Of a stretch of DNA of 64,000 nt, positions 1 to 64,000 are shown in pieces (the first letter of the stretch is position 1; each line of letters begins with the position of its first letter). Under the pieces are notes generated by a model, which ran no database searches, had not been told where the DNA came from, and worked only from the letters and a program-made list of their open reading frames with translations. The DNA lies in assembly GCA_022984795.1 (NCBI GenBank), contig JALIHJ010000006.1, positions 62,001-126,000 of the forward strand. Direction: 5' to 3'. Both the position numbers and the translations under genes were made by a program. The DNA comes from Fabrea salina (Eukaryota > Ciliophora > Heterotrichea > Heterotrichida > Fabreidae).

Positions 1-638
1 AAACTAACTTAGCCAAACTCGAAAAGTCCGACAACAACCAAAAGCTTTTAAACGAATGCGACCCTGAATTCAAGCGACTGCGCTCAGACTTCGACGCTTG
101 CGAACAAGCACTTCTAGAAGTAGAAGACACTTTGCAACAAGGAGCTGCTCGCAAAGAACTCCAAGACCTCAGACAAACCTTCAACAGAATCCACGCAGAA
201 CTAGAATTCAAGCGTGGAGGACAGTCATTGTTTGGGAACCAAGTGCCTCAGCCAGCAGAACCCCAACAACCCTTGTCAGACATGAATGTGCAGCAGGTGA
301 TCTCTCGAGGCGACAAAGCTTACTTGGAAGCTGAAGAGCGCATGAAAAACGCTTACGGAGTAAGTGAACAGGCAAAACAAGTTGCTGGCGGCATAGAAGC
401 TGAACTTTACGAACAAGAACAGCAAATCGACCGAGTGGACGAAAAAGCCCAAGACATAAGGTCTTTGCTCAAAAAAGCTGGGAAAGTGATGAACTTGATT
501 TACAGAAGGTACCTTACTGACAAGTTGATACTTTGCTTGATCTGCGTGATATTTATAGTGATAGTATTTTTAATAGTTTACGGAGCACTCGGCTTAGACG
601 AAGAAGACCAGTTCAACACTCCAGACGACCAGGTTTAG
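1..638 (+). CDS. NPSN-like Qb-SNARE (5' end outside window)
   Basis: Frame 3 is open from the first bases, so the gene starts upstream of the window; the Leu codon at 132 is not a start. The visible part has an N-terminal helical region, a SNARE-like heptad helix (about 285-500), a basic RR.LTDK motif just before one C-terminal transmembrane segment (about 525-590), and a short acidic tail. The order KKAxK...(R)xxTDK-LILC and a tail after the anchor resemble plant NPSN Qb-SNAREs more than Vti1 or membrin, which usually end at the anchor. The expected role is membrane fusion in the endomembrane system. It ends in TAG, and the next gene begins 14 bp later. Subfamily assignment is from memory of family motifs. 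Confidence 0.75.
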   Translation, partial: TNLAKLEKSDNNQKLLNECDPEFKRLRSDFDACEQALLEVEDTLQQGAARKELQDLRQTFNRIHAELEFKRGGQSLFGNQVPQPAEPQQPLSDMNVQQVISRGDKAYLEAEERMKNAYGVSEQAKQVAGGIEAELYEQEQQIDRVDEKAQDIRSLLKKAGKVMNLIYRRYLTDKLILCLICVIFIVIVFLIVYGALGLDEEDQFNTPDDQV

Positions 639-652
639 TGTATTAATAAACA

Positions 653-2383
653 ATGTCAGAACTATTTAACTTCTGGGCTATCGAAGAAGGGCTTGAAGAC
701 GACCCTGAATTCGAACTGCGCAAACCCACACACGCCAAAAAAAAGCGCAACTTAGAAAAGCACAAAAAACGCATTTTGGAGCTGAAAGAGTCCTCAAGCC
801 AGTTAAGTGACCTGACAATGCCAATAGGCAGAGAGTGCGACTGGGGCAACCGGGAGTACAAACTGCGCTTAGTGAACCTTACAGACACACGCAAAGAAGA
901 ACTGATCACTCAGATGACTTACAGACTTGCAGAAGGCAAAGGCCAAGCCTTCTACATGGTAGGAATTAACGACGAAGGAATTCCTCAAGGCCTCAACAAA
1001 CAAGACATGGACGAGAGCCTTTCCAACCTAGAGTGCATGGCCACTCGTGTGCGTGCCAAGATGATTGTGCTGCGTCGTCAAAAAGGGATGCAGGGGGAGG
1101 TCGCAGAAGTTATGGTCAACAAGCGAGAAAGAGAAGGAGTCATTATGGACGTAAGAGTTATTCTTCTCGGAAGTGGCCACTCTGGAAAAAGCACCTTGAT
1201 AGGGGTGATGACAAATGGCAAGCTAGACAACGGCAAGGGCGAAGCTAGGCTTAACGTTTGCAAGCACAGACATGAAGCCATGATGGGAAAGACCAGTTCT
1301 GTGTCTCAGCACGTGTTGGGGTTTGACTCAAATGGAGAAGTCACTAACCACAGTTTGGGCCATAGAAACTCTTCAGAGTACATTTTGGACAACTCATCCA
1401 AGATAATTACTTTCATTGACTTGGCTGGAAGCGAAAAGTACCTGAAAAGCGTTGTAGGGGCTATTTGCAGCCAACTGCCTGACTACGGAGTACTGACTTT
1501 AGACGTGTCTGCAGGGGTAGACTTGGTTTGTTTGGAGCACCTGAGACTGGCAGAAGCAATGCAGTTGCCTTATATAGTGGTGCTTACTAAGGTTGACATT
1601 GCTACTCACGAAGACTTAAACGTAACTCTGGACCAACTAGACTACTACATCAAGCCTTTGAAGCTCCATGTGAACAACGAAGAAGACGTAGTTATTTGCA
1701 GTCGGCATTTTTTTTCAGAAAAAATAGTTCCTGTGTTCCAGTTGAGTTGTGTGAAAGGAGACAACTTAGACTTGCTGATGTCTTTTTTGAACCTGTTGCC
1801 TGTGTCTGAGTACTGGGACGAAGAGTCACAAACTCAGTTTTACGTAGAAAGGTGCTTTGAAAAAGAAGGAGTAGGCACCATACTAGGAGGAGTAGTTATC
1901 AAAGGAAGAGTGGACCTTGGGACTCACATGCTCTTGGGTCCAGACAACAGCGGGGAGTTTTGCAGAGTCAAAATACTAGGAATTCACTGCAAGCGGGTGG
2001 CTGTTAGAAGTGTAAGGGCAGGACAGTTCTGCAGCTTCAATGTGACTGAGTGCGGAAAAGTCAGGTCAGGAATGGTTCTGCTCGACACCAATGCAAGTCC
2101 TAAAGCTAGTATGGAGTTCAACTGCGAAATCACTCCTATTGACAACTGCACTGAAACAAGGCAACTTAAAGTTAGCTACAAGCCCCTTATTCACACACAG
2201 ACTATTAAGCAAGTGGCAGGGCTAGTGTGCGACACTGAAGACTCAATAGAAATTCACCCAAATCAAGCCAAAAGTTTGCGACTGAGGTTTTTGTACCACC
2301 CTGAGTACATTGAGCCAGGGACTCGGTTGATGATTAAGGATACTTTTATGACAGCAGTTGGGTTGATAAAAGAAGTATCTTAG
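653..2383 (+). CDS. GTPBP1/GTPBP2-like translational GTPase
   Basis: A 576-aa protein of the EF-Tu-related GTPBP1/2 family, which acts in ribosome rescue and mRNA surveillance with Pelota-type factors. The G domain begins near residue 171 with GSGHSGKST, followed by the family signature LDNGKGEARLN and a TSSVSQ..LGFDS stretch, the G3 motif DLAGSEKY (residue 256) and the G4 motif TKVD (about 312). Beta-barrel domains II and III follow, ending with a FLYHPEYIEPGTRL stretch typical of GTPBP2. The P-loop is odd: GTPBP1 has NVDAGKST and GTPBP2 has GCDVGKST, so the usual Asp is replaced in the GHS version here. ATG 653 is the only sensible start, 14 bp after the previous stop. Confidence 0.9.
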   Translation: MSELFNFWAIEEGLEDDPEFELRKPTHAKKKRNLEKHKKRILELKESSSQLSDLTMPIGRECDWGNREYKLRLVNLTDTRKEELITQMTYRLAEGKGQAFYMVGINDEGIPQGLNKQDMDESLSNLECMATRVRAKMIVLRRQKGMQGEVAEVMVNKREREGVIMDVRVILLGSGHSGKSTLIGVMTNGKLDNGKGEARLNVCKHRHEAMMGKTSSVSQHVLGFDSNGEVTNHSLGHRNSSEYILDNSSKIITFIDLAGSEKYLKSVVGAICSQLPDYGVLTLDVSAGVDLVCLEHLRLAEAMQLPYIVVLTKVDIATHEDLNVTLDQLDYYIKPLKLHVNNEEDVVICSRHFFSEKIVPVFQLSCVKGDNLDLLMSFLNLLPVSEYWDEESQTQFYVERCFEKEGVGTILGGVVIKGRVDLGTHMLLGPDNSGEFCRVKILGIHCKRVAVRSVRAGQFCSFNVTECGKVRSGMVLLDTNASPKASMEFNCEITPIDNCTETRQLKVSYKPLIHTQTIKQVAGLVCDTEDSIEIHPNQAKSLRLRFLYHPEYIEPGTRLMIKDTFMTAVGLIKEVS

Positions 2384-2396
2384 TGTTAACATATAA

Positions 2397-3713
2397 ATGC
2401 TAATAAGTGGTTCAAAAAGGCTGATTTCTTCTCTTAAGTCAGTACTGGAAGAAAAGGTTGCTTTAAAAAGAGAAACACTCAGTAAGGTCAAAAAAGACTA
2501 CGGGCACTTTCCCCTTGGCCAAATGACTGCTGATCAGCTTATTGGAGGCATGCGGAGTGTTAAAGCTTTGCTTACGGAAACCTCAAAACTAGACCCTTTC
2601 CACGGAATTAGGTTTAGAGGACTTTCTATTCCTGAGTGCTTTGAAAGGCTTCCAGCTAAGTACAGAGAACCCCTTCCTGAAGCAATGTTTTGGTTACTTT
2701 TGACTGGAGAAGTCCCCAGTTCCTCCCAGCTAGAAGAGCTCAGGTCAGAAATGGCTGCAAAAGCAAGTATTCCTGAGCACACTAAAAACTTAATTAGGTC
2801 CTTTCCTAAAGAAACCCACCCAATGACTCAGTTTTCAGCAGGGGTGCTTTCTCTAGGCATGCAGAGTAAATTTGATGAAGCCTATTTTGGAAGCGCTAAA
2901 AGAACTGAGCACTGGGAAAGCACCCTTGAAGATTCTATAAACTTAGTAGCAAAGTTGCCTCACTTAGCTGCTTTTATATACCGCAATGCCTACAAGAACG
3001 GAAAAACCAGAAACCCCCAAACTGAACTTGACTTTTCAGAAAACTTCGGAAAGATGCTAGGATGGGACGACGTTAACTTCTTTGAGTTCCTGCGCTTGTA
3101 CATTGTGCTTCATTGCGACCACGAGGGGGGAAACGTTTCTGCACACGCAACTCACTTAGTAGGCTCAGCGCTTTCTGACGCCTACAAGTCCTTTTCAGCA
3201 GGACTTAACGGACTTGCAGGGCCGTTGCACGGGCTTGCTAACCAAGAATGCCTGACTTGGCTTTTGAAGCTCAGAAAAGTAGTAGGTGACGACCCTAGTG
3301 AAGAAACTATAGAAGTCTACGTGAGGCAAACCCTTAGCCATGGACAAGTAATTCCTGGCTACGGACATGCGGTGTTGAGAGTAACGGACCCTAGGTTCAC
3401 GGCTTTCCAGAACTTCTCTAAAAAGGTGATGTGGGACTGTCCTCTTTGCCGCATAGTGGAGAAGTGTTCGAAAGTGGTTCCGAAGATTTTGAAAGAAAGT
3501 GGGAAAGTCAAAAACCCTTTTCCGAACGTCGATGCTCACAGTGGGTCTTTGCTGTACTACTTTGGTTTAGTAGAGCATAACTTTTTCACAGTGCTGTTTG
3601 GAGTGTCGAGGGCAATGGGAGTTACGGCAAGTTTGGTCTGGGACAGAGCGTTGATGCTTCCAATTGAGAGGCCTGGAAGCATTACTTTGTTAGAACTTGA
3701 AGAATTTAACTAA
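2397..3713 (+). CDS. CS: citrate synthase, mitochondrial
   Basis: A 438-aa type I citrate synthase that condenses oxaloacetate and acetyl-CoA in the TCA cycle. The first 20 residues (MLISGSKRLISSLKS...) are basic and Ser-rich without acidic residues, as in a mitochondrial presequence. Catalytic elements are all visible: GPLHGLANQE (first active-site His), PGYGHAVLRVTDPRF (second His) and VDAHSGSLLYYFG (catalytic Asp). Length fits mitochondrial enzymes. It lies 13 bp after the GTPBP gene and 7 bp before the next gene, same strand. Asp codons are GAC-biased (12 GAC, 4 GAT), typical of the well-conserved genes in this window. Confidence 0.97.
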   Translation: MLISGSKRLISSLKSVLEEKVALKRETLSKVKKDYGHFPLGQMTADQLIGGMRSVKALLTETSKLDPFHGIRFRGLSIPECFERLPAKYREPLPEAMFWLLLTGEVPSSSQLEELRSEMAAKASIPEHTKNLIRSFPKETHPMTQFSAGVLSLGMQSKFDEAYFGSAKRTEHWESTLEDSINLVAKLPHLAAFIYRNAYKNGKTRNPQTELDFSENFGKMLGWDDVNFFEFLRLYIVLHCDHEGGNVSAHATHLVGSALSDAYKSFSAGLNGLAGPLHGLANQECLTWLLKLRKVVGDDPSEETIEVYVRQTLSHGQVIPGYGHAVLRVTDPRFTAFQNFSKKVMWDCPLCRIVEKCSKVVPKILKESGKVKNPFPNVDAHSGSLLYYFGLVEHNFFTVLFGVSRAMGVTASLVWDRALMLPIERPGSITLLELEEFN

Positions 3714-3720
3714 TGAATAA

Positions 3721-5025
3721 ATGGAAAACAAAGGACTGACAGACCGTCAACTCAAAAGAATGCTAATAAAAGAAGAAACCCAGAGCGAAATCCAACCTAA
3801 GCTAACTAAAGAGTCTGAAGAAAAAGAAATTTCTAGTCAGTTAGCAAACATTAAAAAGAAGTACGACAAACTGAAAGACCAGAACTCCAAAAAAAAGCAA
3901 CAACTCAAAAAACTTAAACTGGAGATCCAAGAAGTAAACACTTGGGCTAAAGGACTCGAAGAAGAAAAACAAAACTACAGAGAAAAACAAGAGCAACTCC
4001 AGTCACAACTTAAAGATGTTCAACTCCTAATAGAAGAAGAAGAATACAACCAAAAAGTGTACAGAAACATGCTTGAAAGAAACAAAAAGGAACAACTAAG
4101 ACTTGACAAACAGTCCAGCAAACTCTACGAAAACTTAAGGTCTGCCAAAACGATTCTCAACAAAGAAAAAGAAAAGTCCTTAAAGTCCCAAGAAGACAAG
4201 TTCGAGTCAGTCAACTTAGCCAGAAGAATCCAGTCAAGCATGGAAGACGACCAAAAAAAGCAAGAAAGACGACTTGAAATGCTCGAAAAAACCATGCAGA
4301 TGCAAAGAGATGTTTCTATGAGGCGTGAAGAAAGATTCAGAAGACAAGCCAACATCGCTGAAAAAGCTGCTAACGAAGACCGGGCACAACAAGAAAACAA
4401 GTACCTAGAAAGCTTACTTCTGCATAAGTTTTACTACTTGTTTTTAAAAAGAAAACTCGACAACGAAAAAAGAGCCAGAAGTAACTACGAAGAAGCTTTC
4501 CAGCACATCAAACAAGCTACAGGGCTGGGCTCTTTAGATGAAATAGTTGAAAAGTTCTTAACCAGAGAAGAAACTTATAACGAGTTACTGATTTCTGTGA
4601 ACGAAGCCGAAGTGAACCTCGAAGACCTTAAGTCTAAGTACGATGAAGCCAAGCAAAAACTCAGAGAACTAAGCATACTGCACGAAAAGAACTCTTTCGT
4701 CCTCATGGACAAAGACTACTTTGGAGTGGAAAAAGAACTTCACAGCCAACAAAGAGACTATGAAACTAAAAAGTCAGCTTACTACAGAACTAGTAAAGTC
4801 TACAATGACACTGTAGAGTGGGCTTACAAAATGCTGAGTGAAATGGGAGGAGCTGAAGCTGGCAGTTCACTTAGCTTGAAAGAAGTTTTCGACCTTTTTG
4901 AAGAAAAACTTGCTCAACTCATTGAAGAAGCCCAAAAAGACCCAGAATTTCAGAAACGACTCAAAAGTTATACTCAGATAAAGCAAGTAAATACTAACTA
5001 TTTGAAAACTGGAATCCCTAAATAA
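3721..5025 (+). CDS. coiled-coil protein, outer dynein arm docking complex type
   Basis: A 434-aa, almost fully helical, charged protein. The order of segments fits the CCDC151/CCDC114/CCDC63 (ODAD, ODA docking) family: an internal YRNMLERNKKE stretch followed by a long helix, then an F..IK.ATG....DEIVEKFLTREETYNEL segment that these proteins share, then a final helix. Members anchor outer dynein arms on doublet microtubules. Which of the three subunits it is cannot be decided by eye. Its TAA is 10 bp from the stop of lipin on the other strand, so both 3' ends are packed together. Confidence 0.7.
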   Translation: MENKGLTDRQLKRMLIKEETQSEIQPKLTKESEEKEISSQLANIKKKYDKLKDQNSKKKQQLKKLKLEIQEVNTWAKGLEEEKQNYREKQEQLQSQLKDVQLLIEEEEYNQKVYRNMLERNKKEQLRLDKQSSKLYENLRSAKTILNKEKEKSLKSQEDKFESVNLARRIQSSMEDDQKKQERRLEMLEKTMQMQRDVSMRREERFRRQANIAEKAANEDRAQQENKYLESLLLHKFYYLFLKRKLDNEKRARSNYEEAFQHIKQATGLGSLDEIVEKFLTREETYNELLISVNEAEVNLEDLKSKYDEAKQKLRELSILHEKNSFVLMDKDYFGVEKELHSQQRDYETKKSAYYRTSKVYNDTVEWAYKMLSEMGGAEAGSSLSLKEVFDLFEEKLAQLIEEAQKDPEFQKRLKSYTQIKQVNTNYLKTGIPK

Positions 5026-5035
5026 CATTATATAA

Positions 5036-6439
5036 TCAAGGCAAGACTTCCAAAATAGACTGTTCTAAGTGCAAGTAACTGTTCACTTCGGTGCCATCAA
5101 ACACGTAAATTCTGCCTTCAGGGTTCACAATGAAGATTTTCTCCAAAGGAACTCCAGCTGCTCTGTAAGCTATAGCGTCAGTGTCTCTGTTGCCGAACCC
5201 TGCAAAAAAGGGTTCTACTTCGGGTGGAAACAAAGACCGCACCTCTTTAAGCATTCCAGCTTTGAACTTCTGAGGCACTTTTTTAATGACTTCCCTCACG
5301 AAGGACCGAAACAACCTGTCGGGCGACAAAAGAATAGGTCCGTCTGGGAGGCCTTGCTCTCCTTGGAGCACTGACTCTAAGTAGTTCTTGGTAGTTTTAG
5401 CTTGCCCGATAGCTCTTGAAGACAAGTACATAATGTTGTAGCCTCTAGCTTTTAAAGTTTGGTACAATGAAACTACTCCAGGGTGGCTCCAGTCTTTGCC
5501 TACCATAGGCAAAATGTGGCCTAGCACATCTGACCTGGTTATAGTGCCGTCAATGTCTGAAATTATGATTTTGTCTCTGGAGTCCCATAAGTAGATGCGG
5601 CCTTCTAGAGTGTGTTCTCCCTGGATTCGACTTTTGATGGTGTAGGTTATTTTGTTTTTGCCTGGTTTGAGTTTGAGTTTTTGGAGCTCAGAAGAAGGAA
5701 GACTGAGTGACTGTTTGCAACAGTTTGGTTTAGGAGTGGGTTCTTCAATGTCTCTTTGAAAAACCAGTTCTGAAATAATAATAGGAATGGCACTTTGGTA
5801 GTCGTAAAGTTTGTTTTCAATTCTGACCATAAGGTTGGGGTTACTTAGTATTTCCCAGGGGTTCTTTTTGAAGTCTTTAAAACTCACTTTGTTTTCAGCA
5901 AAGACTTGGTTTAGGTCACTAGACTTGCCAACTAAGTGCCCACACAGAGAAATGTCGGCGTCACTCTGAGTTTCTTCAGAGTCAAAAACTTCTTCGAGGT
6001 CTCCTGAGTTCGGAGTTACTGGCAAAGGAGACCTAGGCTTTTTGGACTTCTTGAAGAAACTAGTGATTGACCTGAACACTGACCTTTTCTGGTTGTCTTG
6101 TCTTTGGTTCTCTGCAGTTTTGTGCTTCGGACTTAAAATTGGTGAAGTAATTAGTTCCTCCTCAGTGTCCTCAAAAGCTTTTTCGACAAAAAATGCTTCA
6201 CCTTCTTGGCCTAGCTTCATTCTTACTTGGGTAGGTTTTTCGTTTACTTTTATCTTGACTGTTTTTTCTGAACTTTTAAGTAACTTAAGCTTGCCAAAGC
6301 GCACGTGGAACTGAGTAGAGTGAAGCGAACCGTCAGGGTGCTGAATGACTATGACGTCCAGTGCCCCCGAGAGAGTAGCTTTGTTAAGGTCTAGTGAACC
6401 CGAGATTCCCGAAAATATTCTGCCGATGGTTTGCATCAT
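5036..6439 (-). CDS. lipin, phosphatidate phosphatase
   Basis: A 467-aa Mg-dependent phosphatidate phosphatase, making diacylglycerol for glycerolipid synthesis. The N-terminal N-LIP domain (residues about 1-95) begins MMQTIGRIFSGISGSLDLN. The C-terminal haloacid-dehalogenase domain carries the catalytic DIDGT (D295 and D297) followed by TRSDVLGHILPMVGKDWSHPGV, the classical lipin signature. It is short for the family because the middle linker is small. The stop is TGA (5036-5038), the only TGA stop in the window; reading on would give only six more codons before TAG inside the neighbour, so TGA is taken as the true stop. Confidence 0.95.
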   Translation of the reverse strand: MMQTIGRIFSGISGSLDLNKATLSGALDVIVIQHPDGSLHSTQFHVRFGKLKLLKSSEKTVKIKVNEKPTQVRMKLGQEGEAFFVEKAFEDTEEELITSPILSPKHKTAENQRQDNQKRSVFRSITSFFKKSKKPRSPLPVTPNSGDLEEVFDSEETQSDADISLCGHLVGKSSDLNQVFAENKVSFKDFKKNPWEILSNPNLMVRIENKLYDYQSAIPIIISELVFQRDIEEPTPKPNCCKQSLSLPSSELQKLKLKPGKNKITYTIKSRIQGEHTLEGRIYLWDSRDKIIISDIDGTITRSDVLGHILPMVGKDWSHPGVVSLYQTLKARGYNIMYLSSRAIGQAKTTKNYLESVLQGEQGLPDGPILLSPDRLFRSFVREVIKKVPQKFKAGMLKEVRSLFPPEVEPFFAGFGNRDTDAIAYRAAGVPLEKIFIVNPEGRIYVFDGTEVNSYLHLEQSILEVLP

Positions 6440-6445
6440 TAACTA

Positions 6446-7000
6446 TTAGTTAATTAAGTATTTGTGGATTCTGTAAACTCCTCCTGATATTCCAATCACT
6501 GTGCACAAAAACATCAGCAAGTTCTCTGTAAAGGCCCAAAAAGACACTTCAGGGCTGCTTTGCATAATGTGGCCTACATCACAAAACTGGTGTGTACACT
6601 TTCCGTAGCAAGCAATGGGGTCCTTGAATTCGTTGGAAGAACAGAAGCTTCCACAAGAACTAGTGCAGTCACTTTCTAGAGCCAGCATGTTCTGGGGAGG
6701 ACCTCCCGGGATAAGCATTTCTTTGCAGCCACAACTTCTAAGGCACTTGTAAGTTCCAGAGAAGTCCTGGGTGTAGCACTCCTTCATGCAGTCGAACTTA
6801 CAGCCTGTTCTTCGTTCGAGCCACTTGACCTCGGCCTCTGTGATGTTGGCTAGTTTAATTTTGTTTCCTTCTCTGTGGATAGACAAAGCTTCCAAGGGGT
6901 TTATGCAGTTGCAGTTGCCTGAGCACAAGTAGTTTGTGCAGTGACCTAGACACTCCTCGTCACAAGCAACTGCTAGTGCAATGACTAAGAAAATAAGCAT
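6446..7000 (-). CDS. Cys-rich type I membrane protein, unknown
   Basis: A 184-aa protein of no recognised family. Residues 1-13 are a signal peptide (MLIFLVIALAVAC). The next ~135 residues are rich in cysteine, often as pairs spaced 3-4 apart (CDEECLGHC, CLRSCGCK, CTSSCGSFC), suggesting a disulfide-bonded luminal or surface domain. One transmembrane segment lies at about 153-175, followed by a short basic tail (RIHKYLIN). Its stop is 6 bp upstream of the lipin start on the same strand. Confidence 0.7.
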   Translation of the reverse strand: MLIFLVIALAVACDEECLGHCTNYLCSGNCNCINPLEALSIHREGNKIKLANITEAEVKWLERRTGCKFDCMKECYTQDFSGTYKCLRSCGCKEMLIPGGPPQNMLALESDCTSSCGSFCSSNEFKDPIACYGKCTHQFCDVGHIMQSSPEVSFWAFTENLLMFLCTVIGISGGVYRIHKYLIN

Positions 7001-7062
7001 TTCTAGAATTATTAGTTAGTCGCTTGTATGGGCTCCCAACACAACTTCAAACTAAGTAAAGC

Positions 7063-7287
7063 TTACTTGAGTTCTTCTTCATAAGCTCTTTTGAGTTCTT
7101 CTTCTTCTGAATTTGAATGCAAAAACCTGAACTCTTGGAAAGCCAAGTTCATAAGGTAGGAAGTTGCTAGTCTGTTGTTTTTGAAGGTTTGTAGTTGTCT
7201 AGGTAGGGTTTACTGGCAGTGCATGCAACGCATTTGGACTCTGCTAAGGGCTGCTAAGCTTCTGAACTTTGTAAGGCCTCTAAGCAT
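7063..7287 (-). CDS. small 69-aa protein with one 15-nt intron, possibly mitochondrial
   Basis: This gene appears only after removing a 15-nt intron (7199-7213). Exon 1 runs from ATG at 7287 (MLRGLTKFRSLAALSRVQ...) and would stop just inside the intron if unspliced. The spliced frame continues through an Arg/Lys-containing stretch and ends in an acidic tail (SEEEELKRAYEEELK) at TAA 7063-7065, 69 aa in all. The first ~20 residues are basic, hydroxylated and free of acidic residues, like a mitochondrial presequence, and there is a CMHC pair. No family recognised. The start is 9 bp from the cyclin stop, which matches spacing elsewhere in the window. Confidence 0.7.
7199..7213 (-). other. 15-nt spliceosomal mini-intron
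   Basis: On the minus strand the sequence is GTAAACCCTACCTAG: GTAA donor, A at position 10 (candidate branch point) and TAG acceptor. It splits a Gln codon (phase 2). Retention puts TAA in frame at once. Length, ends and position of the A match the two other introns found in this window. Confidence 0.8.
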
Positions 7288-7296
7288 TTAATATTA

Positions 7297-8112
7297 TTAC
7301 ATGAAAGTAAACCATTTACCAGGGGCGGGCTGCAACTTTGCATTATGCTTGAGAAGTACTGCTACGTATTTGTGGTAGGTCCATTTGTAGGTCATTAGGA
7401 ACTCTTTTAGAGTTTCAACTAGTTGGTCTGAGTAACTGCTGAAAGAAAAGGTGCACTGGGTTAACTTGTGGATGGTAGTGGCTAAGGCGTAAGGACTTAA
7501 AGCTGAAATCTCGTAAGAAACTTGGCACAGCTCTGCTATTAAAACTGCTGTTTGTTTGACTTGGTGGGGATAGCCTTCAATAAACTTTTCTAAGAAGTCA
7601 AGCACAGTGGGAATGCTGATTCGGTACTGAATAGCTTCTAGGATTTCTCTTTCTACAGCTCTGATATAAGACTTGGGGAGTTTTTCGCTAACTATTTTGT
7701 GGTAAATGATTTTGAGCTTGAGGGGCTTAACGTCTTCGTATTTAGAAGCAATGAACATACAAGCTACTCCTATCACATGGAGTTCTTCCAAACCTATAGT
7801 GCGCGCTTGGAGTTTAAAATACACATCCATAATACGCACTGACAGAAAGAAAGTTCTGCTGGAGCACCCAAAGACATGAAGGACTTCACACATCCAATCT
7901 ACCATTTTGCACCTGTGTTCTTCGGTGATTCTGTGGCTAGCCAGACAGTCTTCTGTAGAAAACTCCTTTTCTACCAGTCTAAGTTGGGTTTCAATTTGTT
8001 TTCCGTACTGAGTTGCAATGATCTTGGAAAGGGGAACCCTTTGTAGCTTATAGTCCAAACAAGGAGGAATGTTTTCTTTGTCAGACCCAAACTCACAGGT
8101 ACTTCTAAGCAT
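7297..8112 (-). CDS. cyclin, A/B-like
   Basis: A 271-aa cyclin. The cyclin box begins near residue 68 with RCKMVDWMCEVLHVFGCSSRTFFLSV and continues through the helix with ASKYEDVKPL; a second, C-terminal cyclin fold follows (SIPTVLDFLEKF... to the end). The N-terminus contains KENIPP and is short, without an obvious RxxL destruction box. Likely role: activating subunit of a cyclin-dependent kinase in cell or nuclear cycle control. Other cyclin subclasses are possible. Confidence 0.9.
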   Translation of the reverse strand: MLRSTCEFGSDKENIPPCLDYKLQRVPLSKIIATQYGKQIETQLRLVEKEFSTEDCLASHRITEEHRCKMVDWMCEVLHVFGCSSRTFFLSVRIMDVYFKLQARTIGLEELHVIGVACMFIASKYEDVKPLKLKIIYHKIVSEKLPKSYIRAVEREILEAIQYRISIPTVLDFLEKFIEGYPHQVKQTAVLIAELCQVSYEISALSPYALATTIHKLTQCTFSFSSYSDQLVETLKEFLMTYKWTYHKYVAVLLKHNAKLQPAPGKWFTFM

Positions 8113-8251
8113 TTTTGAATTTAAATTTAGAAATGGAATATCTTTTTGTTTCTGCTGTGAAATGGTGAATGGGTTCCTGGGACAAGTTTATTCATTAAAG
8201 CAACTACTTGCAAGTAATAGTAACTAACTTCTAACTTAAGACTGCTTAGAC
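8113..8251. other. 139-bp spacer between two minus-strand genes
   Basis: AT-rich sequence between the stop of the 90-aa gene and the start of the cyclin gene. It presumably holds the cyclin promoter. I found no ORF, tRNA or mini-intron-bearing exon here. Confidence 0.5.
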
Positions 8252-8524
8252 TTAGTAACTCTTAAGGCACCCCTGAGGAACAGACACAGTGTAGTCTTTG
8301 CCCTTAATGCTGGAAACTGCAGAGTCGTTGCCGTCTACTTCCCAAGGATGCTTGTAGTCTCCAGCGTGTCTGATGAAATTCAGAAACTCTTCTTCTTGTT
8401 GGCTTTTTTCTTGACTGCGGAAGTAGTAAGCTCCAACCAACCCCACTCCAGTGTACATCCATGACAAGAATATCCATTTGTGGGTTCCCCAAGACATTCC
8501 AGGAATCATTAAGCTTTTGAACAT
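8252..8524 (-). CDS. 90-aa single-span membrane protein, unknown
   Basis: Begins MFKSLMIPGMSWGTHKW, then one transmembrane segment (about 18-36: WIFLSWMYTGVGLVGAYYF), then a polar tail rich in Glu and Asp. Size, a single N-terminal membrane helix and lack of a cleaved signal resemble accessory subunits of mitochondrial respiratory complexes, but no family was recognised, so that is inference. A TATAAAAAT element lies directly before the ATG. Confidence 0.65.
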   Translation of the reverse strand: MFKSLMIPGMSWGTHKWIFLSWMYTGVGLVGAYYFRSQEKSQQEEEFLNFIRHAGDYKHPWEVDGNDSAVSSIKGKDYTVSVPQGCLKSY

Positions 8525-8748
8525 ATTTTTATAGGTGCTCAGTGAGCCTTTAACTTTAGAGTGTTAGTGCTTAGGCACTTAGGCAGGTAAGGGTGTAGCA
8601 ACCACAGAGTTCATAAAATATGAAAAGCAAACTTGAACTTAACAAGCAGTGTTTAACAACTAGTTCAAAAGGTGTGTAAACTTGGAGTCTTTAGTTACTG
8701 GTTCTAGAACAAGGCCGAGAAAACCTACTATACTAGAGTTTATAAAAA
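8525..8748. promoter_or_regulatory. 224-bp divergent spacer, the longest in the window
   Basis: Lies between divergent starts. A TATAAAAA tract directly precedes the ATG on each side. Inside are an inverted repeat GCTCA-G-TGAGC (8537-8547) and a perfect tandem CTTAGGCA (8570-8577 and 8578-8585). No ORF, and no convincing tRNA cloverleaf could be built. Confidence 0.45.
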
Positions 8749-9210
8749 ATGGAAAAAGTTCTCGACTTCTACCAGTTGCTCAAGCTAGGCAAAGAGGCAA
8801 CTAATGACCAAATCAGAAGAGCTTATCTCAAGCAAGCCAAAAGAACCCACCCAGACAGAAACCCAACCAACAAAACCCATTCGAAGTTTGTCAAAATTCA
8901 CAGAGCTTACAAAGTACTTTCGAACCCAAGAAGCAAATGGATTTATGATAACATTTTGTTACCTATATTCCAAATCAACCAGAGTTACTTGTGTTTTGAA
9001 GAGTTTCTGAAAAGCTGCGAAGTTACTTCAGAGAGTTCTGAAGACTTCTCAGTAAAAGACTATTCTAGAAAAAGAACTTGCCAAGCCGATAACTTAGAAG
9101 AAGGACTCCGTTTGCTAGATGATCCTCAGTGCAAATGCTCTCGGTGTTCAGCACAAGGAAAAAGACTAAGGACTTCACATACTAGGAAAAGAGCTAAGTT
9201 TAACTTGTAA
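8749..9210 (+). CDS. J-domain (DnaJ-like) protein
   Basis: A 153-aa protein. Residues 5-68 form a J domain (FYQLLKLGKEATNDQIRRAY, then the HPD motif in THPDRNP, then a KVLSN.RSKWIYD helix), which stimulates Hsp70 ATPase. The rest is a short polar region with a CKCSRCS cysteine cluster and a basic, probably nuclear tail (KRLRTSHTRKRAKF). No zinc-finger or C-terminal DnaJ substrate domain, so it is a class C J protein. The Hsp70 partner cannot be inferred. Confidence 0.85.
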   Translation: MEKVLDFYQLLKLGKEATNDQIRRAYLKQAKRTHPDRNPTNKTHSKFVKIHRAYKVLSNPRSKWIYDNILLPIFQINQSYLCFEEFLKSCEVTSESSEDFSVKDYSRKRTCQADNLEEGLRLLDDPQCKCSRCSAQGKRLRTSHTRKRAKFNL

Positions 9211-9231
9211 TTTTAAGATAAATTAAAACTA

Positions 9232-10008
9232 ATGGAAAGTGAAAATGTAAAGTACAACTGGTCCGAAGACTTTGCTGAAGAAGCCAAAAAAGTAGTTTCC
9301 CAAGACTCTTCTAGCTTAAGTTCTTTTACTTACAACAAGTTCGAACGCGAAGCTTCTAAGATGTGGAACCTTTTCTACAAACACAACTCTACCAACTTCT
9401 TTAAAGACAGACACTACTTGCTTAGGGAGTTTTCTGAGTTACACAACGTAAGTAGTTTGAGAGAAGTAGGTTGTGGAGTCGGCAACGCAATATTTCCTTT
9501 GTTGAAAACAAACTCTTCTGTGCAAATCCAAGCCTGTGACTTTAGTTCCCAAGCAATATCTCTGCTCAGGAGCCACCCTGAGTTCTCTGAACACAGAATA
9601 ACCACAGACGTCTGCGACATAGCTCAAGCACCCCCTAAGTTCCAAGAAGTAGATTGTGTCACTATGCTTTTTGTAATCAGTGCAATAGCACCCGAACTCC
9701 AAAGACAAGCTGTGCTGAACGCTACTTCTGGGTTGAAAGCCGGAGGAGTGGTGTTGTTTAGGGACTACGCGCGGTACGACGAAGCGCAAGTGAGACTAGC
9801 GAAAAAAGGCGGAAAGAAGCTTAAAGACAACTTCTACCTGAAGCAAGACGGGACCCGTGTGTACTACTTTTTGAAAGAAGAAGTTACTCAGCTCTTTGAA
9901 GGGTTTGAGTGCCAAGAAATAAACTACTGCTACAGAGAAATTCAAAACCGAAAGGAACAACAAGTAATGCACCGAGTGTGGATCCAAGCTAAATTCAGAG
10001 TTAATTAG
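9232..10008 (+). CDS. METTL2-like tRNA m3C methyltransferase
   Basis: A 258-aa SAM-dependent methyltransferase of the METTL2/6/8 (Trm140) family, which makes 3-methylcytidine at position 32 of the tRNA anticodon loop. Visible: the family N-terminal W..FYK.N...FFKDRHYL.REF, the SAM loop EVGCGVGNAIFPLL, CDFSS, LFRDY.RYDEAQ, NFYLKQDGTRVYYF, and the C-terminal HRVWIQAKF. The last motif and EVGCGVGN match METTL2 better than METTL6. In humans METTL2 needs DALRD3 to modify arginine tRNAs, and a DALRD3-like gene lies in this window at 45987-47495. Confidence 0.9.
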   Translation: MESENVKYNWSEDFAEEAKKVVSQDSSSLSSFTYNKFEREASKMWNLFYKHNSTNFFKDRHYLLREFSELHNVSSLREVGCGVGNAIFPLLKTNSSVQIQACDFSSQAISLLRSHPEFSEHRITTDVCDIAQAPPKFQEVDCVTMLFVISAIAPELQRQAVLNATSGLKAGGVVLFRDYARYDEAQVRLAKKGGKKLKDNFYLKQDGTRVYYFLKEEVTQLFEGFECQEINYCYREIQNRKEQQVMHRVWIQAKFRVN

Positions 10009-10017
10009 CAGTTATAA

Positions 10018-10629
10018 ATGGCAGAAGAAGGAGAGGAGTTTGTTTTGATCGTAGAAGACGGGTCCCAGCTCAAGTCTTCCTGGAACTACACAGGAAAAGC
10101 CACAGCTACCTACCCGAACGGAGAAATCTACGAAGGCGAATTCAAAGACGGCAAAAAACACGGACAGGGAACCTACACTTACTTATCAGGAGACAAGTAC
10201 ATAGGAGGCTTCGAAAACGACAAAAAGCACGGAATCGGCAAATTGACTTTTAATGAAAACGGGGAGTACCACGGTTACTTCAAAGATGGAAGGCGGGAAG
10301 GCGAAGGAGTCTTTAAGTACGCAAATGGAGACATCTACAGTGGAGAGTGGAAAACTGGCAAAAAAGAAGGCAAAGGCACTTACATAGTTAAGCAAAGTGG
10401 TGCCAAACTCGTAGGCAACTGGGCTGATGGAAAACTTATGAAAGGAAAGTGGATTCTGAGGGATGGAAGCCACTTTGAAGGCAGTTTTGACCACAACATG
10501 CCTAAGGGCAAAGGCATTTGGAGCTTCAAGAACGGAAACAAAGTAGCGGGCCAGTACGTCCAGACTGTAGTGCCTAGTGAAGACGATGAAAACCCCCCGA
10601 TTACTCTGGTTTGGAACACCCATAAGTAA
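10018..10629 (+). CDS. MORN-repeat protein, RSPH1-like
   Basis: A 203-aa protein made of MORN repeats (YEGEFKDGKKHGQGTY, YIGGFENDKKHGIGKL, YHGYFKDGRREGEGVF, YSGEWKTGKKEGKGTY and weaker copies). The order and the later part (a TYI...SGAK.VGNWADG segment, then H.FEGSFDHNMPKGKG) follow the RSPH1 radial-spoke-head subunit, so it is likely an axonemal protein. MORN proteins are numerous in ciliates, and other MORN proteins remain possible. The ATG follows the previous stop by 9 bp with TTATAA directly before it. Confidence 0.8.
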   Translation: MAEEGEEFVLIVEDGSQLKSSWNYTGKATATYPNGEIYEGEFKDGKKHGQGTYTYLSGDKYIGGFENDKKHGIGKLTFNENGEYHGYFKDGRREGEGVFKYANGDIYSGEWKTGKKEGKGTYIVKQSGAKLVGNWADGKLMKGKWILRDGSHFEGSFDHNMPKGKGIWSFKNGNKVAGQYVQTVVPSEDDENPPITLVWNTHK

Positions 10630-10658
10630 TGCTGAGTTTGAAACAGACATTTAAATAA

Positions 10659-10889
10659 ATGGAAGGAACTATTTACCCTCAAGCAGTGTGTCCCAGATGT
10701 CAGAAGCCCCACTTAGAAACAGTACTGAACAGTTCCATGAGTACCCTGAACCTTCTGTGTGAAGGCTGTGGCAAAAAGTTTTGCTCGTTTTGTGGAAAAG
10801 GCTGGCACTATTTTGGTCCCTGCAGCAGCTCGAAGAAATTGGTTAAAAGTCAGAGTATGCATTTAAAAGCACATTCAAACTACTGCTAG
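10659..10889 (+). CDS. small zinc-ribbon/IBR-like protein, unknown
   Basis: A 76-aa protein with four CxxC/CxC-type cysteine pairs: CPRC near residue 12, CEGC, CSFC and a later GWHYFGPC. The FCSFCGKGWHYFGPC part resembles the C-terminal half of an IBR zinc finger (C.FC...WH.G.C) seen in RBR ligases. With no RING before it, it is either a free-standing zinc protein or a fragment. No frameshift or intron was found that would extend it. Confidence 0.6.
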   Translation: MEGTIYPQAVCPRCQKPHLETVLNSSMSTLNLLCEGCGKKFCSFCGKGWHYFGPCSSSKKLVKSQSMHLKAHSNYC

Positions 10890-10916
10890 TACATAGTTAA
10901 TTATAGTTAAGAACTA

Positions 10917-11726
10917 TTAGTCAATCAGCGACCTTTCCGACTTTCTCCGCATGTAGTTTTTTTGTTCGGTGTAAATCAAAGCAAGCAACAGTCTGTAAAT
11001 AGGGATGAAAATAACAGTGTCTGGAATTATTGGAATTACAGTTGCTACAAGCACGTTTATAACTGAGAAAGGCACTATAGTGCTAATTAAAGAGAACTCC
11101 AGAGTGAGAATAGGTGTGTTGGGAATGTCTGGGTTCCTTCTTTCTTTAACTTTGCTAGTTACATAACTTACTATATGTCCAAAGCCCAGCGCAAACAAAG
11201 GAATGTAAACTATAGCTAAAGAACTAGGAGAGTTTTGGTCTAAGTAAAGCACCAGAAGCACTGAGTACACTGTGAGGCATAAGAAGTAAAGAACCAACAA
11301 GTTAGCTTGTCTAGTTTTACCTACACTTGGATCACTCAGTCCAGGGTACATGTAGCACCCAAATACTCCAAAAACTCCTAAGCAGTACCACACTGGAATA
11401 AAGACCACTGCCCAGTAGGTGTCTATGAGTTCGTCTTTAAGCAAACTGCCCAGAACCAAAAAAGCACTTATTGCTAAGCAAAAGTTGTAGGTGCAGAACA
11501 AGGTAAGGTTCTTGGAAGTTGGAGACACTCTTGGACAAAACACACTAAACACTATATGCAGCAGTACTGGGAAAATCAAGCAACTTAATAAGATTGGAAT
11601 AGCCAAGTACAGCCAAAGCACCTCAAAAACACCCTCTACTTGCAAGTTGCACAGCAAAACGGAAGTAAAGACTCCAAACCAAGCTAGGATTTTAAGAGCG
11701 TGCAGTTTACCTTCAGTTTTTTCCAT
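10917..11726 (-). CDS. polytopic membrane protein, TMEM185-like
   Basis: A 269-aa protein with about eight hydrophobic segments. A short motif recurs after them (YWAVVFIPVW, SLAIVYIPLF, DTVIFIPIY), as in the Tmemb_185A family of eukaryotic membrane proteins of unknown function. The C-terminus is basic and cytosolic (EQKNYMRRKSERS). Assignment rests on the repeated W/L..V.IP motif and topology and is tentative. Confidence 0.6.
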   Translation of the reverse strand: MEKTEGKLHALKILAWFGVFTSVLLCNLQVEGVFEVLWLYLAIPILLSCLIFPVLLHIVFSVFCPRVSPTSKNLTLFCTYNFCLAISAFLVLGSLLKDELIDTYWAVVFIPVWYCLGVFGVFGCYMYPGLSDPSVGKTRQANLLVLYFLCLTVYSVLLVLYLDQNSPSSLAIVYIPLFALGFGHIVSYVTSKVKERRNPDIPNTPILTLEFSLISTIVPFSVINVLVATVIPIIPDTVIFIPIYRLLLALIYTEQKNYMRRKSERSLID

Positions 11727-11754
11727 TAAACCTATTTAATATTCGTTTCATTAG

Positions 11755-12048
11755 CTATAAGTCTTCTCTGTGTTTAGCTCGGTTTTCTCTGTCTTCGTTA
11801 CGCAAGCAGTCGTTAAAAGACTTGAGCTTTTGTTTGTCGACTTGTCCAGGCTCTGGTGGGTCGTCTCCGTAAACCAACTCAAAGCACCTTTCAGAAATGC
11901 ACCTGTTCAAGCAGTTATCTGTTTCGTCGAACTTGCAGACTTCTAGTCTGGAGCATTCTTGTTTTTTCCTTTTAAGGTCTTTATAATGTTGTTTTTTACA
12001 GTGACTAACAGCTAGTAATGTTAAGATGAAGAACAATTTCCAAGTCAT
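11755..12048 (-). CDS. small secreted Cys protein (DUF4787-like?)
   Basis: A 97-aa protein with a signal peptide (MTWKLFFILTLLAVSHC) and a short mature domain holding three Cys pairs, the core being NCLNRCISERCFELVYGDDPPEPGQVDKQ. The pattern NC...CIS..C...VYG.DPLE.GE.D is one I recall from a small secreted or ER protein family in plants and animals (I believe DUF4787), but I cannot verify the name. Its start codon is only 8 bp from the divergent UBA2 start. Confidence 0.6.
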   Translation of the reverse strand: MTWKLFFILTLLAVSHCKKQHYKDLKRKKQECSRLEVCKFDETDNCLNRCISERCFELVYGDDPPEPGQVDKQKLKSFNDCLRNEDRENRAKHREDL

Positions 12049-12056
12049 TATTATAT
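12049..12056. promoter_or_regulatory. 8-bp spacer between divergent start codons
   Basis: The spacer is TATTATAT between CAT (12046-12048) and ATG (12057-12059). Both starts are supported: a signal peptide on one side and the UBA2 nucleotide-binding loop at residue 5 on the other. Any promoter must overlap coding sequence. Confidence 0.7.
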
Positions 12057-13460
12057 ATGGAAGCTAACATTCTAGTTGTTGGAGCTGGAGGCATTGGCTG
12101 TGAGTTGCTCAAGATACTAGTTTTATCTGGTTTTTCCGATATTACAGTGGTGGACTGCGACACTATTGATAAAAGTAACCTAAACCGCCAGTTCTTGTTT
12201 AGGAAAGAACACATCGGACTGCCTAAAGCAGAAGTAGCTGCTTCTGTGCTGCTGGCTTGGAACTCGAAACTAAACATCAAGCCTCTGTACAAAAACATCA
12301 CAGACCTAGGAACTATTTTTTTCGAAAACTTCAAAGTAGTTCTTAACGCGCTTGACAACCTCGAAGCTAGAAGGTACGTTAACCGAGTTTGTCTTGCAGT
12401 AAACATCCCTTTCATCGACTCAGGCACAGAGGGAAAGATCGGCCAGGTCAGCGTCCACGTTCCTGGAACAACTGCTTGTTACGAGTGTGAACCCAAAAAC
12501 ACTCCTAAAACTTACCCTGTGTGCACGATTAGGTCCACACCTACTAAACCTGTCCACTGCGTGATTTGGGCTAAGTACCTTTACGAAGCCTTTTGCGGCC
12601 AGCAAGACTCCCAAAACTACCTTTCTGACTTGTTTTCCATAGAAAAAGACACTTCTCACTTATTTGACTTGTTCAAAAAAGACCTACCTGAGCAAGCCAA
12701 GCCTCTGGAGTTCACTCAACCAACACCACAACTGATGGAGGAATACTCAGAACCCTCTGTAGAAACCTGCACAAGTGCTTTGTTGTTTTGCTTCGAGAAA
12801 CTGAAAGCCAGAAGTCCTGCTTCCTTTGACAAAGACGACCAACTCTCTATGCAGTTTGTTACAGCTGCAAGTAACCTTAGGTCAGCTAATTTTGACATAC
12901 AGATGCTAAGTGTGTTTGAGTGCAAAAAAATAGCTGGAAACATTGTGCCTGCAGTCGCCACTACAAATGCAGTAGCAGCTGCACTCCAAGTAGTACAAGC
13001 TATAAAGTTCCTTTTAAACGAAGGTCCTCCTAAAAATGCCTGGATTACCCAGGCTAAAGGAGACAGACCTATCATGGCATCTTCAGTGATGGGCCCCAAC
13101 CCCAACTGTTACGCTTGTTCTAAGGCTAACGTGACTTTCAGGGGGAAGCTTTCTAGCGTAAGCCTTGAACAAGTTTTAGTTTTGTTAAAAGAAAAACTTA
13201 GTGTGTTCGAACCCTCTATTGTTTACGGAAGCCAAATACTCTATGAAAGTGGAGAAGGCTTAGAAGAGGACGAAATAGAACACTATGCCAACAACTCACA
13301 AAAAACCCTTAGTGAACTAGGACTCTCAGAAGCCTTTATACTGGATTGCGACGACTACAAACAGAACTTTAAGTTCTTTCTGTTACTAAAAGACTCGTGC
13401 ACCGAAGAGCCAGAAATCATTCTCCACTTGTCCCCTTCACAACTACCCAGTGACTCTTAA
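12057..13460 (+). CDS. UBA2: SUMO-activating enzyme subunit 2 (UBA2)
   Basis: A 467-aa catalytic subunit of the SUMO E1. The adenylation domain opens at residue 5 (ILVVGAGGIGCELLK), with DLD-type metal/nucleotide residues in TIDKSNLNRQFLFRKEHIG. Zinc cysteines are CYEC and, later, CYAC. The catalytic Cys is C156 in YPVCTIRSTPTKPVHC.IWAKYL, which identifies UBA2 and not UBA1 or UBA3. A ubiquitin-fold domain follows, but the long C-terminal nuclear tail of animal UBA2 is missing, so the protein is about 170 aa shorter. Almost no N-terminal extension precedes the Rossmann fold. Confidence 0.95.
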   Translation: MEANILVVGAGGIGCELLKILVLSGFSDITVVDCDTIDKSNLNRQFLFRKEHIGLPKAEVAASVLLAWNSKLNIKPLYKNITDLGTIFFENFKVVLNALDNLEARRYVNRVCLAVNIPFIDSGTEGKIGQVSVHVPGTTACYECEPKNTPKTYPVCTIRSTPTKPVHCVIWAKYLYEAFCGQQDSQNYLSDLFSIEKDTSHLFDLFKKDLPEQAKPLEFTQPTPQLMEEYSEPSVETCTSALLFCFEKLKARSPASFDKDDQLSMQFVTAASNLRSANFDIQMLSVFECKKIAGNIVPAVATTNAVAAALQVVQAIKFLLNEGPPKNAWITQAKGDRPIMASSVMGPNPNCYACSKANVTFRGKLSSVSLEQVLVLLKEKLSVFEPSIVYGSQILYESGEGLEEDEIEHYANNSQKTLSELGLSEAFILDCDDYKQNFKFFLLLKDSCTEEPEIILHLSPSQLPSDS

Positions 13461-13501
13461 CTTTAGCTATAAATTTTTTTAAGCCCTTTAACTTACTGTT
13501 A

Positions 13502-14791
13502 TTAAACTTCTTCTTCGTTCATTTCGTAGTAGGTTTCCTTGGTGCTTACAAGTTCCTGCTGGATTGGTTCTGGCTTCTTGTACTTCTTGTCTATGAAGAA
13601 CTTTGTAACTCCCATAAAAATAAAACCATAAACTAAGTCAAGCCCTCCAGTGTAAGCAGCTGCGTTTTCGAACCCTGAAAGGTCTCTTAAGAACCCTGCT
13701 AAAGGAGGGCCTACAATTTCGCCTACAAAGAAGCAAAAAGTCAAAAACCCAGACACTGCGTCACTTACGTGCTCAGGGTTGTGCTCAGGTAGTTTTGCCT
13801 GCCCGATCTTAACTAGCTCAGGAAGACAAGGCAGTATAGAAAAAGCCAGCCCCACTCCCATAACTACTAAGCCCAAACTCACCACAACTAAGTTGTGGGG
13901 TAGGTACAAGCCCTTCCAAGGACCCAAAAGCAGCATTGCTATAAAGCTAATTACCATTCCAAGGACCATTAAGTGCTTCCTAGGAACTGACTCAGGGATC
14001 TTGCTGATGAAAAGCACCACCCCTACGTAGGGTACGGTGGGGATCGTAAAAAACAACCCAATGAGTGCAGAAGAGACGCCAAACGACAAAAGGTGCTCTG
14101 AAAGCACAGGTTCAGTAAAAGTCATAGTAATCATAGCCAGCACAACAACTCCTCCTACAGTAAACAGTCCAGGGTCGATCAAATGCTTAAGTTGAACTTC
14201 CAACAAAGGCTTAACGTAAGGTTTGTCTTTCGGAATGTAGTAACAAGCGTAAGGAATGAACAAAGAAAACACACAGGAAAAGGAGACGAACAAAAAGGTG
14301 AAGCCTCCGTAGGAGTAAAGTGCAGCTCCTAGTATAGGCCCAATCATCATCCCAGCAGCAGTCATTGTCTGTTGCATTCCCATCAAAGCTTCCATTTGGT
14401 CCGGATAGTTACTGGCTATTATTGCAAAGCAAGCAGTTCCCAGCGCTGATCCCCCTGCTCCTTGAATGAGCCTTAAGGACAGTGCAAAAAACTTGAACCA
14501 GAAATCGGACATCAATGGTAGCAACGCGAATGAAAAACCCGAAAGGATTACAATGACCGCTCCTCCTAAAAACACACGTTTGCGACCTAACTTACTCACT
14601 ACAAGTCCCAAAACTGGAGATAGTAGGGCCGCAGCAATTGGGTAACAGCTAAATACCCACCCAACAAAACTCCCCCCAATTCCACGTTCGGCAGCTATTT
14701 GCGGAAAGAAAGGCGCTATGACTGAGTACAGGGAATGAGTCAGCATTACAGTTAAAAACATGCCCACTAAAGCTTTGTTCACCGACCCCAT
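13502..14791 (-). CDS. major facilitator superfamily transporter
   Basis: A 429-aa polytopic protein with about 12 membrane helices. Typical MFS features are the loop between helices 2 and 3 (LVVSKLGRKRVFLGG, the motif A position) and the helix 4-5 region with RLIQGAGGSALGTACFA. The latter and the length fit drug:H+ antiporter or SLC18-like carriers. The substrate cannot be inferred. The C-terminal tail is short and acidic (MNEEEV). Confidence 0.85.
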   Translation of the reverse strand: MGSVNKALVGMFLTVMLTHSLYSVIAPFFPQIAAERGIGGSFVGWVFSCYPIAAALLSPVLGLVVSKLGRKRVFLGGAVIVILSGFSFALLPLMSDFWFKFFALSLRLIQGAGGSALGTACFAIIASNYPDQMEALMGMQQTMTAAGMMIGPILGAALYSYGGFTFLFVSFSCVFSLFIPYACYYIPKDKPYVKPLLEVQLKHLIDPGLFTVGGVVVLAMITMTFTEPVLSEHLLSFGVSSALIGLFFTIPTVPYVGVVLFISKIPESVPRKHLMVLGMVISFIAMLLLGPWKGLYLPHNLVVVSLGLVVMGVGLAFSILPCLPELVKIGQAKLPEHNPEHVSDAVSGFLTFCFFVGEIVGPPLAGFLRDLSGFENAAAYTGGLDLVYGFIFMGVTKFFIDKKYKKPEPIQQELVSTKETYYEMNEEEV

Positions 14792-14814
14792 TTATTTACT
14801 AGCTTAATATTAAT

Positions 14815-16719
14815 ATGGAACCAACCAAGAAGACAAAATACGATCAAGACGACAAAGACTACACACTAATAAGGGAGAACCCTCTGATGAAGCAGTACTA
14901 CCAAGAAGTTTTGGGACTGAGTGTTTCTGACTTTGATGAATTTTGGCATTACATGCAGCAGCCTTTACCAGTCACTTTCAGAATCAACCCCAACCAACAA
15001 AACTACCAAAAACTCATAGAAAAGCTAAGGGATCCCCAGTTCATTCCTGAAATAGTTTTGGAAGGACAAAGACTTGAAGCCAAAGAAGTCCCTTGGTTCC
15101 CAGGCTCCTTGGCTTGGCAAATCAACAGCAATCGCCAAGAGTTCAAAAAACTCGAACCTGTCAAGCAAGTCCACAGTTGGATTCAAAAAGCTAATGACTC
15201 AGGGCTGCTTACAAGGCAAGAACTAGTAAGTATGATTCCCCCTTTGGTACTCCAGTTGTCTAAGGGCATGGACGTGCTCGATATGTGCGCTGCTCCTGGT
15301 TCCAAAACTGCCCAGATGATAGAAATGATTGAAGGAGAAGGCTTAGTTGTAGCTAACGACGTAGACACCAACAGAGCTTACATGCTGATTCACCAACTCC
15401 AGCGAGCAAACACCTCTTGCATGGCAGTGATTAACCACCAAGCCCAGAACTTCCCAGGAATAGGCCACAGGTATGACAGGTTCCAGTTCGACAGAGTGTT
15501 GTGTGACGTTCCTTGCTCAGGCGACGGAGCCATTAGAAAAATTCCTAAGAAGTGGAAGAACTGGAAACTCAGAGACGGACTTGGAGTGCACAACTTGCAA
15601 GTTTGCATACTGAAGAGAGCAGTGTCTCTGTGCAAAGTAGGAGGTTACATTTGCTACTCTACTTGCTCGATCAACCCTATTGAGGACGAAGCTGTAGTGA
15701 GTGAAGTAGTTAAGCAGTTCAGCAATACTATTCAAATAGCTAATTTGCCAGAACTACTAGAAACTACTTGTCCTGGTTTGGTTTACAGAAGAGGTCTGAA
15801 GTCTTGGAAAGTCATGGGCAACGCCAAAGACAAGTCAGAGAGTGCTTTTCTTGAGTACGGGTCTTACGAAGAAGTGCCTGAGAACTTTAAAAACGTCAAA
15901 CCTTCTATGTTTGCTGTAGACGTGCCTGAAGACATAGTAAACACAATTAGGATTCTTCCACATGACCAGAACACAGGAGGCTTTTACATCGCACTTTTGT
16001 ATAAGCATGGACCTAGTATGACTAAGCCTATGGCAGAGTCTGCAACAGAGCCTGCAACAGAGCCTGCAACAGAGCCTGCAACAGAGCCTGTGGCACAAGC
16101 TGCAACAGAAACACCCACAGAACCCCAAGAGGAGCTTAAAGAACCTAAACACAAAAAAACAAGGTCAGACCAAACCGAGTACACAGTTCTTCCAGAAGAC
16201 AGTCTTGAGTACATGAACATCAAAGACTACTACGGACTTGAGTCACTTCCAAGGGAACTTCTGTACTGTCCATCCACTAAACACAGAAGAAACATATTCC
16301 TAATTTCGCCAAACGTCAAAAGGTTAATAGACCACGACAACCGCAAAAGCCTCAAAATACTTAACTTAGGAGTTAAGGTGTTTACCCGGCACAAGTCCAA
16401 ACAAGGCACAGAGGGGTGCTTGTACAGGCCTAGTCAAGACGGAATTCGGTTTATTTCTCCTTACTGCTCCAAACGCAAAGCCACATGCCGGAACCCAAAG
16501 TTACTTTCAAAACTAGTTAACGAAAAGTTTGCACACACTACAGACATCGAAGACCCAGAGTGCGAAGAGCACCTTAAAGGCACAGGTTACTTCATTTTGA
16601 AATTTTCGCATGAAGACCTCCAAGAAGAAATCTCCATCCTCAAGCTTTCAGAAGACAAACTTCTGTCTATGATTCCACAAGAACATGTAGCCTCGCTTCG
16701 TATAAGGTATAATGTGTAA
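14815..16719 (+). CDS. NSUN2: NSUN2-like tRNA (cytosine-5) methyltransferase
   Basis: A 634-aa RNA m5C methyltransferase of the NSUN2/Trm4 type, acting on tRNAs in the nucleus. The SAM motif is VLDMCAAPGSKTAQM. The two catalytic cysteines are C234 in CDVPCSGDG and C284 in YSTCSINPIEDEAVV. An insertion of ATEP repeats (16041-16088 and flanks) sits between the catalytic domain and the C-terminal PUA-like half, in a linker. Length agrees with the family (yeast Trm4 684 aa). The start lies 23 bp from the divergent MFS gene. Confidence 0.93.
   Translation: MEPTKKTKYDQDDKDYTLIRENPLMKQYYQEVLGLSVSDFDEFWHYMQQPLPVTFRINPNQQNYQKLIEKLRDPQFIPEIVLEGQRLEAKEVPWFPGSLAWQINSNRQEFKKLEPVKQVHSWIQKANDSGLLTRQELVSMIPPLVLQLSKGMDVLDMCAAPGSKTAQMIEMIEGEGLVVANDVDTNRAYMLIHQLQRANTSCMAVINHQAQNFPGIGHRYDRFQFDRVLCDVPCSGDGAIRKIPKKWKNWKLRDGLGVHNLQVCILKRAVSLCKVGGYICYSTCSINPIEDEAVVSEVVKQFSNTIQIANLPELLETTCPGLVYRRGLKSWKVMGNAKDKSESAFLEYGSYEEVPENFKNVKPSMFAVDVPEDIVNTIRILPHDQNTGGFYIALLYKHGPSMTKPMAESATEPATEPATEPATEPVAQAATETPTEPQEELKEPKHKKTRSDQTEYTVLPEDSLEYMNIKDYYGLESLPRELLYCPSTKHRRNIFLISPNVKRLIDHDNRKSLKILNLGVKVFTRHKSKQGTEGCLYRPSQDGIRFISPYCSKRKATCRNPKLLSKLVNEKFAHTTDIEDPECEEHLKGTGYFILKFSHEDLQEEISILKLSEDKLLSMIPQEHVASLRIRYNV
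16041..16088 (+). repeat. 12-bp tandem repeat, 4 copies, coding
   Basis: Unit TGCAACAGAGCC, nearly identical in four copies, encoding Ala-Thr-Glu-Pro repeats in the NSUN2 linker. Near-identity of the units suggests recent slippage growth. Confidence 0.9.
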
Positions 16720-16734
16720 AGGAGTGGATAATAA

Positions 16735-17244
16735 ATGGTGAAGTGGTACCCCACTGAAGACACTAAGAAGGAAAAGAAACCCGAAGAAAATAACCCCACA
16801 CGTCTCAGAGGAGGAATTCAGTCGGGTCAGGTCTTGATTTTGCTCGCAGGAAAAAACGCTGGGAAGCGAGTGGTTTTCCTCAAACAGTTAGAGTCTGGAC
16901 TCATACTAGTCACAGGACCTTATAAGTTGAACGGAGTTCCCTTAAAGCGCATTCCACAGGCCTACACAATTCCAACTTCTACTAAAGTAGATGTTTCAGG
17001 CGCAGACTTTTCTAGCATCACAGACGAGTACTTCAAGAAGGAAAAGAAGAGGCAAAACAAGTCAGAGGAAGCCTTTTTCGCTCCTGAGCAGAAGAAAGAG
17101 CAAGTCCCTGAGTTCAAGAAAAACACCCAAAAGAAGTTGGACGGCGAGATCATTGGAAAGATAGCAGACCCCCTAGTTAAGAAGTACCTCTCTACTAAGT
17201 TCAGGCTGAGGAACGGAATGTACCCCCACGCCTTAAAGTTTTAA
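16735..17244 (+). CDS. RPL6: ribosomal protein eL6
   Basis: A 169-aa large-subunit protein eL6. Signature segments: LRGGIQSGQVLILLAGKNAGKRVVFLKQL, then SGLILVTGPYKLNGVPLKRI.QAY (the KOW-like core), then the basic C-terminal half ending in a GMYPHALKF segment. No long Lys/Ala-rich N-terminal extension as in animals. It is intronless, 15 bp after NSUN2. Confidence 0.96.
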   Translation: MVKWYPTEDTKKEKKPEENNPTRLRGGIQSGQVLILLAGKNAGKRVVFLKQLESGLILVTGPYKLNGVPLKRIPQAYTIPTSTKVDVSGADFSSITDEYFKKEKKRQNKSEEAFFAPEQKKEQVPEFKKNTQKKLDGEIIGKIADPLVKKYLSTKFRLRNGMYPHALKF

Positions 17245-17268
17245 CTAAGGTCTGACCTACCTGATTAA

Positions 17269-17868
17269 TTAGATACCTAGTTCTTTGCGAAAAGCTTGTT
17301 CCAAGTCGTCTACTAAGAAGCAAGCGCAAGCCTGGATTTGGGCCAAGTCTGTGGGGCAGTCTTCGTCGCACTCGTAAACGTTCATAGTCCTTTCCATCTG
17401 CTGGAAGGGTTGAGAGAGTCTTACGACCTGTTCTTCTTTGTAGCACCTGAAGTAACAAGACACTTGTTCGTCAAGCATCTCTACACTGAGTCTGGCAACG
17501 GCAGTGCTTGCTTGTTTGTGTTTTTTGGACTGACTCATGCAGATTTCTTCGCGGGGTCTTTTTCCATGAGTAGAGAATAAGTTAGTGAGTTGTGTTTCTA
17601 GTTGCTGGTCTTGAACTGGAGTGGCTGTTTTAGAAGGAGGAAAACTTGGAGCCACCGGCTTCCTCACTGAGGGCTTGTGAGGAACTGGGGATACTAGTTC
17701 GTTTTCGTGCCAATATTCGTGAAAATCCCGCGTTGTGGATACTGAGCTTGTTGCTGTGGAAGGACATGTGCTTGTACGTTTGGCTTTGAACTTAGTTCGG
17801 AAGCAAGCAGCTGTTATTGTTCCGAACTTAGGAGTTTCGGGATCATTAGTAATGGAAAAATTGTGCAT
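17269..17868 (-). CDS. unknown 199-aa protein
   Basis: No family recognised. The N-terminal ~115 residues are polar and Ser/Thr/Pro-rich with basic clusters (KFKAKRTST, KPSVRKP, KRPRE) and look disordered; several SP/TP sites could be phosphorylated. The C-terminal ~80 residues look folded: a helical segment with scattered Cys (VSCYFRCYKEEQ, then CDEDCP, then ACACF). A nuclear role is plausible given its basic patches and its position beside a histone-like gene, but this is inference only. Confidence 0.6.
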   Translation of the reverse strand: MHNFSITNDPETPKFGTITAACFRTKFKAKRTSTCPSTATSSVSTTRDFHEYWHENELVSPVPHKPSVRKPVAPSFPPSKTATPVQDQQLETQLTNLFSTHGKRPREEICMSQSKKHKQASTAVARLSVEMLDEQVSCYFRCYKEEQVVRLSQPFQQMERTMNVYECDEDCPTDLAQIQACACFLVDDLEQAFRKELGI

Positions 17869-17886
17869 GGGTAATTATTATATTTA

Positions 17887-18279
17887 CTATACAAAAGTTG
17901 CTGCTGAGGGTATGATGACTTGTTTGCCCAAGAAAGAGTAGAGTTCTTCGTCCTCTTTGGCAGCAAAAAAAATATGGCGAGGTTCTATTCTGGGGTTTTT
18001 TCTCCGTTTCATTTTAGGGTCTAGTCTGGACTTTTCGCCGCTTATTTCAAGGACCTCTGCAGACAAGTACTCAATGACTGCACTCAAGAACACAGCTGAC
18101 TCAGAACTAACTTTGTCTGAAATCTTGGCTTGTTTGAGTAAGTTTTGGAGTTTGGACACTGGAAAGTGGAGTCCTGCGCGTTGGTTCTTTTTGAGTTTAG
18201 TTGGCAATAGTGAAAGGGGTGTTTGTGAAGTGATTGTAGTAAGGGATTTAGGAGTTTTGACTTGTGACACTTTAGGCAT
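17887..18279 (-). CDS. divergent histone H2A variant
   Basis: A 130-aa histone-fold protein. RAGLHFPVSKLQNLL matches the H2A start of helix 1 (RAGLQFPVGRV..LL), then VFLSAVIEYLSAEVLEISG matches helix 2, then RIEPRHIFFAAKEDEELYSFLGK matches helix 3 and the docking start. The acidic-patch Glu and Asp (IEYLSAE and EDEEL) are kept. It differs from canonical H2A in about six extra basic residues in loop L2 (DPKMKRRKNP), an N-tail without SGRGK, and a short C-tail without an SQ motif. It is a variant, perhaps for one nucleus or stage. Confidence 0.85.
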   Translation of the reverse strand: MPKVSQVKTPKSLTTITSQTPLSLLPTKLKKNQRAGLHFPVSKLQNLLKQAKISDKVSSESAVFLSAVIEYLSAEVLEISGEKSRLDPKMKRRKNPRIEPRHIFFAAKEDEELYSFLGKQVIIPSAATFV

Positions 18280-18304
18280 CTTTATAAGTGTATCTTTAGT
18301 AAAA

Positions 18305-18889
18305 ATGCTCGAAGAAGAAAATGACCAGTCATCTTACCAGACTCTGCACAGCAAAGAACTCGACAAACTCCTAGGAGCTTCTTCGTTGTTTCCCAGTGTA
18401 GAGGGCTTCCCTGAAGACGTCCAGCAAAAAGAAGTCCAGAAACTCTTGCAAGAAAAAGCAACTCTTTACCAAATAGCTGAACAGCAGGGCGAATTCAAAC
18501 ACAAAATTCCTCCTCTCACACAAAAAAAGCCAAAAAAGAAACAAGAACCCCAGGATGCCGGGGCCCGGTGGTTCCACATGAAGTGCCCCGTGATGACTCC
18601 TGAAGTCGAGAACGACTTAAAAGCTGTGATGCTCCGCAGACACCTCGACCCCAAACGCTTTTACAAAAAGGACGACTTCAAAGAAGCCCCTAAGTTCTTC
18701 CAAATAGGAACTGTGCAGAAAGGATTCGATGAACCCAAATCCACCCAACTCGAAAAGTCCACTAGGAAGAAACCTTTGGTAGACCAGCTTTTGTCCGAAG
18801 ACACCAAAATTGGCTTTTCGAAAAAGAAGTGGGAAGAAACCCACAAAAAACACAAGAAAGTAAACAGAAACACTAAGAAGAAGCACTAA
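18305..18889 (+). CDS. Fcf2-domain pre-rRNA processing protein
   Basis: A 194-aa protein. The core is the Fcf2 domain: WFHMKCPVMTPEVENDLKAV, then LR.HLDPKRFYKKDD, then PKFFQIGTVQKG, and the C-terminal KKPLVDQLLSEDTK..FSKKKW. Fcf2 (DNTTIP2 in animals) acts in the nucleolus in 18S rRNA maturation with the SSU processome. The tail is Lys/His-rich, as expected for a nucleolar protein. ATG 18305 is used; the open frame upstream overlaps the H2A gene and is not coding. Starts 25 bp from the divergent H2A start. Confidence 0.92.
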   Translation: MLEEENDQSSYQTLHSKELDKLLGASSLFPSVEGFPEDVQQKEVQKLLQEKATLYQIAEQQGEFKHKIPPLTQKKPKKKQEPQDAGARWFHMKCPVMTPEVENDLKAVMLRRHLDPKRFYKKDDFKEAPKFFQIGTVQKGFDEPKSTQLEKSTRKKPLVDQLLSEDTKIGFSKKKWEETHKKHKKVNRNTKKKH

Positions 18890-18916
18890 TTAATTATGAA
18901 GTATATTCCAGTTATG

Positions 18917-21900
18917 TTAAGAAAGGTGGAAAGCTTGGTGGCCTTCTTGGATAGCGTAGGTTACATTCTTTTTGAGAACTTCAGAAGTGGAGTACTCAGG
19001 CAACTTCAAGTAGTTCTGGCAAGTCATCACAGAAGGCAAGTACTCGTCAGGGTGGTGTCCTTGCATGCTAGGTTCCTTTCTAACGACCGTGAGTTTAGGG
19101 TTCAGTGCTTCGAAGCCCCCTAAAGGCAGTCTTGGGGCTCCTGTGACAAACTGCAAAAAAGACCGCTGTTCTTCCTTTGAAAACTCACTTAAAACTCTTA
19201 ACAAGTCCAAGTAAGTCTGCGAAGTGTGAGTGTACCCGTGGGCAGGCACAACCTGGGCCTTTAACGTTTCTAAGTCCCACTTTTCATGGCTTCCTCCACA
19301 AATGAAGTCTTCAATTTCTTCTTCAAGGAAAGTTTCAAGCAATTTGGATGGAAACAAAGTTTCCAAGCCTTTTCTGAAAGCTTGTGCTTGAGGCACCTGC
19401 AGAAGAGTGTGTTCCACGACCAGTTTCAAGTACTCTTCTAAGTTCTCCAAAGTAACTGTTTCTTTAGTCTTTTTTAGAGGAACTGAGTCGTAGCCTGGCA
19501 GAGTGAAGCTGAGACACAAGTCTTCAATCTGAGCTCCTTTAAAGGTTAACTGGGAAAGTAACTGAGTTCTTTGGGACTTGCGGTAGTTCTGAGTGATGTA
19601 GTTTTTACGGTTGGTGACTTCTTGCAGTTCAAGAAGGGTTTTGTGGAGTTGGGTGTCTACGTAGGCCACGTCTCCAAGAGTAACTGGTTTTTTAAGCACT
19701 AGTTTCCACCAAGCAGGTGAAAAGGGCAAGTCAACGTACCTTTTGTCAGTCAAAGCCTTTCCAACAAACTTTCCTAGGAAAGTGAAGTAGTCCAGTGTTT
19801 TAGGACAACTTACTTTGTAAGGACACGGAAACAGCCCATTCTGAGTATCTGGCCTCCAAATGCTTAGCTTCCTAACTTCTTTTGAAATCAAAGTGTAGAA
19901 CTCCAAAGTAGGTCCAAGCCCAGTGCCAACTTCGTTTTCGTACTCTACTTCTAGAACTCCTTGCTTGAGCAAGCGCGAGTCACCCACTACCTGCAAAGCG
20001 CACTTTAAAATGTTTTCACGTTGCACTCTGACTTTTTGCTTGACCCTGCCACCTCTCATCATCCTGTCCATAAAGTGACCTCCGAATCCAGTGCTTTGTA
20101 TCATTTCAGCTTTTAGTTTGTAAGGGAACAAAAACCCACAGTGCCTTGAAAGGTTCCTGAGCCAAACTGGCAGGTTAGGAGGGAACTCTTGGAGTTGCTT
20201 TGAAAGCAATCCACTGATTTTAGCGGACTTGAAAGCAGACTCAGGGACTTTTTCGCAGTTTGAGTTTTCAAACACAAAGTTGAAAAGAACTGACTTAGTT
20301 GAAGTTAGATTGGGAAGCAAGTGGTTTAGGAGGTACAGGAACTTAACCAGTCTCAAGTAGGGGTAAACCTTTTCCTTGGGGTCCAAGCCTACTTTAGAGC
20401 TTTCTTTAAGTATGTTTTCGTAAAAACTCTTTCCAGACAAAAACTGACTTTCCTGGTTTTTTCGGACTGCAAACTTAAAGTTCACAATTGTTTCTTCACC
20501 CAGTTCAAGTACGCTGTTTGAGACTTCTTGGCCTCCTACAAGCATAACTACTTCTAAGTTAGTAGGTGCATCGCTTTGCCTGCGCTGTCTGGGCATAACT
20601 ACTTCCTCTTCTTCGAGCCTCCTAAACAGTCCTTCGGGGTGCCTGAAGCTGTTTTTAAACACCTGAAGGTCTTCTTTGGTCTTTACGTTGAGTAGTTGTG
20701 ACTTTAAACTTTCAAAAGTAACTGAAGGGTTCAGAGTCAAAGCAAACCTTGAAACCTGTGAGAAGAATGAGTGCCTTAACTGGAACTCTTGGCAGTTAAT
20801 GGGTTCAGAAGGGGAATATACAAAGTTAAGGCGCACTTTAGAACGAACGTTCCTGTTTGGAGCCAAGTTCTGAATGAACCTGCTCGACCCCAGCAACAAG
20901 CTTACTAGCTTCGATAGCAGAGTTTTTCCTTCAGAGTCTACTTGAGAAAAAACCTTCAAAAAGTAATCAAGTCTTTTAAAAAGACACTCGAACTTAGGTG
21001 CTTTGGTAAACCAGTTCCAGGCACTTTCTGCAAGTTTGGAATTGGCAAGTTCAAAAGAACTGACGTGCTCTTTTTGAAGGATCTCTGCAAGTTCACTCCA
21101 GGCTTCAGTGATTTCTTCGCTGTCGTGTTTGAGCTTTTGACTGAGTTTTTTGAGCTCTTTGGCTACTTTCAGTGCGTGTGTGGACTCGAACTGTCTGTGC
21201 TTCTTAAGGAGCTCTTTGCTTAGTTGGGTGATTTGTTGCCAATCGCCTTGGTCTTCACCACCAACTCGTCTGAGACTCATCATGAGTTCTTCTAACATGC
21301 GGGGGTCTTCTCTGCCTATGAGGTGTCTTAAGTTGAATTCTGGCATTAACCTTCTTTCTTTCTGGAGAGTTTTAGCTACTTCTGACCGCTTGAGGTCTCT
21401 GATACGGGAGACCACTCCTTCCCTCACTAAGTTTGTAGAGACTTGTTTAGGCACTTTTTCGTAGAGTTGCTTGACTATTTCCAAGCCCAGTTTAGTGGTC
21501 CGCAAGTCGTGAGAAGAAAGCAGTTCAGCTAGAAAGTTAGAGAAGCTTTGGGGAACTACGTACTGAGTAGTGACTTCTGAGGGTGAAATAGCTAGTAGTT
21601 TCTCCAGGATGGAGAGAACTGTGTTTTTAGCTGACTTGTCTATGAAGTGCTCGTAAATGCTTATGATGCGGGGAAGTATCATTTGGCAAATGGTTTGGAT
21701 GTAGTTGGCGTGGAAGTTCCTGAGTTTCTCGTGTTGGGTTGATCCAGGTAGTATGGCGTCTAGGAGGTTCAGTGCTTCTACCATGTTGCTTGACTGAGAG
21801 TTGCCTGAAAGAGTGTCTGAGATGATTTCTGTGCCTCTCTGCGCTAAGAAGCAGTTGCACATGGAAACTGAGTATTTACAAAGGACGTAGAACAGTTTGA

Positions 21901-22894
21901 AGGCCTTGGGAAGCAAGCTAGGTGCGTTTGAAATCAGTTGGATTAAGTTGGTTTGGATTTCTTGGTGGCTGACTACTTCAAAAAGAACCCCTAAAGGATC
22001 GCTTTCGTTTTCAGCAACTCTGACTAAGCTCTCAGAAAGCAGCATAAAGAACTCAAGGACTCTTTCGTTTTGGGCAATGTAGTCCTGGCCTCTGAACCCT
22101 AGCATGCCTGCGAAGGTAGGAATCACCGAAGCCACATGCTCCTTAAAAGAACTTAGTTCAGACAACGACTTAGCAATGTTGCAGCCTACAGTCATAATCT
22201 TCTTTTGAGTTTCCAGTTCAAAGAACTCCAAAGTCATAGTCATGCTTTCAAAAGCCCCTTCTTTCAGGATCACAGGCGCATTTTCGTACGAAATCTTTTC
22301 TAGACACTTTATGGAGTGTTCTGCCATATCTACGAATTCGAAGTTCATTAACTTGCTGTTCAAAAGAGAAACGGCCCCTGCGGATACTAGTAACCCAATA
22401 ACCGAAGGCACCGAATCAATGATGTTAGTGATCGAAATAATAGCGTACAGAGGTATATCGGGAACTGAGTCTATAGTGAGACAGTGCACAAGTGAGTGAA
22501 TTAATGAGTCAAGCGGGAGCGAAGCAAGAGTTTCTTCGTGGGCCATTGCAAGGTCCGCACTGAGTTGACTGAGTCCTTGGAGGACCTGCATGTCGTCGCC
22601 TGCCCTGAGTCCCGATACCACTTCTCCTACGCCTCCAACGTACGTGCCTCCTTCAAAGCTGTCTTCACTGCTTCCTTCCGAAATCCGCGTTTTCTTCATT
22701 CTATATGTTTGTTGGCGTAAAAATGAGTGTTTGGGCCGAAAAGGAATAGGAGCAGGGGGAGTCTGGGGCTGATCTACGGAGGGTAAAGCTACCTGCTCAT
22801 CAGTTTGGCCCTTTTCGCTCTCTGTCTTTGACTTCTTTTCTCCCGAAGAGGAGTTGCTTTTTTGGCGTGATCTTTTCGATCCTACTTGTTCCAT
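18917..22894 (-). CDS. HECT E3 ubiquitin ligase, UPL3/TRIP12-like
   Basis: A 1325-aa ligase. The N-terminus is polar, basic and acidic (1-80), followed by armadillo-type helical repeats (about 85-480), as in UPL3, UFD4 and TRIP12, then a middle region and a C-terminal HECT domain (about 960-1325). In the HECT domain EVEYENEVGTGLGPTLEFY marks the start, and the catalytic Cys is C1292 in MTCQNYLKLP. UPL3-type ligases act on N-degron, UFD and nuclear substrates. The protein ends 33 residues after the Cys with the F-4-like AFHLS. It is the second longest host-type gene of the first half and carries no intron that breaks the frame. Confidence 0.93.
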   Translation of the reverse strand: MEQVGSKRSRQKSNSSSGEKKSKTESEKGQTDEQVALPSVDQPQTPPAPIPFRPKHSFLRQQTYRMKKTRISEGSSEDSFEGGTYVGGVGEVVSGLRAGDDMQVLQGLSQLSADLAMAHEETLASLPLDSLIHSLVHCLTIDSVPDIPLYAIISITNIIDSVPSVIGLLVSAGAVSLLNSKLMNFEFVDMAEHSIKCLEKISYENAPVILKEGAFESMTMTLEFFELETQKKIMTVGCNIAKSLSELSSFKEHVASVIPTFAGMLGFRGQDYIAQNERVLEFFMLLSESLVRVAENESDPLGVLFEVVSHQEIQTNLIQLISNAPSLLPKAFKLFYVLCKYSVSMCNCFLAQRGTEIISDTLSGNSQSSNMVEALNLLDAILPGSTQHEKLRNFHANYIQTICQMILPRIISIYEHFIDKSAKNTVLSILEKLLAISPSEVTTQYVVPQSFSNFLAELLSSHDLRTTKLGLEIVKQLYEKVPKQVSTNLVREGVVSRIRDLKRSEVAKTLQKERRLMPEFNLRHLIGREDPRMLEELMMSLRRVGGEDQGDWQQITQLSKELLKKHRQFESTHALKVAKELKKLSQKLKHDSEEITEAWSELAEILQKEHVSSFELANSKLAESAWNWFTKAPKFECLFKRLDYFLKVFSQVDSEGKTLLSKLVSLLLGSSRFIQNLAPNRNVRSKVRLNFVYSPSEPINCQEFQLRHSFFSQVSRFALTLNPSVTFESLKSQLLNVKTKEDLQVFKNSFRHPEGLFRRLEEEEVVMPRQRRQSDAPTNLEVVMLVGGQEVSNSVLELGEETIVNFKFAVRKNQESQFLSGKSFYENILKESSKVGLDPKEKVYPYLRLVKFLYLLNHLLPNLTSTKSVLFNFVFENSNCEKVPESAFKSAKISGLLSKQLQEFPPNLPVWLRNLSRHCGFLFPYKLKAEMIQSTGFGGHFMDRMMRGGRVKQKVRVQRENILKCALQVVGDSRLLKQGVLEVEYENEVGTGLGPTLEFYTLISKEVRKLSIWRPDTQNGLFPCPYKVSCPKTLDYFTFLGKFVGKALTDKRYVDLPFSPAWWKLVLKKPVTLGDVAYVDTQLHKTLLELQEVTNRKNYITQNYRKSQRTQLLSQLTFKGAQIEDLCLSFTLPGYDSVPLKKTKETVTLENLEEYLKLVVEHTLLQVPQAQAFRKGLETLFPSKLLETFLEEEIEDFICGGSHEKWDLETLKAQVVPAHGYTHTSQTYLDLLRVLSEFSKEEQRSFLQFVTGAPRLPLGGFEALNPKLTVVRKEPSMQGHHPDEYLPSVMTCQNYLKLPEYSTSEVLKKNVTYAIQEGHQAFHLS

Positions 22895-23035
22895 TTTAAA
22901 GTTTAAGTGCTAGGTTAATCAACTCAATTTTTACTTGGCGTGTTCTGATAAAAAGTGCCAGAAAAGCTAGAAGACGAGTGAGGTTTCAGGAGTTGAAACT
23001 CTTAGTTTAAAAAATGGGTACTTAGTTAAGAAGGC
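22895..23035. other. 141-bp spacer upstream of the HECT ligase gene
   Basis: AT-rich, between two minus-strand genes; presumably the promoter of the ligase. I saw no ORF, RNA gene or strong repeat. Confidence 0.5.
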
Positions 23036-23443
23036 TTATTGCTCCACTGGACTAAAAACTGTTTTCAAAAGTTCGTCTCCTTTTTGTACTACTTGGACAA
23101 CCATATTTACAGCAACGAGGCTTTCTTCGTTTTCTTTCAATTCAAACACTAGAAGCCCTGCGTTCATTACTTGGGACTTACTCAGGTTCAGGCTTTCTGG
23201 GTCTATGCTGGGAACTGTTACTTTAAGCGAGTGGCTTCCACAGGAGTACTCAAAAGGACCAAGAACCAACAAGTTTATGGTTTGGCGATTCCTTACAGTG
23301 TCTACTACATAGTAGACTTCCCAAGTAGCTGAGGCAAGTTCTTTGGAGGTGTTCCAAGTCATTTCTACATTAACTTCTGAAGACAGAGGAGACACTTCTG
23401 GAAGTACTTGTGCTGACTCTATTGAAAAAGGTCCAGTTTCCAT
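23036..23443 (-). CDS. unknown 135-aa beta-rich protein
   Basis: No family named. Alternating hydrophobic strands run through most of it (VEMTWNTSKELASATWEVYYVV, INLLVLGPFEYSCGSHSLKVTVPSIDPESL, NAGLLVFEL, VAVNMVVQVV), which suggests a beta-sandwich. The pattern is well conserved-looking and not low complexity, so it is probably a widespread protein that I cannot identify. It starts 8 bp from the divergent phosphatase start. Confidence 0.65.
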   Translation of the reverse strand: METGPFSIESAQVLPEVSPLSSEVNVEMTWNTSKELASATWEVYYVVDTVRNRQTINLLVLGPFEYSCGSHSLKVTVPSIDPESLNLSKSQVMNAGLLVFELKENEESLVAVNMVVQVVQKGDELLKTVFSPVEQ

Positions 23444-23451
23444 TAAATAAT
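23444..23451. promoter_or_regulatory. 8-bp spacer between divergent start codons
   Basis: The spacer is TAAATAAT, between CAT (23441-23443) and ATG (23452-23454). Confidence 0.65.
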
Positions 23452-23916
23452 ATGAACAACGAGGAATTTGTTCCTTATGATGCTATAGGCCCTTTGCAGG
23501 AGGTCGAGAAAGGACTGTTTTTAGGAAGCATCCAGGCTGCTCAAGACCCTTTTCTTTTGAGGAAGCACAACATCAAGTGTGTAGTTAACTGTGTTGAAGA
23601 AAAAACCCAGACTTTTCCTGAAATATCTTATTTGCAGCTTAGGATGAAAGACTTCACCTCAGTAGACCTCAACTTGTACCTGCCTAAAGCTTTAAAGTTC
23701 ATAGAAGACTCCAAAGCCCAGGGAAAGAACGTGCTGGTTCACTGCACTGCAGGGGTGTCTAGAAGTCCTACCATAGTGATTGCTTACGTAATGGCTAAGT
23801 ACAAAGTGCCTTTTGAACAAGCATTTGAGTTTGTTAAAAAGAAAAGACCCTGCATCAGTCCTCACCCTGGGTTCATTGTACAGCTAAGATCGTTTACTCT
23901 AGAAGGGTTACTGTAA
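23452..23916 (+). CDS. dual-specificity protein phosphatase
   Basis: A 154-aa minimal DUSP catalytic domain. The P-loop is HCTAGVSRS (H97, C98 nucleophile), followed by PTIVIAYVMAKYK and KKKRPCISPHPGFIVQL, as in atypical DUSPs (DUSP12/22/styx-like). The general acid is probably D67 in MKDFTSVDL. No docking domain or zinc tail, so the substrate is unknown. ATG 23452 places the usual start strand (VEKGLFLGS) at residue ~18. Confidence 0.93.
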   Translation: MNNEEFVPYDAIGPLQEVEKGLFLGSIQAAQDPFLLRKHNIKCVVNCVEEKTQTFPEISYLQLRMKDFTSVDLNLYLPKALKFIEDSKAQGKNVLVHCTAGVSRSPTIVIAYVMAKYKVPFEQAFEFVKKKRPCISPHPGFIVQLRSFTLEGLL

Positions 23917-23922
23917 ATATTA

Positions 23923-24714
23923 CTAAGTTTTAACATTGCTTAGAATGTGATCGACTGACTTCCTGTAAACCTTAGGTTCGGTCTTAAAGATGTTCTGGAA
24001 AGTCAAGTTCGAAAAGTAGGTGTCGTTGGACTCAAGCTTTTTAACTAGGCCTTCCCACAAAGTCCTTTTGCTTCCAGTCACTATGTTTCTTTTGGACTTG
24101 TCCTTTCTGACGTAGTCTGTAACTTCTAAGTGTCCATTCAAGTAGGGTTCTGGACTGTAGTTGTTGAAGTCTTTCCAAAAAGGATCTGCTCTGCCTGGCT
24201 TGGAGTAGTTTTTGAACAAGGGAGCTTTGGAACTTTTAGTTGCTTGGGAAGAAGAGGGTTCTAGTCTGTAAGTAGACCCGTTCTTCACTGATGCAATCAA
24301 GGATTCGTGCTTGTGCTTTTTGTACGAAAAAGTAGAAGACGGAACTTTGTTCATAGCCTTTTTGGCTTCTGGGGAAATTGGGTTGGTGTCAAGTATACTT
24401 TTGTAGTACTCTTGGGATTCCTGCGCTCTTTGAGCGCCGGGTTTATAGTTTCTGTGCCAGGAAACTGGGTTCTTTTCTACTCCACTTCTGAGCTGGTTTG
24501 ACTTGGAGTTGTTGAAAACTCCTTTTTTCAGAGTCGTAACTAAACCTTCACTGAGGTTCCTTGAAAGCCATTGGTTAAGTCTTTTATCTTGGTTAGCTTT
24601 TAGGTTTTGGTTGATTTTCCTGCGTCTGAGTTTTTGCTTGAGTAATGACTCTTCAGAGCCCTGATGTTTGTGCTGCTGCTCTTCGTGCCTTTTATGCTGG
24701 TAGTAACTGTACAT
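23923..24714 (-). CDS. unknown 263-aa basic, probably disordered protein
   Basis: No family recognised. Rich in Lys, Ser, Asn and Gln. The N-terminus is His/Gln-rich with basic runs (LKQKLRRRKINQNLK). Short regularly spaced hydrophobic-aromatic blocks (PVSWHRNYKPG, DPFWKDFNNYSPEPYLNG, TYFSNLTFQNIF) resemble the linear motifs of microtubule- or axoneme-associated proteins, but this is a guess. Its stop is 6 bp from the phosphatase stop. Confidence 0.55.
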   Translation of the reverse strand: MYSYYQHKRHEEQQHKHQGSEESLLKQKLRRRKINQNLKANQDKRLNQWLSRNLSEGLVTTLKKGVFNNSKSNQLRSGVEKNPVSWHRNYKPGAQRAQESQEYYKSILDTNPISPEAKKAMNKVPSSTFSYKKHKHESLIASVKNGSTYRLEPSSSQATKSSKAPLFKNYSKPGRADPFWKDFNNYSPEPYLNGHLEVTDYVRKDKSKRNIVTGSKRTLWEGLVKKLESNDTYFSNLTFQNIFKTEPKVYRKSVDHILSNVKT

Positions 24715-24854
24715 TATGGTATTAGTAAATTAAAAAGGCTAGGTAGGTAAACTTAATTAGGTAGAGACTGGTTACTTCATTAGTAATTAGTGTAATTACT
24801 TGAATTGTTACTTACACCTGTAGTAGTATTTAACAGACATTTATAAGTAAAGTT
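24715..24854. promoter_or_regulatory. 140-bp divergent spacer with an inverted repeat
   Basis: AGTAATTA (24782-24789), GTG, TAATTACT (24793-24800) form a perfect 8-bp inverted repeat near the middle of the spacer. TTTATAA occurs 14 bp before the plus-strand ATG. Confidence 0.45.
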
Positions 24855-26852
24855 ATGGGTGACATTTCAAAGTGCATCTTAACTTCTTTCCTTCTCTTGC
24901 CAGTTCTGGGCATCCTGGCATCATTCCCAATCTTCCTTGGAATGTACTTTGGAATATACCATGAGTTTGATTCTAGAGTATGGGAGCCAGGAACATGCAG
25001 TAACGTCCTGATGGTTTCCGATAAAGGCGAGTATTCAATGTATACATTGAACGTGGAAATAGAAAACCAGATTTACACAGGGCTAGCATGCACTCATCCA
25101 GGAAATGGCGATGCACCCGCAACTTATTCAGAGGGGTATCCTTACAACTATGATTTTGAAGGCCAGCAGTTGCCGAGATGGATCTGTTCAAAAGAGCTTC
25201 CAAGCGACCCTTCTTCCTGCTACTGGTGGCTTCGCGGGTCCTCCAGCATCCAAAGCTCTAATATCTCCACAACTCTTACTGAAGACGGAGTTTGGATTGA
25301 GGTGATGCTTGACAGCAAAGTCAATTACCCTACAGGGCACTACTACGCCCTGTGGGTTATTCCTTTTGGGTTGTTCACAGTGCTTCCGCTTTTGGTCTTA
25401 CAGTCAATATACTTATACAAAGGAGAAACTGGTTTGAACTTTAAAGTTGAGGTTTTCGGAACAATCATTCTGAAAGTACTGAGTGTTGTTCTTTTTAGCC
25501 TAAACTATGAGAACTCACTTGTTGTTACTCTTTTTGTGTTAGTTGTTTCCTATGAACTTATTATATACCTGTCTTACCTCATCTTTGGAAAGATAACCGA
25601 AATTGATAACCACAAAGGGGCTTACCTATTCTTAGCGCCCGTTCTTTTGGTAACTTGGTATTTCGGGCTGTTCCCTTTGTTTTTTTATCTTAAAAAAGAC
25701 CAAAAAAAATCACTTCGGGTAAACATAGCTATGGGTTTCAACATCCATAACACAGTATTCATGTTCATGTGCTTTGTGATACTTACTGATTCTCCCGATG
25801 TTGCCTCAGGAGTTTTATCCTCCATTGCAATATACGTGTACTTTTGCATTCCTAAGATGTTCAGTGGGGAAGAGTACTTTAAAGCCACGCTATACAAATA
25901 CTTGAAGAACTTAGGAAATATCCTTACTCTTTACGCCATGTACGCTCACTTCTCTGACTATGGAGTTGTGGTGCTTGTTTTCTTCTTGGTTTATCGCTGC
26001 CTTAACTTGTTGATTTGCTTCAAAAAAGATAAATCGACTAAGTATCATTTTAGACTTGATAAGAGAATGCAAATTTCAATACTTATGCTAAACTACATTG
26101 GGAGTTCAATTAGTGAAAAAAGTTCAGGTTACTTCTTAGTGACTTTTGTTTACTATATTTTGATGGTAGTATTGAAGCTTTCACTAGTTTCAGACCCAGG
26201 AGTGGTTCATTACTTAAGTGTGAGTTTTGATTTGCTTTTGCTTCTTTGGACTTGGACAGAACTTGGAATCTGCATAGCTTACGATCACACTGTGTTTGAC
26301 GGACCAAATCCCGACATCAAATTCAGAGGAGAATTCAAAGGGTTTATGAGCTACTTCAAGTTGTTAGTTCCAATGATATCGTTTGTAGACGAAATCACAG
26401 ACGTGATTTACTACTTTACTAACGAATTTGAAACTGAGGCCCTCAAAGAAGCTTCTTTGGCTTTTTTGATAATCCTTCCAGTTTTCTACTGCCTACTGAC
26501 TATTGGAATAGCTTGCAAATGTGGAGGCAAAAAAGGATTAGCAATTGTAGTTTGCTTAATTCCGATTTTAGTTTTGTGGGAACTCAAGGTCATAGGCTTT
26601 GCAATACTTTTCCTTGCAGAAGTCAAACAAGACTTGTCTAATAAAGTCTGGATTACTTTGATGACTTTCGAACTGGCTTTAGAAACACTGCCCCAAATGA
26701 TAATCCAGATAGTCAACAACGATTTAACTGGGTGGACTACTATTGCATTTCTGAGCATCAGCTTTGCAGCGTTCAACAACTTTAAAGACTACCTTACAAT
26801 TGGGTACTATATCTACTCTAACACTCCCGTAGTCAAAGTCTCCCCACAATAA
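24855..26852 (+). CDS. large polytopic membrane protein, XK-like C-terminal part
   Basis: A 665-aa protein with about 14-15 hydrophobic segments. An N-terminal helix (about 9-33) is followed by a ~130-residue Cys-containing loop, probably extracellular, then the other helices. The last ~170 residues have DEITDVIYYFTNEFE, a helix hairpin, and ELALETLPQMIIQIV, which recall the D..TD and ES.PQL.LQ segments of XK-related scramblases. Similarity is short, so function is open. Asp codons are about evenly split between GAT and GAC, unlike the GAC-biased neighbours. Flanked by one of the longer spacers. Confidence 0.65.
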   Translation: MGDISKCILTSFLLLPVLGILASFPIFLGMYFGIYHEFDSRVWEPGTCSNVLMVSDKGEYSMYTLNVEIENQIYTGLACTHPGNGDAPATYSEGYPYNYDFEGQQLPRWICSKELPSDPSSCYWWLRGSSSIQSSNISTTLTEDGVWIEVMLDSKVNYPTGHYYALWVIPFGLFTVLPLLVLQSIYLYKGETGLNFKVEVFGTIILKVLSVVLFSLNYENSLVVTLFVLVVSYELIIYLSYLIFGKITEIDNHKGAYLFLAPVLLVTWYFGLFPLFFYLKKDQKKSLRVNIAMGFNIHNTVFMFMCFVILTDSPDVASGVLSSIAIYVYFCIPKMFSGEEYFKATLYKYLKNLGNILTLYAMYAHFSDYGVVVLVFFLVYRCLNLLICFKKDKSTKYHFRLDKRMQISILMLNYIGSSISEKSSGYFLVTFVYYILMVVLKLSLVSDPGVVHYLSVSFDLLLLLWTWTELGICIAYDHTVFDGPNPDIKFRGEFKGFMSYFKLLVPMISFVDEITDVIYYFTNEFETEALKEASLAFLIILPVFYCLLTIGIACKCGGKKGLAIVVCLIPILVLWELKVIGFAILFLAEVKQDLSNKVWITLMTFELALETLPQMIIQIVNNDLTGWTTIAFLSISFAAFNNFKDYLTIGYYIYSNTPVVKVSPQ

Positions 26853-26871
26853 TCTTTTAGTTAAATTTATA

Positions 26872-27276
26872 ATGAATGGAACTCCTACCCGAAGCTTAAC
26901 TCAAAAACTCAATGCCTTAAGCAGAAACTCCAAAACTCCTGAAAATCACATTGTAGTAAAGATCGACCTGCCACGAATTTATAATCACCAAGAAGAACCT
27001 AAAAAATCCCTGTCATCTGACAGGATAAAAAACGACTATTCAGAGACTCTTCCCAGCATTCACTCTAAGTACTACACTAACCTTAACTCGAAAAACCCAC
27101 TAAGAGGAAGACTCTACGAAGAGCCCAAAGACCAAGTGTTTTCATCGCCTTACCTCAAAAAGATGAAGCCTTCTAAGTTCACAGTTAGAACCCGACAACT
27201 TTCAAAAATAAAGTCCAAGTCTTCTAAAAATCCCACTTACTTACTTGCTAAAGCCCTTTACTCCCACAAACGTTAG
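26872..27276 (+). CDS. unknown 134-aa basic protein
   Basis: No family recognised. Lys/Ser/Asn-rich, without predicted membrane helices; likely disordered, with short blocks such as VVKIDLPRIYNHQ and PYLKKMKPSKF. A TTTATA sequence abuts the ATG. It ends 13 bp from the stop of the convergent gene. The open frame and normal spacing support it as a real gene. Confidence 0.5.
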   Translation: MNGTPTRSLTQKLNALSRNSKTPENHIVVKIDLPRIYNHQEEPKKSLSSDRIKNDYSETLPSIHSKYYTNLNSKNPLRGRLYEEPKDQVFSSPYLKKMKPSKFTVRTRQLSKIKSKSSKNPTYLLAKALYSHKR

Positions 27277-27289
27277 TATAATTAACAAA

Positions 27290-27703
27290 TTAAGATAGAC
27301 ACAACCACTTAGAGCAGCACAACCATTCCCACAAACCCAAGTGATTTTCACTTCTTTGGTTTTGTGTGTTGTTTTCGGTGCCTTCTTCAGTGGGATTGCT
27401 TTGAGGTTCAGTGCTTTGCACACTGTTAGAATCCAGAATCTGATCAAACTCTCTTTCACGTTGCATTTGAGAAGCACCTCTCTGTATGATTTCTTTTCTA
27501 ATTTGGTCCAAGTCGAAGTCGCCGTTCTGGTTCATAACAAAGGAGTCGTGTCTTTTGGTAGGGTCTTTAACGTTTAAGTCGGAAAAGCACTGTGAAGAAA
27601 AGGACTTTGAAGACTCTTCTTGCCTCCCAAAAAAGCTGTTTCTTTTGGACGTTGCGTTTAAGGATTTTATAGAGTGCCTTGATGCTTTGAATTTTGTTGC
27701 CAT
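27290..27703 (-). CDS. unknown 137-aa protein
   Basis: No family recognised. Polar and Ser-rich N-terminus (ATKFKASRHSIKSLN), then a short amphipathic helix (DLDQIRKEIIQRGASQMQREREFDQIL), an acidic Asn/Gln/Glu stretch, and a Trp/Cys-rich end (LWEWLCCSKWLC) that might be lipid-modified. The frame is also open to an ATG at 27739, overlapping the previous gene's stop, but those 12 codons are AT-rich like the window's spacers, so ATG 27703 is preferred; that leaves a 35-bp leader. Confidence 0.5.
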   Translation of the reverse strand: MATKFKASRHSIKSLNATSKRNSFFGRQEESSKSFSSQCFSDLNVKDPTKRHDSFVMNQNGDFDLDQIRKEIIQRGASQMQREREFDQILDSNSVQSTEPQSNPTEEGTENNTQNQRSENHLGLWEWLCCSKWLCLS

Positions 27704-27738
27704 AAGAATTTTTTTAGCAAATTCGATTAATTTAAACA

Positions 27739-30066
27739 TTAACTCCTATTAATAGGCATAACTGGAAATGGACCAAACCTATGGTACTTTGCATCCCGTC
27801 TGATGTGCTTGAAGTTACGAGTTGGCTTTGTAGGTTGTTTGTTTTCAATGAGGTCTGTCAGGTTGATTCTGGAGCAAGCGTTTTTAGTTTCGGGTTCAGG
27901 CAACTCCCCTCTGTCAGTGAGTTTCCTTCTGCCGCCGTAAAAACTTATTGCAAAGTGTGGAGAGGTTCTTTTCTTAGCTAAGTGCTCAAAACTAGAGTCC
28001 TTCTCGAGTTTACTAGGTGAAGCTGGAAACACAATTGTTGTGCTTGCTGGGGTGCTGTAGGTCTCCAAAAACTCATTTGCTTTTTTCCTTTTGTGGTTGC
28101 TTTTGGCTTTGCAGCTTTTGCTATGGTCTTTAGTGAGCTTTTCTTTGTGGACTGAAGGCAACAAAGCGTTTGACTTAAGTTTCTGGGGAGTTTTGCTTTT
28201 GGCATACTTTTTGGACTGCTTGATGCTAGCAGTGGACTTTGAAGTAACTGGCTTGTAGGCGGTTTTGTTGTGCATTATGGACTGGAACTCTTTGAGGGCG
28301 TTTATAACAAAGTCTTTGGATTCAGGGAAGTCATCATCACTTTCAGACTGTGAGTCGGACTCTGAGGAGGAGTCTACTTTTTCTTGTTCAATGACTTTTT
28401 TTAAGTCGCTTATTGAGTAGTTTAGGCTTCTAAAAGCTTTTTGAGTTTTGGCTAACTGTGCTTGTGACTTTGAGTCTTTGAGACTGACTGACTTACTTAA
28501 GTCATGGCTTTCATACTTAAGCAAATAGTAAAAGTCGTCAATTGCTTTGGCACACTGAGTCCCCACTTTAAAGTAGTTTTGGATGCTGTACCAAATAGTG
28601 TTTCTCTCTTGGTCTATGTAGCCGTACAACGAGTTCTCCAGTGTGTAGCAGTACACCATGTTGAGTTCTCTAGAAATGCAGAGTCGGGCAGCTTCCTTTT
28701 TGGATTTTTCGTTTCTGAACTTGCAGGAAAAGAACCTAACCATAGGAGTTTTGCAACTAAAAATCTTAGGAAGCATCCTTACGTAGTAGTAGTTGTTTGT
28801 GTGCAGGGGAAAGTAAGGTCCATAAAAAAAGCTGTTCTTCTTAGTGAAGTGTGCGTGTATGTCCAAAAACAAAAACAAACCTTTATTGGTTTTGGCACAA
28901 GTGTGAGCTAACTGCTTAACGTAGTAAGGAACAGGGTGCAGAATCCTGTCTGGGGAACAGTAAACTCGGTTCAAGTCTTCTCCTGTGAAAGAAGTCCGCG
29001 AGTTGCCCATTATTACTCCGTCAGGGTTGCTCATTGGAACTACTTTAAAGATAAACTTTTTCCTGAGGTGCTTAGCTGTGTCCTTTTCGCTTGTGATGAA
29101 GTCCAAGAAGCCCTGTGTGACGTAAGAAGAAGCTGTTTCTGAAGGGTGCACTCTTCCTACAACTATGATGAACTTTTTGTCTTGATCTGACTTAGTTGTA
29201 TCGGTCACAGTCACTAAAGGAACCTTAACCCCACTTAAGGTTTGGCACAAGTCAGAAACTTCTGCAGGGAGTTCTTTTAAGTAGTTATTCAGCTGGGAAA
29301 AAGTGTAAGGAATCGTTAAAGCAAAGTAAACTGATTCCTGTTCTCTGAAGTAGTGAGTGAACGAAAGCATGTAGTAGGTTCCTTTCCTCACAAATTTGTT
29401 CAACTTGCTGAATTTGTAAGTGCATTCTTCAGGAAGCTGCTTCCATTCCTTTTCAAACTCGCTGTAGTACACAGCACGCATGCCTTGCTGTAATAAGTTG
29501 TTTCTGAGCCTGAAGTTTACAATGTTGAACTTAACAGCTCTGTCTTGTGACAAGTTAGTTGCTTTGAAGTAGAACCACTTGTAGTGACCCCGAGTGTTTG
29601 CATCCACTCTCATGTACAGGTCGTACTCAGAGTTGCTAACTATGACTGCCTTGTCTAGGTTGCCTCCTTCGAAAAAACTATCGAAGTGAATGCACTCTTC
29701 ACCTGCACTTGGTCTCATGCCTACCCAGCTCCTTCCTGAGTTTTCGAGTTTGCTTTGGTTCTTCTTAGAAAGATGCTCTATAACAGAAATTAAGGGACTT
29801 TCAAAGTTGTAAAAGTACCCTCCTGGTGCTTTTGAAAAAAGTTTGTGCATCACGTAGGAGTCTGCAGGTCTGAACCCGTAGTAAACAGCTGAGTTCCTAA
29901 CAAACTTAAGTAAGTCTCTTGTAGAGGGCAGTTGGTTGTGACTAAACACCAGTGGTATCGGCCCTCCACAAGTTAGAGTTTTTGGACGCCAGCCTAGCCT
30001 AAGGTCTGTCTCAAGTGAGTATGTTCCCTCTGCTAACGGGCTTAATTCAGGGAATTTGCTTTCCAT
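27739..30066 (-). CDS. cytosolic carboxypeptidase (CCP/AGBL family)
   Basis: A 775-aa M14 metallocarboxypeptidase of the family that trims glutamate side chains and C-terminal residues from tubulin. An N-terminal beta domain (FEGGNLDKAVIVSNSEYDLYMRVD, WFYFKA) precedes the catalytic domain. Zinc ligands are H307 and E310 in VHPSETASS and H404 in LDIHAHF; the substrate loop is NPDGVIMGN..T...GEDLNR; the catalytic Glu lies in CYTLE. The usual HPGE is HPSE here. The last ~270 residues are basic, Ser-rich and disordered. The subclass among CCP1-6 is uncertain. A tubulin ligase of the opposing TTLL family is also in this window. Confidence 0.93.
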   Translation of the reverse strand: MESKFPELSPLAEGTYSLETDLRLGWRPKTLTCGGPIPLVFSHNQLPSTRDLLKFVRNSAVYYGFRPADSYVMHKLFSKAPGGYFYNFESPLISVIEHLSKKNQSKLENSGRSWVGMRPSAGEECIHFDSFFEGGNLDKAVIVSNSEYDLYMRVDANTRGHYKWFYFKATNLSQDRAVKFNIVNFRLRNNLLQQGMRAVYYSEFEKEWKQLPEECTYKFSKLNKFVRKGTYYMLSFTHYFREQESVYFALTIPYTFSQLNNYLKELPAEVSDLCQTLSGVKVPLVTVTDTTKSDQDKKFIIVVGRVHPSETASSYVTQGFLDFITSEKDTAKHLRKKFIFKVVPMSNPDGVIMGNSRTSFTGEDLNRVYCSPDRILHPVPYYVKQLAHTCAKTNKGLFLFLDIHAHFTKKNSFFYGPYFPLHTNNYYYVRMLPKIFSCKTPMVRFFSCKFRNEKSKKEAARLCISRELNMVYCYTLENSLYGYIDQERNTIWYSIQNYFKVGTQCAKAIDDFYYLLKYESHDLSKSVSLKDSKSQAQLAKTQKAFRSLNYSISDLKKVIEQEKVDSSSESDSQSESDDDFPESKDFVINALKEFQSIMHNKTAYKPVTSKSTASIKQSKKYAKSKTPQKLKSNALLPSVHKEKLTKDHSKSCKAKSNHKRKKANEFLETYSTPASTTIVFPASPSKLEKDSSFEHLAKKRTSPHFAISFYGGRRKLTDRGELPEPETKNACSRINLTDLIENKQPTKPTRNFKHIRRDAKYHRFGPFPVMPINRS

Positions 30067-30210
30067 TTTAGTTAAGAACTAGATGTTGAATTGTTTTTCA
30101 TTTATAAAGTTGTTTTGAGTGAGTTTTAAATATAGAACTGCGATACTTTCTAGGCGATTATGAGTCACTAGGAAAGAACTTAACATAAATTAGTTTTAAA
30201 AAATAGATAA
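30067..30210. promoter_or_regulatory. 144-bp divergent spacer
   Basis: AT-rich, between the carboxypeptidase and the first of two paralogous unknown genes. A CATTTATAAAG sequence lies about 30 bp from the carboxypeptidase start. Nothing else recognised. Confidence 0.4.
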
Positions 30211-30981
30211 ATGTTTGGATGGGAAAGCAACACAACCTCGCATGAATGGGGAAGCACCATGACCTCAAATACTAATTCAGAGCCAAGAAGGGTCAGAACC
30301 ACAGTACATTCAAGGTTCGATGAAGTTTTTAGAGAGTTTTGTAGAGAGTCTAGGTCAAGAACCCTTCCAATCAAGCTGGAGTACTTGAGTGCAAGACTCG
30401 TTAGAGGACTTAAAAAGGCTATGCGCAAACTCAAAGAAGGACCCCAAAGAGTAAGGCTAATCAGAAATAGCCGCCAAAGTGAAAACGCTTCTAGGTTATG
30501 GAGTCAACTAAGACAACTTTTCTCAGCCGTTCCGAACCTTGAAGATATAGCTAGTCCTAATTCAGAACCAGGACGTAATTCATCCTACAGGAGCTTCAGC
30601 AGGCCTTATTGCAGAGAGTTCTTTACTAGCTTCGAATCAGAGCCTATTTTCGAGGTTTTTATAGACCTTGCGTTTTTAGATTCGAATTGCGAATCTTTTT
30701 GTGAAAGGTTTGGAATGAAATGCTGCAAAGATCCTTCTCAAAGTTGCTGCTGGGGTAGATGGGAAGCAGTAAAGTATTGGCTTAAATATGAGTTCATTAA
30801 GGAACTTAAAGAAGAAAGAAGACCAAATCAACAAACCCGCGAAGCAGAACCAGTAGAAATTCGCCAAGAATACCACGAGCCCTCTGATCATGAAATCTTC
30901 TCAGTTATCAAGGATCCTAATACTGATCAGCAAACTCGGCTAGATGACTCTAACATCCCTATGAGAAACCAGTTAGGTTAA
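30211..30981 (+). CDS. unknown protein, paralogue A of a tandem pair
   Basis: A 256-aa protein of no known family, clearly homologous to the next gene. Shared blocks: FDEVFREFCRESR, LEYLSARLVRGLKKAMRKL, LWSQLRQLFSAVPN, a F..F.SEP..EV.IDL block, and KCCKDPSQSCCWGRWEAVKYWLKYEF. The N- and C-termini are polar and variable. The conserved Cys pairs with nearby basic residues could bind zinc. Asp codons are 8 GAT to 2 GAC, the reverse of citrate synthase (4 to 12), so codon use is unlike most neighbours. No signal peptide or membrane helix. Confidence 0.65.
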   Translation: MFGWESNTTSHEWGSTMTSNTNSEPRRVRTTVHSRFDEVFREFCRESRSRTLPIKLEYLSARLVRGLKKAMRKLKEGPQRVRLIRNSRQSENASRLWSQLRQLFSAVPNLEDIASPNSEPGRNSSYRSFSRPYCREFFTSFESEPIFEVFIDLAFLDSNCESFCERFGMKCCKDPSQSCCWGRWEAVKYWLKYEFIKELKEERRPNQQTREAEPVEIRQEYHEPSDHEIFSVIKDPNTDQQTRLDDSNIPMRNQLG

Positions 30982-31041
30982 TTTTATTTATGAGAATTCG
31001 TGCAAGCTGCCTAGTACTCTGTATTTTTGAGTTTAATTAAT

Positions 31042-31725
31042 ATGAAAAATTACGATGGTGAAGCAATCACGATCTCTAACTCAAGGTGCTCTTCAGACAT
31101 AGAAAAAGTTAGGTCTGGTGTAGAAAGTATGACTTTGAGTCCAACTGAGTTTCCTTCAAAAAGACAAAGAACCACTAGATTTAAAGAAGTTTTCAGAGAC
31201 TTCTGGACCACTTCTAAAAAGAACTCCTGCCAAGTTGAATTAGATTACATAAGTTGCAAATTAATTGAGTGTCTGAAAAAAGTTATGAATAAGTTAATAC
31301 AGGGAGAACTTATTGAACACACTTACTGCAGCGAAGAATCAGGAGCTTTATGGAACACACTTAAAAACCTTTCAAGAGAAGTTCCAGACCCACAATACTT
31401 GTGCAGCAATTTATCTAACCAAAGAAAGGATCAAGCCTACGTTTGGGATTTCTTTGGCAGGTTCAACTCAGAACCCTTTGTTGAGGTCTATATAGACCTT
31501 ATATTCTCAAAAAGCGACTCTAGGTTCGTTTGCAGAAACCTCAAAACAAAGTGCTGCAGAAGCCCTTCAAAGAACTGCTGCAAAAACAGATGGGAGAAAG
31601 TCAGGCTCTGGCTGAAGCACGAATTCATTCTGGAACTCAAAGAACGAGGAATGGAGAATTTCTACGAAAAAGCCCAAATGCAAGAACTCACTTTAATACT
31701 GCAAGATTCTAACCCTTTAAATTAG
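31042..31725 (+). CDS. unknown protein, paralogue B of a tandem pair
   Basis: A 227-aa protein starting at ATG 31042 (the open frame begins earlier with no ATG). It shares with the previous gene FKEVFRDFWTTSKK, LDYISCKLIECLKKVMNKL, LWNTLKNLSREVPD, FNSEPFVEVYIDLIF and KCCRSPSKNCCKNRWEKVRLWLKHEFILELKE. By eye, identity is roughly one third to one half in the conserved blocks and low elsewhere, so the duplication is not very recent. Function unknown. It ends 21 bp before the NEK kinase. Confidence 0.65.
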   Translation: MKNYDGEAITISNSRCSSDIEKVRSGVESMTLSPTEFPSKRQRTTRFKEVFRDFWTTSKKNSCQVELDYISCKLIECLKKVMNKLIQGELIEHTYCSEESGALWNTLKNLSREVPDPQYLCSNLSNQRKDQAYVWDFFGRFNSEPFVEVYIDLIFSKSDSRFVCRNLKTKCCRSPSKNCCKNRWEKVRLWLKHEFILELKERGMENFYEKAQMQELTLILQDSNPLN

Positions 31726-31746
31726 TTGTTACGCCATTTAAATGAA

Positions 31747-33048
31747 ATGTCTTTGCACGATTTTCAAATACTTAAAAAACTAGGCGAAGGAGCCTACAGC
31801 TTAGTTTGGAAAGTCAGGAGAATATCTGACGGGCAAATATACGCTTTGAAAAAGGTCAGGATGACACAACTCAACGAAAAAGAAAAAAGAAATGCCCTCA
31901 ACGAAGTAAGACTGCTCGCAAGCATCAACAGTCCTAACGTAATATCCTACAAAGAAGCTTTTTTCGACGAGAACAGTCGGTGTCTTTGTATAGTTATGGA
32001 GTACGCCGAAGGAGGCGACCTCTACCAACAAATAATTGAACACCAACGCAAAAACTCGTACATGGAGGAATCCTACTTACTAGACCTGTTCAGCCAAATC
32101 ACCAGGGGCCTCAAAGCTATGCACGACCTCAACATACTCCACAGAGACATTAAAAGCGCAAACGTGTTTATCACCGAAAACGGCGAAGTTAAGTTGGGCG
32201 ACATGAATGTTTCCAAAGTAGCTAAAGAAGGAATGCTCCACACCCAAACTGGAACTCCCTACTACGCCAGTCCTGAAGTCTGGAAGGATGTTCCTTACGA
32301 CACCAAGTCGGACATTTGGTCTTTAGGCTGCGTCATGTACGAAGCTGCTGCTTTGAAAACTCCTTTCAGGGCCGAAAACATGAAAGCTCTTTTCAAAAAA
32401 GTAGTCTCTGGAGTGTACCCTAAACTCTCAGACAAGTTTTCCAACGACTACAAAGAACTCGTAGCCCTCATGCTTCAGTTAGACCCTAAAAAAAGACCTA
32501 GTTGTGGGCAACTACTTAACTTGCCAATACTAAGTGAAAGAGCGGACTTTGAAGAGTTTTGCTTTGAAGAAAAGTCCTCCCTTCTAGGAACCATCAAACT
32601 GCCCAGAAACATAAGCATGCTTTCAGACATGCTGCCCAGGTCCAAGTACCCTGAAGACGACAAGCACAACCACAGCCAACCTCCGCCAAGCATTCACGAC
32701 CGTTCAGGGCTTCCTAAGATTTCAATGCTTGAGAAACTGAACCACAGAGTGAACAACTCCTACTCCTACACCAGAAACTCTTCCAAAAGAGGCAGTCCTG
32801 ACATTATGAGTCTAAGAAAAGAAAGCCCTCAAAGGTACGCTCTGGAAAACAACAGCAAGCTCATCCGCAAACAGTACGGGGCTTTGAAACTGCCTAGAGT
32901 TAAGTACCCAGTATCCAAAAACATCCACATTCGCAATAAGAAAGAAAACGACGACATGCTCAAGAAGTACGTGCCTATTCATGAAAGAAGGCGACTCGTA
33001 GCTAGGCGTTACGACAAGAATGAAGTTTTGCGTTCTAGGCGCTACTAG
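31747..33048 (+). CDS. NIMA-related (NEK) protein kinase with DMN in place of DFG
   Basis: A 433-aa Ser/Thr kinase. Kinase domain residues about 5-270: GEGAYSLVWK (Gly loop), ALKKV (ATP Lys), EYAEGGDLYQQI, HRDIKSAN (H132-N139), GTPYYASPEVW and SDIWSLGCVMYE, the set typical of NEKs. The metal-binding motif is D152-M-N, where most kinases have DFG. Asp is kept, so activity is possible. The last ~160 residues are basic and disordered, ending YDKNEVLRSRRY. NEKs regulate cilia length, basal bodies and mitosis and are greatly expanded in ciliates. The true start is the first ATG, 31747. Confidence 0.92.
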   Translation: MSLHDFQILKKLGEGAYSLVWKVRRISDGQIYALKKVRMTQLNEKEKRNALNEVRLLASINSPNVISYKEAFFDENSRCLCIVMEYAEGGDLYQQIIEHQRKNSYMEESYLLDLFSQITRGLKAMHDLNILHRDIKSANVFITENGEVKLGDMNVSKVAKEGMLHTQTGTPYYASPEVWKDVPYDTKSDIWSLGCVMYEAAALKTPFRAENMKALFKKVVSGVYPKLSDKFSNDYKELVALMLQLDPKKRPSCGQLLNLPILSERADFEEFCFEEKSSLLGTIKLPRNISMLSDMLPRSKYPEDDKHNHSQPPPSIHDRSGLPKISMLEKLNHRVNNSYSYTRNSSKRGSPDIMSLRKESPQRYALENNSKLIRKQYGALKLPRVKYPVSKNIHIRNKKENDDMLKKYVPIHERRRLVARRYDKNEVLRSRRY

Positions 33049-33061
33049 CTTGGTACTATAA

Positions 33062-33802
33062 CTATTTAAGGTTAAAACAGCTTATGAACTCTTCTACTGT
33101 GAAGTAAAAAGTAGGGTACTCTATCAAAGGACCGTAGTTCCTTGCGTAAACAGCTACTAGGTCCCTTAGTGTGTAGTTAGGGCTCACTTCTTCAAAGATC
33201 CGCTGGGCCTTGCCGTTGACTTTGGCTTTTCCAGTCAGCCAAAGCACTCTGTATTTGTTTTCTCCGTTTCTGACTTCAAAAACGAACTCAGGGTTTGTTT
33301 TAAAGCTTTCCAAAGCTTTTTCAAAGTGTGTGTTCAGGGATTCGTTCTCAGAGTTCCCAGCAGTTTGCACAGAGATTTCTTTTCTGTGGGAAGCAAACAC
33401 CCACTCGAGGTGCCAGTAAATAACTCCTTCGGACTTTTGGAACATAGAAGTGTTGGAGTTGTGTTTGGACATTATTTTGGGCAGTATTTTGAAAGGAACT
33501 TCTCTTTGTCTGCACTCGTTGATTAAGTACATAAATCGCTTTCTGTTGTCGTGCCGGGTGATTTTGGTTATTTGTTTGTGGGCTAGGTCTGAGTTCCTGG
33601 TGATTTCTTGCAAGTAGTTCATGTCTTTGTGCAGTTCGTTGATTCCGTACTCTTTGATGCCTACGAACTTAGTTTTGTCAGGAGTGCCTGTGCAGCCAAA
33701 CAACACTTTGTGTGAGTTCACGCAGTTCAGTGAGCAGGTCCTGGTTTGGCAGGCAGGGCACTTGTACTTACTGGGTTCTTGGCAGATTGCGCAGTTTTGC
33801 AT
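33062..33802 (-). CDS. HIT-zinc-finger protein BCD1/ZNHIT6
   Basis: A 246-aa protein with an N-terminal zf-HIT (CAICQEPSKYKCPACQTRTCSLNCVNSHK) and then the BCD1-specific stretch CTGTPDKTKFV.IKEYG...L.KDMNYLQEI. BCD1 is needed for box C/D snoRNP assembly (it holds NOP58/R2TP intermediates). Its start lies 3 bp downstream of the WD40 gene's stop, so its promoter must sit inside the WD40 coding sequence. Confidence 0.9.
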   Translation of the reverse strand: MQNCAICQEPSKYKCPACQTRTCSLNCVNSHKVLFGCTGTPDKTKFVGIKEYGINELHKDMNYLQEITRNSDLAHKQITKITRHDNRKRFMYLINECRQREVPFKILPKIMSKHNSNTSMFQKSEGVIYWHLEWVFASHRKEISVQTAGNSENESLNTHFEKALESFKTNPEFVFEVRNGENKYRVLWLTGKAKVNGKAQRIFEEVSPNYTLRDLVAVYARNYGPLIEYPTFYFTVEEFISCFNLK

Positions 33803-33805
33803 TTA

Positions 33806-36094
33806 TTACTTTTTATCTCTGGTTACAAGTTTCTTAAGCAGTTCTTCAGCAGGGTCGGGGTACTCCTCTGCTAGTTCTTCGCTGAGGATGGACCTTGTAT
33901 CGTCATCAAACTCAACAGGTTCTCCGCGTTTCTGCTTCTTTTTCTTCTCTAAGTGGATTTTGTTTTTATCCACTGTGTGGTCTTCTCCGTTTATGTTTCC
34001 TAAGTAGGGCTCTATTGGCACTGTCAAAATTGTGTTTTGCTCTGTACCCACTAAAAGGATGTTTTGGATGCACAGAAAAGACAAGGTGCTTAAGTGGTTG
34101 TTTCTTTCAAAAGTCTTCACGGGTTCCATTGTTTGGGTGTTCCAAATAATTATTTTCCCGTCGTTCCCACAAGTCACAAGGTGTCCTGACTCGTAAATGA
34201 ACAAAAGGTCCCTTACTGGAAGGGTGTGTTTGGATAGTGTGTAGAGTGGTAGTAAGTTTTCTAGGTCCCAAACTTTTATTGTTTTGTCGTCGGATCCTGA
34301 ATACAGGAAGTTCTGCTCTATAGCAAACGCGTTGATGGCGTCTGTGTGCCCCCTTAACTTGCCTACAAAGTCCAAACTCATAATGTTCCAAACTTGAATC
34401 TCACTAGAGTTGCCTCCTGCTAAGATATTTCTTCTGTTTTCGTCAAAAATCACACAAAATAACTCGTGTTCTGTTTCTCTTTCGCCAATGTTTCGGTTCT
34501 TAGTTGTTCTAATAGTGTTCCTCAAAGAAGGAAACACTGTGATTCCAGAGGATCCTTCACTCGCTTGTCTGTAAGCGTCGTTTTTTTCAGTGATCTCCCA
34601 AATGCAAATAAGTCCGTCGTAGTCTACAGACAACAAAAACTCAATGTCTTTGCTGTAAGCCTGTGACACAGCAGTTACTGTGTTTCTGTGGCCTTGGTCA
34701 GGCTCACAGCGCAGTCTGATTTTCTCTTGGATTTCTGGGTTCCACAACATAATAGCTCCGTTTTCGTGCCCAGTAGCTATTAAACTCGATAAAGTTAAGT
34801 AGCACATGCAGCTGATCTCTGCACGTTGTGGAGCGTTCATCGACACTAAAATGCTTAAGTCACTGAAGTTCCAAACCTTTATAGTGTTGTCCATAGAGGT
34901 AGAAATAAACCTAGGCTTATCGTTAGAGTGGAGCCTGTGGATTTGGTAGGCCTCTTGTCCGTGCACCTTAATGATAGGCCCGTCGTGGCCCTGAATGTCT
35001 TGAGAGTTCTGTCCTCTTCTCATGTAAAACAGTTCTATGCTTGTCTCAGTAGCCACTACAAGTTCCTTTTTTTCTTCACGCAAAGCAAGGCCAATAATTT
35101 TCCTTTCTTCTTGGAACAAACTTCCCCAAAACGTGGGCTTTTCATGGTACACGTTGTAAACCCCTATATAGCCCCTTTCGTCACTTAGTATGAGTTCGTG
35201 GTTAGTAATGTCCCATATGGCTGAGGTGTAAAAGCATCTATTTTGGTTCCACAAACACACAAACTCACTGCCGTTTGTAGCATCAAGTCCTTTCAAAGAC
35301 TGGTCATAACTTAAACTAAACACAAAGTTTTCCTGGGGCACCAGCAAGAGTTGGCTAATTATGAGTCTGTGCACGTTTTGGCTGTCACTTGAAAGCTCAA
35401 ACTGGAGGTTTTCTTTCCAAAGGTTTTTTGGCTTGTAAATTTTAATGCAGCCTAAACTGTCTCCAGCTAAAAGTTGGACCTCGTCGCCTTCTTTCCAAAT
35501 AAGTGAACTTACCCAGACTCCCATGCCCCCAATGTCCCTGGAAACTTGAGCAATGCTTTGAAAGCATATGTAAAAAGGGTACATGAAAAACTCCCTTCCT
35601 GGCTGTACCTTGTAAAGCCTTACAGTTTTGTCAGTCGAACTCGAAGCTATGATGTTTATTTGAGAGGAAACTGCTACTGCTAGTATGGTTCCAGAGTGTT
35701 CTACTAAGGACTGGTTGTACTTGTACTTGTCAGAGTTGCCTTCTGGGTCTCTAACCCAAACTTTCAATTTCCCATCAGCTGACCCAGAAACAATGACTCC
35801 GTTGTAGAGTTTTTCTTCGTAAACCAGACAAGTTATGTTGCCTTTGTGGGAGTTTTCTCTGGACATGTTCACTAAGTCGCAGTCTCTTTGGTTAAAGTTT
35901 TTGTCGCTGGTTTTCTTTTTCCAGTAGTGGATTTCTCCGTTACTCAAACCTACATACAAAATTTCTTCTTCGTGTATGTATAAAAAACAAGTAACTTTTA
36001 GTTCCTAAGTGTGAGTTACACTGGTGTCTCTCCTTATCTTGAGTTTTAAAGGAATCTCGGGGTGGTGAAATTTCCCTTGCGGAATAAACTCCAT
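33806..36094 (-). CDS. WD40-repeat protein with a 15-nt intron in its 5' end
   Basis: A 757-aa protein after splicing. Exon 1 starts at ATG 36094 (MEFIPQGKFHHPEIP...), followed by a 15-nt intron (36005-36019), then exon 2 begins ELKVTCFLYIHEEE, completing the first WD blade. Without the intron the frame has no ATG. WD repeats (IVSGSADGKLKVWV, ISTSMDNTIKVWNF, IATGHENGAIMLWN, LYSGSDDKTIKVWD, LVTCGNDGKIIIWN and others) form two propellers of about 14 blades. The C-terminus is acidic and charged. Possible roles include ciliary or scaffold proteins; no family was recognised. Confidence 0.88.
36005..36019 (-). other. 15-nt spliceosomal mini-intron
   Basis: On the minus strand: GTAACTCACACTTAG. GTAA donor, A at position 10, TAG acceptor; phase 0, between AGT and GAA codons. 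Retention puts TAG in frame at its end. It joins the only ATG upstream to the WD40 frame. Confidence 0.85.
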
Positions 36095-36248
36095 TATAAC
36101 TGTTAGTAAATTAACTACTTACACAGAACTTAGATTTACAGCTGCATCTAGCGTAAGACAATGCACCATTTTTTGTTACTGGAATCCGAAAACAAAGTTT
36201 AAGTTATTGCGCTCTGTAAAGTTCCCTCCTTCATATTCAAATTTTAAA
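36095..36248. promoter_or_regulatory. 154-bp divergent spacer
   Basis: Between the WD40 gene and the GBP-like gene. AT-rich near each start, ending ATTTTAAA-ATG on the plus side. No ORF or RNA gene recognised. Confidence 0.4.
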
Positions 36249-39200
36249 ATGGTAGATGAACTAGGCTCAGACAGCATTTGCCTTTTCAACGACGACACAG
36301 TTTCGCAAGTTTCTGAAAGCCAAACCTTACTATCTTCGCGTTCTTACGCTTACCAAGAGTCAGCTATTCCTTTGATCTCTTTAAACAACTCAACTCAAAG
36401 TAAGCTTTACTCAGCCTTTTCTGTAAACCAAGAAGCGCTTCAGTTTTTGTCAAGTTTAGAAGGACCTTTGGGCGTGATATCAGTGGCAGGACTCTACCGC
36501 ACAGGAAAGTCCTTTTTGTTAAACAGGGTTCTTCTTAACCAAAGTGACGGGTTTGGAGTAGGCCCTTCTATAAACCCTTGCACAAAAGGACTCTGGGTGT
36601 GGACTAAACCCATTCCCGGGAAAACTTCCGAAGGCAAAAAATGTAACATAGTGGTGATTGACACGGAAGGCTTGGGGGCTTTGGACCAAGACTCCAACCA
36701 CGACACTCGAGTTTTCAGTTTGGCTGTGCTTCTTAGTTCTTTTTTTATATATAACAGCGTGGGCTCTATAGACGAGGAAGCTTTGCAAAGTTTGTCTCTT
36801 GTAGTCAATTTGACCAAGCACATCCAAGTCCGCTCTAAACAAGAAGACTCTTTTGAAGAGTTCTCTGAGTACTTTCCTGCGTTTTTGTGGGTAGTGAGGG
36901 ACTTCACTTTGCAGTTAGTCGACGAAGAAGAAAACCCCATCAGTTCCAAAGAGTACTTAGACAGGGCACTCATGCCCCAAAAAGGGTTTTCTGACTCCAC
37001 TGAAGAGAAAAACAAAATCCGCAACTTACTAAAAACCTTCTTCAAAGACAGGGACTGCTTCACCATGGTAAGGCCCAGCACAAACGAAGACGACCTCCAG
37101 GACCTTTCAAGCAAAAACTTAGACGACTTAAGGCCAGAGTTTGTCACCCAGGTGCTTGAGCTCCGCCAAAAAGTTCTTGAAGGAATCCGTCCCAAAAAAC
37201 TCAACGGAAAGGAACTTAACGGAGAAATGCTTTCGAACCTTCTTGTCTCCTACGTCTCAGCAATCAACAACGGTGCTGTGCCTTCGATAGAAAATGCCTG
37301 GACTTACATTTCCAGAAACGAGTGCTTCAGAGCTGTTCAAAAATGCGAAGAACTCTACGAAAGCGAAGTATTTGACAAGATTAACGAAAGGTTTCCACTA
37401 GACCCTGAAGAGCTTAAACTGCTTCACAGGCAAGCCAAAGAAGCAGCCTTGGAAGAGTTCCACTCCAAAGCTATGGGCCCAGACAAACAAGAAGCTGCTC
37501 GGAAACTCCTTGACTTCATCAACGACAAGTACACCAATCTTAAGTCTGACAACGAAATTGAAAGCCAAAGACTCAACTTGCAGTTCCTCAAAGAGAACTA
37601 CGAAGTCATCAGCAGGAAACTTAAGTCAGGGGACCTAGGCACTTTTAGTGACTACGAAAAAGAACTTAACTCTTTTAGGGAGTTCGTTAAACAGCACGGA
37701 CCTTTAGGTCCTAAACGCGAAGAGATACTTCTGGACTTTTGTTTGACCTCAGTTTCAGACGCATCTGACCACTTCCTTAAAAAGGTCTCTAAAGAAACCA
37801 CCCTTCAAAAACAACTTAACGAAGAGAAAATAGTCCAACTCAAAACTGAAATCCAAGAACTCAAAACCTCTTTTAGCCAAGAAAAACAAGCCTTACAAAC
37901 CAAAGCTTCACAAGCAGAGTCAGAGAAGTCAGAAGCTCTAGTTAGAGAAGAAACCCTCAGAGAACAAGTTTCCGACACAAAAGCTGAAAAAGAAAGAATT
38001 GAAAAAGAAATGAAAGACTACACCAAAACTCTTAAACAAGAAATCCAAAAAGAACTCCAAGAAGCCCAGCAAAAAAACTGGAAGTACGAAGAACAAATCA
38101 AAGAAATGCAGAGACAAGTCTACCAAGAAGAGTCTGAAAAGTCTCAAGAAATCGCTTTGCTCCAACAAAAAGTAAAGTTCTTAGAAAACTCTTTAGAAGA
38201 AGTCAACCAACGCGAAAAAAAGTACAACGCTGACTTCAAAGACCAAAAAAAGCACTACGAAGGCACCATCAAAGACATCACCTCCAAGTACGAGTCCCAA
38301 GTTCTCAGTCTCCAAAACAAACTAGAAGCTGAACTCGAAAAGTACTCAGACCTAGAAAAAACCCTGAACGACTACGAAAACCAAATAGAAAAAGAAAGGT
38401 CTGCTTGGCAAGAAAAAGAAAACCAGTTCAAACAACTACTAGAAGAAGCCAACCAAGAGGTCAAAGGTCTCAGGTCCAAAGCAAACAACAAAGAACACCT
38501 CATCAAGTCTGAGTGGGAAAAAACCAAAAAATCTTCAGAAGACGAAGCCCAAAAACTCAGAACCAAACTCCAAGACACCGAAGAAAAACTCAAAGCCAAC
38601 GAAGCCCAAGTCCACCACCTACAAGCAGCTTCGCAAAAAGAGTACGCAATCCTTCAGCAAAAACTCGAGTTTTTAGAACAAGAACTCGAAGAAACCAAAA
38701 AGACCCTTGAAGACGAAAGAAGACACCACGAAGCCATGCTCAGCACCTTCAACAACGTGAACTCAGACATCTCAAGCGAAGAACTTGAAGCAGAAATCAA
38801 CAAAGTCAAACTTGAGTACGACCAAAAGTACAAAGACCTGCAAACTAACTACGACAAACAAAAAAAGCACCTCCAAACTGAAATGACGCAACTCAAAGAA
38901 ACTGCAGAAAACTTGGAACTTCAAAAGAAAATGCTTGAAAAAGACCTTGAAACCAAAAACCAAGAGTACCAAGAAACCTTTTCAACTCTTAAATCCCAAA
39001 AACTAAAACTAACTGAACAACTAAAGTCCCTCCAAGCAGAAAACACCTTACTTACTGAAGAAGGAGAAGCCAAAATGAAAAAGCGAGTTAAAGAACTAGA
39101 AAACTCCATAGAAGAACTCAACTCAGTCCACTCCCAAGAAGTTTCTAAACTCAAACAAGAGCACCAAAAACTCATTGAACAACTCAAAAACTACTATGAA

Positions 39201-41183
39201 ACCGAAAAAGACAGACTTGAAGCCAGGTACAAAGAAGACAAAGAAAGAAACGATAAAAAGTACGAAATAGCGGTGGAGGACTATGAACAACAACTCAGAG
39301 ACGAACAAGAACAGTACGAAGAAGAACTCAACGCCTTGCAAGAAGAACTCCGCGAAGTCCAGCACTGCAGGAACCAAGAACTCCAAGACTACAACCACAA
39401 GTCTGCTTTAGACGCTCAAAAAATCCAAACTCTCGAAGCTTACTTAGACGAAACTAAAAGCCAACTATCCTCTCTACAACTGTCTCACAACCAAGCTTTA
39501 GAAAACCAAATCCAGAACTTCAACAGCGAAAGAAACAGTTTACTCTCCAAAATAGAAAAACTCTCTGGAGAAGTAACCTTTAAAGACCGAGAATACGCCA
39601 CTTACTCCTACAAACTCGAACAACTCCAAAGCAAAATTGAGTCCCAAAACACAGAAATGCAAGAGATGAAAGAACAGTTTGACTCTGAAAAACACACTTT
39701 ACTGGAAAGACTTGAAAACGCCAAACAAGCAAACTACAAGTTAGCTGACGAAATCAGCAAAAAGAAAAGCGACTACAAACGAGAAATAGCCCTAGCTAAC
39801 CAGCACATTGAGTTCCAAAGCAGAAAGATCGGAGACCTTGAAAAGAACCTTAGTGAAACTAACAAGAAGTACAACGAGTCAATAAAAAACTACTACTCTG
39901 AAACAGGCCAAGAAATCAACGAACTGGTTGAAAAACTCAAAACCCAAAAAAAACAAGCTGAAGAAAAACTAGAACAGAAAAAGAAACAACTCAAAGAAAC
40001 CCAAAACAAGTCCTACAAACAAATCACTAGTTTAGAAAAAGAAAAAGCTGTACTCCAAGAAAAAGTTACCTTTTTGGAACAAAAGAAAACAGAAATCGAA
40101 GAAAGAATGACTGCAGAAATCAAAAACCTCCACAGCCAGTTAACTAACAGAAGTGACTCCCCATACGGAACCAACTCAGCCAAAGAAGAAGAACTCAAAG
40201 ACAAAATAACCAAGCTAGAAAGAGAACTTGCAGACTGCAACGCTGCCTATGACCGAGACAAAGTGCTTTGGGAAAACAAGTTTAACTTTTTAACTCAACA
40301 AAGAGACGCTGCTCGCAGTGACTTAAACGAAAGCCAGAAAAAGTTTGAACTTGCCTTAGAACGACTCCAAAAAAGAGGAAGTTACGACAAAACTAAGGTA
40401 GAAAGTGCCACAGCTAACTTACTTCAGTCTGTAGAAAACAGGTACAGCAACCAAATCAAAGACATGCAAAGCAGCTACCAAAGCACCATTGAAGAACTCA
40501 CTAAAAAGAACAAATACTTAGAAAAAGAACTCAAACAGCTCCGAGAACAAACAGAGCTAGACAAGAAAACCCGAAACACTGACTCAGACCAACTCGAAAA
40601 AAGAATCCAAGAACTGCTCCAAAACGAAGAAAACCTCACTCAAGAAGTGGAAGCTCTTAAAGCCGAAAAAGAAACCAAAATCAAAGAGTGGGCAGAGTTC
40701 CACAAACAAGAAAAAGAAAACCTCTGCAAGAAGCTAAGTGAACTCGAAAGCAGAGTCAAAGAGTCAGACCAACTCAAAAGCCAAGTGTTTTTGGAACACG
40801 AAAAAGAAAGAGCTAAGTGGGCTTTAGAAAGAGACCATTTGATCAACCAAAAAAACGAAGCCCAGGACATGATTGACCGCATTGAAAAAAGAAAAGAGTC
40901 TTTACTTCGTGAAAACGAAAAACTCAAAGCTGAAAGAGGCTACCGCAGCAGAGTCAGCAGCAACAAACGAGACTCACAAAACACTTCTTTCAACAAAGCT
41001 TACGCTCCTGTGTACACGCAGAACTTCTTAGCAGAAGAAGGAAGCCACTCTACTCCTTCTTCGAGTGCCACGCATGACTCATCGCCTGTTCCTTTGAAGC
41101 AAAAAAACCTAAACGGAGCAGCCAGGGCTTCAAGTCCTTTTGTACTTGACAAGAAGTACCCTTATAGAGTTAGAAAAGAATAA
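36249..41183 (+). CDS. GBP-type large GTPase with a long coiled-coil tail
   Basis: A 1644-aa protein from ATG 36249. Residues about 60-340 form a guanylate-binding-protein G domain of the dynamin/atlastin superfamily: P-loop GLYRTGKSFLLNR (about 81-93), GPSINPCTKGLWVW switch I, DTEGLGALD switch II (D138), and the GBP-type RD motif in WVVRDF (about 217). GBP helical-bundle sequence follows to about 520. Then about 1050 residues are nearly continuous coiled coil rich in Glu, Lys and Gln, and a polar tail. Animal GBPs are ~600 aa. Likely a membrane- or cytoskeleton-linked scaffold. Confidence 0.9.
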   Translation: MVDELGSDSICLFNDDTVSQVSESQTLLSSRSYAYQESAIPLISLNNSTQSKLYSAFSVNQEALQFLSSLEGPLGVISVAGLYRTGKSFLLNRVLLNQSDGFGVGPSINPCTKGLWVWTKPIPGKTSEGKKCNIVVIDTEGLGALDQDSNHDTRVFSLAVLLSSFFIYNSVGSIDEEALQSLSLVVNLTKHIQVRSKQEDSFEEFSEYFPAFLWVVRDFTLQLVDEEENPISSKEYLDRALMPQKGFSDSTEEKNKIRNLLKTFFKDRDCFTMVRPSTNEDDLQDLSSKNLDDLRPEFVTQVLELRQKVLEGIRPKKLNGKELNGEMLSNLLVSYVSAINNGAVPSIENAWTYISRNECFRAVQKCEELYESEVFDKINERFPLDPEELKLLHRQAKEAALEEFHSKAMGPDKQEAARKLLDFINDKYTNLKSDNEIESQRLNLQFLKENYEVISRKLKSGDLGTFSDYEKELNSFREFVKQHGPLGPKREEILLDFCLTSVSDASDHFLKKVSKETTLQKQLNEEKIVQLKTEIQELKTSFSQEKQALQTKASQAESEKSEALVREETLREQVSDTKAEKERIEKEMKDYTKTLKQEIQKELQEAQQKNWKYEEQIKEMQRQVYQEESEKSQEIALLQQKVKFLENSLEEVNQREKKYNADFKDQKKHYEGTIKDITSKYESQVLSLQNKLEAELEKYSDLEKTLNDYENQIEKERSAWQEKENQFKQLLEEANQEVKGLRSKANNKEHLIKSEWEKTKKSSEDEAQKLRTKLQDTEEKLKANEAQVHHLQAASQKEYAILQQKLEFLEQELEETKKTLEDERRHHEAMLSTFNNVNSDISSEELEAEINKVKLEYDQKYKDLQTNYDKQKKHLQTEMTQLKETAENLELQKKMLEKDLETKNQEYQETFSTLKSQKLKLTEQLKSLQAENTLLTEEGEAKMKKRVKELENSIEELNSVHSQEVSKLKQEHQKLIEQLKNYYETEKDRLEARYKEDKERNDKKYEIAVEDYEQQLRDEQEQYEEELNALQEELREVQHCRNQELQDYNHKSALDAQKIQTLEAYLDETKSQLSSLQLSHNQALENQIQNFNSERNSLLSKIEKLSGEVTFKDREYATYSYKLEQLQSKIESQNTEMQEMKEQFDSEKHTLLERLENAKQANYKLADEISKKKSDYKREIALANQHIEFQSRKIGDLEKNLSETNKKYNESIKNYYSETGQEINELVEKLKTQKKQAEEKLEQKKKQLKETQNKSYKQITSLEKEKAVLQEKVTFLEQKKTEIEERMTAEIKNLHSQLTNRSDSPYGTNSAKEEELKDKITKLERELADCNAAYDRDKVLWENKFNFLTQQRDAARSDLNESQKKFELALERLQKRGSYDKTKVESATANLLQSVENRYSNQIKDMQSSYQSTIEELTKKNKYLEKELKQLREQTELDKKTRNTDSDQLEKRIQELLQNEENLTQEVEALKAEKETKIKEWAEFHKQEKENLCKKLSELESRVKESDQLKSQVFLEHEKERAKWALERDHLINQKNEAQDMIDRIEKRKESLLRENEKLKAERGYRSRVSSNKRDSQNTSFNKAYAPVYTQNFLAEEGSHSTPSSSATHDSSPVPLKQKNLNGAARASSPFVLDKKYPYRVRKE

Positions 41184-41237
41184 ACTGTAAGCTTTAGAAT
41201 TAACATCTTAATTATGCCATTTGAATTTAAGAGTTAC

Positions 41238-41477
41238 TTAGTGAGTTGGAGGGAAGATGTAGTGAATGGAGCACCTGTAAACTAAGTAAATCCCCAACAT
41301 GTACCTAAAACGGAAGATTGAGGACGCCCCGCGCGAGTTTGACTTCCAGGCTCTAGGGTAGTCGTAGGGGTCGAATCTCCACCTATTGCATCTGTAGAAA
41401 AAGAGTCGTTTAGATGCTTCTTCTTGCTTCGAAAGGTCTCGGTAGTACTTAAAAAGCTTCTTGCCTTCACTCGCCAT
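41238..41477 (-). CDS. 79-aa small membrane protein, maybe complex I NDUFB3-like
   Basis: A short protein: polar N-terminus (MASEGKKLFKYYRDLSKQEEASKR), then WRFDPYDYPRAWKSNSRG, then a single hydrophobic helix (YMLGIYLVYRCSIHYIF). The order DP.....AW......F, helix, short His-containing end and the length recall the B12 (NDUFB3) accessory subunit of mitochondrial complex I. Residue identity is weak, so this is a suggestion. Its start lies 7 bp from a divergent start. Confidence 0.5.
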   Translation of the reverse strand: MASEGKKLFKYYRDLSKQEEASKRLFFYRCNRWRFDPYDYPRAWKSNSRGASSIFRFRYMLGIYLVYRCSIHYIFPPTH

Positions 41478-41484
41478 TTATAGT
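41478..41484. promoter_or_regulatory. 7-bp spacer between divergent start codons
   Basis: The spacer is TTATAGT, between CAT (41475-41477) and ATG (41485-41487). Confidence 0.55.
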
Positions 41485-42207
41485 ATGTCTATCTTAACCC
41501 TTGGGGATAGCTTACCCACAAGACCCTCTAAAGTCCTTAAACCTAAACTCCGCAGCGGAGTTTCTTTGGACTCTCCAAAGAGTTTCCAGATAAACCATGT
41601 TCCCCTTTTAAGTCCTTCCAACAAAGCTTCTGAGCTTTTCAAGGGCACCAAGCTGTCCTTAAAGGACTACTTTCCTTCTGGGTTTTCAGAAGTGACTCAA
41701 AATAAGCCAACACTTGCTTACCAAGACTCTAAGTCTGGAAACTTCGACCTCAATACTCTTAAACTCGCCCAGTCAGTTGATTTTGCTGCTGAGACTAGAC
41801 CTCTTATAAGAGCACGTTCGAGCTTTTACACTGAGTACACAAATAAATTGAATTCAGGCTTTGGAAGAACCAGAGGTATCTGCACTGCCAACTCCAACCA
41901 AGCAAAAATCACACGCACTAACTTTTCGAAGCTAAACTCTTTAGACAGAAAAGTTAAAACAAAGTACTTTACTTCCCAAACCAATACTTACTCCACCCCA
42001 TTTGGAACTTTAAACAGCATACAAAAAAAAGCATCTGAAAATATTCGGTTTAAAGGGGCCAAAACCAGCATGGAGCGGTTTTTAAGAACTTCTCAAAAAC
42101 AAACCTTTTCAAAGAAAGCCAGTAAAAGACCTGAAAGCGGCAGAAGTGAGATCAAAGAATTCGAAGAAAGAATCAAGACAAAAAGTTTCAAAATTAAACT
42201 TAATTAA
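41485..42207 (+). CDS. unknown 240-aa basic protein
   Basis: No family recognised. Ser/Thr/Lys/Asn-rich and probably disordered, with short repeated-looking blocks that contain Phe (SGNFDLNTLKLAQSVDF, RARSSFYTEYTNKLNSGFG, FSKLNSLDRKVK, ENIRFKGAKTSMERFLRTS). Such basic, Ser-rich proteins are frequent among ciliate cytoskeletal proteins, but nothing specific can be claimed. Its stop is 3 bp before the striatin start on the same strand. Confidence 0.55.
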   Translation: MSILTLGDSLPTRPSKVLKPKLRSGVSLDSPKSFQINHVPLLSPSNKASELFKGTKLSLKDYFPSGFSEVTQNKPTLAYQDSKSGNFDLNTLKLAQSVDFAAETRPLIRARSSFYTEYTNKLNSGFGRTRGICTANSNQAKITRTNFSKLNSLDRKVKTKYFTSQTNTYSTPFGTLNSIQKKASENIRFKGAKTSMERFLRTSQKQTFSKKASKRPESGRSEIKEFEERIKTKSFKIKLN

Positions 42208-42210
42208 AAA

Positions 42211-43752
42211 ATGTCAGATAGGAAAGGGTCTAAAGAATACTCTTGGAGTGGAGTAATGGAGTTCTTGCAAGACCACCACAAAGCTGAAGAACAAGAAAAA
42301 CACGACCTTTTCAATGAAAACGCTCAGCTCCACGCTATCATTAAGTCTAAAGACGAGGTGATCTCTGACTTGGAGCTTGAAAATAAAGAACTCAGTCGAC
42401 GAGTGAAAATGCTTGAGTACGCACTGCGCCAAGAAAGGTTCCGCTACTCTAAGATGCTAGGAGGCCACAAACGAGTCAACTCGGACCTAGTCTCTAGTTT
42501 TCTTCACAGAAACTCAGAATTCACTGCAAAACGCAAAAAGAATTCGCCCTGGATGATTGCTGAAGAAATCGAGGACAAAACTCTCAAAGCCATCCACAAA
42601 CCTTCTAGGTCCTTTGGAAGCTCATCTTCTTTGTGCGAAAAAAACTCGCCCAAACCCAGAGTTAGAGTTTGGAGAGAACAAGACGTAAGTAACTTCCCCG
42701 AACCTTCTTTGGTTGAAAGTGTCGTTGGAAAGAAACTTTGGAAACCCAAAGCCACACTTAAATCTCACTTTGATGGAGTAAGGGCTTTGCACTTTTTGAA
42801 TAGTGAAGCTGTGCTGGCCTCTGCTTCTGAAGACTGTACAATTAAACTATGGGACTTAAGGTACTTAGAATCCGAAGACTCTAATTTTGAAACTTACTTC
42901 ACTTTAAGAGGCCACTCTGGAGGGATCTTTGCTTTAACCGGAGGGTACTCTTGGGGAGGCACTGAAATCAACGAAAACCTTTTGTACTCAGGAGGACAGG
43001 ACGGAACCATCCGTGTTTGGGAAGTACCCTTTGCAGAATTGGTGGATCCCTACTCCAACATTGGGGGTAAAAATTTTTGTGTAGGTGTTTGGGAAGGCCA
43101 CCAAGACGCTGTTTGGAGTCTTTCTCACAACCCAGTGAGCGACTCTATGCTGTCTGCAAGTGCTGACGGCTCTGTGATGCTTTGGAAGTTGCCAGGGGTT
43201 GGGGACTCCTCTGAACTGACTAACCACCCTGTGAAGAAGTATAACTTAATTGGTGACTTGACCCCCACAGCCTGTGCCTGGGTGCAGACTGACTTAGAGT
43301 ACTTTGCAGCTGGTTATAATAGTCACTTTCTCACAATTTTTAACAAAGAAACAGGAATATACGCCCGGGTCCCTTTCGCAAAAGAACAAGGGTGCACACA
43401 AATCAACAGCTTGCTTACTTCCCCTACGTGCAGTCTTGCAATTGCTGGTCACGAAGACAAGCGAATTAGGTTTTTTGACCTAAGAACTAATGTGTGTGTA
43501 AAAGAGATGGTAGGCCACACAGACGGAGTGACATCTGTATCAATCCACAAGTCAGGTCTGTACTTAGTGAGTGGGGGACACGACGGAAGCTTGCGTTCTT
43601 GGGACTTACGGAAGCACCAATGCATACACGAAATTCCTGCGCACCGCAAAAAGTACGACGAAGCTGTTCATGCTGTAGCAAACCACCCAACTTTGCCTTT
43701 GCTAGCGTCAGGAGGAGCTGACTCTTTGGTTAAATTATTTGAATCCAATTAA
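42211..43752 (+). CDS. striatin-like WD40 protein
   Basis: A 513-aa protein with the striatin layout: an N-terminal caveolin-binding/coiled-coil segment (YSWSGVMEFLQDHHKAEEQE, then a leucine zipper ending RVKMLEYALRQERFRYSKML), a short linker, and a C-terminal propeller with about seven WD repeats (VLASASEDCTIKLWD, LYSGGQDGTIRVWE, MLSASADGSVMLWK, YLVSGGHDGSLRSWD, LLASGGADSLVKLFE). Striatins are the regulatory scaffold of the STRIPAK PP2A/MST kinase complex. The RRxKMLEYAL-QER segment is diagnostic. Only 3 bp separate it from the gene before. Confidence 0.9.
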   Translation: MSDRKGSKEYSWSGVMEFLQDHHKAEEQEKHDLFNENAQLHAIIKSKDEVISDLELENKELSRRVKMLEYALRQERFRYSKMLGGHKRVNSDLVSSFLHRNSEFTAKRKKNSPWMIAEEIEDKTLKAIHKPSRSFGSSSSLCEKNSPKPRVRVWREQDVSNFPEPSLVESVVGKKLWKPKATLKSHFDGVRALHFLNSEAVLASASEDCTIKLWDLRYLESEDSNFETYFTLRGHSGGIFALTGGYSWGGTEINENLLYSGGQDGTIRVWEVPFAELVDPYSNIGGKNFCVGVWEGHQDAVWSLSHNPVSDSMLSASADGSVMLWKLPGVGDSSELTNHPVKKYNLIGDLTPTACAWVQTDLEYFAAGYNSHFLTIFNKETGIYARVPFAKEQGCTQINSLLTSPTCSLAIAGHEDKRIRFFDLRTNVCVKEMVGHTDGVTSVSIHKSGLYLVSGGHDGSLRSWDLRKHQCIHEIPAHRKKYDEAVHAVANHPTLPLLASGGADSLVKLFESN

Positions 43753-43765
43753 ATTTTCCGTTTAA

Positions 43766-44491
43766 TTACTCTTCAGGGATTAAAGGGGACTCTGGAGCAA
43801 ATTCTTCGTCGTAAGGAAAAACTGGAGAATTTTCTTGGGGTTTGGACTCAGGCTTTTTAGGAGAGGGTTTGGGTTTTTTGCTGGGAGTGTTTTCCTTGGT
43901 TTCTGGTTGGCTGGAGGGAGCTTTTAAGATGTCGTCGACGTAATAGTTATAGTTAATGAGTTGGCATTCATGTACAGCTGGAGGAGTTGACAGTTCAAGG
44001 AACTTAGAGTTGAGTTCCTTAGCTTCAACGTATATACTAGTTTGGAACCTTAAGAACCAGTCCTGGTACTTTTGGAAAAAGTCACTGTATTTAGCACAAA
44101 GGTGGTAGTCAATAAAAGTTATTTCATCGTTAAGGTAAACCTTGGCAGCATAAGCTGAGTAAAGCAAGTGGAAGCTAAAAGAGGTATCTTGGCAGGGCAC
44201 TTTTTCCAAAATCAAGGCCCAGAGAGCTATTTCTAGTTCGTTCAGAAGCAGGTCTTTGCATATTTCGCAGAGAGTCCTTAAAAGGGGAGTGTGTCTTACG
44301 TCACTGGGCATAATTTTACTGGTTGAGATTCTTCTTAGGAAAAGTTGGGTCTCCTGACTGAGTCCTTCTTCGAGGTACTTTTCTTGGAGTTTAGAAAACT
44401 TCTTCTCAAAATGTACAGAGTCTTCGGTATTTTTTGGGCGCTTTCTGGGCATAAAGTTTAAAGAATCTCGGGGTTTTTTCGTGGAATGCAT
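43766..44491 (-). CDS. unknown 241-aa protein with a helical core
   Basis: No family recognised. Basic N-terminus, then residues about 30-175 predicted helical with hydrophobic helices (TPLLRTLCEICKDLLLNELEIALWALILEKV, FHLLYSAYAAKVYLN), then a Lys/Pro/Ser-rich tail (TPSKKPKPSPKKPESKP) and an acidic end. The core has the look of a cyclin-like or HEAT-like helical fold, but I cannot support a name. Nuclear localisation is plausible from the N-terminal RKRPK. Confidence 0.55.
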   Translation of the reverse strand: MHSTKKPRDSLNFMPRKRPKNTEDSVHFEKKFSKLQEKYLEEGLSQETQLFLRRISTSKIMPSDVRHTPLLRTLCEICKDLLLNELEIALWALILEKVPCQDTSFSFHLLYSAYAAKVYLNDEITFIDYHLCAKYSDFFQKYQDWFLRFQTSIYVEAKELNSKFLELSTPPAVHECQLINYNYYVDDILKAPSSQPETKENTPSKKPKPSPKKPESKPQENSPVFPYDEEFAPESPLIPEE

Positions 44492-44559
44492 TTATTATAA
44501 GCAATATGAAGGATGTTTATTATAGAATTGAAGGACGATTCCTTGACTGGTTTGCAGGC

Positions 44560-45045
44560 TTAGTTACTGACATTTTTTTGAGCCAAAAAGTCTCTGCTCC
44601 ACCCTATAAAGTTGTGTAAAATAATGCAGGCGGCTACTTGGTCCTGGAGGTCTTTGCTTTGGCATAAAAAAGGGTTTATTTGATACAAGATACTGTTGCC
44701 TTCGTGGGAAGAGTTGTACTCGTCTTCTTTGACCCAGTTGTAGTCACTGAAAGTTGTTAAAAAGTTGTCTACGGTTTTACAAGACTCAGTTTCAAGTTGG
44801 TTTTTGTCTAGTGGCCAGCCTACCACTCCAGCATCCACACAGTTTAGCATAGCTGTGAGCTCCAACATAGAGTCATCTTTGCTCAGCTTCAAAGTTTTGT
44901 AAGGAGATGGAGACCCCTCTCCAAAAGCATCCACTACATAAGACACTCCTACGTACTCAGTTCCTGCGTCTACTCCTAACAAGTTAACTTTTCTTCCTAG
45001 TTTAGCTAACTTAAGCACCAACTGTTGTCTAGTGAGCACAGGCAT
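44560..45045 (-). CDS. RuvX/YqgF-like RNase H-fold protein
   Basis: A 161-aa protein with the YqgF fold: [14 protein letters not shown] (strand with the first catalytic Asp, D26), [12 protein letters not shown] (the VVGLP motif), KEDEYNSS (the DERLS/T-like motif), and [14 protein letters not shown] (the D.AAA..L motif, Asp near 135). Bacterial YqgF/RuvX processes 16S rRNA or recombination intermediates. Eukaryotic homologues are mostly in plastid or mitochondrial lineages, so an organellar role is possible, although there is no clear presequence. Starts 8 bp from the divergent succinyl-CoA ligase gene, itself mitochondrial. Confidence 0.8.
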
Positions 45046-45053
45046 TTATAAAA
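45046..45053. promoter_or_regulatory. 8-bp TATA-like spacer between divergent start codons
   Basis: The spacer is TTATAAAA. With the flanking start codons the region reads CAT-TTATAAAA-ATG, nearly palindromic around TTTATAAA, so each gene sees a TATAAA directly before its ATG. Confidence 0.7.
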
Positions 45054-45968
45054 ATGAAAAGGTTCTTCAGCCATACAGCTAAAGTGTTTGTTGACAAGAA
45101 TACCAAAGTAATTTGCCAAGGTATGACTGGAGCCCAGGGAACTTTTCATACTGAGAAGTGCCTAGAATACGGAACCCAAATGGTAGGAGGAGTCACTCCC
45201 GGGAAAGGAGGTTCAACCCACCTTGGACTTCCTATTTTCAATTCTATCAGAGAAGCCAAGGAAGGAGTTGACCCCTGGGCCAGTGTTATTTATGTGCCTC
45301 CTAAATTTGCTGCCAAAGCTATTATAGAGTGCGTTGAAGAAGAACTGCCCCTCGTAGTTACTATCACTGAAGGAATTCCCCAGCACGACATGGTCAGAGT
45401 CAAAGACGCTCTCAAGCAAGGAAAGACCAGACTTATTGGGCCCAACTGCCCAGGAATCATTAAGCCTGGCGAGTGCAAAATTGGAATTATGCCAGGAGAC
45501 ATCCACGTTCCTGGAAGTGTAGGAATTGTAAGTAGGTCAGGAACTTTGACTTACGAAGCTGTGGACCAAACTACCAAGGAAGGCTTGGGACAGTCAACTG
45601 TAGTAGGAATTGGGGGAGACCCCTTCAATGGAACTAACTTCATTGACGTTCTTGAAAGGTTTGTTAACGACCCACAAACCAAAGGAATCATTTTGATAGG
45701 AGAAATCGGTGGTAGCGCTGAAGAAGACGCAGCTGAGTGGCTTAGAAAAAACAACACCGAAAACAAACCAGTAGTTTCCTTCATAGCAGGAATCAGTGCA
45801 CCTCCAGGAAAAAGAATGGGTCATGCTGGAGCAATCATATCAGGTGGCAAAGGAGGAGCTGACAGCAAGATCAGTGCTTTAGAAAGTGCTGGTGCCCAAG
45901 TAGTGAGTTCGCCTGCACAGATTGGTTCTACTATGAAGGCTTTAATGGAAAAAAGAGGACTTCTTTAA
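45054..45968 (+). CDS. SUCLG1: succinyl-CoA ligase alpha subunit, mitochondrial
   Basis: A 304-aa alpha subunit of succinyl-CoA synthetase (TCA cycle substrate-level phosphorylation). Presequence [13 protein letters not shown] is short and basic. CoA-binding domain: [25 protein letters not shown]; then GPNCPGII and [18 protein letters not shown]. The phosphorylated His is H257 in [16 protein letters not shown]. Length fits the family. The beta subunit is not in the window. Confidence 0.97.
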
Positions 45969-45986
45969 ATCCATAACTTAAACAAC

Positions 45987-47495
45987 TTATTTGTTACTTC
46001 TGTAAAGTTTCTCAGTGTCCACTCCAAAGATATCAAGAGTTTGTTCAGTCAATATCTTGAGTAGTAACTCTACTTTAGGCTTGACTTCGGGGTTTAAGTT
46101 CCTTTCGAGCCGCATGTATAGTTTGCAAAGGTTTTCAAACCACTCTGCAAGGTGGTGCAGGGAACAGTCTTCTGTGCACAAAACAACTTTGTCAGCAAAC
46201 ATGCAAGTTTCTTTTGCAAAGGACCTTACAAAAGGGTTTTCGAAGTCTTGAGGTTTGAACTCTTGGATGTTTTCTAAGCTTAGTTGGCTCAAGTTAGAGT
46301 TGCAGTAGTTAAACGCTGCCAAAGGCCCGAACAAAGAAGTGGAGGACTTTGCAAAGACTTCGTCAATGTTGATGTGGAAGGTAGACACTTGGAGTCTCCT
46401 GAGTATGTAGTAAAATAAAGCAGCTTTGGAGGAGTAGGAAGGTTCGTAACACATAGCTGTTCTGTAATGCCCAATATTTTCTAAAGAGTCAAGTATCTGC
46501 TCAATAGGCCAGTTAGTTAGTTTGCCTTCAGAGGACAAGATATCGCCTACCTTGACAAACTGAGTTCTTGAAACTAAGCCTGGGTCGAAAGATTTAAGTG
46601 CTTTCTGCAGTTTGTGGAGGTTTGAGTCTTCGTAGTACTTGCAGAACTGAATAACTTTACTTGTTGAGGATGAGTTAAAAGTTTTGATGATGTGGAACCA
46701 GTCCCAAGGCCACTTTTTACCAAGCAATTCTAGTTCCTTGTAGTTGCTTCCTAAGAACTTCTTCATGGTGACTTCTGATCTGTTTTCAGAGAACTGGTGT
46801 TCAATGGTTTGATTCAGCAAGTCAGAGGTGAATTCTTTTCTGAACTCAGCTTTGGTTAACGAGTTGAGTTTAGCCAGTTCAGTAGAAATCTGGAACTTAA
46901 CTTCTTGAAAGAAAGTAGGAGACTGGAGTGCGTTACCAATTAGCTCGTAAGAGTCATGGTTTCCTTGCGAGAAAAACTCAAACAAAGGCTTAGACACATC
47001 ATAGCAAAGCATTGTGTAAGGAACCTTTGCATTAAGCACTTCAAAGCAACTAAAAAGTGACCTGCACAGCAAAAGTTGCCTTAGGTGGAACAAGTTGGGC
47101 TTTTGACCAAACTCAGGTCCTACAGTTACTATGTGGCTGGGAGGAGCTGTTTCAGCCACTTCGATTCTTCTTTTGTGCAAAATAGAGTTGATTTCTTCTA
47201 AAAGGTAAGAGTCCTTTAAATAAAGGTCTAAGTCTCCAGTTACAGAGATTTCTACTCTTTGCAAGTACTTCTGTTTTTCTACGTTTACGAAGATAGCGTC
47301 TGCTATTTCTCTAGAAGTAAAAAGTCCAAAAGTTACTTGTTCTTTTTTGTAGTTATTAAAAACTTGGGATGGAATTGAGCACTCGTAGTCTGCAAGTGCA
47401 GACTTAGGTTTTACCTTTGCTTGGTCTTTGACTGGGAAAGCTAACTGAGTTGCTTTGGTAAGTGCTTTTTCTAGCTCTTTTTTAATAGCTAGCAT
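45987..47495 (-). CDS. DALRD3-like protein (degenerate arginyl-tRNA synthetase)
   Basis: A 502-aa protein from ATG 47495. It follows the layout of arginyl-tRNA synthetase: ALADYECSIPSQVF, SREIADAI, VEISVTGDLDLYL, then the catalytic HIGH-like site VGPEFGQKPNLFHLRQLLL, in which the first His of HxGH is Asn (N134) while H137 remains; then a region like FxxYN (LAAFNYCNS) and a C-terminal DALR-type helical domain. No KMSKS was seen. This fits DALRD3, which in humans binds arginine tRNAs and recruits METTL2 for m3C32. The window also has a METTL2-like enzyme. Confidence 0.75.
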   Translation of the reverse strand: MLAIKKELEKALTKATQLAFPVKDQAKVKPKSALADYECSIPSQVFNNYKKEQVTFGLFTSREIADAIFVNVEKQKYLQRVEISVTGDLDLYLKDSYLLEEINSILHKRRIEVAETAPPSHIVTVGPEFGQKPNLFHLRQLLLCRSLFSCFEVLNAKVPYTMLCYDVSKPLFEFFSQGNHDSYELIGNALQSPTFFQEVKFQISTELAKLNSLTKAEFRKEFTSDLLNQTIEHQFSENRSEVTMKKFLGSNYKELELLGKKWPWDWFHIIKTFNSSSTSKVIQFCKYYEDSNLHKLQKALKSFDPGLVSRTQFVKVGDILSSEGKLTNWPIEQILDSLENIGHYRTAMCYEPSYSSKAALFYYILRRLQVSTFHINIDEVFAKSSTSLFGPLAAFNYCNSNLSQLSLENIQEFKPQDFENPFVRSFAKETCMFADKVVLCTEDCSLHHLAEWFENLCKLYMRLERNLNPEVKPKVELLLKILTEQTLDIFGVDTEKLYRSNK

Positions 47496-47531
47496 ATTCA
47501 CTCTTATCAGATTTAAATTAACTCAAAATGC

Positions 47532-48170
47532 CTAAATTGAACTATAGTATATCTGCAAGAAGTCTTCTTCCGCAGCAAGATCTCTTAAAGTAACTTGGAG
47601 GTCCAGGGCATCTCCGTCCAGCAAGAACCTTTTAGGGTTAGACTCAGGCAGCTGGTGCTTAACAACCTTTAAAAGACTAGAAAGCTTGAAAGAAGGCGGA
47701 AGGTGTATAAAAGAATAAGGAACTTGTCTTATGTTGTCGTCCAAAGGGTCTTTGATGAGTTGGACTTCAACACTAGGTTGTCTGGCTTGCCTCTTTTTGG
47801 GAAGAGGAGTGAAGTCGGCACTAGGGGTTATTTTGCCGATGATTTGTTGTAGTAAAGAATTAGGGTGTAGGTTCTTGCACGAGTAAATAGGATACTGGCA
47901 CAAAGGGCAAACTTTCTCAGGTTCATTACTTAGTAAGTTGAAAATGCAGTCCTTGCAAAAACTATGGAAGCAGACTTTAGAAATGACAGGTTCCTTCATA
48001 ATGTTGTGGCAGATAGAGCACTGAAGGGATTCTTTGAGTGAAGCTAAAGGTACGGGGTCAGACGAGAGTTTAATAGCGTTTGTCGGTTCGAAGTCAGACT
48101 CTGAAAATCCTAGTTTTTTAAGTTCTGTTTGTTCTGAAGTTGAAGGAGGAAGAGAAAACTCAAACTTCAT
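47532..48170 (-). CDS. RING-RAWUL protein, PRC1-like
   Basis: A 212-aa protein. RING finger (C3HC4) at about 48-92: CSICHNIMKEPVISKVCFHSFCKDC, then CPLC. The C-terminal ~80 residues look like a ubiquitin-like RAWUL domain (FLLDGDALDLQVTLRDLAAEEDFLQIYY, as in RING1/PCGF ..L..G..L.....L.DV....P..L.Y). The pair RING plus RAWUL is the core of PRC1 ubiquitin ligases that monoubiquitinate H2A. A RING1 or PCGF role is likely; other RING-UBL proteins cannot be excluded. Confidence 0.75.
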   Translation of the reverse strand: MKFEFSLPPSTSEQTELKKLGFSESDFEPTNAIKLSSDPVPLASLKESLQCSICHNIMKEPVISKVCFHSFCKDCIFNLLSNEPEKVCPLCQYPIYSCKNLHPNSLLQQIIGKITPSADFTPLPKKRQARQPSVEVQLIKDPLDDNIRQVPYSFIHLPPSFKLSSLLKVVKHQLPESNPKRFLLDGDALDLQVTLRDLAAEEDFLQIYYSSI

Positions 48171-48207
48171 TTTGAATATTTTTACAGACTCTTAATAACT
48201 GTATTAG

Positions 48208-49014
48208 TTAAAGTGCTTTAGGAGGAAAAGGAAAACACTTTCTAGTTCTGATTCCTACTCTTTCTAAAAGAATTTTGCTTTCAGCTGCGTGGTAGTCTTT
48301 CCAGTACACTACTTCTTTTATGCCGCTTAGAATAACGTTTTTTGTGCAGTTCAAACAAGGAAACAGTGTTGTGTATAACGTTCCGTTGCGGCAGTCCTCA
48401 GCCATTAGTATAGCACTTAACTCTCCATGCAAGCACTGGCACTCCTCCAACCTAGTGCCCTCTGGAGCTCCTTCGTTGCACCTTTTGCAGCCTCCTTCAC
48501 AGCAGTTTTTGGTTCTGAAAGGACATCCGTTGTACCCTGTTGACTTGAGTCGGTTGTTAACTACAACTGCAGCTCCCACTGGCTGTTTCATGCAGTTGCT
48601 TCTTTTAGCGGCTAAAAAACAAACTCTCATGAAGTAGCTGTCAGACTCGGGGTAGAGTTGCCTTTGCATGATTTGGGGAACTTGTGCTAGTTTGCTTTTG
48701 AAGCTTTCTAAGTCTGAAGAATTCACAATGCAGCAGTCGGGAAAGACTTCTTCTGTAGTTGCTTGGTCTCTGGATAAGAAGTCCTCTAGCGAGTGCATTT
48801 TGGACCACTTAAACCGAGACAGAGTGGGTGCGTCTATCTTAAGCACAAAGCAAGGGTATGCTTCGCTAGGAATCTCAAGCAGGTCCAAAGTGTAGTATTT
48901 CCCTTTTAACTCTGAGTCCTTCGAAAGGGGCCTGTAGCCCAGATTTATGTAGAAGAACTCGGCTGCCGTGCTTTTTCCTGAGCAGAAAGTGCCAGTTATA
49001 GCAATTAATTGCAT
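48208..49014 (-). CDS. dCMP deaminase with N-terminal P-loop domain
   Basis: A 268-aa protein from ATG 49014; the two upstream codons in the open frame are not ATG. N-terminal domain with ITGTFCSGKST, a Walker A-like loop, as in yeast DCD1. The C-terminal zinc deaminase domain has AAVVVNNRLKSTGYNG, a Cys-rich loop (CPFRTKNCCEGGCKRC) that may bind a second zinc, the catalytic HGE (H196) where most members have HAE, and PCLNCTKNVI. It makes dUMP for thymidylate. The Gly in HGE is unusual but not at a catalytic atom. Confidence 0.93.
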   Translation of the reverse strand: MQLIAITGTFCSGKSTAAEFFYINLGYRPLSKDSELKGKYYTLDLLEIPSEAYPCFVLKIDAPTLSRFKWSKMHSLEDFLSRDQATTEEVFPDCCIVNSSDLESFKSKLAQVPQIMQRQLYPESDSYFMRVCFLAAKRSNCMKQPVGAAVVVNNRLKSTGYNGCPFRTKNCCEGGCKRCNEGAPEGTRLEECQCLHGELSAILMAEDCRNGTLYTTLFPCLNCTKNVILSGIKEVVYWKDYHAAESKILLERVGIRTRKCFPFPPKAL

Positions 49015-49130
49015 TAACAAACATAAATCTAACTAATTATTCAGTAATCCACTTGCATTATGGATTAACAATCCAAATGAATGATGCACAAGCATACTAA
49101 TTTAAGCTCTGTGATAATTTTTAAGGATAA
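49015..49130. promoter_or_regulatory. 116-bp divergent spacer
   Basis: AT-rich spacer between dCMP deaminase and the CK1-like kinase. It ends in TTTTTAAGGATAA-ATG on the plus side. No ORF or RNA gene recognised. Confidence 0.4.
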
Positions 49131-50366
49131 ATGCTGGAAAATGTTATTGATCGAAGGTTCCAAAGAGAATCACTACTAGGAGAAGGTAACTTTGGAAGAG
49201 TTTACCTATGCACTGATATAGTACTCAAAGAACACGTAGCAATTAAGGTTTCCGAACAGAACCAGTTAAGTCAGATTAAGCAAGAGGAAACTATCCTTAA
49301 AGAGATGCAAGGCACAAGGGGGTTTCCTAGATTTATAAAGTCAAACTTTTTAGAAGACTATAACTACATAGCAATGCAACTTCTAGGCCCGAACATCAAC
49401 GAGAAGTTCAACGAATGCCACAAAAAGTTTTCTCTTCAAACAATAGTAACTCTCGGCAGACAAATGCTTATGAGAGTTAAGTCAATCCACAACAAAGGAT
49501 ATGTGCACAGAGACCTAAAGCCCCATCAGTTCTTGTTAGGTCCTAGATCAGACAGAAACACTATTTATATGGTTGATTTTGGTTTGTGCAAGCGCTATAA
49601 AACCAAAGATTTAGGTTTGCACATTGCTTACATGGAAAACAGACCTTTCGTAGGAACCATGTACTACGCTTCTTTGAACACCCATAATGGAATCCAACAG
49701 AGCAGAAGAGACGACTTAGAGTCTCTGTGCTACATTCTTTCTTACTTTTTTAGCGGGAGACTACCTTGGATGATCACCAATAAAAAGAAAACCACCGAAC
49801 TAAAAATACGCACAGAAAAAGCCCAGTCTACTGCATCAGAACTTTTTCCTAGTGCGCCTCGGGAGTTTCTGGAGCTTTTTAACTATGTGAAAAGCTTGAA
49901 TTTTGAAACTAACCCTAACTACTCCTACATGATTTCTTTGTTTGAAAGCATTGAAAAGAAGAACGAGCTCAAGACGTGCCCTTTTGACTGGGACAAACCA
50001 CTTGAAATGAAGAAAACTAAACTTAGGTCAAAAACCAATAAACCTAAAGACCATGGCTTAACAAGGAAAAGAACAGATAACAACATCCAAAGAGGGCGCA
50101 AAACTCAGAAAAGAAAAAATAAATCTGACGTTTGCAGAGGAGAAACCCAAAGTGTCTTAAACGCAACTCCGACTACTGAAGTAATTGACGACCCTGACAA
50201 AACCATAATTGCAGTGGGACTCCCAGAAATAAAAAACAGAGGGATCATTCCTGATAAAGATTCTAGGGTTTTTAGACCTTGTGACTTAGACGAACGGAGA
50301 AGCCAAACAAGCAATGTAAAAAGTTCTTCAAGCTTCATGCCGGAAACTTCCTGCAGTATTTTTTAA
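49131..50366 (+). CDS. casein-kinase-1-like kinase with altered catalytic loop
   Basis: A 411-aa protein; kinase domain about residues 8-285. Gly loop GEGNFGRVYL, Lys in AIKVSE, catalytic loop HRDLKPHQFL, DFG (D149), MENRPFVGTMYYAS, and RRDDLESLCYIL, a CK1 signature. The catalytic Asp (D128) and Lys (K130) are kept, but the metal-binding Asn of KPxN is Gln (Q133). Most other features are intact, so it could be weakly active or a pseudokinase. The tail is basic and Ser/Lys/Arg-rich, ending in an acidic-serine stretch. CK1 genes are multiplied in ciliates. Confidence 0.9.
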   Translation: MLENVIDRRFQRESLLGEGNFGRVYLCTDIVLKEHVAIKVSEQNQLSQIKQEETILKEMQGTRGFPRFIKSNFLEDYNYIAMQLLGPNINEKFNECHKKFSLQTIVTLGRQMLMRVKSIHNKGYVHRDLKPHQFLLGPRSDRNTIYMVDFGLCKRYKTKDLGLHIAYMENRPFVGTMYYASLNTHNGIQQSRRDDLESLCYILSYFFSGRLPWMITNKKKTTELKIRTEKAQSTASELFPSAPREFLELFNYVKSLNFETNPNYSYMISLFESIEKKNELKTCPFDWDKPLEMKKTKLRSKTNKPKDHGLTRKRTDNNIQRGRKTQKRKNKSDVCRGETQSVLNATPTTEVIDDPDKTIIAVGLPEIKNRGIIPDKDSRVFRPCDLDERRSQTSNVKSSSSFMPETSCSIF

Positions 50367-50402
50367 CATTTGACCAAATGTTAACTTAATTAGCTCTTAA
50401 TA

Positions 50403-51797
50403 ATGTTAGGAGTTTTAGTTGTCTGCAAAGGAGTGCATAGTGGAAGAGAACTAGTGCTAACTTACCCACAAAACCTTCGAGAAAAAAACCAAACTTACTT
50501 TGACACTGTGCACTTTAATTCTTCGCTCAGTGCAAGTTCTATAGGGGACCATAAAGACTGTGTACTTGGGTACCCTGCTTCGGTGTTGGCAGACTTACTG
50601 TGTCCTAAAAGGGAACTTTGGGACTCAATCCTAGACGTTTCAGTAGAAAGCATCAGGTTCATAGGCTATCCCGTAAGCTTCAACTCAAAAGACCAAAAGT
50701 ACTCTAGTAATTTTTCCGAACAGATTTCTGCTTTTAACTTAGTGTTGGTGTTTGACATTGAGTCTCCAATGCTTAAGCACGCCAACTCCATTAAAGAAGC
50801 TGTGATTAAAATCAGTAAGGGTTAACTAGACTCTTTGCTTAGGTACGAACAGAAAAGGTGCGGTTTTCTATACGAAGAAATTCAAAAGTTAAAGTCGATC
50901 AACAAGGAATCCGAAGAAGAACAAATACTAGTTATGCTTGAACAGTCCAGTTTACTTAACTACGTTCGGGAAGTCCACTCGAGTTTCAAGTTCAACAGAC
51001 CTTGCAAAATCCTTATAAACAAGTGGCTTGAGTGCACTTTACAAATTTCACTTTTCGAAAGTTTGTCTGAAGTTAGGCACTACTACTCCTTGCTGTTCTT
51101 AGAAAACTCTGACAAAATAGAAGAAGATCTGGGTCCTAACTCTTCTTCTGTGCTTTTGTTGTTGCTGAAGCACTGCAAGTTCCCCGTTAAGTCTTTTATG
51201 GACATACACAACGAGCACGAAGTTCCCCTTAAGTCCCTGTACCGGGCTGCCCAACACTTTATATACTGGAACAAAGCTAAAGTAGTTCCTGTTTTGACTT
51301 CAAAAACAACTTTGTGCATTGCGCAGTCTTGGAGTTACTCCCATATGCTGGAGTTGGAGTACTCGAAGTCTTTCAAAAGCCTTTTTGGAGAGTTTCCAGA
51401 AACCTTACAAGCTTTTAAAAGCCCAGTTCAGATGAAAGACCTTGTAGTCAACAACTTGCGCGGAAGGAAACTCATACCTTTGATCACTTGGCTTTTAAGA
51501 AAGCAAGTAGTGCAGACTCTCCACTTGCACGTATTTTTGCTGCCTTCGAGAGTGAAAGTTCCTGAAGAGGTTAAGCAGTTCCTTCAAGTGAAGACTCCTA
51601 TTCCAGAGTCACTCATTTCCCACATTATAGAGCAAGAACAAACTGAAGCTTCCTGGATACTCCACAAAGTGCTTAAGTACTGCAACGGGAAGTTTCCCCT
51701 TGAAGAAATCAGCTGGCGGAGCGGAGTGCCTGAAGACTTGATTCTGAACGCCTTGCCCCAATTTAATTCATTCCTGCGTCCTCTCCTCCTTCCTTAA
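50403..51797 (+). CDS. NPRL3: NPRL3 (GATOR1 subunit), one 15-nt intron
   Basis: A 459-aa protein in two exons. Exon 1 ([22 protein letters not shown]) has the N-terminal longin-like start, with [10 protein letters not shown]. Read through the intron, the frame stops at once; removing 15 nt restores [19 protein letters not shown], exactly the segment NPR3 proteins share (A.RYEQ.RC.YL). The C-terminus ends with a winged-helix-like end ([22 protein letters not shown]). NPRL3 is part of GATOR1, which inhibits TORC1 under amino-acid starvation. It is one gene, not two ORFs or a pseudogene. Confidence 0.93.
50815..50829 (+). other. 15-nt spliceosomal mini-intron
   Basis: Sequence GTAAGGGTTAACTAG: GTAA donor, A at position 10, TAG acceptor, phase 1 (splits an Asn codon). 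Retention gives TAA in frame. Splicing restores a continuous NPRL3 protein, which is the strongest evidence for the intron class here. Confidence 0.95.
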
Positions 51798-51802
51798 TAA
51801 AT

Positions 51803-52459
51803 ATGAGAGCAGACGACGACTATGATTACTTGTTCAAAATAGTTCTTATAGGAGACTCGGGAGTAGGGAAGTCTAACTTACTGTCGCGGTTCACACGTAA
51901 CGAGTTCAACTTAGAATCGAAAACAACCATTGGGGTGGAGTTTGCCCAAAAAAGTATAGTGCTTGACAACAAAGTGCTTAAATCGCAGATTTGGGACACT
52001 GCAGGACAAGAAAGGTACCGGGCAATTACGTCTGCTTACTACAGGGGAGCAGTAGGGGCTCTTTTAGTTTACGACATATGCAAACGGGCCTCTTTTGAAA
52101 ATTGCGAAAGGTGGTTGAAGGAGTTAAAAGACTACGCAGAGTCCCAAATAGTAGTCATGCTAGTAGGCAATAAGTCTGACTTAAAGCACTTAAGGGCGGT
52201 CAAAACTGAAGAAGGCGCTGCTTATGCCAAAAAACACGGAATAGCTTTTATTGAAACTTCCGCTTTGGAGTCAACAAACGTGGACTTGGCTTTTGAAAGG
52301 ATTTTGAACGAAATCTACCAGTTGACTATTAGGAACATGATTGGGGGAAGAAGTAGTGAAACTACCTTAGGACCTACTAAGAAGATTGACGTCTCCGAGC
52401 AGAACATTAAGATTTCACAGCCCCCTTCGCCCACCAAAAGAACCGATAAATGCTGCTAA
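51803..52459 (+). CDS. RAB11: Rab11-type small GTPase
   Basis: A 218-aa Rab GTPase. G1 GDSGVGKSN, effector [23 protein letters not shown]3 [10 protein letters not shown]4 GNKSD, G5 ETSAL. The Rab11 signature [14 protein letters not shown] at the start, [12 protein letters not shown] and ILNEIYQL match Rab11 closely. The C-terminus DKCC is a geranylgeranylation signal. Acts in recycling endosomes and, in ciliates, contractile-vacuole or endosome recycling. It begins 5 bp after NPRL3. Confidence 0.97.
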
Positions 52460-52489
52460 GTAGTAACTATTCAATGTTTATTTACTTCT

Positions 52490-55400
52490 TTAAATCCTTC
52501 TCCTCAGCACTTCAATGTCCATCCCTGAGGGTTGGTTTCTTAGGTGCAAAATGCTTGTTTTTTTCGAAAAGGACTCTTGGTTGGCTTTAGACTTCTGGCG
52601 GGTTTTGGGAGGTGAAGGAGTTCTTAATCTTTGAAGGTATATTCCTTCTGCGCTGCGGAAACTTTCTTGGGAGTAGTTGCGAGGCGTGCTTGCTTTTGAG
52701 GACCTTTTGGATTTTTTCCTTCTGGACTTGAAAGGTGAGTCTTTTGAGTAGTCTATTTTGTCAAAGATGAGGTATTGATGGGGTTCCTCTGGGAGTTCTT
52801 CTGTACGCTCTTTTGGAAGATCTTGCATAGGATCCTGTGTGGGTTCTTCTGGAGAATCTTGTGTGGGTTCTTCTGGAGATTCCTGTGTGGGTTCTTCTGG
52901 AGACTCCTGTGTGGGTTCTTGGAGTGCTTCTTGAGACGTTTCCTGTGAATATTCCAAAAACAACCCTTCAAAAAGTTCTTCATTGGACTCGTCATCGAAA
53001 TCAGGAGTAACCCCCTGCTGCTCCATAAAGCTTCTCAAGTCTTCAATGTTTAAGATATCCAAAACAACTCCGCCTAAGAAGTTGCGTCTAACTTTTACTT
53101 TGCTTCCTTCACTTGAAACCCAAGCTTCCCTTAAATCGGAACTGCTGACTTTCAAGCTACTATAACTTTCAACCAACTCTGAAGAACTCTTTCCAGAAAA
53201 AGGGTCTATTTTTTTAGACCTCTGAAAAGTTTTTTTAACTCTTAAATAGTTGCCTGTAACTTTGTGAAGCACCACTACACACTCAGGGTCTTTGGAGTCA
53301 AGTACTGCATTTTCAAAGTCAAAGTCTTCTTCGTTTTCTACAACTCTTCCTACCATCCACTTGTCGCACAGCTTCATTTGCACATCCATGATCCTAGCAC
53401 CCTGGAAACTCCTTTTTGCCCTTAGCACTTTTTCTGAGTTGTACCTTTTAAGCACTCCGTAGTGGACATCGCTTTCTATTTCTAGTATTTCGTACATGCT
53501 GGAGTTGAGTTTTTCGCCGTCTGAGTCTTCAAAGCTTTTTTTAACTAAGATTTTTCTCCCTGAAGGCCGGTGCATCACCCTAACGCATTCAGGGTCAAAC
53601 TCGTCCACTTCGGCTTCTGAAAGTTCTAAGCAAGACTCCTCTGAAATGGTTTCGAGTAGTTGTGGTTCATTCGACTCGTCTATGAACTCATAAGAAGAGT
53701 CCAAGTTAGGTGAAATATTTTCAGGCATCAAAGTGAATTCTTTTTCTTGAAACTTAGACACCAATTCGCTCTCTGGTTCAGGCAATTGACTAGTTTTATT
53801 AGTGCTTTCTAGTAAAGACCGTTCAGTCAAGGTATTTTCAGGAATGCTGCAAACTTTAAAGTTTTCTAGTTGGAAGTCAAAGTTGTTTTTAAGGCCTTGG
53901 AAGATCCTGAAGTTCTCTACTTGCAAGTTGTCTGTTTCAACAGTAACTAGAGTTTTTTTGGGCCGGAACTGTTCAGACTCCTTTTTAATATCATTGTTCA
54001 TTAAAACTAGGTCTGCAACAACTACTAGAGTAGTTAAACAAGTAACTATAAAAGTGTCCAAAGCTACTAAAAACACAATGTTTCCAGTTGAGAAACAAGA
54101 CAGCACATAAACTAGTATACAAATCATAGGGATGCTTACCAGACCCAGCCACAAGTAGGTGATATAAACTAGCGGTTTGAACAAGTGAACTTTTCTGTCT
54201 AACTGAGCACTGAACTTGTTCAGTCTGAAGATTCTAGAGTAAATAATCCTTATAAACAAAAAACTCCAAAACAAACACACCAAAACCACACACCTAGTTG
54301 TTTTCTTGTAGGTGTTTGTCCAAATCCTTAGAATGTCGTCGTCCCTCAACACTCTTTTGTAAAACAAGTAAACAAACAAAAAGTTCACTGAAAAGTTAAA
54401 CACAACCACACTCACAACAACTACAACTGAAAGAGTAATCTGTCCTTGCTCTTCTAGCAATTCCCTTCCTTTAACTGTATCCGCACTTCCCAAAAACCCC
54501 AAAAGCACCAACCAAGAAGTTGCCTCTAAAAACCCCAGAACCCCAACACTCCCAGCTATATGCAAAGTGCTTCCACTGATAAGTTTAGAAACTCCTACTA
54601 CTCCCAAACCGCACAGTCCTATGCTACTAAAAGGAAAAGGAGATTCTTCAACTGGGAGTCTCTCGGAGTAAGTTATACTTCTTTCCCCTAAGTACTCCAA
54701 ACACAACTCTTCATCAAAGTTGCAGGCCCTAACGTTGCACTCGGGGTCACAAATGTCGTTTTGCCTTTTTTCAAGAGTGCAGCCTTTAGCGCATTCTCCT
54801 TCAGCCAACTGTTTGGGAACACAAGTTCCTTGATACTCTTCATAAGAAGAAGGACAACTAGACAAACAGTTGCCTTGGAACTGCAGTAGTCCTTCTTCAC
54901 AAGTAAGGCAGTAAGTAGTTTGGTCTTTGCAAGTAATGCAGGGATATTCACAAGATAAGCATTCTTGGCCAATTTCTACAGTTACGTTAGCAGGACAACT
55001 CAGCAAACACTGGTTCTGGTACTGAAGTAAATCGCCAGCACACACTGTACAGTTAAAAGGAGTGCCTGCACAAGTATCACAAATAGGGTCACAGTCTCTA
55101 CACTCTTTGTTAACTTGGACTTTGTTCTCTGGACAACTCTTAATGCAAGATCCATTGTTTAATACATAGCCATCTTGACAACTTCCACAGTTATCTGCAG
55201 TTTCATAGCAGGTTTCACACCCATCTACACAGCTAACGCACTCACTCTCCACTGGAACTGTTTCTCCTTCCGGGCAGGAATTTATGCACCTTCCTTTGTA
55301 CTTATACTTGGAGTCCTCACACTCAGTGCAGTAGTTAACCTCTCCTTGACAAGCTAAACACTCTGCCGAGCACTCCTCGCATACACCCTCCACAGAAGTA

Positions 55401-58400
55401 AAGGCTTTGGGGCATGAAGCTAGACAAGAGCCTTTGTGTAAAGAGTACCCTGATACGCACGAAGTGCAAAAGTCAACAGAACCTGAGCACGTTTTGCAAG
55501 GGGACTTGCAGTCTAAGCAAGTGCTGCCTTCAGTGATAGTTACCTCTTCTTCACAAGTCTCTACACAAGAGTAGTTATGCAGAAACATTCCCTCTTCGCA
55601 CTCAGTGCACTTGTTTACTGAGTTTTCACACTTTTTGCAAGAAGAGTTGCAGTCAAAGCACTCTTTATTTTGGATGATTGTAGTTCCTTGCTCGCAAGAG
55701 TCCACACACTGATGGTTATACAAGTACTGTTCTTCAGGACAAGAAGTGCACTTGGTAGCTTCAGTTTCGCAAGTAACACAAGAGTCACTGCATGCCAAGC
55801 AAGAAAAGTTAGTTGAAATATAGGTGTTAGATGGGCATTCAGACTTGCACTCGGTACCGTATAGGTAAGGAAACTCTCCGTTTCTGGTACAAGAAGTGCA
55901 GGTTTGAGTGGTGGTTTTACAAGCTTTGCATGAAGGGTGGCACTCAACACAAGTTTTAGAGTTGTCTAGGTCAATAAAACCCTCTTTGCAAGTTTCGTGG
56001 CATTCGCCTTCCCAGTAGTAAGGTTTCTGAGAATCACTAATGCAAGAAAGGCAGTTGCTAGGAGTGTTTTCGCAAGTTGCACAAGGAGAGTAGCACACAA
56101 ACTCGACCACTTTAGAACTGTCTGCTTGGATAGGGTACCCATCTTGGGTGTTTGTAGTTATTTCAAAGCCAGAAGAAGATCCAACTTTGTTGTAGTTCTG
56201 CAAATTTAAGATTGAAAAAGATACTTGTGCTGGGTAAAAGTCCTCTTCAGAAAATAAGTAGACTGAAATTCTGTTGTCTCCTGTGTTTGTGCACACAACA
56301 TAGTCTTCTTGCTTGCAGCTGTAGTTCTCTAGTATAGTGATTTGATCTGGGAATTTAACTTGGATGTACCCGTTTTTAGGAATCACTAAGCTAGGTTTAA
56401 CTGTAAAAAAATACTCAGTAGTTTCAGATATTCCTCGGGACTGTGAAGTCGCATTTACTACTTCTAAAGAAGCAGGTGTATTGGCTGTTACTCTCAGGTC
56501 TGAAGTTTTGGAGTCTATAAAGTAAGATTCTATTTTGGTGTAGAACTTAAAACTTCCAGAGGGCTTTGTAGAACTTGGGTTTTGGATATTTTTAACCTTA
56601 AAAGACATTTGAGCAGTAGCAGTGTCTTTTGTGAGAGAAATGGAAACTATGAGTTTTTGGTTTTCTTTAGAACAAGAAATGGTTCTGATCTGTATACTAT
56701 CAGTGTTGCATTCAGGTGAGTCTGGGATAATAACTTCTTCAGGAGGAATGATCTCTACTGAACCTCCGTCGTAAAAAAGATTGCGGGGTTTGAAAGTAAA
56801 GGTATAGTCAGCTTTTTGAGCAACATCTGAGTTAGAAGTTTCTATAAAGCACTCATTTAACTCGTGTGGGTCTTGCATAGTTAGGGTAATTCCTGAACTC
56901 TTGGACTCTATTAAGTAGTTTCCTGACCTAGTTTCTACTTCAAACGAAGAAGAGGGTTTGGTGGTTCGCGGGTTTCTAATGCCTTCAATAGTGAAAGAAA
57001 GCACACCTGGTTCAAACCTGGACTCTTCAAAGCCCTTTGAAACATGAATGGAGTTAGGAGTGTTTTCGCACTCAAAGCCTGGCTCATAGCCTATGGGGTT
57101 AAGGCAGTTGTTTTCTAAAACTAACAACTCAATTTCTTCTGGAAGTTTTACAAAGACACTTCCTTTCAAAGGAATGGGGTGTGAGGTTGTAATTGTGAAC
57201 CTGTAACTAGCAACTTCTCCTGTAACTAGGGTGTTAGGGGTTACTTCCATACTTTGCAAAGTAGCTGGCTGGGCTTCTATAAGCAAAGTTTCATCTTTAG
57301 CAATTTGGTAGTTAAAACTTGAGTCAGGAAAGGTTTGGATAAGGATGGGGTCAGAGGGCTCAGGAGTCTCTGGGTTAGTTATGTCCTTTACTTGTAATTC
57401 TATGTTCCCAGAAGTGTAACTCTCAGAAAACCCATTAGTAACCCAGATGTACTTGTTGTCAGTTACTTCACACAACGAGGTGCTTTTGAGCACACTTGAG
57501 TCAGGAATAAAAAAGCACTCTTTTTGTGGATGGTTTTCAGCTGAAATTTGCTGAGGCAGAGTAATCTTAATGGAGCCTCCTGAAGGAACTGTAACTGAAG
57601 ATTCAAAGGAAAAGGTATAAATAGTTTTTGCGTTGATAGTTAAGTCTTGAACAGTTACTTTTGTGTTTACTAAAGCAGAAGGAGATGCTGTGAACGAGAG
57701 TAAGTTGTCTTCCTGAGTTTGGCAGATTTCTCCGTTTGAGTCTTTTATAAGTATCTTAATGTAGTCAGTGGGCTTGGTAGTTGGAGGGTTTTGGATTTGC
57801 TTAACTACAAAGCTGATGTATTCCATGGATTCTAAGTCTGAGTTAAAACCCTCTGAAATGCTGATGACTGAACCTGAAACTGAAAACTGAGGGTTAGGCC
57901 TAATTCCAAATATTCCTTGTATTTCAGTGGTAAAGTTTGGGTCAACTGTAAACTCGTTTTCAGGAAAAGTTAGTTCTAGTGTAGCTTGGGTGTGCACTGG
58001 AAGTTGGCAATTCATCCCAAATTCGTAGTTGGACTTTGAGTAAACAATTTCAGAACTTTTCACTTCAAAATTGGACAAGTTTATTATGTTTGGCTTGCTA
58101 ACTTTAAACAAAATGCTTTGGGCCTCTTGTAGAACTCCAGTTCCAAGCCCTGTTTTAAGCACAAACCCTGTGTAAGTAGCTGTACTTGGGGGGTTTTTAA
58201 TGCCTTCTACACTAAACTCCAAACTTCCTTGTGCTTCTTGAGAAAGGCTTAACTTCAACTCATTAGAAGCACACTGGCAGTTTGAAAGCACTTCGAGGTT
58301 TCTAACACCTAAGCACGTTTGAGTCTCTCCACAGTAGTTTGTCTCTAAAGCAGTCCAGTCAGGAAATTCCAGTGAAATAAACCCACCTGCAGGAATTTGA

Positions 58401-58921
58401 TAGTCACTTTGGAAGCTAATTTTCCAAGTTGAAACTTCGCCCGCAATGTCACTACTTGACTGGATTCCAGGAGTAGCAGACATTGCTATGGGATCGTAAG
58501 TTTTTTGGAGTCCAGAAGCTTTAGACTCCAGCTGAGATCCGTCACTGGAAAAGGATTTTACTACAAAAGAGTCTGAAGTCCCTGAATAATCTGGATTGTT
58601 GATTTCAAAAGCATCAACGTAAAAAGTGTTGCTTGCTTGGGGAAAGCACCCCTCAACTAAGAGGCTCTGTCCAGAAAAGTAGCAGTTAGGAATGCAGTTT
58701 TCACTTAGGTTTGACTCACAAGCCACATTTCGGTCCTCGAGGTTACTGAAGATTCCTGGAAAAGTTATTTCAAGTTTTCCGCCGCTATCAATCTCAGAAA
58801 CCGTTTTGAAAGCAAACCTGTAGGTAGTCTGGGTTCTTATATCTAAGGTTTGAGGACTTATATTGACGTCCCTGAACGCAGCACAGTTAACTAGTAGCAC
58901 CAGCAAAAACACAAACTCCAT
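52490..58921 (-). CDS. 2143-aa surface protein: beta modules, furin-like Cys repeats, membrane core, repeated cytosolic module
   Basis: Signal peptide MEFVFLLVLLVNCAA. Residues about 20-930 are seven similar ~120-residue beta modules, each opening like a YxF strand (TYRFAFK, TWKISFQ, NYEFGMN, IYTFSFE, SYRFTIT, DYTFTFK, EYFFTVK) and closing with NP.TT.PS..F. Residues about 940-1370 are furin/growth-factor-receptor-type Cys repeats (CxxC...C..CxxG...), then one LNR/Notch-like repeat (CTLEKRQNDICDPECNVRAC). About six membrane helices follow (1430-1645), then a ~500-residue cytosolic tail with four copies of a V.H..TG..L.VKK.F module and an acidic PTQ repeat. Looks like an adhesion or sensory receptor; no family name known. 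Confidence 0.85.
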   Translation of the reverse strand: MEFVFLLVLLVNCAAFRDVNISPQTLDIRTQTTYRFAFKTVSEIDSGGKLEITFPGIFSNLEDRNVACESNLSENCIPNCYFSGQSLLVEGCFPQASNTFYVDAFEINNPDYSGTSDSFVVKSFSSDGSQLESKASGLQKTYDPIAMSATPGIQSSSDIAGEVSTWKISFQSDYQIPAGGFISLEFPDWTALETNYCGETQTCLGVRNLEVLSNCQCASNELKLSLSQEAQGSLEFSVEGIKNPPSTATYTGFVLKTGLGTGVLQEAQSILFKVSKPNIINLSNFEVKSSEIVYSKSNYEFGMNCQLPVHTQATLELTFPENEFTVDPNFTTEIQGIFGIRPNPQFSVSGSVISISEGFNSDLESMEYISFVVKQIQNPPTTKPTDYIKILIKDSNGEICQTQEDNLLSFTASPSALVNTKVTVQDLTINAKTIYTFSFESSVTVPSGGSIKITLPQQISAENHPQKECFFIPDSSVLKSTSLCEVTDNKYIWVTNGFSESYTSGNIELQVKDITNPETPEPSDPILIQTFPDSSFNYQIAKDETLLIEAQPATLQSMEVTPNTLVTGEVASYRFTITTSHPIPLKGSVFVKLPEEIELLVLENNCLNPIGYEPGFECENTPNSIHVSKGFEESRFEPGVLSFTIEGIRNPRTTKPSSSFEVETRSGNYLIESKSSGITLTMQDPHELNECFIETSNSDVAQKADYTFTFKPRNLFYDGGSVEIIPPEEVIIPDSPECNTDSIQIRTISCSKENQKLIVSISLTKDTATAQMSFKVKNIQNPSSTKPSGSFKFYTKIESYFIDSKTSDLRVTANTPASLEVVNATSQSRGISETTEYFFTVKPSLVIPKNGYIQVKFPDQITILENYSCKQEDYVVCTNTGDNRISVYLFSEEDFYPAQVSFSILNLQNYNKVGSSSGFEITTNTQDGYPIQADSSKVVEFVCYSPCATCENTPSNCLSCISDSQKPYYWEGECHETCKEGFIDLDNSKTCVECHPSCKACKTTTQTCTSCTRNGEFPYLYGTECKSECPSNTYISTNFSCLACSDSCVTCETEATKCTSCPEEQYLYNHQCVDSCEQGTTIIQNKECFDCNSSCKKCENSVNKCTECEEGMFLHNYSCVETCEEEVTITEGSTCLDCKSPCKTCSGSVDFCTSCVSGYSLHKGSCLASCPKAFTSVEGVCEECSAECLACQGEVNYCTECEDSKYKYKGRCINSCPEGETVPVESECVSCVDGCETCYETADNCGSCQDGYVLNNGSCIKSCPENKVQVNKECRDCDPICDTCAGTPFNCTVCAGDLLQYQNQCLLSCPANVTVEIGQECLSCEYPCITCKDQTTYCLTCEEGLLQFQGNCLSSCPSSYEEYQGTCVPKQLAEGECAKGCTLEKRQNDICDPECNVRACNFDEELCLEYLGERSITYSERLPVEESPFPFSSIGLCGLGVVGVSKLISGSTLHIAGSVGVLGFLEATSWLVLLGFLGSADTVKGRELLEEQGQITLSVVVVVSVVVFNFSVNFLFVYLFYKRVLRDDDILRIWTNTYKKTTRCVVLVCLFWSFLFIRIIYSRIFRLNKFSAQLDRKVHLFKPLVYITYLWLGLVSIPMICILVYVLSCFSTGNIVFLVALDTFIVTCLTTLVVVADLVLMNNDIKKESEQFRPKKTLVTVETDNLQVENFRIFQGLKNNFDFQLENFKVCSIPENTLTERSLLESTNKTSQLPEPESELVSKFQEKEFTLMPENISPNLDSSYEFIDESNEPQLLETISEESCLELSEAEVDEFDPECVRVMHRPSGRKILVKKSFEDSDGEKLNSSMYEILEIESDVHYGVLKRYNSEKVLRAKRSFQGARIMDVQMKLCDKWMVGRVVENEEDFDFENAVLDSKDPECVVVLHKVTGNYLRVKKTFQRSKKIDPFSGKSSSELVESYSSLKVSSSDLREAWVSSEGSKVKVRRNFLGGVVLDILNIEDLRSFMEQQGVTPDFDDESNEELFEGLFLEYSQETSQEALQEPTQESPEEPTQESPEEPTQDSPEEPTQDPMQDLPKERTEELPEEPHQYLIFDKIDYSKDSPFKSRRKKSKRSSKASTPRNYSQESFRSAEGIYLQRLRTPSPPKTRQKSKANQESFSKKTSILHLRNQPSGMDIEVLRRRI
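52836..52922 (-). repeat. 24-bp tandem repeat in the 2143-aa gene
   Basis: About 3.6 copies of a 24-bp unit coding for ESPEEPTQ-type repeats in the acidic end of the cytosolic tail. The units differ at only a few positions, consistent with slippage. Confidence 0.85.
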
Positions 58922-58924
58922 AAT
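58922..58924. promoter_or_regulatory. 3-bp spacer between divergent start codons
   Basis: CAT (58919-58921), AAT, ATG (58925-58927). Both starts are well supported: signal peptide on the minus gene and a UBA domain on the plus gene. Confidence 0.75.
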
Positions 58925-60076
58925 ATGGATCCAAACTCGTTAAGTCCAGCTCAGCAAGAAACTCTTTTGAACTTCCAAGCTATTACTGAGAACTACGACA
59001 CTTCTTTGTGCGTAGAGTTACTTATGAGGCACAATTGGGACATCGGCGCAGCTTCCAACGAGTATTTTGCAAATCCTCAAAGCAGACCAAGGCCCCAGCC
59101 CAGAAACTCCTCTTCCTCTTGGTTCGGAAAACTTACCTCAGGAATTTCAAGCTTTGTTCAGAAAACTTGGAAGTCTATTATTCCTGATGAAATCAGGGGC
59201 GATGAGTCTACTTCTGCTAGGGACTTTGTCCAGAGACTCAGTGAAATAACTTTGGAGCACCCTGACTTTGGAACGAAGCAACTCAGCTTGATGGTGAAAG
59301 AAGCCTATGAAATCGACAAGCCTTTGCTGATTTACGTGTCTTCTAGAGAAATTGATAGTGACTTCTTAAGAGAAGCACTTTGCTCTGAGGTAGCAAAAGC
59401 AATGATTGATCCTAATTACTTAGCCTGGGGAGTTGAAGCTGACTCCAAAGACGGAGAACTTGCCATGAAGATTCTGGGAGTGGAAGCACTGCCATGCATA
59501 GCTGCAGTTAAAGTAGACAACGTAAACAGACCCCAAATCCTAAACAAGATAGAAGGACTAGTGGACCTTTCCACACTTGTAGAGTTTTTGGACACCGAAA
59601 GCATGAGTCTAGAACCCCAGGAAATTCCCGAAGACCCTTTTCTAAGGCAAGAAAGATTCATCAGGGAACAACAAGAAAAAGAACTGAAGGAAGCCGAAGA
59701 AATAGTGCGCAAGCAACAAAAAGCTGAAAGAGAACGACAAGAAAAACTTAAGCAAGAAGAAGCCGAAAAAAAAAGAATTGAAGAAGAAAAAGAAAAAGCC
59801 AAACAAGAAAAACTAGCTAAAGTTGGCGAAGAACCCCCAGAAGGCCCTGAGGTGGCCCACATTTCTTTCAGACTGCCAACTGGCCAGAAGCAAGAAAGGA
59901 GGTTTTTTAAAAACCAAACCGTCCATACACTCTACGACTACATTGCCACTTTGGACTTAGAAAGCCACGAAATAGTAACTGGGTTTCCTTTAGCAGTGCT
60001 CAGTAACTTAGAAAACACCCTGGAAGCCGAAGGATTGTTCCCTAAAGCCGTGGTACACATCAGACAGCCTATGTAA
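58925..60076 (+). CDS. UBA-UAS-UBX protein, FAF2/UBXD8-like
   Basis: A 383-aa protein: N-terminal UBA-like domain (SPAQQETLLNFQAITENYDTSLCVELLMRHNWDIGAASNEYF), a linker with no clear hairpin membrane anchor, a thioredoxin-like UAS domain (about 105-230, LLIYVSSREIDSDF), a charged helix, and a C-terminal UBX domain (about 300-383: ISFRLPTGQKQERRF) with the typical FP loop (GFPLAVL). UBX proteins recruit p97/CDC48 to ubiquitinated cargo. FAF2 sits on the ER or lipid droplets; without the hairpin, FAF1-like soluble function is also possible. Confidence 0.9.
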   Translation: MDPNSLSPAQQETLLNFQAITENYDTSLCVELLMRHNWDIGAASNEYFANPQSRPRPQPRNSSSSWFGKLTSGISSFVQKTWKSIIPDEIRGDESTSARDFVQRLSEITLEHPDFGTKQLSLMVKEAYEIDKPLLIYVSSREIDSDFLREALCSEVAKAMIDPNYLAWGVEADSKDGELAMKILGVEALPCIAAVKVDNVNRPQILNKIEGLVDLSTLVEFLDTESMSLEPQEIPEDPFLRQERFIREQQEKELKEAEEIVRKQQKAERERQEKLKQEEAEKKRIEEEKEKAKQEKLAKVGEEPPEGPEVAHISFRLPTGQKQERRFFKNQTVHTLYDYIATLDLESHEIVTGFPLAVLSNLENTLEAEGLFPKAVVHIRQPM

Positions 60077-60094
60077 TGAGTCTTAAATAATAAA

Positions 60095-61828
60095 ATGCAT
60101 ATACTGCTGCTCCTAAGTTTGGCCTTAGCAGACGAAAGAACTCACACTTACGAAACAGGAGAAGAAGTGATTCTGTGGTTTAACAAAGTCTCTCCTTTCA
60201 ACAACCCTCAAGAAAGTTACTCTTACAGCAAGTTGCCTTTGTGCCGCGGACCTCGCAAAGAACACTTGTACGCACCGGGCTTAGGAGAAGCTATAGAAGG
60301 CAATGAACTCATTGACAGCGGAATGGACTTGAAGTTTCTTGAGAACTCGCCTTCACAAGCTTTCTGCACCAAAAAACTCAGCCGCAGCGACGTAAGGGTC
60401 TTAGTGGACGCAATTAAAAGGGAATTCTGGATTCAGCTCTACATGGACGACCTACCTTTGTGGAGCGAACTAGGCAAAATCGATGGGGCTTCAGGTGACG
60501 TTTATATTTTTACTCACTACTTTTTAGTAGTTTCTTACAACGAAAACAATATAATCCAAGCACGCATCCAGCCTGAAAAACTCGTCAAGATCTACGATAA
60601 CTCAGCAAAGACAAAAGCTGCTGACTCTTTGCAACTGTCTTATTCAATCACTTGGCAGTTCACAGAAACTCCTTTTTCTCGTAGATTTGAAGCTTACTTG
60701 GACCCTGGGTTCTTCGAAAATAACATTCACTGGTTTTCAATCATCAACTCTTTGCTCATGGTAGTGCTTCTGTGTGGCTTGGTAGGACTTATTCTCTTCC
60801 GAACTCTTAGCAAAGACTATGCAAGGTACGCTGCACAAGAATTCGAACCTGATGTCCTTGTAGAGTCTTCTGGGTGGAAACAAGTTGCAGGGGAAGTCCT
60901 CACTCCACCAGCTCACCTTTACATATTCACAGGTCTTTACAGCACTGGCTGGCAACTCTTAGGAGTGGTGGCAATGGTGCTTGTAGCCTGTGTGATTCAT
61001 CCTATGTACACTGAAAGGGGCTCTTTAACTAGTCTTATACTGGTGAGTTACTGCTTGATGGGCTTTTTAGGAGGGTTCACTTGCGGAAAGTTTTACACAG
61101 AAAACAACGGCAAAAAGTGGATAGGCACAACTATAGTTAGTATGTTGCTTTTGCCAAGTGTAGTGTTTTTGTTTGGGATTTCACTGAACACCTTAGCTTT
61201 GATTTACTCCTCAACAGCAGCAGTGCCTTTTCTGAACATGTTGGAAATTCTAGCAATGCTGGTGTTTATATACGGGCCCTTGTTTTTAGTAGGAGCTGTT
61301 TTGGGCAAAAGACTAGGACTTAAAAAAGGGCTCAGTCTCAAGTACAACTTAGTGGCTCCGCCTATCCTTAAGGAAAAGAAGTGGTACAACGAACCTGCTT
61401 TCCTCGTTTTGATTGGGGGACTTATACCTTTTGGGTCGGTTTCTGTGGAGATATACTTTATTTTCACCTCTTTTTGGAACTACAAGTTTTACTACGTGTA
61501 CGGGTTTGCAATACTGGCCTTTGTGCTTCTGGTGTTTTCGTTGGTGTGTGTTTCGATAGTGTGCACGTACATGGTTTTGAATTCAGAAGACTACAGGTGG
61601 CACTGGGTGAGTTTCATGAGTTCAGGGAGTTTAGGTTTGTACTTATACTTCTACTCGTGTTACTACTACCTCTTCAAAACCAAAATGACAGGTTACTTCC
61701 AGTTTGCTTTTTACTTTGGGTACACTGGGTTGGCTAGTTTCTTTCTTTTCTTGCTTGCAGGTGCTATAGGCTACGCTGGGTCTTCTTTCTTCGTTAAACA
61801 AATTTACAAAAATATTAAAAGTGACTAA
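60095..61828 (+). CDS. TM9SF/endomembrane protein 70
   Basis: A 577-aa nonaspanin. Signal peptide (MHILLLLSLALA), a luminal domain (VILWFNKVSPFNNPQESYSY.KLPLCRGP) and nine membrane helices from about residue 210, with conserved segments such as LYIFTGLYSTGWQLLG, SVSVEIYFIFTSFW and YSCYYYLF. The C-terminus ends NIKSD, a KxD COPI-type retrieval motif usual in TM9SF. Nonaspanins act in Golgi/endosome sorting, adhesion and phagocytosis in protists. Confidence 0.96.
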   Translation: MHILLLLSLALADERTHTYETGEEVILWFNKVSPFNNPQESYSYSKLPLCRGPRKEHLYAPGLGEAIEGNELIDSGMDLKFLENSPSQAFCTKKLSRSDVRVLVDAIKREFWIQLYMDDLPLWSELGKIDGASGDVYIFTHYFLVVSYNENNIIQARIQPEKLVKIYDNSAKTKAADSLQLSYSITWQFTETPFSRRFEAYLDPGFFENNIHWFSIINSLLMVVLLCGLVGLILFRTLSKDYARYAAQEFEPDVLVESSGWKQVAGEVLTPPAHLYIFTGLYSTGWQLLGVVAMVLVACVIHPMYTERGSLTSLILVSYCLMGFLGGFTCGKFYTENNGKKWIGTTIVSMLLLPSVVFLFGISLNTLALIYSSTAAVPFLNMLEILAMLVFIYGPLFLVGAVLGKRLGLKKGLSLKYNLVAPPILKEKKWYNEPAFLVLIGGLIPFGSVSVEIYFIFTSFWNYKFYYVYGFAILAFVLLVFSLVCVSIVCTYMVLNSEDYRWHWVSFMSSGSLGLYLYFYSCYYYLFKTKMTGYFQFAFYFGYTGLASFFLFLLAGAIGYAGSSFFVKQIYKNIKSD

Positions 61829-61836
61829 ATTAAACG

Positions 61837-64000
61837 TTACAACTTGCCTGAGGTGTTCGGTCTGGGCTTGTAGGAGGCCATTGTGCTTGCAGGGCTTTCA
61901 GGTTCGCAGTCTAGGGTTTTTCTTGACCTTTGTTGACTTGCTGCAGAAGCTGCAAGCCACCTTATGATCTCTGTAAGGACTCCTTTTTCTTCAGAAACGA
62001 CACAACTAACTACTTCGTGAGCTACGTTCTTGGTAGAACTTCTTAGCATCCCTTCTAGTTGTGAAGCGGAGAACCCACGGATCACTGCTTGTTTTTGTTC
62101 TTCTAGTTTTTCGTGACTGGGGAACTTAGCAATGTTTAGTTTTTTGCGGCGCTCTCTCATTTCGCAGACCCTGGACTCAAGTTTCCTCCACAGAGGAAGT
62201 TTGGGGTCTTCAGAGTTTTGCCACACGTAGTGACCAGTGAACTTTTCAATGGCGCGTTTCCAAGAAGACTTAAGTGAGTCTTGGTTGATGGCTTTGATTG
62301 CGTGCATTAAGCGTGAAATGTACTCCATAAGAATATCGTCTCCTGTGATAACTAGTTTCCCTTCTTTGGACTGGCTTTTGTACTTGCACGAGGTGCACAC
62401 AGAGCTTCCACTTGTTATTTTGCCGCAAGTAGTGCATTTTTTGGGTTCAAAGGACTGCTCGATATCCTTTTTTTTCAGTTTGGGCTTGTTGGGTTCGACT
62501 GAAGTAGTTTTGGGTCTTGAAAAGGATTCTGGGGCTTCTTCTACCTGGGGTTCTATCTGTTCAGGAAGACTAGAAAGGTCCACTGTACTCGGAAAGAGTG
62601 CTTTGAAAATTGCTTTGTTGACTGTTCTTTGTGTGACAAAATACTTGTCGTACATTCTAGAGTCCTTTGTGGGGTAGATTCTTCTGAAGTTGTGTCTTCT
62701 TTCGTACTCCTGAAGGGTTTCTCTGAGGATTTCTCTGAACTTAAAGCTGGAGGAAAAGTCTTTTTTGGTTTGGGGCGACTGGGGTCTTCCATACTTGGTT
62801 TTTCTTTGCTTTTTGTAAGTCATTTGGTTTTGGCGGGCTTTGATTCTGTTTCTGACTTTGTTCATGCTTTCTTTCCTTCTGTCAAAAATCCTTAGCCCCA
62901 TTAAGTTAAATGCGTCAGATACAAGGTTCCCCTTTATGTATAAGTCCAAAGGGGCTTCTGTTGCCATGCTCGGACTTAAGTTCACTTCTATCAACCAAGG
63001 CTTCAAGTTACTATCTATCATCACATCAAACCCAAACAAGTCAAAGCAGTTGTTTCTGTGCAAAGCAAGTTTCCTAATGCTGTCTACAACTACGTTTTCC
63101 ATGCTTAGGATAGTTTTAATAACCATGTCATAAATCCTACTCCATAGCAGGTCCATATCAACTCCTACGGAGTCTAAGTGGTTCTTAAGGGCTTTTAAAC
63201 TCCATTTGTGTCCTACGTCGTCAGCTCGCCAGTCAGTGTTTTGAACAAACTTTTCGTTCTTTTTGTTAACAGAGTAGTTCGTGAGGTGGGAGTACCTGCT
63301 GGACATTGAGGACTGAGTGTAAGGCTCTGAGGCAAATCTTGCCAAGCCCTCTTCGTAAATGTAAACTCGCAAAGGCTCGAAAGAAGTCACTAGCACATAC
63401 AGTCTTAAGTCAAACTTCAAACCATTGATTAGGAGGGGGTTTTGAATATACTCAGAAACTACACAGGGTTCATCTAGCGGAACGTCTTTGATTGAGTCAA
63501 TGATGTAAATTCCTTTTCCCTGCGAAGAGTTTGAAGGCTTGACTATCCAGTGCTTGCGTTTTCTGTGTATGAAGTGGTCGTAAAAGTCCCGGTACTCGTC
63601 AGGGAGCACAAAAGTATCAGGTATAAAGTCAAATTCTTCTCTGCCATACTTTTCTTGCATAACAAGTAGGCTCATGCAAAGTTTGTCTTTTCTAGTGATT
63701 TCGTGTGAGTTCGGAAAGTGGTTGATGCGCTGGTACTGGTTCAGTCCTTCGTACAAGTACTGCTGGGCACTTGACCCTATCCACATGATGTTCCAGTCGT
63801 GGGAGTCTGTGTGTCCAAATCCCATAGTTTCAAGTGTAGACCGAACTAGTCTGGCGTCAGTTTTGTAAACTCTGTAAAGAAGTTCTTTGTGGTTAAGGAA
63901 GTTTCCTTTCGAATAAATGTTAGAGGGAGGCGCGTCCCGCAACAATTGATGCTCCTGCACAGGAGAAAAGGTGATGAGGGGCGGCTTTGAGTCTTCGGCT
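61837..64000 (-). CDS. tubulin polyglutamylase, TTLL5/TTLL4-like (5' end outside window)
   Basis: At least 720 aa; the frame stays open to the window edge and no ATG marks the start, so it is partial. TTL domain: DWNIMWIG, NHFPNSHEITRKDKL, WIVKPSNSSQGKGIYI (ATP loop), RLYVLVTSFEPLRVYIYEEGLARFA, SHLTNYSVNK, LFGFDVMID..LKPWLIEVNLSPS, all with the TTLL glutamylase pattern. The C-terminal part has a CxxC..CxxC zinc ribbon (CTTCGKITSG..CTSC) and helices. It adds glutamate chains to tubulin, and the window's carboxypeptidase could remove them. Which TTLL class is uncertain. Confidence 0.92.
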   Translation of the reverse strand, partial: AEDSKPPLITFSPVQEHQLLRDAPPSNIYSKGNFLNHKELLYRVYKTDARLVRSTLETMGFGHTDSHDWNIMWIGSSAQQYLYEGLNQYQRINHFPNSHEITRKDKLCMSLLVMQEKYGREEFDFIPDTFVLPDEYRDFYDHFIHRKRKHWIVKPSNSSQGKGIYIIDSIKDVPLDEPCVVSEYIQNPLLINGLKFDLRLYVLVTSFEPLRVYIYEEGLARFASEPYTQSSMSSRYSHLTNYSVNKKNEKFVQNTDWRADDVGHKWSLKALKNHLDSVGVDMDLLWSRIYDMVIKTILSMENVVVDSIRKLALHRNNCFDLFGFDVMIDSNLKPWLIEVNLSPSMATEAPLDLYIKGNLVSDAFNLMGLRIFDRRKESMNKVRNRIKARQNQMTYKKQRKTKYGRPQSPQTKKDFSSSFKFREILRETLQEYERRHNFRRIYPTKDSRMYDKYFVTQRTVNKAIFKALFPSTVDLSSLPEQIEPQVEEAPESFSRPKTTSVEPNKPKLKKKDIEQSFEPKKCTTCGKITSGSSVCTSCKYKSQSKEGKLVITGDDILMEYISRLMHAIKAINQDSLKSSWKRAIEKFTGHYVWQNSEDPKLPLWRKLESRVCEMRERRKKLNIAKFPSHEKLEEQKQAVIRGFSASQLEGMLRSSTKNVAHEVVSCVVSEEKGVLTEIIRWLAASAASQQRSRKTLDCEPESPASTMASYKPRPNTSGKL

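Follow-up and report, generated by a model that had tools for sequence, protein, structure and literature searches.

A head-to-head gene pair with three bases between its start codons is the extreme of a series of tight divergent pairs in an ultra-compact ciliate-like genome

How can two genes be read away from each other when only three bases lie between their start codons? The question is raised by the plus-strand sequence CAT AAT ATG at positions 58919–58927 of the window, by which we mean the whole 64-kb stretch of DNA that was analysed and from which these bases were read. The CAT (58919–58921) is the minus-strand start codon of a gene encoding a protein of 2143 amino acids, the ATG (58925–58927) is the plus-strand start codon of a gene encoding a UBX protein, and the AAT between them (58922–58924), assigned to neither strand, is the entire intergenic spacer. 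Both the sequence and the open reading frames (ORFs; 52490–58921 on the minus strand and 58925–60076 on the plus strand) bear out the divergent start codons and the three-base spacing described in the first-pass annotation. These are protein-coding genes on opposite strands with adjoining 5′ ends, and the head-to-head pair that they form is real; the nuclear genome around it is ultra-compact and ciliate-like. Together with the A and T contributed by each start codon, the spacer makes up a core of A and T only, ATAATAT (58920–58926, neither strand), which we propose as a shared initiator.

The motif alone says little, since CAT-N(0–10)-ATG is found at 79 sites in the window and is therefore common. 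At 11 of these 79 sites each frame continues for at least 60 codons without a stop; five of the 11 are divergent pairs in our gene model. The longest combined ORFs among the sites with both frames open are those of the 2143-aa/UBX pair.

The identities given earlier to the two genes, a UBX protein with a UBA domain and a large surface-type protein, are upheld by Pfam, and the signal peptide of the latter by hydropathy. The larger gene (52490–58921, minus strand) encodes a signal-like hydrophobic N-terminus, a cysteine-containing ectodomain with a Furin-like_2 domain (residues 1133–1177, E = 3.3e-14) and a polar C-terminal tail. The protein contains 109 cysteines, begins with MEFVFLLVLLVNCAAF, where residues 3–15 form the signal-like stretch, and is strongly hydrophobic in several stretches beyond about residue 1455. 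On the basis of hydropathy we regard it as a membrane protein with a putative signal peptide. The second gene (58925–60076, plus strand) encodes a protein of 383 aa with UBA_4 at residues 11–52 (E = 5e-08) and UBX at residues 307–379 (E = 5.7e-10). The UBA-like domain at the N-terminus and UBX at the C-terminus place the protein in the UBA-UBX (FAF1/UBXD) family, and its top match among solved structures is FAS-associated factor 1 (residues 112–375, E = 3.5e-06). A search for relatives of the UBX protein among genome contigs gave 117 pattern matches, none of which was confirmed, and a search for relatives of the neighbouring EMP70 protein among viral contigs gave two, again with none confirmed.

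The spacing is meaningful only if both starts are correctly placed. The first-pass annotation had allowed that a nearby tiny intron or a later first ATG might separate them. Upstream of the ATG the frame stays open for 18 nt in the 2143-aa gene and for 27 nt in the UBX gene before a stop is reached. GT-AG introns of 14–60 nt that end in these open stretches number four and five, respectively, and none of the nine, for either gene, leads to an upstream in-frame ATG; we therefore reject starts shifted by an intron. One 15-nt GT-AG candidate lies near the UBX start (in a scan limited to introns of 15–17 nt), but it is downstream of the ATG and in frame, and so does not move the start. Methionine next occurs at residue 147 of the 2143-aa protein and at residue 34, within UBA_4, of the UBX protein, so that a start at Met147 would lose the signal-like stretch and one at Met34 would cut the UBA_4 domain. 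Because later methionines would damage N-terminal features and no intron reaches an upstream ATG, both starts are likely to be right, and the proposed separation is not borne out. A true start lying elsewhere, reached through an unrecognised intron or at a downstream ATG, would find some encouragement in the weak start context of the 2143-aa gene (see below) and in the occurrence of tiny introns in this genome, one of which shifts a WD40 gene to a more upstream start (36094 in place of 35866). Against the intron scan and the cost of later methionines, we consider such a misplacement very unlikely.

The intron in the WD40 gene is one of two 15-nt GT-AG candidates used in our gene model. This one, GTAACTCACACTTAG, joins a first exon of 25 codons to the gene, giving the minus-strand start at 36094, which adjoins a typical start context. 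The other, GTAAGGGTTAACTAG (50815–50829, plus strand), splits the gene for NPRL3 of GATOR1 (50403–51797), and the pieces on its two sides match positions 1–43 and 275–455 of the Pfam NPR3 profile, in order. Both candidates, identified in silico, have the length of heterotrich spliceosomal introns (15–16 nt), and the one in NPRL3 suggests that the genome belongs to a heterotrich-like ciliate.

Long ORFs run throughout the window under the standard code, and the A+T content of the window is about 58%. The modelled genes, 49 in all, end with TAA in 38 cases, TAG in 10 and TGA in one (5036–6439). Rfam at gathering scores gave no match in the window, rRNA included, and a search for tRNAs found none. 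A stretch with extreme skew of A over T (0.526) was noticed at 38001–40000, inside a 1644-aa gene resembling guanylate-binding proteins (36249–41183).

Is such close spacing peculiar to this locus? All frequencies given here come from the one 64-kb window. After removal of 282–638 (a fragment of an ORF that runs past the window edge) and 8069–8227 (52 aa), the 52 non-nested ORFs leave 50, of which 37 have a Pfam match at E ≤ 0.001. Merging 50403–50825 and 50934–51797 into the NPRL3 gene gives the 49-gene model, in which the WD40 gene is extended to 36094. Between positions 640 and 63825 this model leaves 2347 of 63186 bases between genes, and 96.3% are coding. Gaps range from 6 to 54 nt at the 13 convergent junctions and from −1 to 296 nt at the 23 tandem ones. 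The divergent junctions, 12 in number, have gaps of 3, 7, 8, 8, 8, 23, 116, 140, 144, 154, 205 and 224 nt; among them is the pair at 17868/18074 (gap 205), which was kept in the count despite a doubtful start. Similar spacing thus recurs within the window, five of the 12 divergent gaps being 8 nt or less and six being 23 nt or less.

The distribution of the divergent gaps appears bimodal in this small sample, with six gaps of 3–23 nt, four of them 7–8 nt long, and six of 116–224 nt. The 205-nt gap (17869–18073), which lies beside the Fcf2 gene, itself looks like coding sequence when read on the minus strand, and 132 nt of open frame precede 18074. Our model of the genes is probably wrong at this place, and the gap may hide a small minus-strand exon.

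Pfam domains occur in both genes of four tight divergent pairs, in one gene of a fifth and in neither gene of the sixth. Apart from the 2143-aa/UBX pair, an 8-nt spacer, TATTATAT (12049–12056), separates a DUF4787 gene (minus) from a ThiF/E1-like gene (plus), and 23 nt (14792–14814) separate an MFS transporter gene (minus) from a gene for an RsmB/F-NSUN2-like methyltransferase (plus). The 8-nt spacer TAAATAAT (23444–23451) lies between a gene without a Pfam match (minus) and a dual-specificity phosphatase gene (plus), the 7-nt spacer TTATAGT (41478–41484) lies between two ORFs that both lack a Pfam match, and the 8-nt spacer TTATAAAA (45046–45053) lies between a RuvX-like gene (minus) and the gene for succinyl-CoA ligase alpha (plus). 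The RuvX-like gene (44560–45045) belongs to a family of Holliday-junction resolvases (E = 9.1e-13) and is seen here in a eukaryotic window.

These five further divergent pairs, 7–23 nt apart, also bear on the possibility that the junction was produced by a deletion in the assembled sequence. Since, in addition, both frames of the 2143-aa/UBX pair are intact up to their ATGs, an assembly artefact of this kind is extremely unlikely. The claim that nearly touching gene starts are rare in eukaryotes does not hold here, as five of the 12 divergent gaps are no longer than 8 nt and cases from compact eukaryotes have been published (PMC3792122, PMC2803860). The 2143-aa/UBX pair marks the short end of a series, and is ordinary for the window rather than an exception.

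It had further been deduced that the 5′ leader and promoter of each gene must lie inside the coding sequence of the other unless transcription starts at or next to the ATG. The logic of this deduction is sound: with a spacer of 3 nt, any leader longer than that, or any promoter element further upstream, overlaps the coding sequence of the opposite gene, unless transcription starts at the ATG itself. We consider it probable that the two genes, as a real head-to-head pair, both initiate in or beside the common ATAATAT core and carry very short leaders. RNA polymerase II would then start in both directions within the core or right beside it, the mRNA leaders on either side would measure between 0 and a few tens of nt, and whatever leader or promoter sequence extends past the spacer would run into the opening codons of the other gene.

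What speaks for initiation at the shared core is the sequence that precedes starts across the window. For the tests of start context we used 47 starts, leaving out those of 18074–18889 (suspect start) and 61837–63825 (near the edge, with a long open upstream stretch). Between about −10 and −1 the bases are biased towards A and T, and a run of at least 5 nt of A and T only stands directly upstream of 29 of the 47 starts, as against 52 of 1213 other ATGs. Both starts of the 2143-aa/UBX pair have such a run, 5 nt long. On the other hand, the start signal is weak exactly at this pair, as indicated by low ranks in a leave-one-out context score: the UBX start scores 0.43 (rank 38 of 47), a value equalled or exceeded by 9.5% of other ATGs, and the start of the 2143-aa gene scores −1.94 (rank 45 of 47), equalled or exceeded by 25.6%. 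It may also be that the A/T tract is a context for the start of translation and not an initiator. A stronger form of the proposal, in which a 7–12 bp box of A and T only, taking in the A and T of each start codon, suffices by itself for polymerase II to initiate in both directions, yields leaderless mRNAs for both genes and needs no further core element, seems to us rather unlikely.

Other short words around the starts were also considered. The word GTTAACTAGT precedes the UBX ATG by about 20 nt and falls within the signal-like coding sequence of the 2143-aa gene. Words of the AACTA/GTTAA type are somewhat enriched in intergenic sequence, TAACTA being counted 12 times where 3.3 are expected from composition and 2.2 from the coding rate. 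We did not accept these words as a promoter element, given about 2100–2160 k-mer positions and the many words tested.

The length of the leaders can be approached through upstream ATGs, which were counted for 46 of the 47 starts and compared with their frequency on the antisense strand of coding sequence (0.93 per 100 nt). At the 12 starts of the tight divergent pairs none occurs in −1 to −20 and four occur in −21 to −40, where about 2.2 are expected in each interval; beyond −20 there is no depletion. This pattern is weakly compatible with short leaders, the counts being too few to decide. At the 2143-aa/UBX pair longer overlapping leaders are possible, because no upstream ATG is met for 122 nt from the 2143-aa gene and for 233 nt from the UBX gene.

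Long leaders would thus be unblocked here, and any leader beyond three bases is in any case forced by the spacer into the neighbouring gene. The two transcripts might accordingly overlap, with 5′ ends that are antisense to each other and lie tens to hundreds of nucleotides inside the opposite gene, each served by a separate promoter at that place; overlap of transcription has been published for compact microsporidia (PMC2803860, PMC2387174). The other tight divergent starts, however, have upstream ATGs at 22–55 nt (for example at 22, 29, 31 and 55), and the lack of a general depletion beyond −20 likewise speaks against long leaders. Nor do the first codons of these genes carry a shift in composition: the A+T content of codons 2–21 is 0.589 in the genes of tight divergent pairs (n = 12) and 0.587 in the others (n = 35; permutation p = 0.92), so that this small test gives no visible trace of embedded promoters. 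Overlapping divergent transcripts appear unlikely to us.

A promoter at each start would not be needed at all if the mRNAs were derived from longer precursors by spliced-leader trans-splicing, and the tandem genes of the window, with their 23 gaps of −1 to 296 nt, are likewise close together. The nearest upstream AG, however, lies at a median of 12 nt from the starts as against 7 nt from random positions, and an AG is present within 5 nt at only 10 of 47 starts. As starts are thus less close to an AG than random positions are, no fixed acceptor stands beside the ATG. Besides, 12 divergent strand switches in 64 kb are unlike long polycistronic units. We reject trans-splicing on the AG distances, which argue against it weakly, and regard it as highly improbable.

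If initiation at the common core holds and transcription of both genes starts within a region of 3–7 bp, the junction would set a lower limit on the DNA that a eukaryotic divergent promoter requires. Ultra-compact ciliates would then be convenient for studying minimal initiators and the translation of leaderless mRNAs. For now, the 2143-aa/UBX pair ranks as one among a number of closely spaced pairs within a stretch of which about 96% is coding.

The macronuclear genomes of the heterotrichs Stentor coeruleus and Fabrea salina are gene-dense, with short intergenic and untranslated regions, and other papers cite the genome of Fabrea salina as extremely streamlined. Blepharisma stoltei is likewise reported to be gene-dense, with short intergenic and untranslated regions and tiny introns of 15–16 bp (PMC9942806), and a median intron length of 15 bp is given for Stentor (PMC10946202). 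Blepharisma differs in that UGA encodes tryptophan and A+T reaches 66% (PMC9942806), whereas the window fits the standard code at about 58% A+T. Unusually short leaders are known from another ciliate, Paramecium tetraurelia, where 5′ UTRs with a mean of 21.7 nt and a median of 19 nt were measured by Cap-Seq (PMC5485702); those of our pair are proposed from sequence.

Outside the ciliates, the report on the parasite Encephalitozoon cuniculi describes 5′ UTRs of less than 7 nt, and ribosomal protein genes that stand head-to-head 35 bp apart and may share a palindromic AAATTT signal (PMC2803860). After correction of starts, nine overlapping head-to-head or head-to-tail coding pairs remain in its 2.9-Mb genome (PMC2803860). 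Its starts are preceded by a CCC-like or GGG-like motif (PMC2803860), in contrast to the A/T tract found here. In Giardia lamblia, divergent transcription of adjacent genes is reported to begin sometimes from the same nucleotide (PMC3792122). The likeness to our pair extends to short intergenic regions and, as presumed for our pair, to short leaders and an A/T-rich, somewhat symmetrical initiation consensus (PMC3792122). Giardia, however, belongs to another lineage, its genome is about 77% coding (PMC3792122) as against 96.3% in the window, and its transcription starts were measured where ours are proposed. The tight head-to-head arrangement is already known from other compact eukaryotes, and the 2143-aa/UBX pair adds a case.
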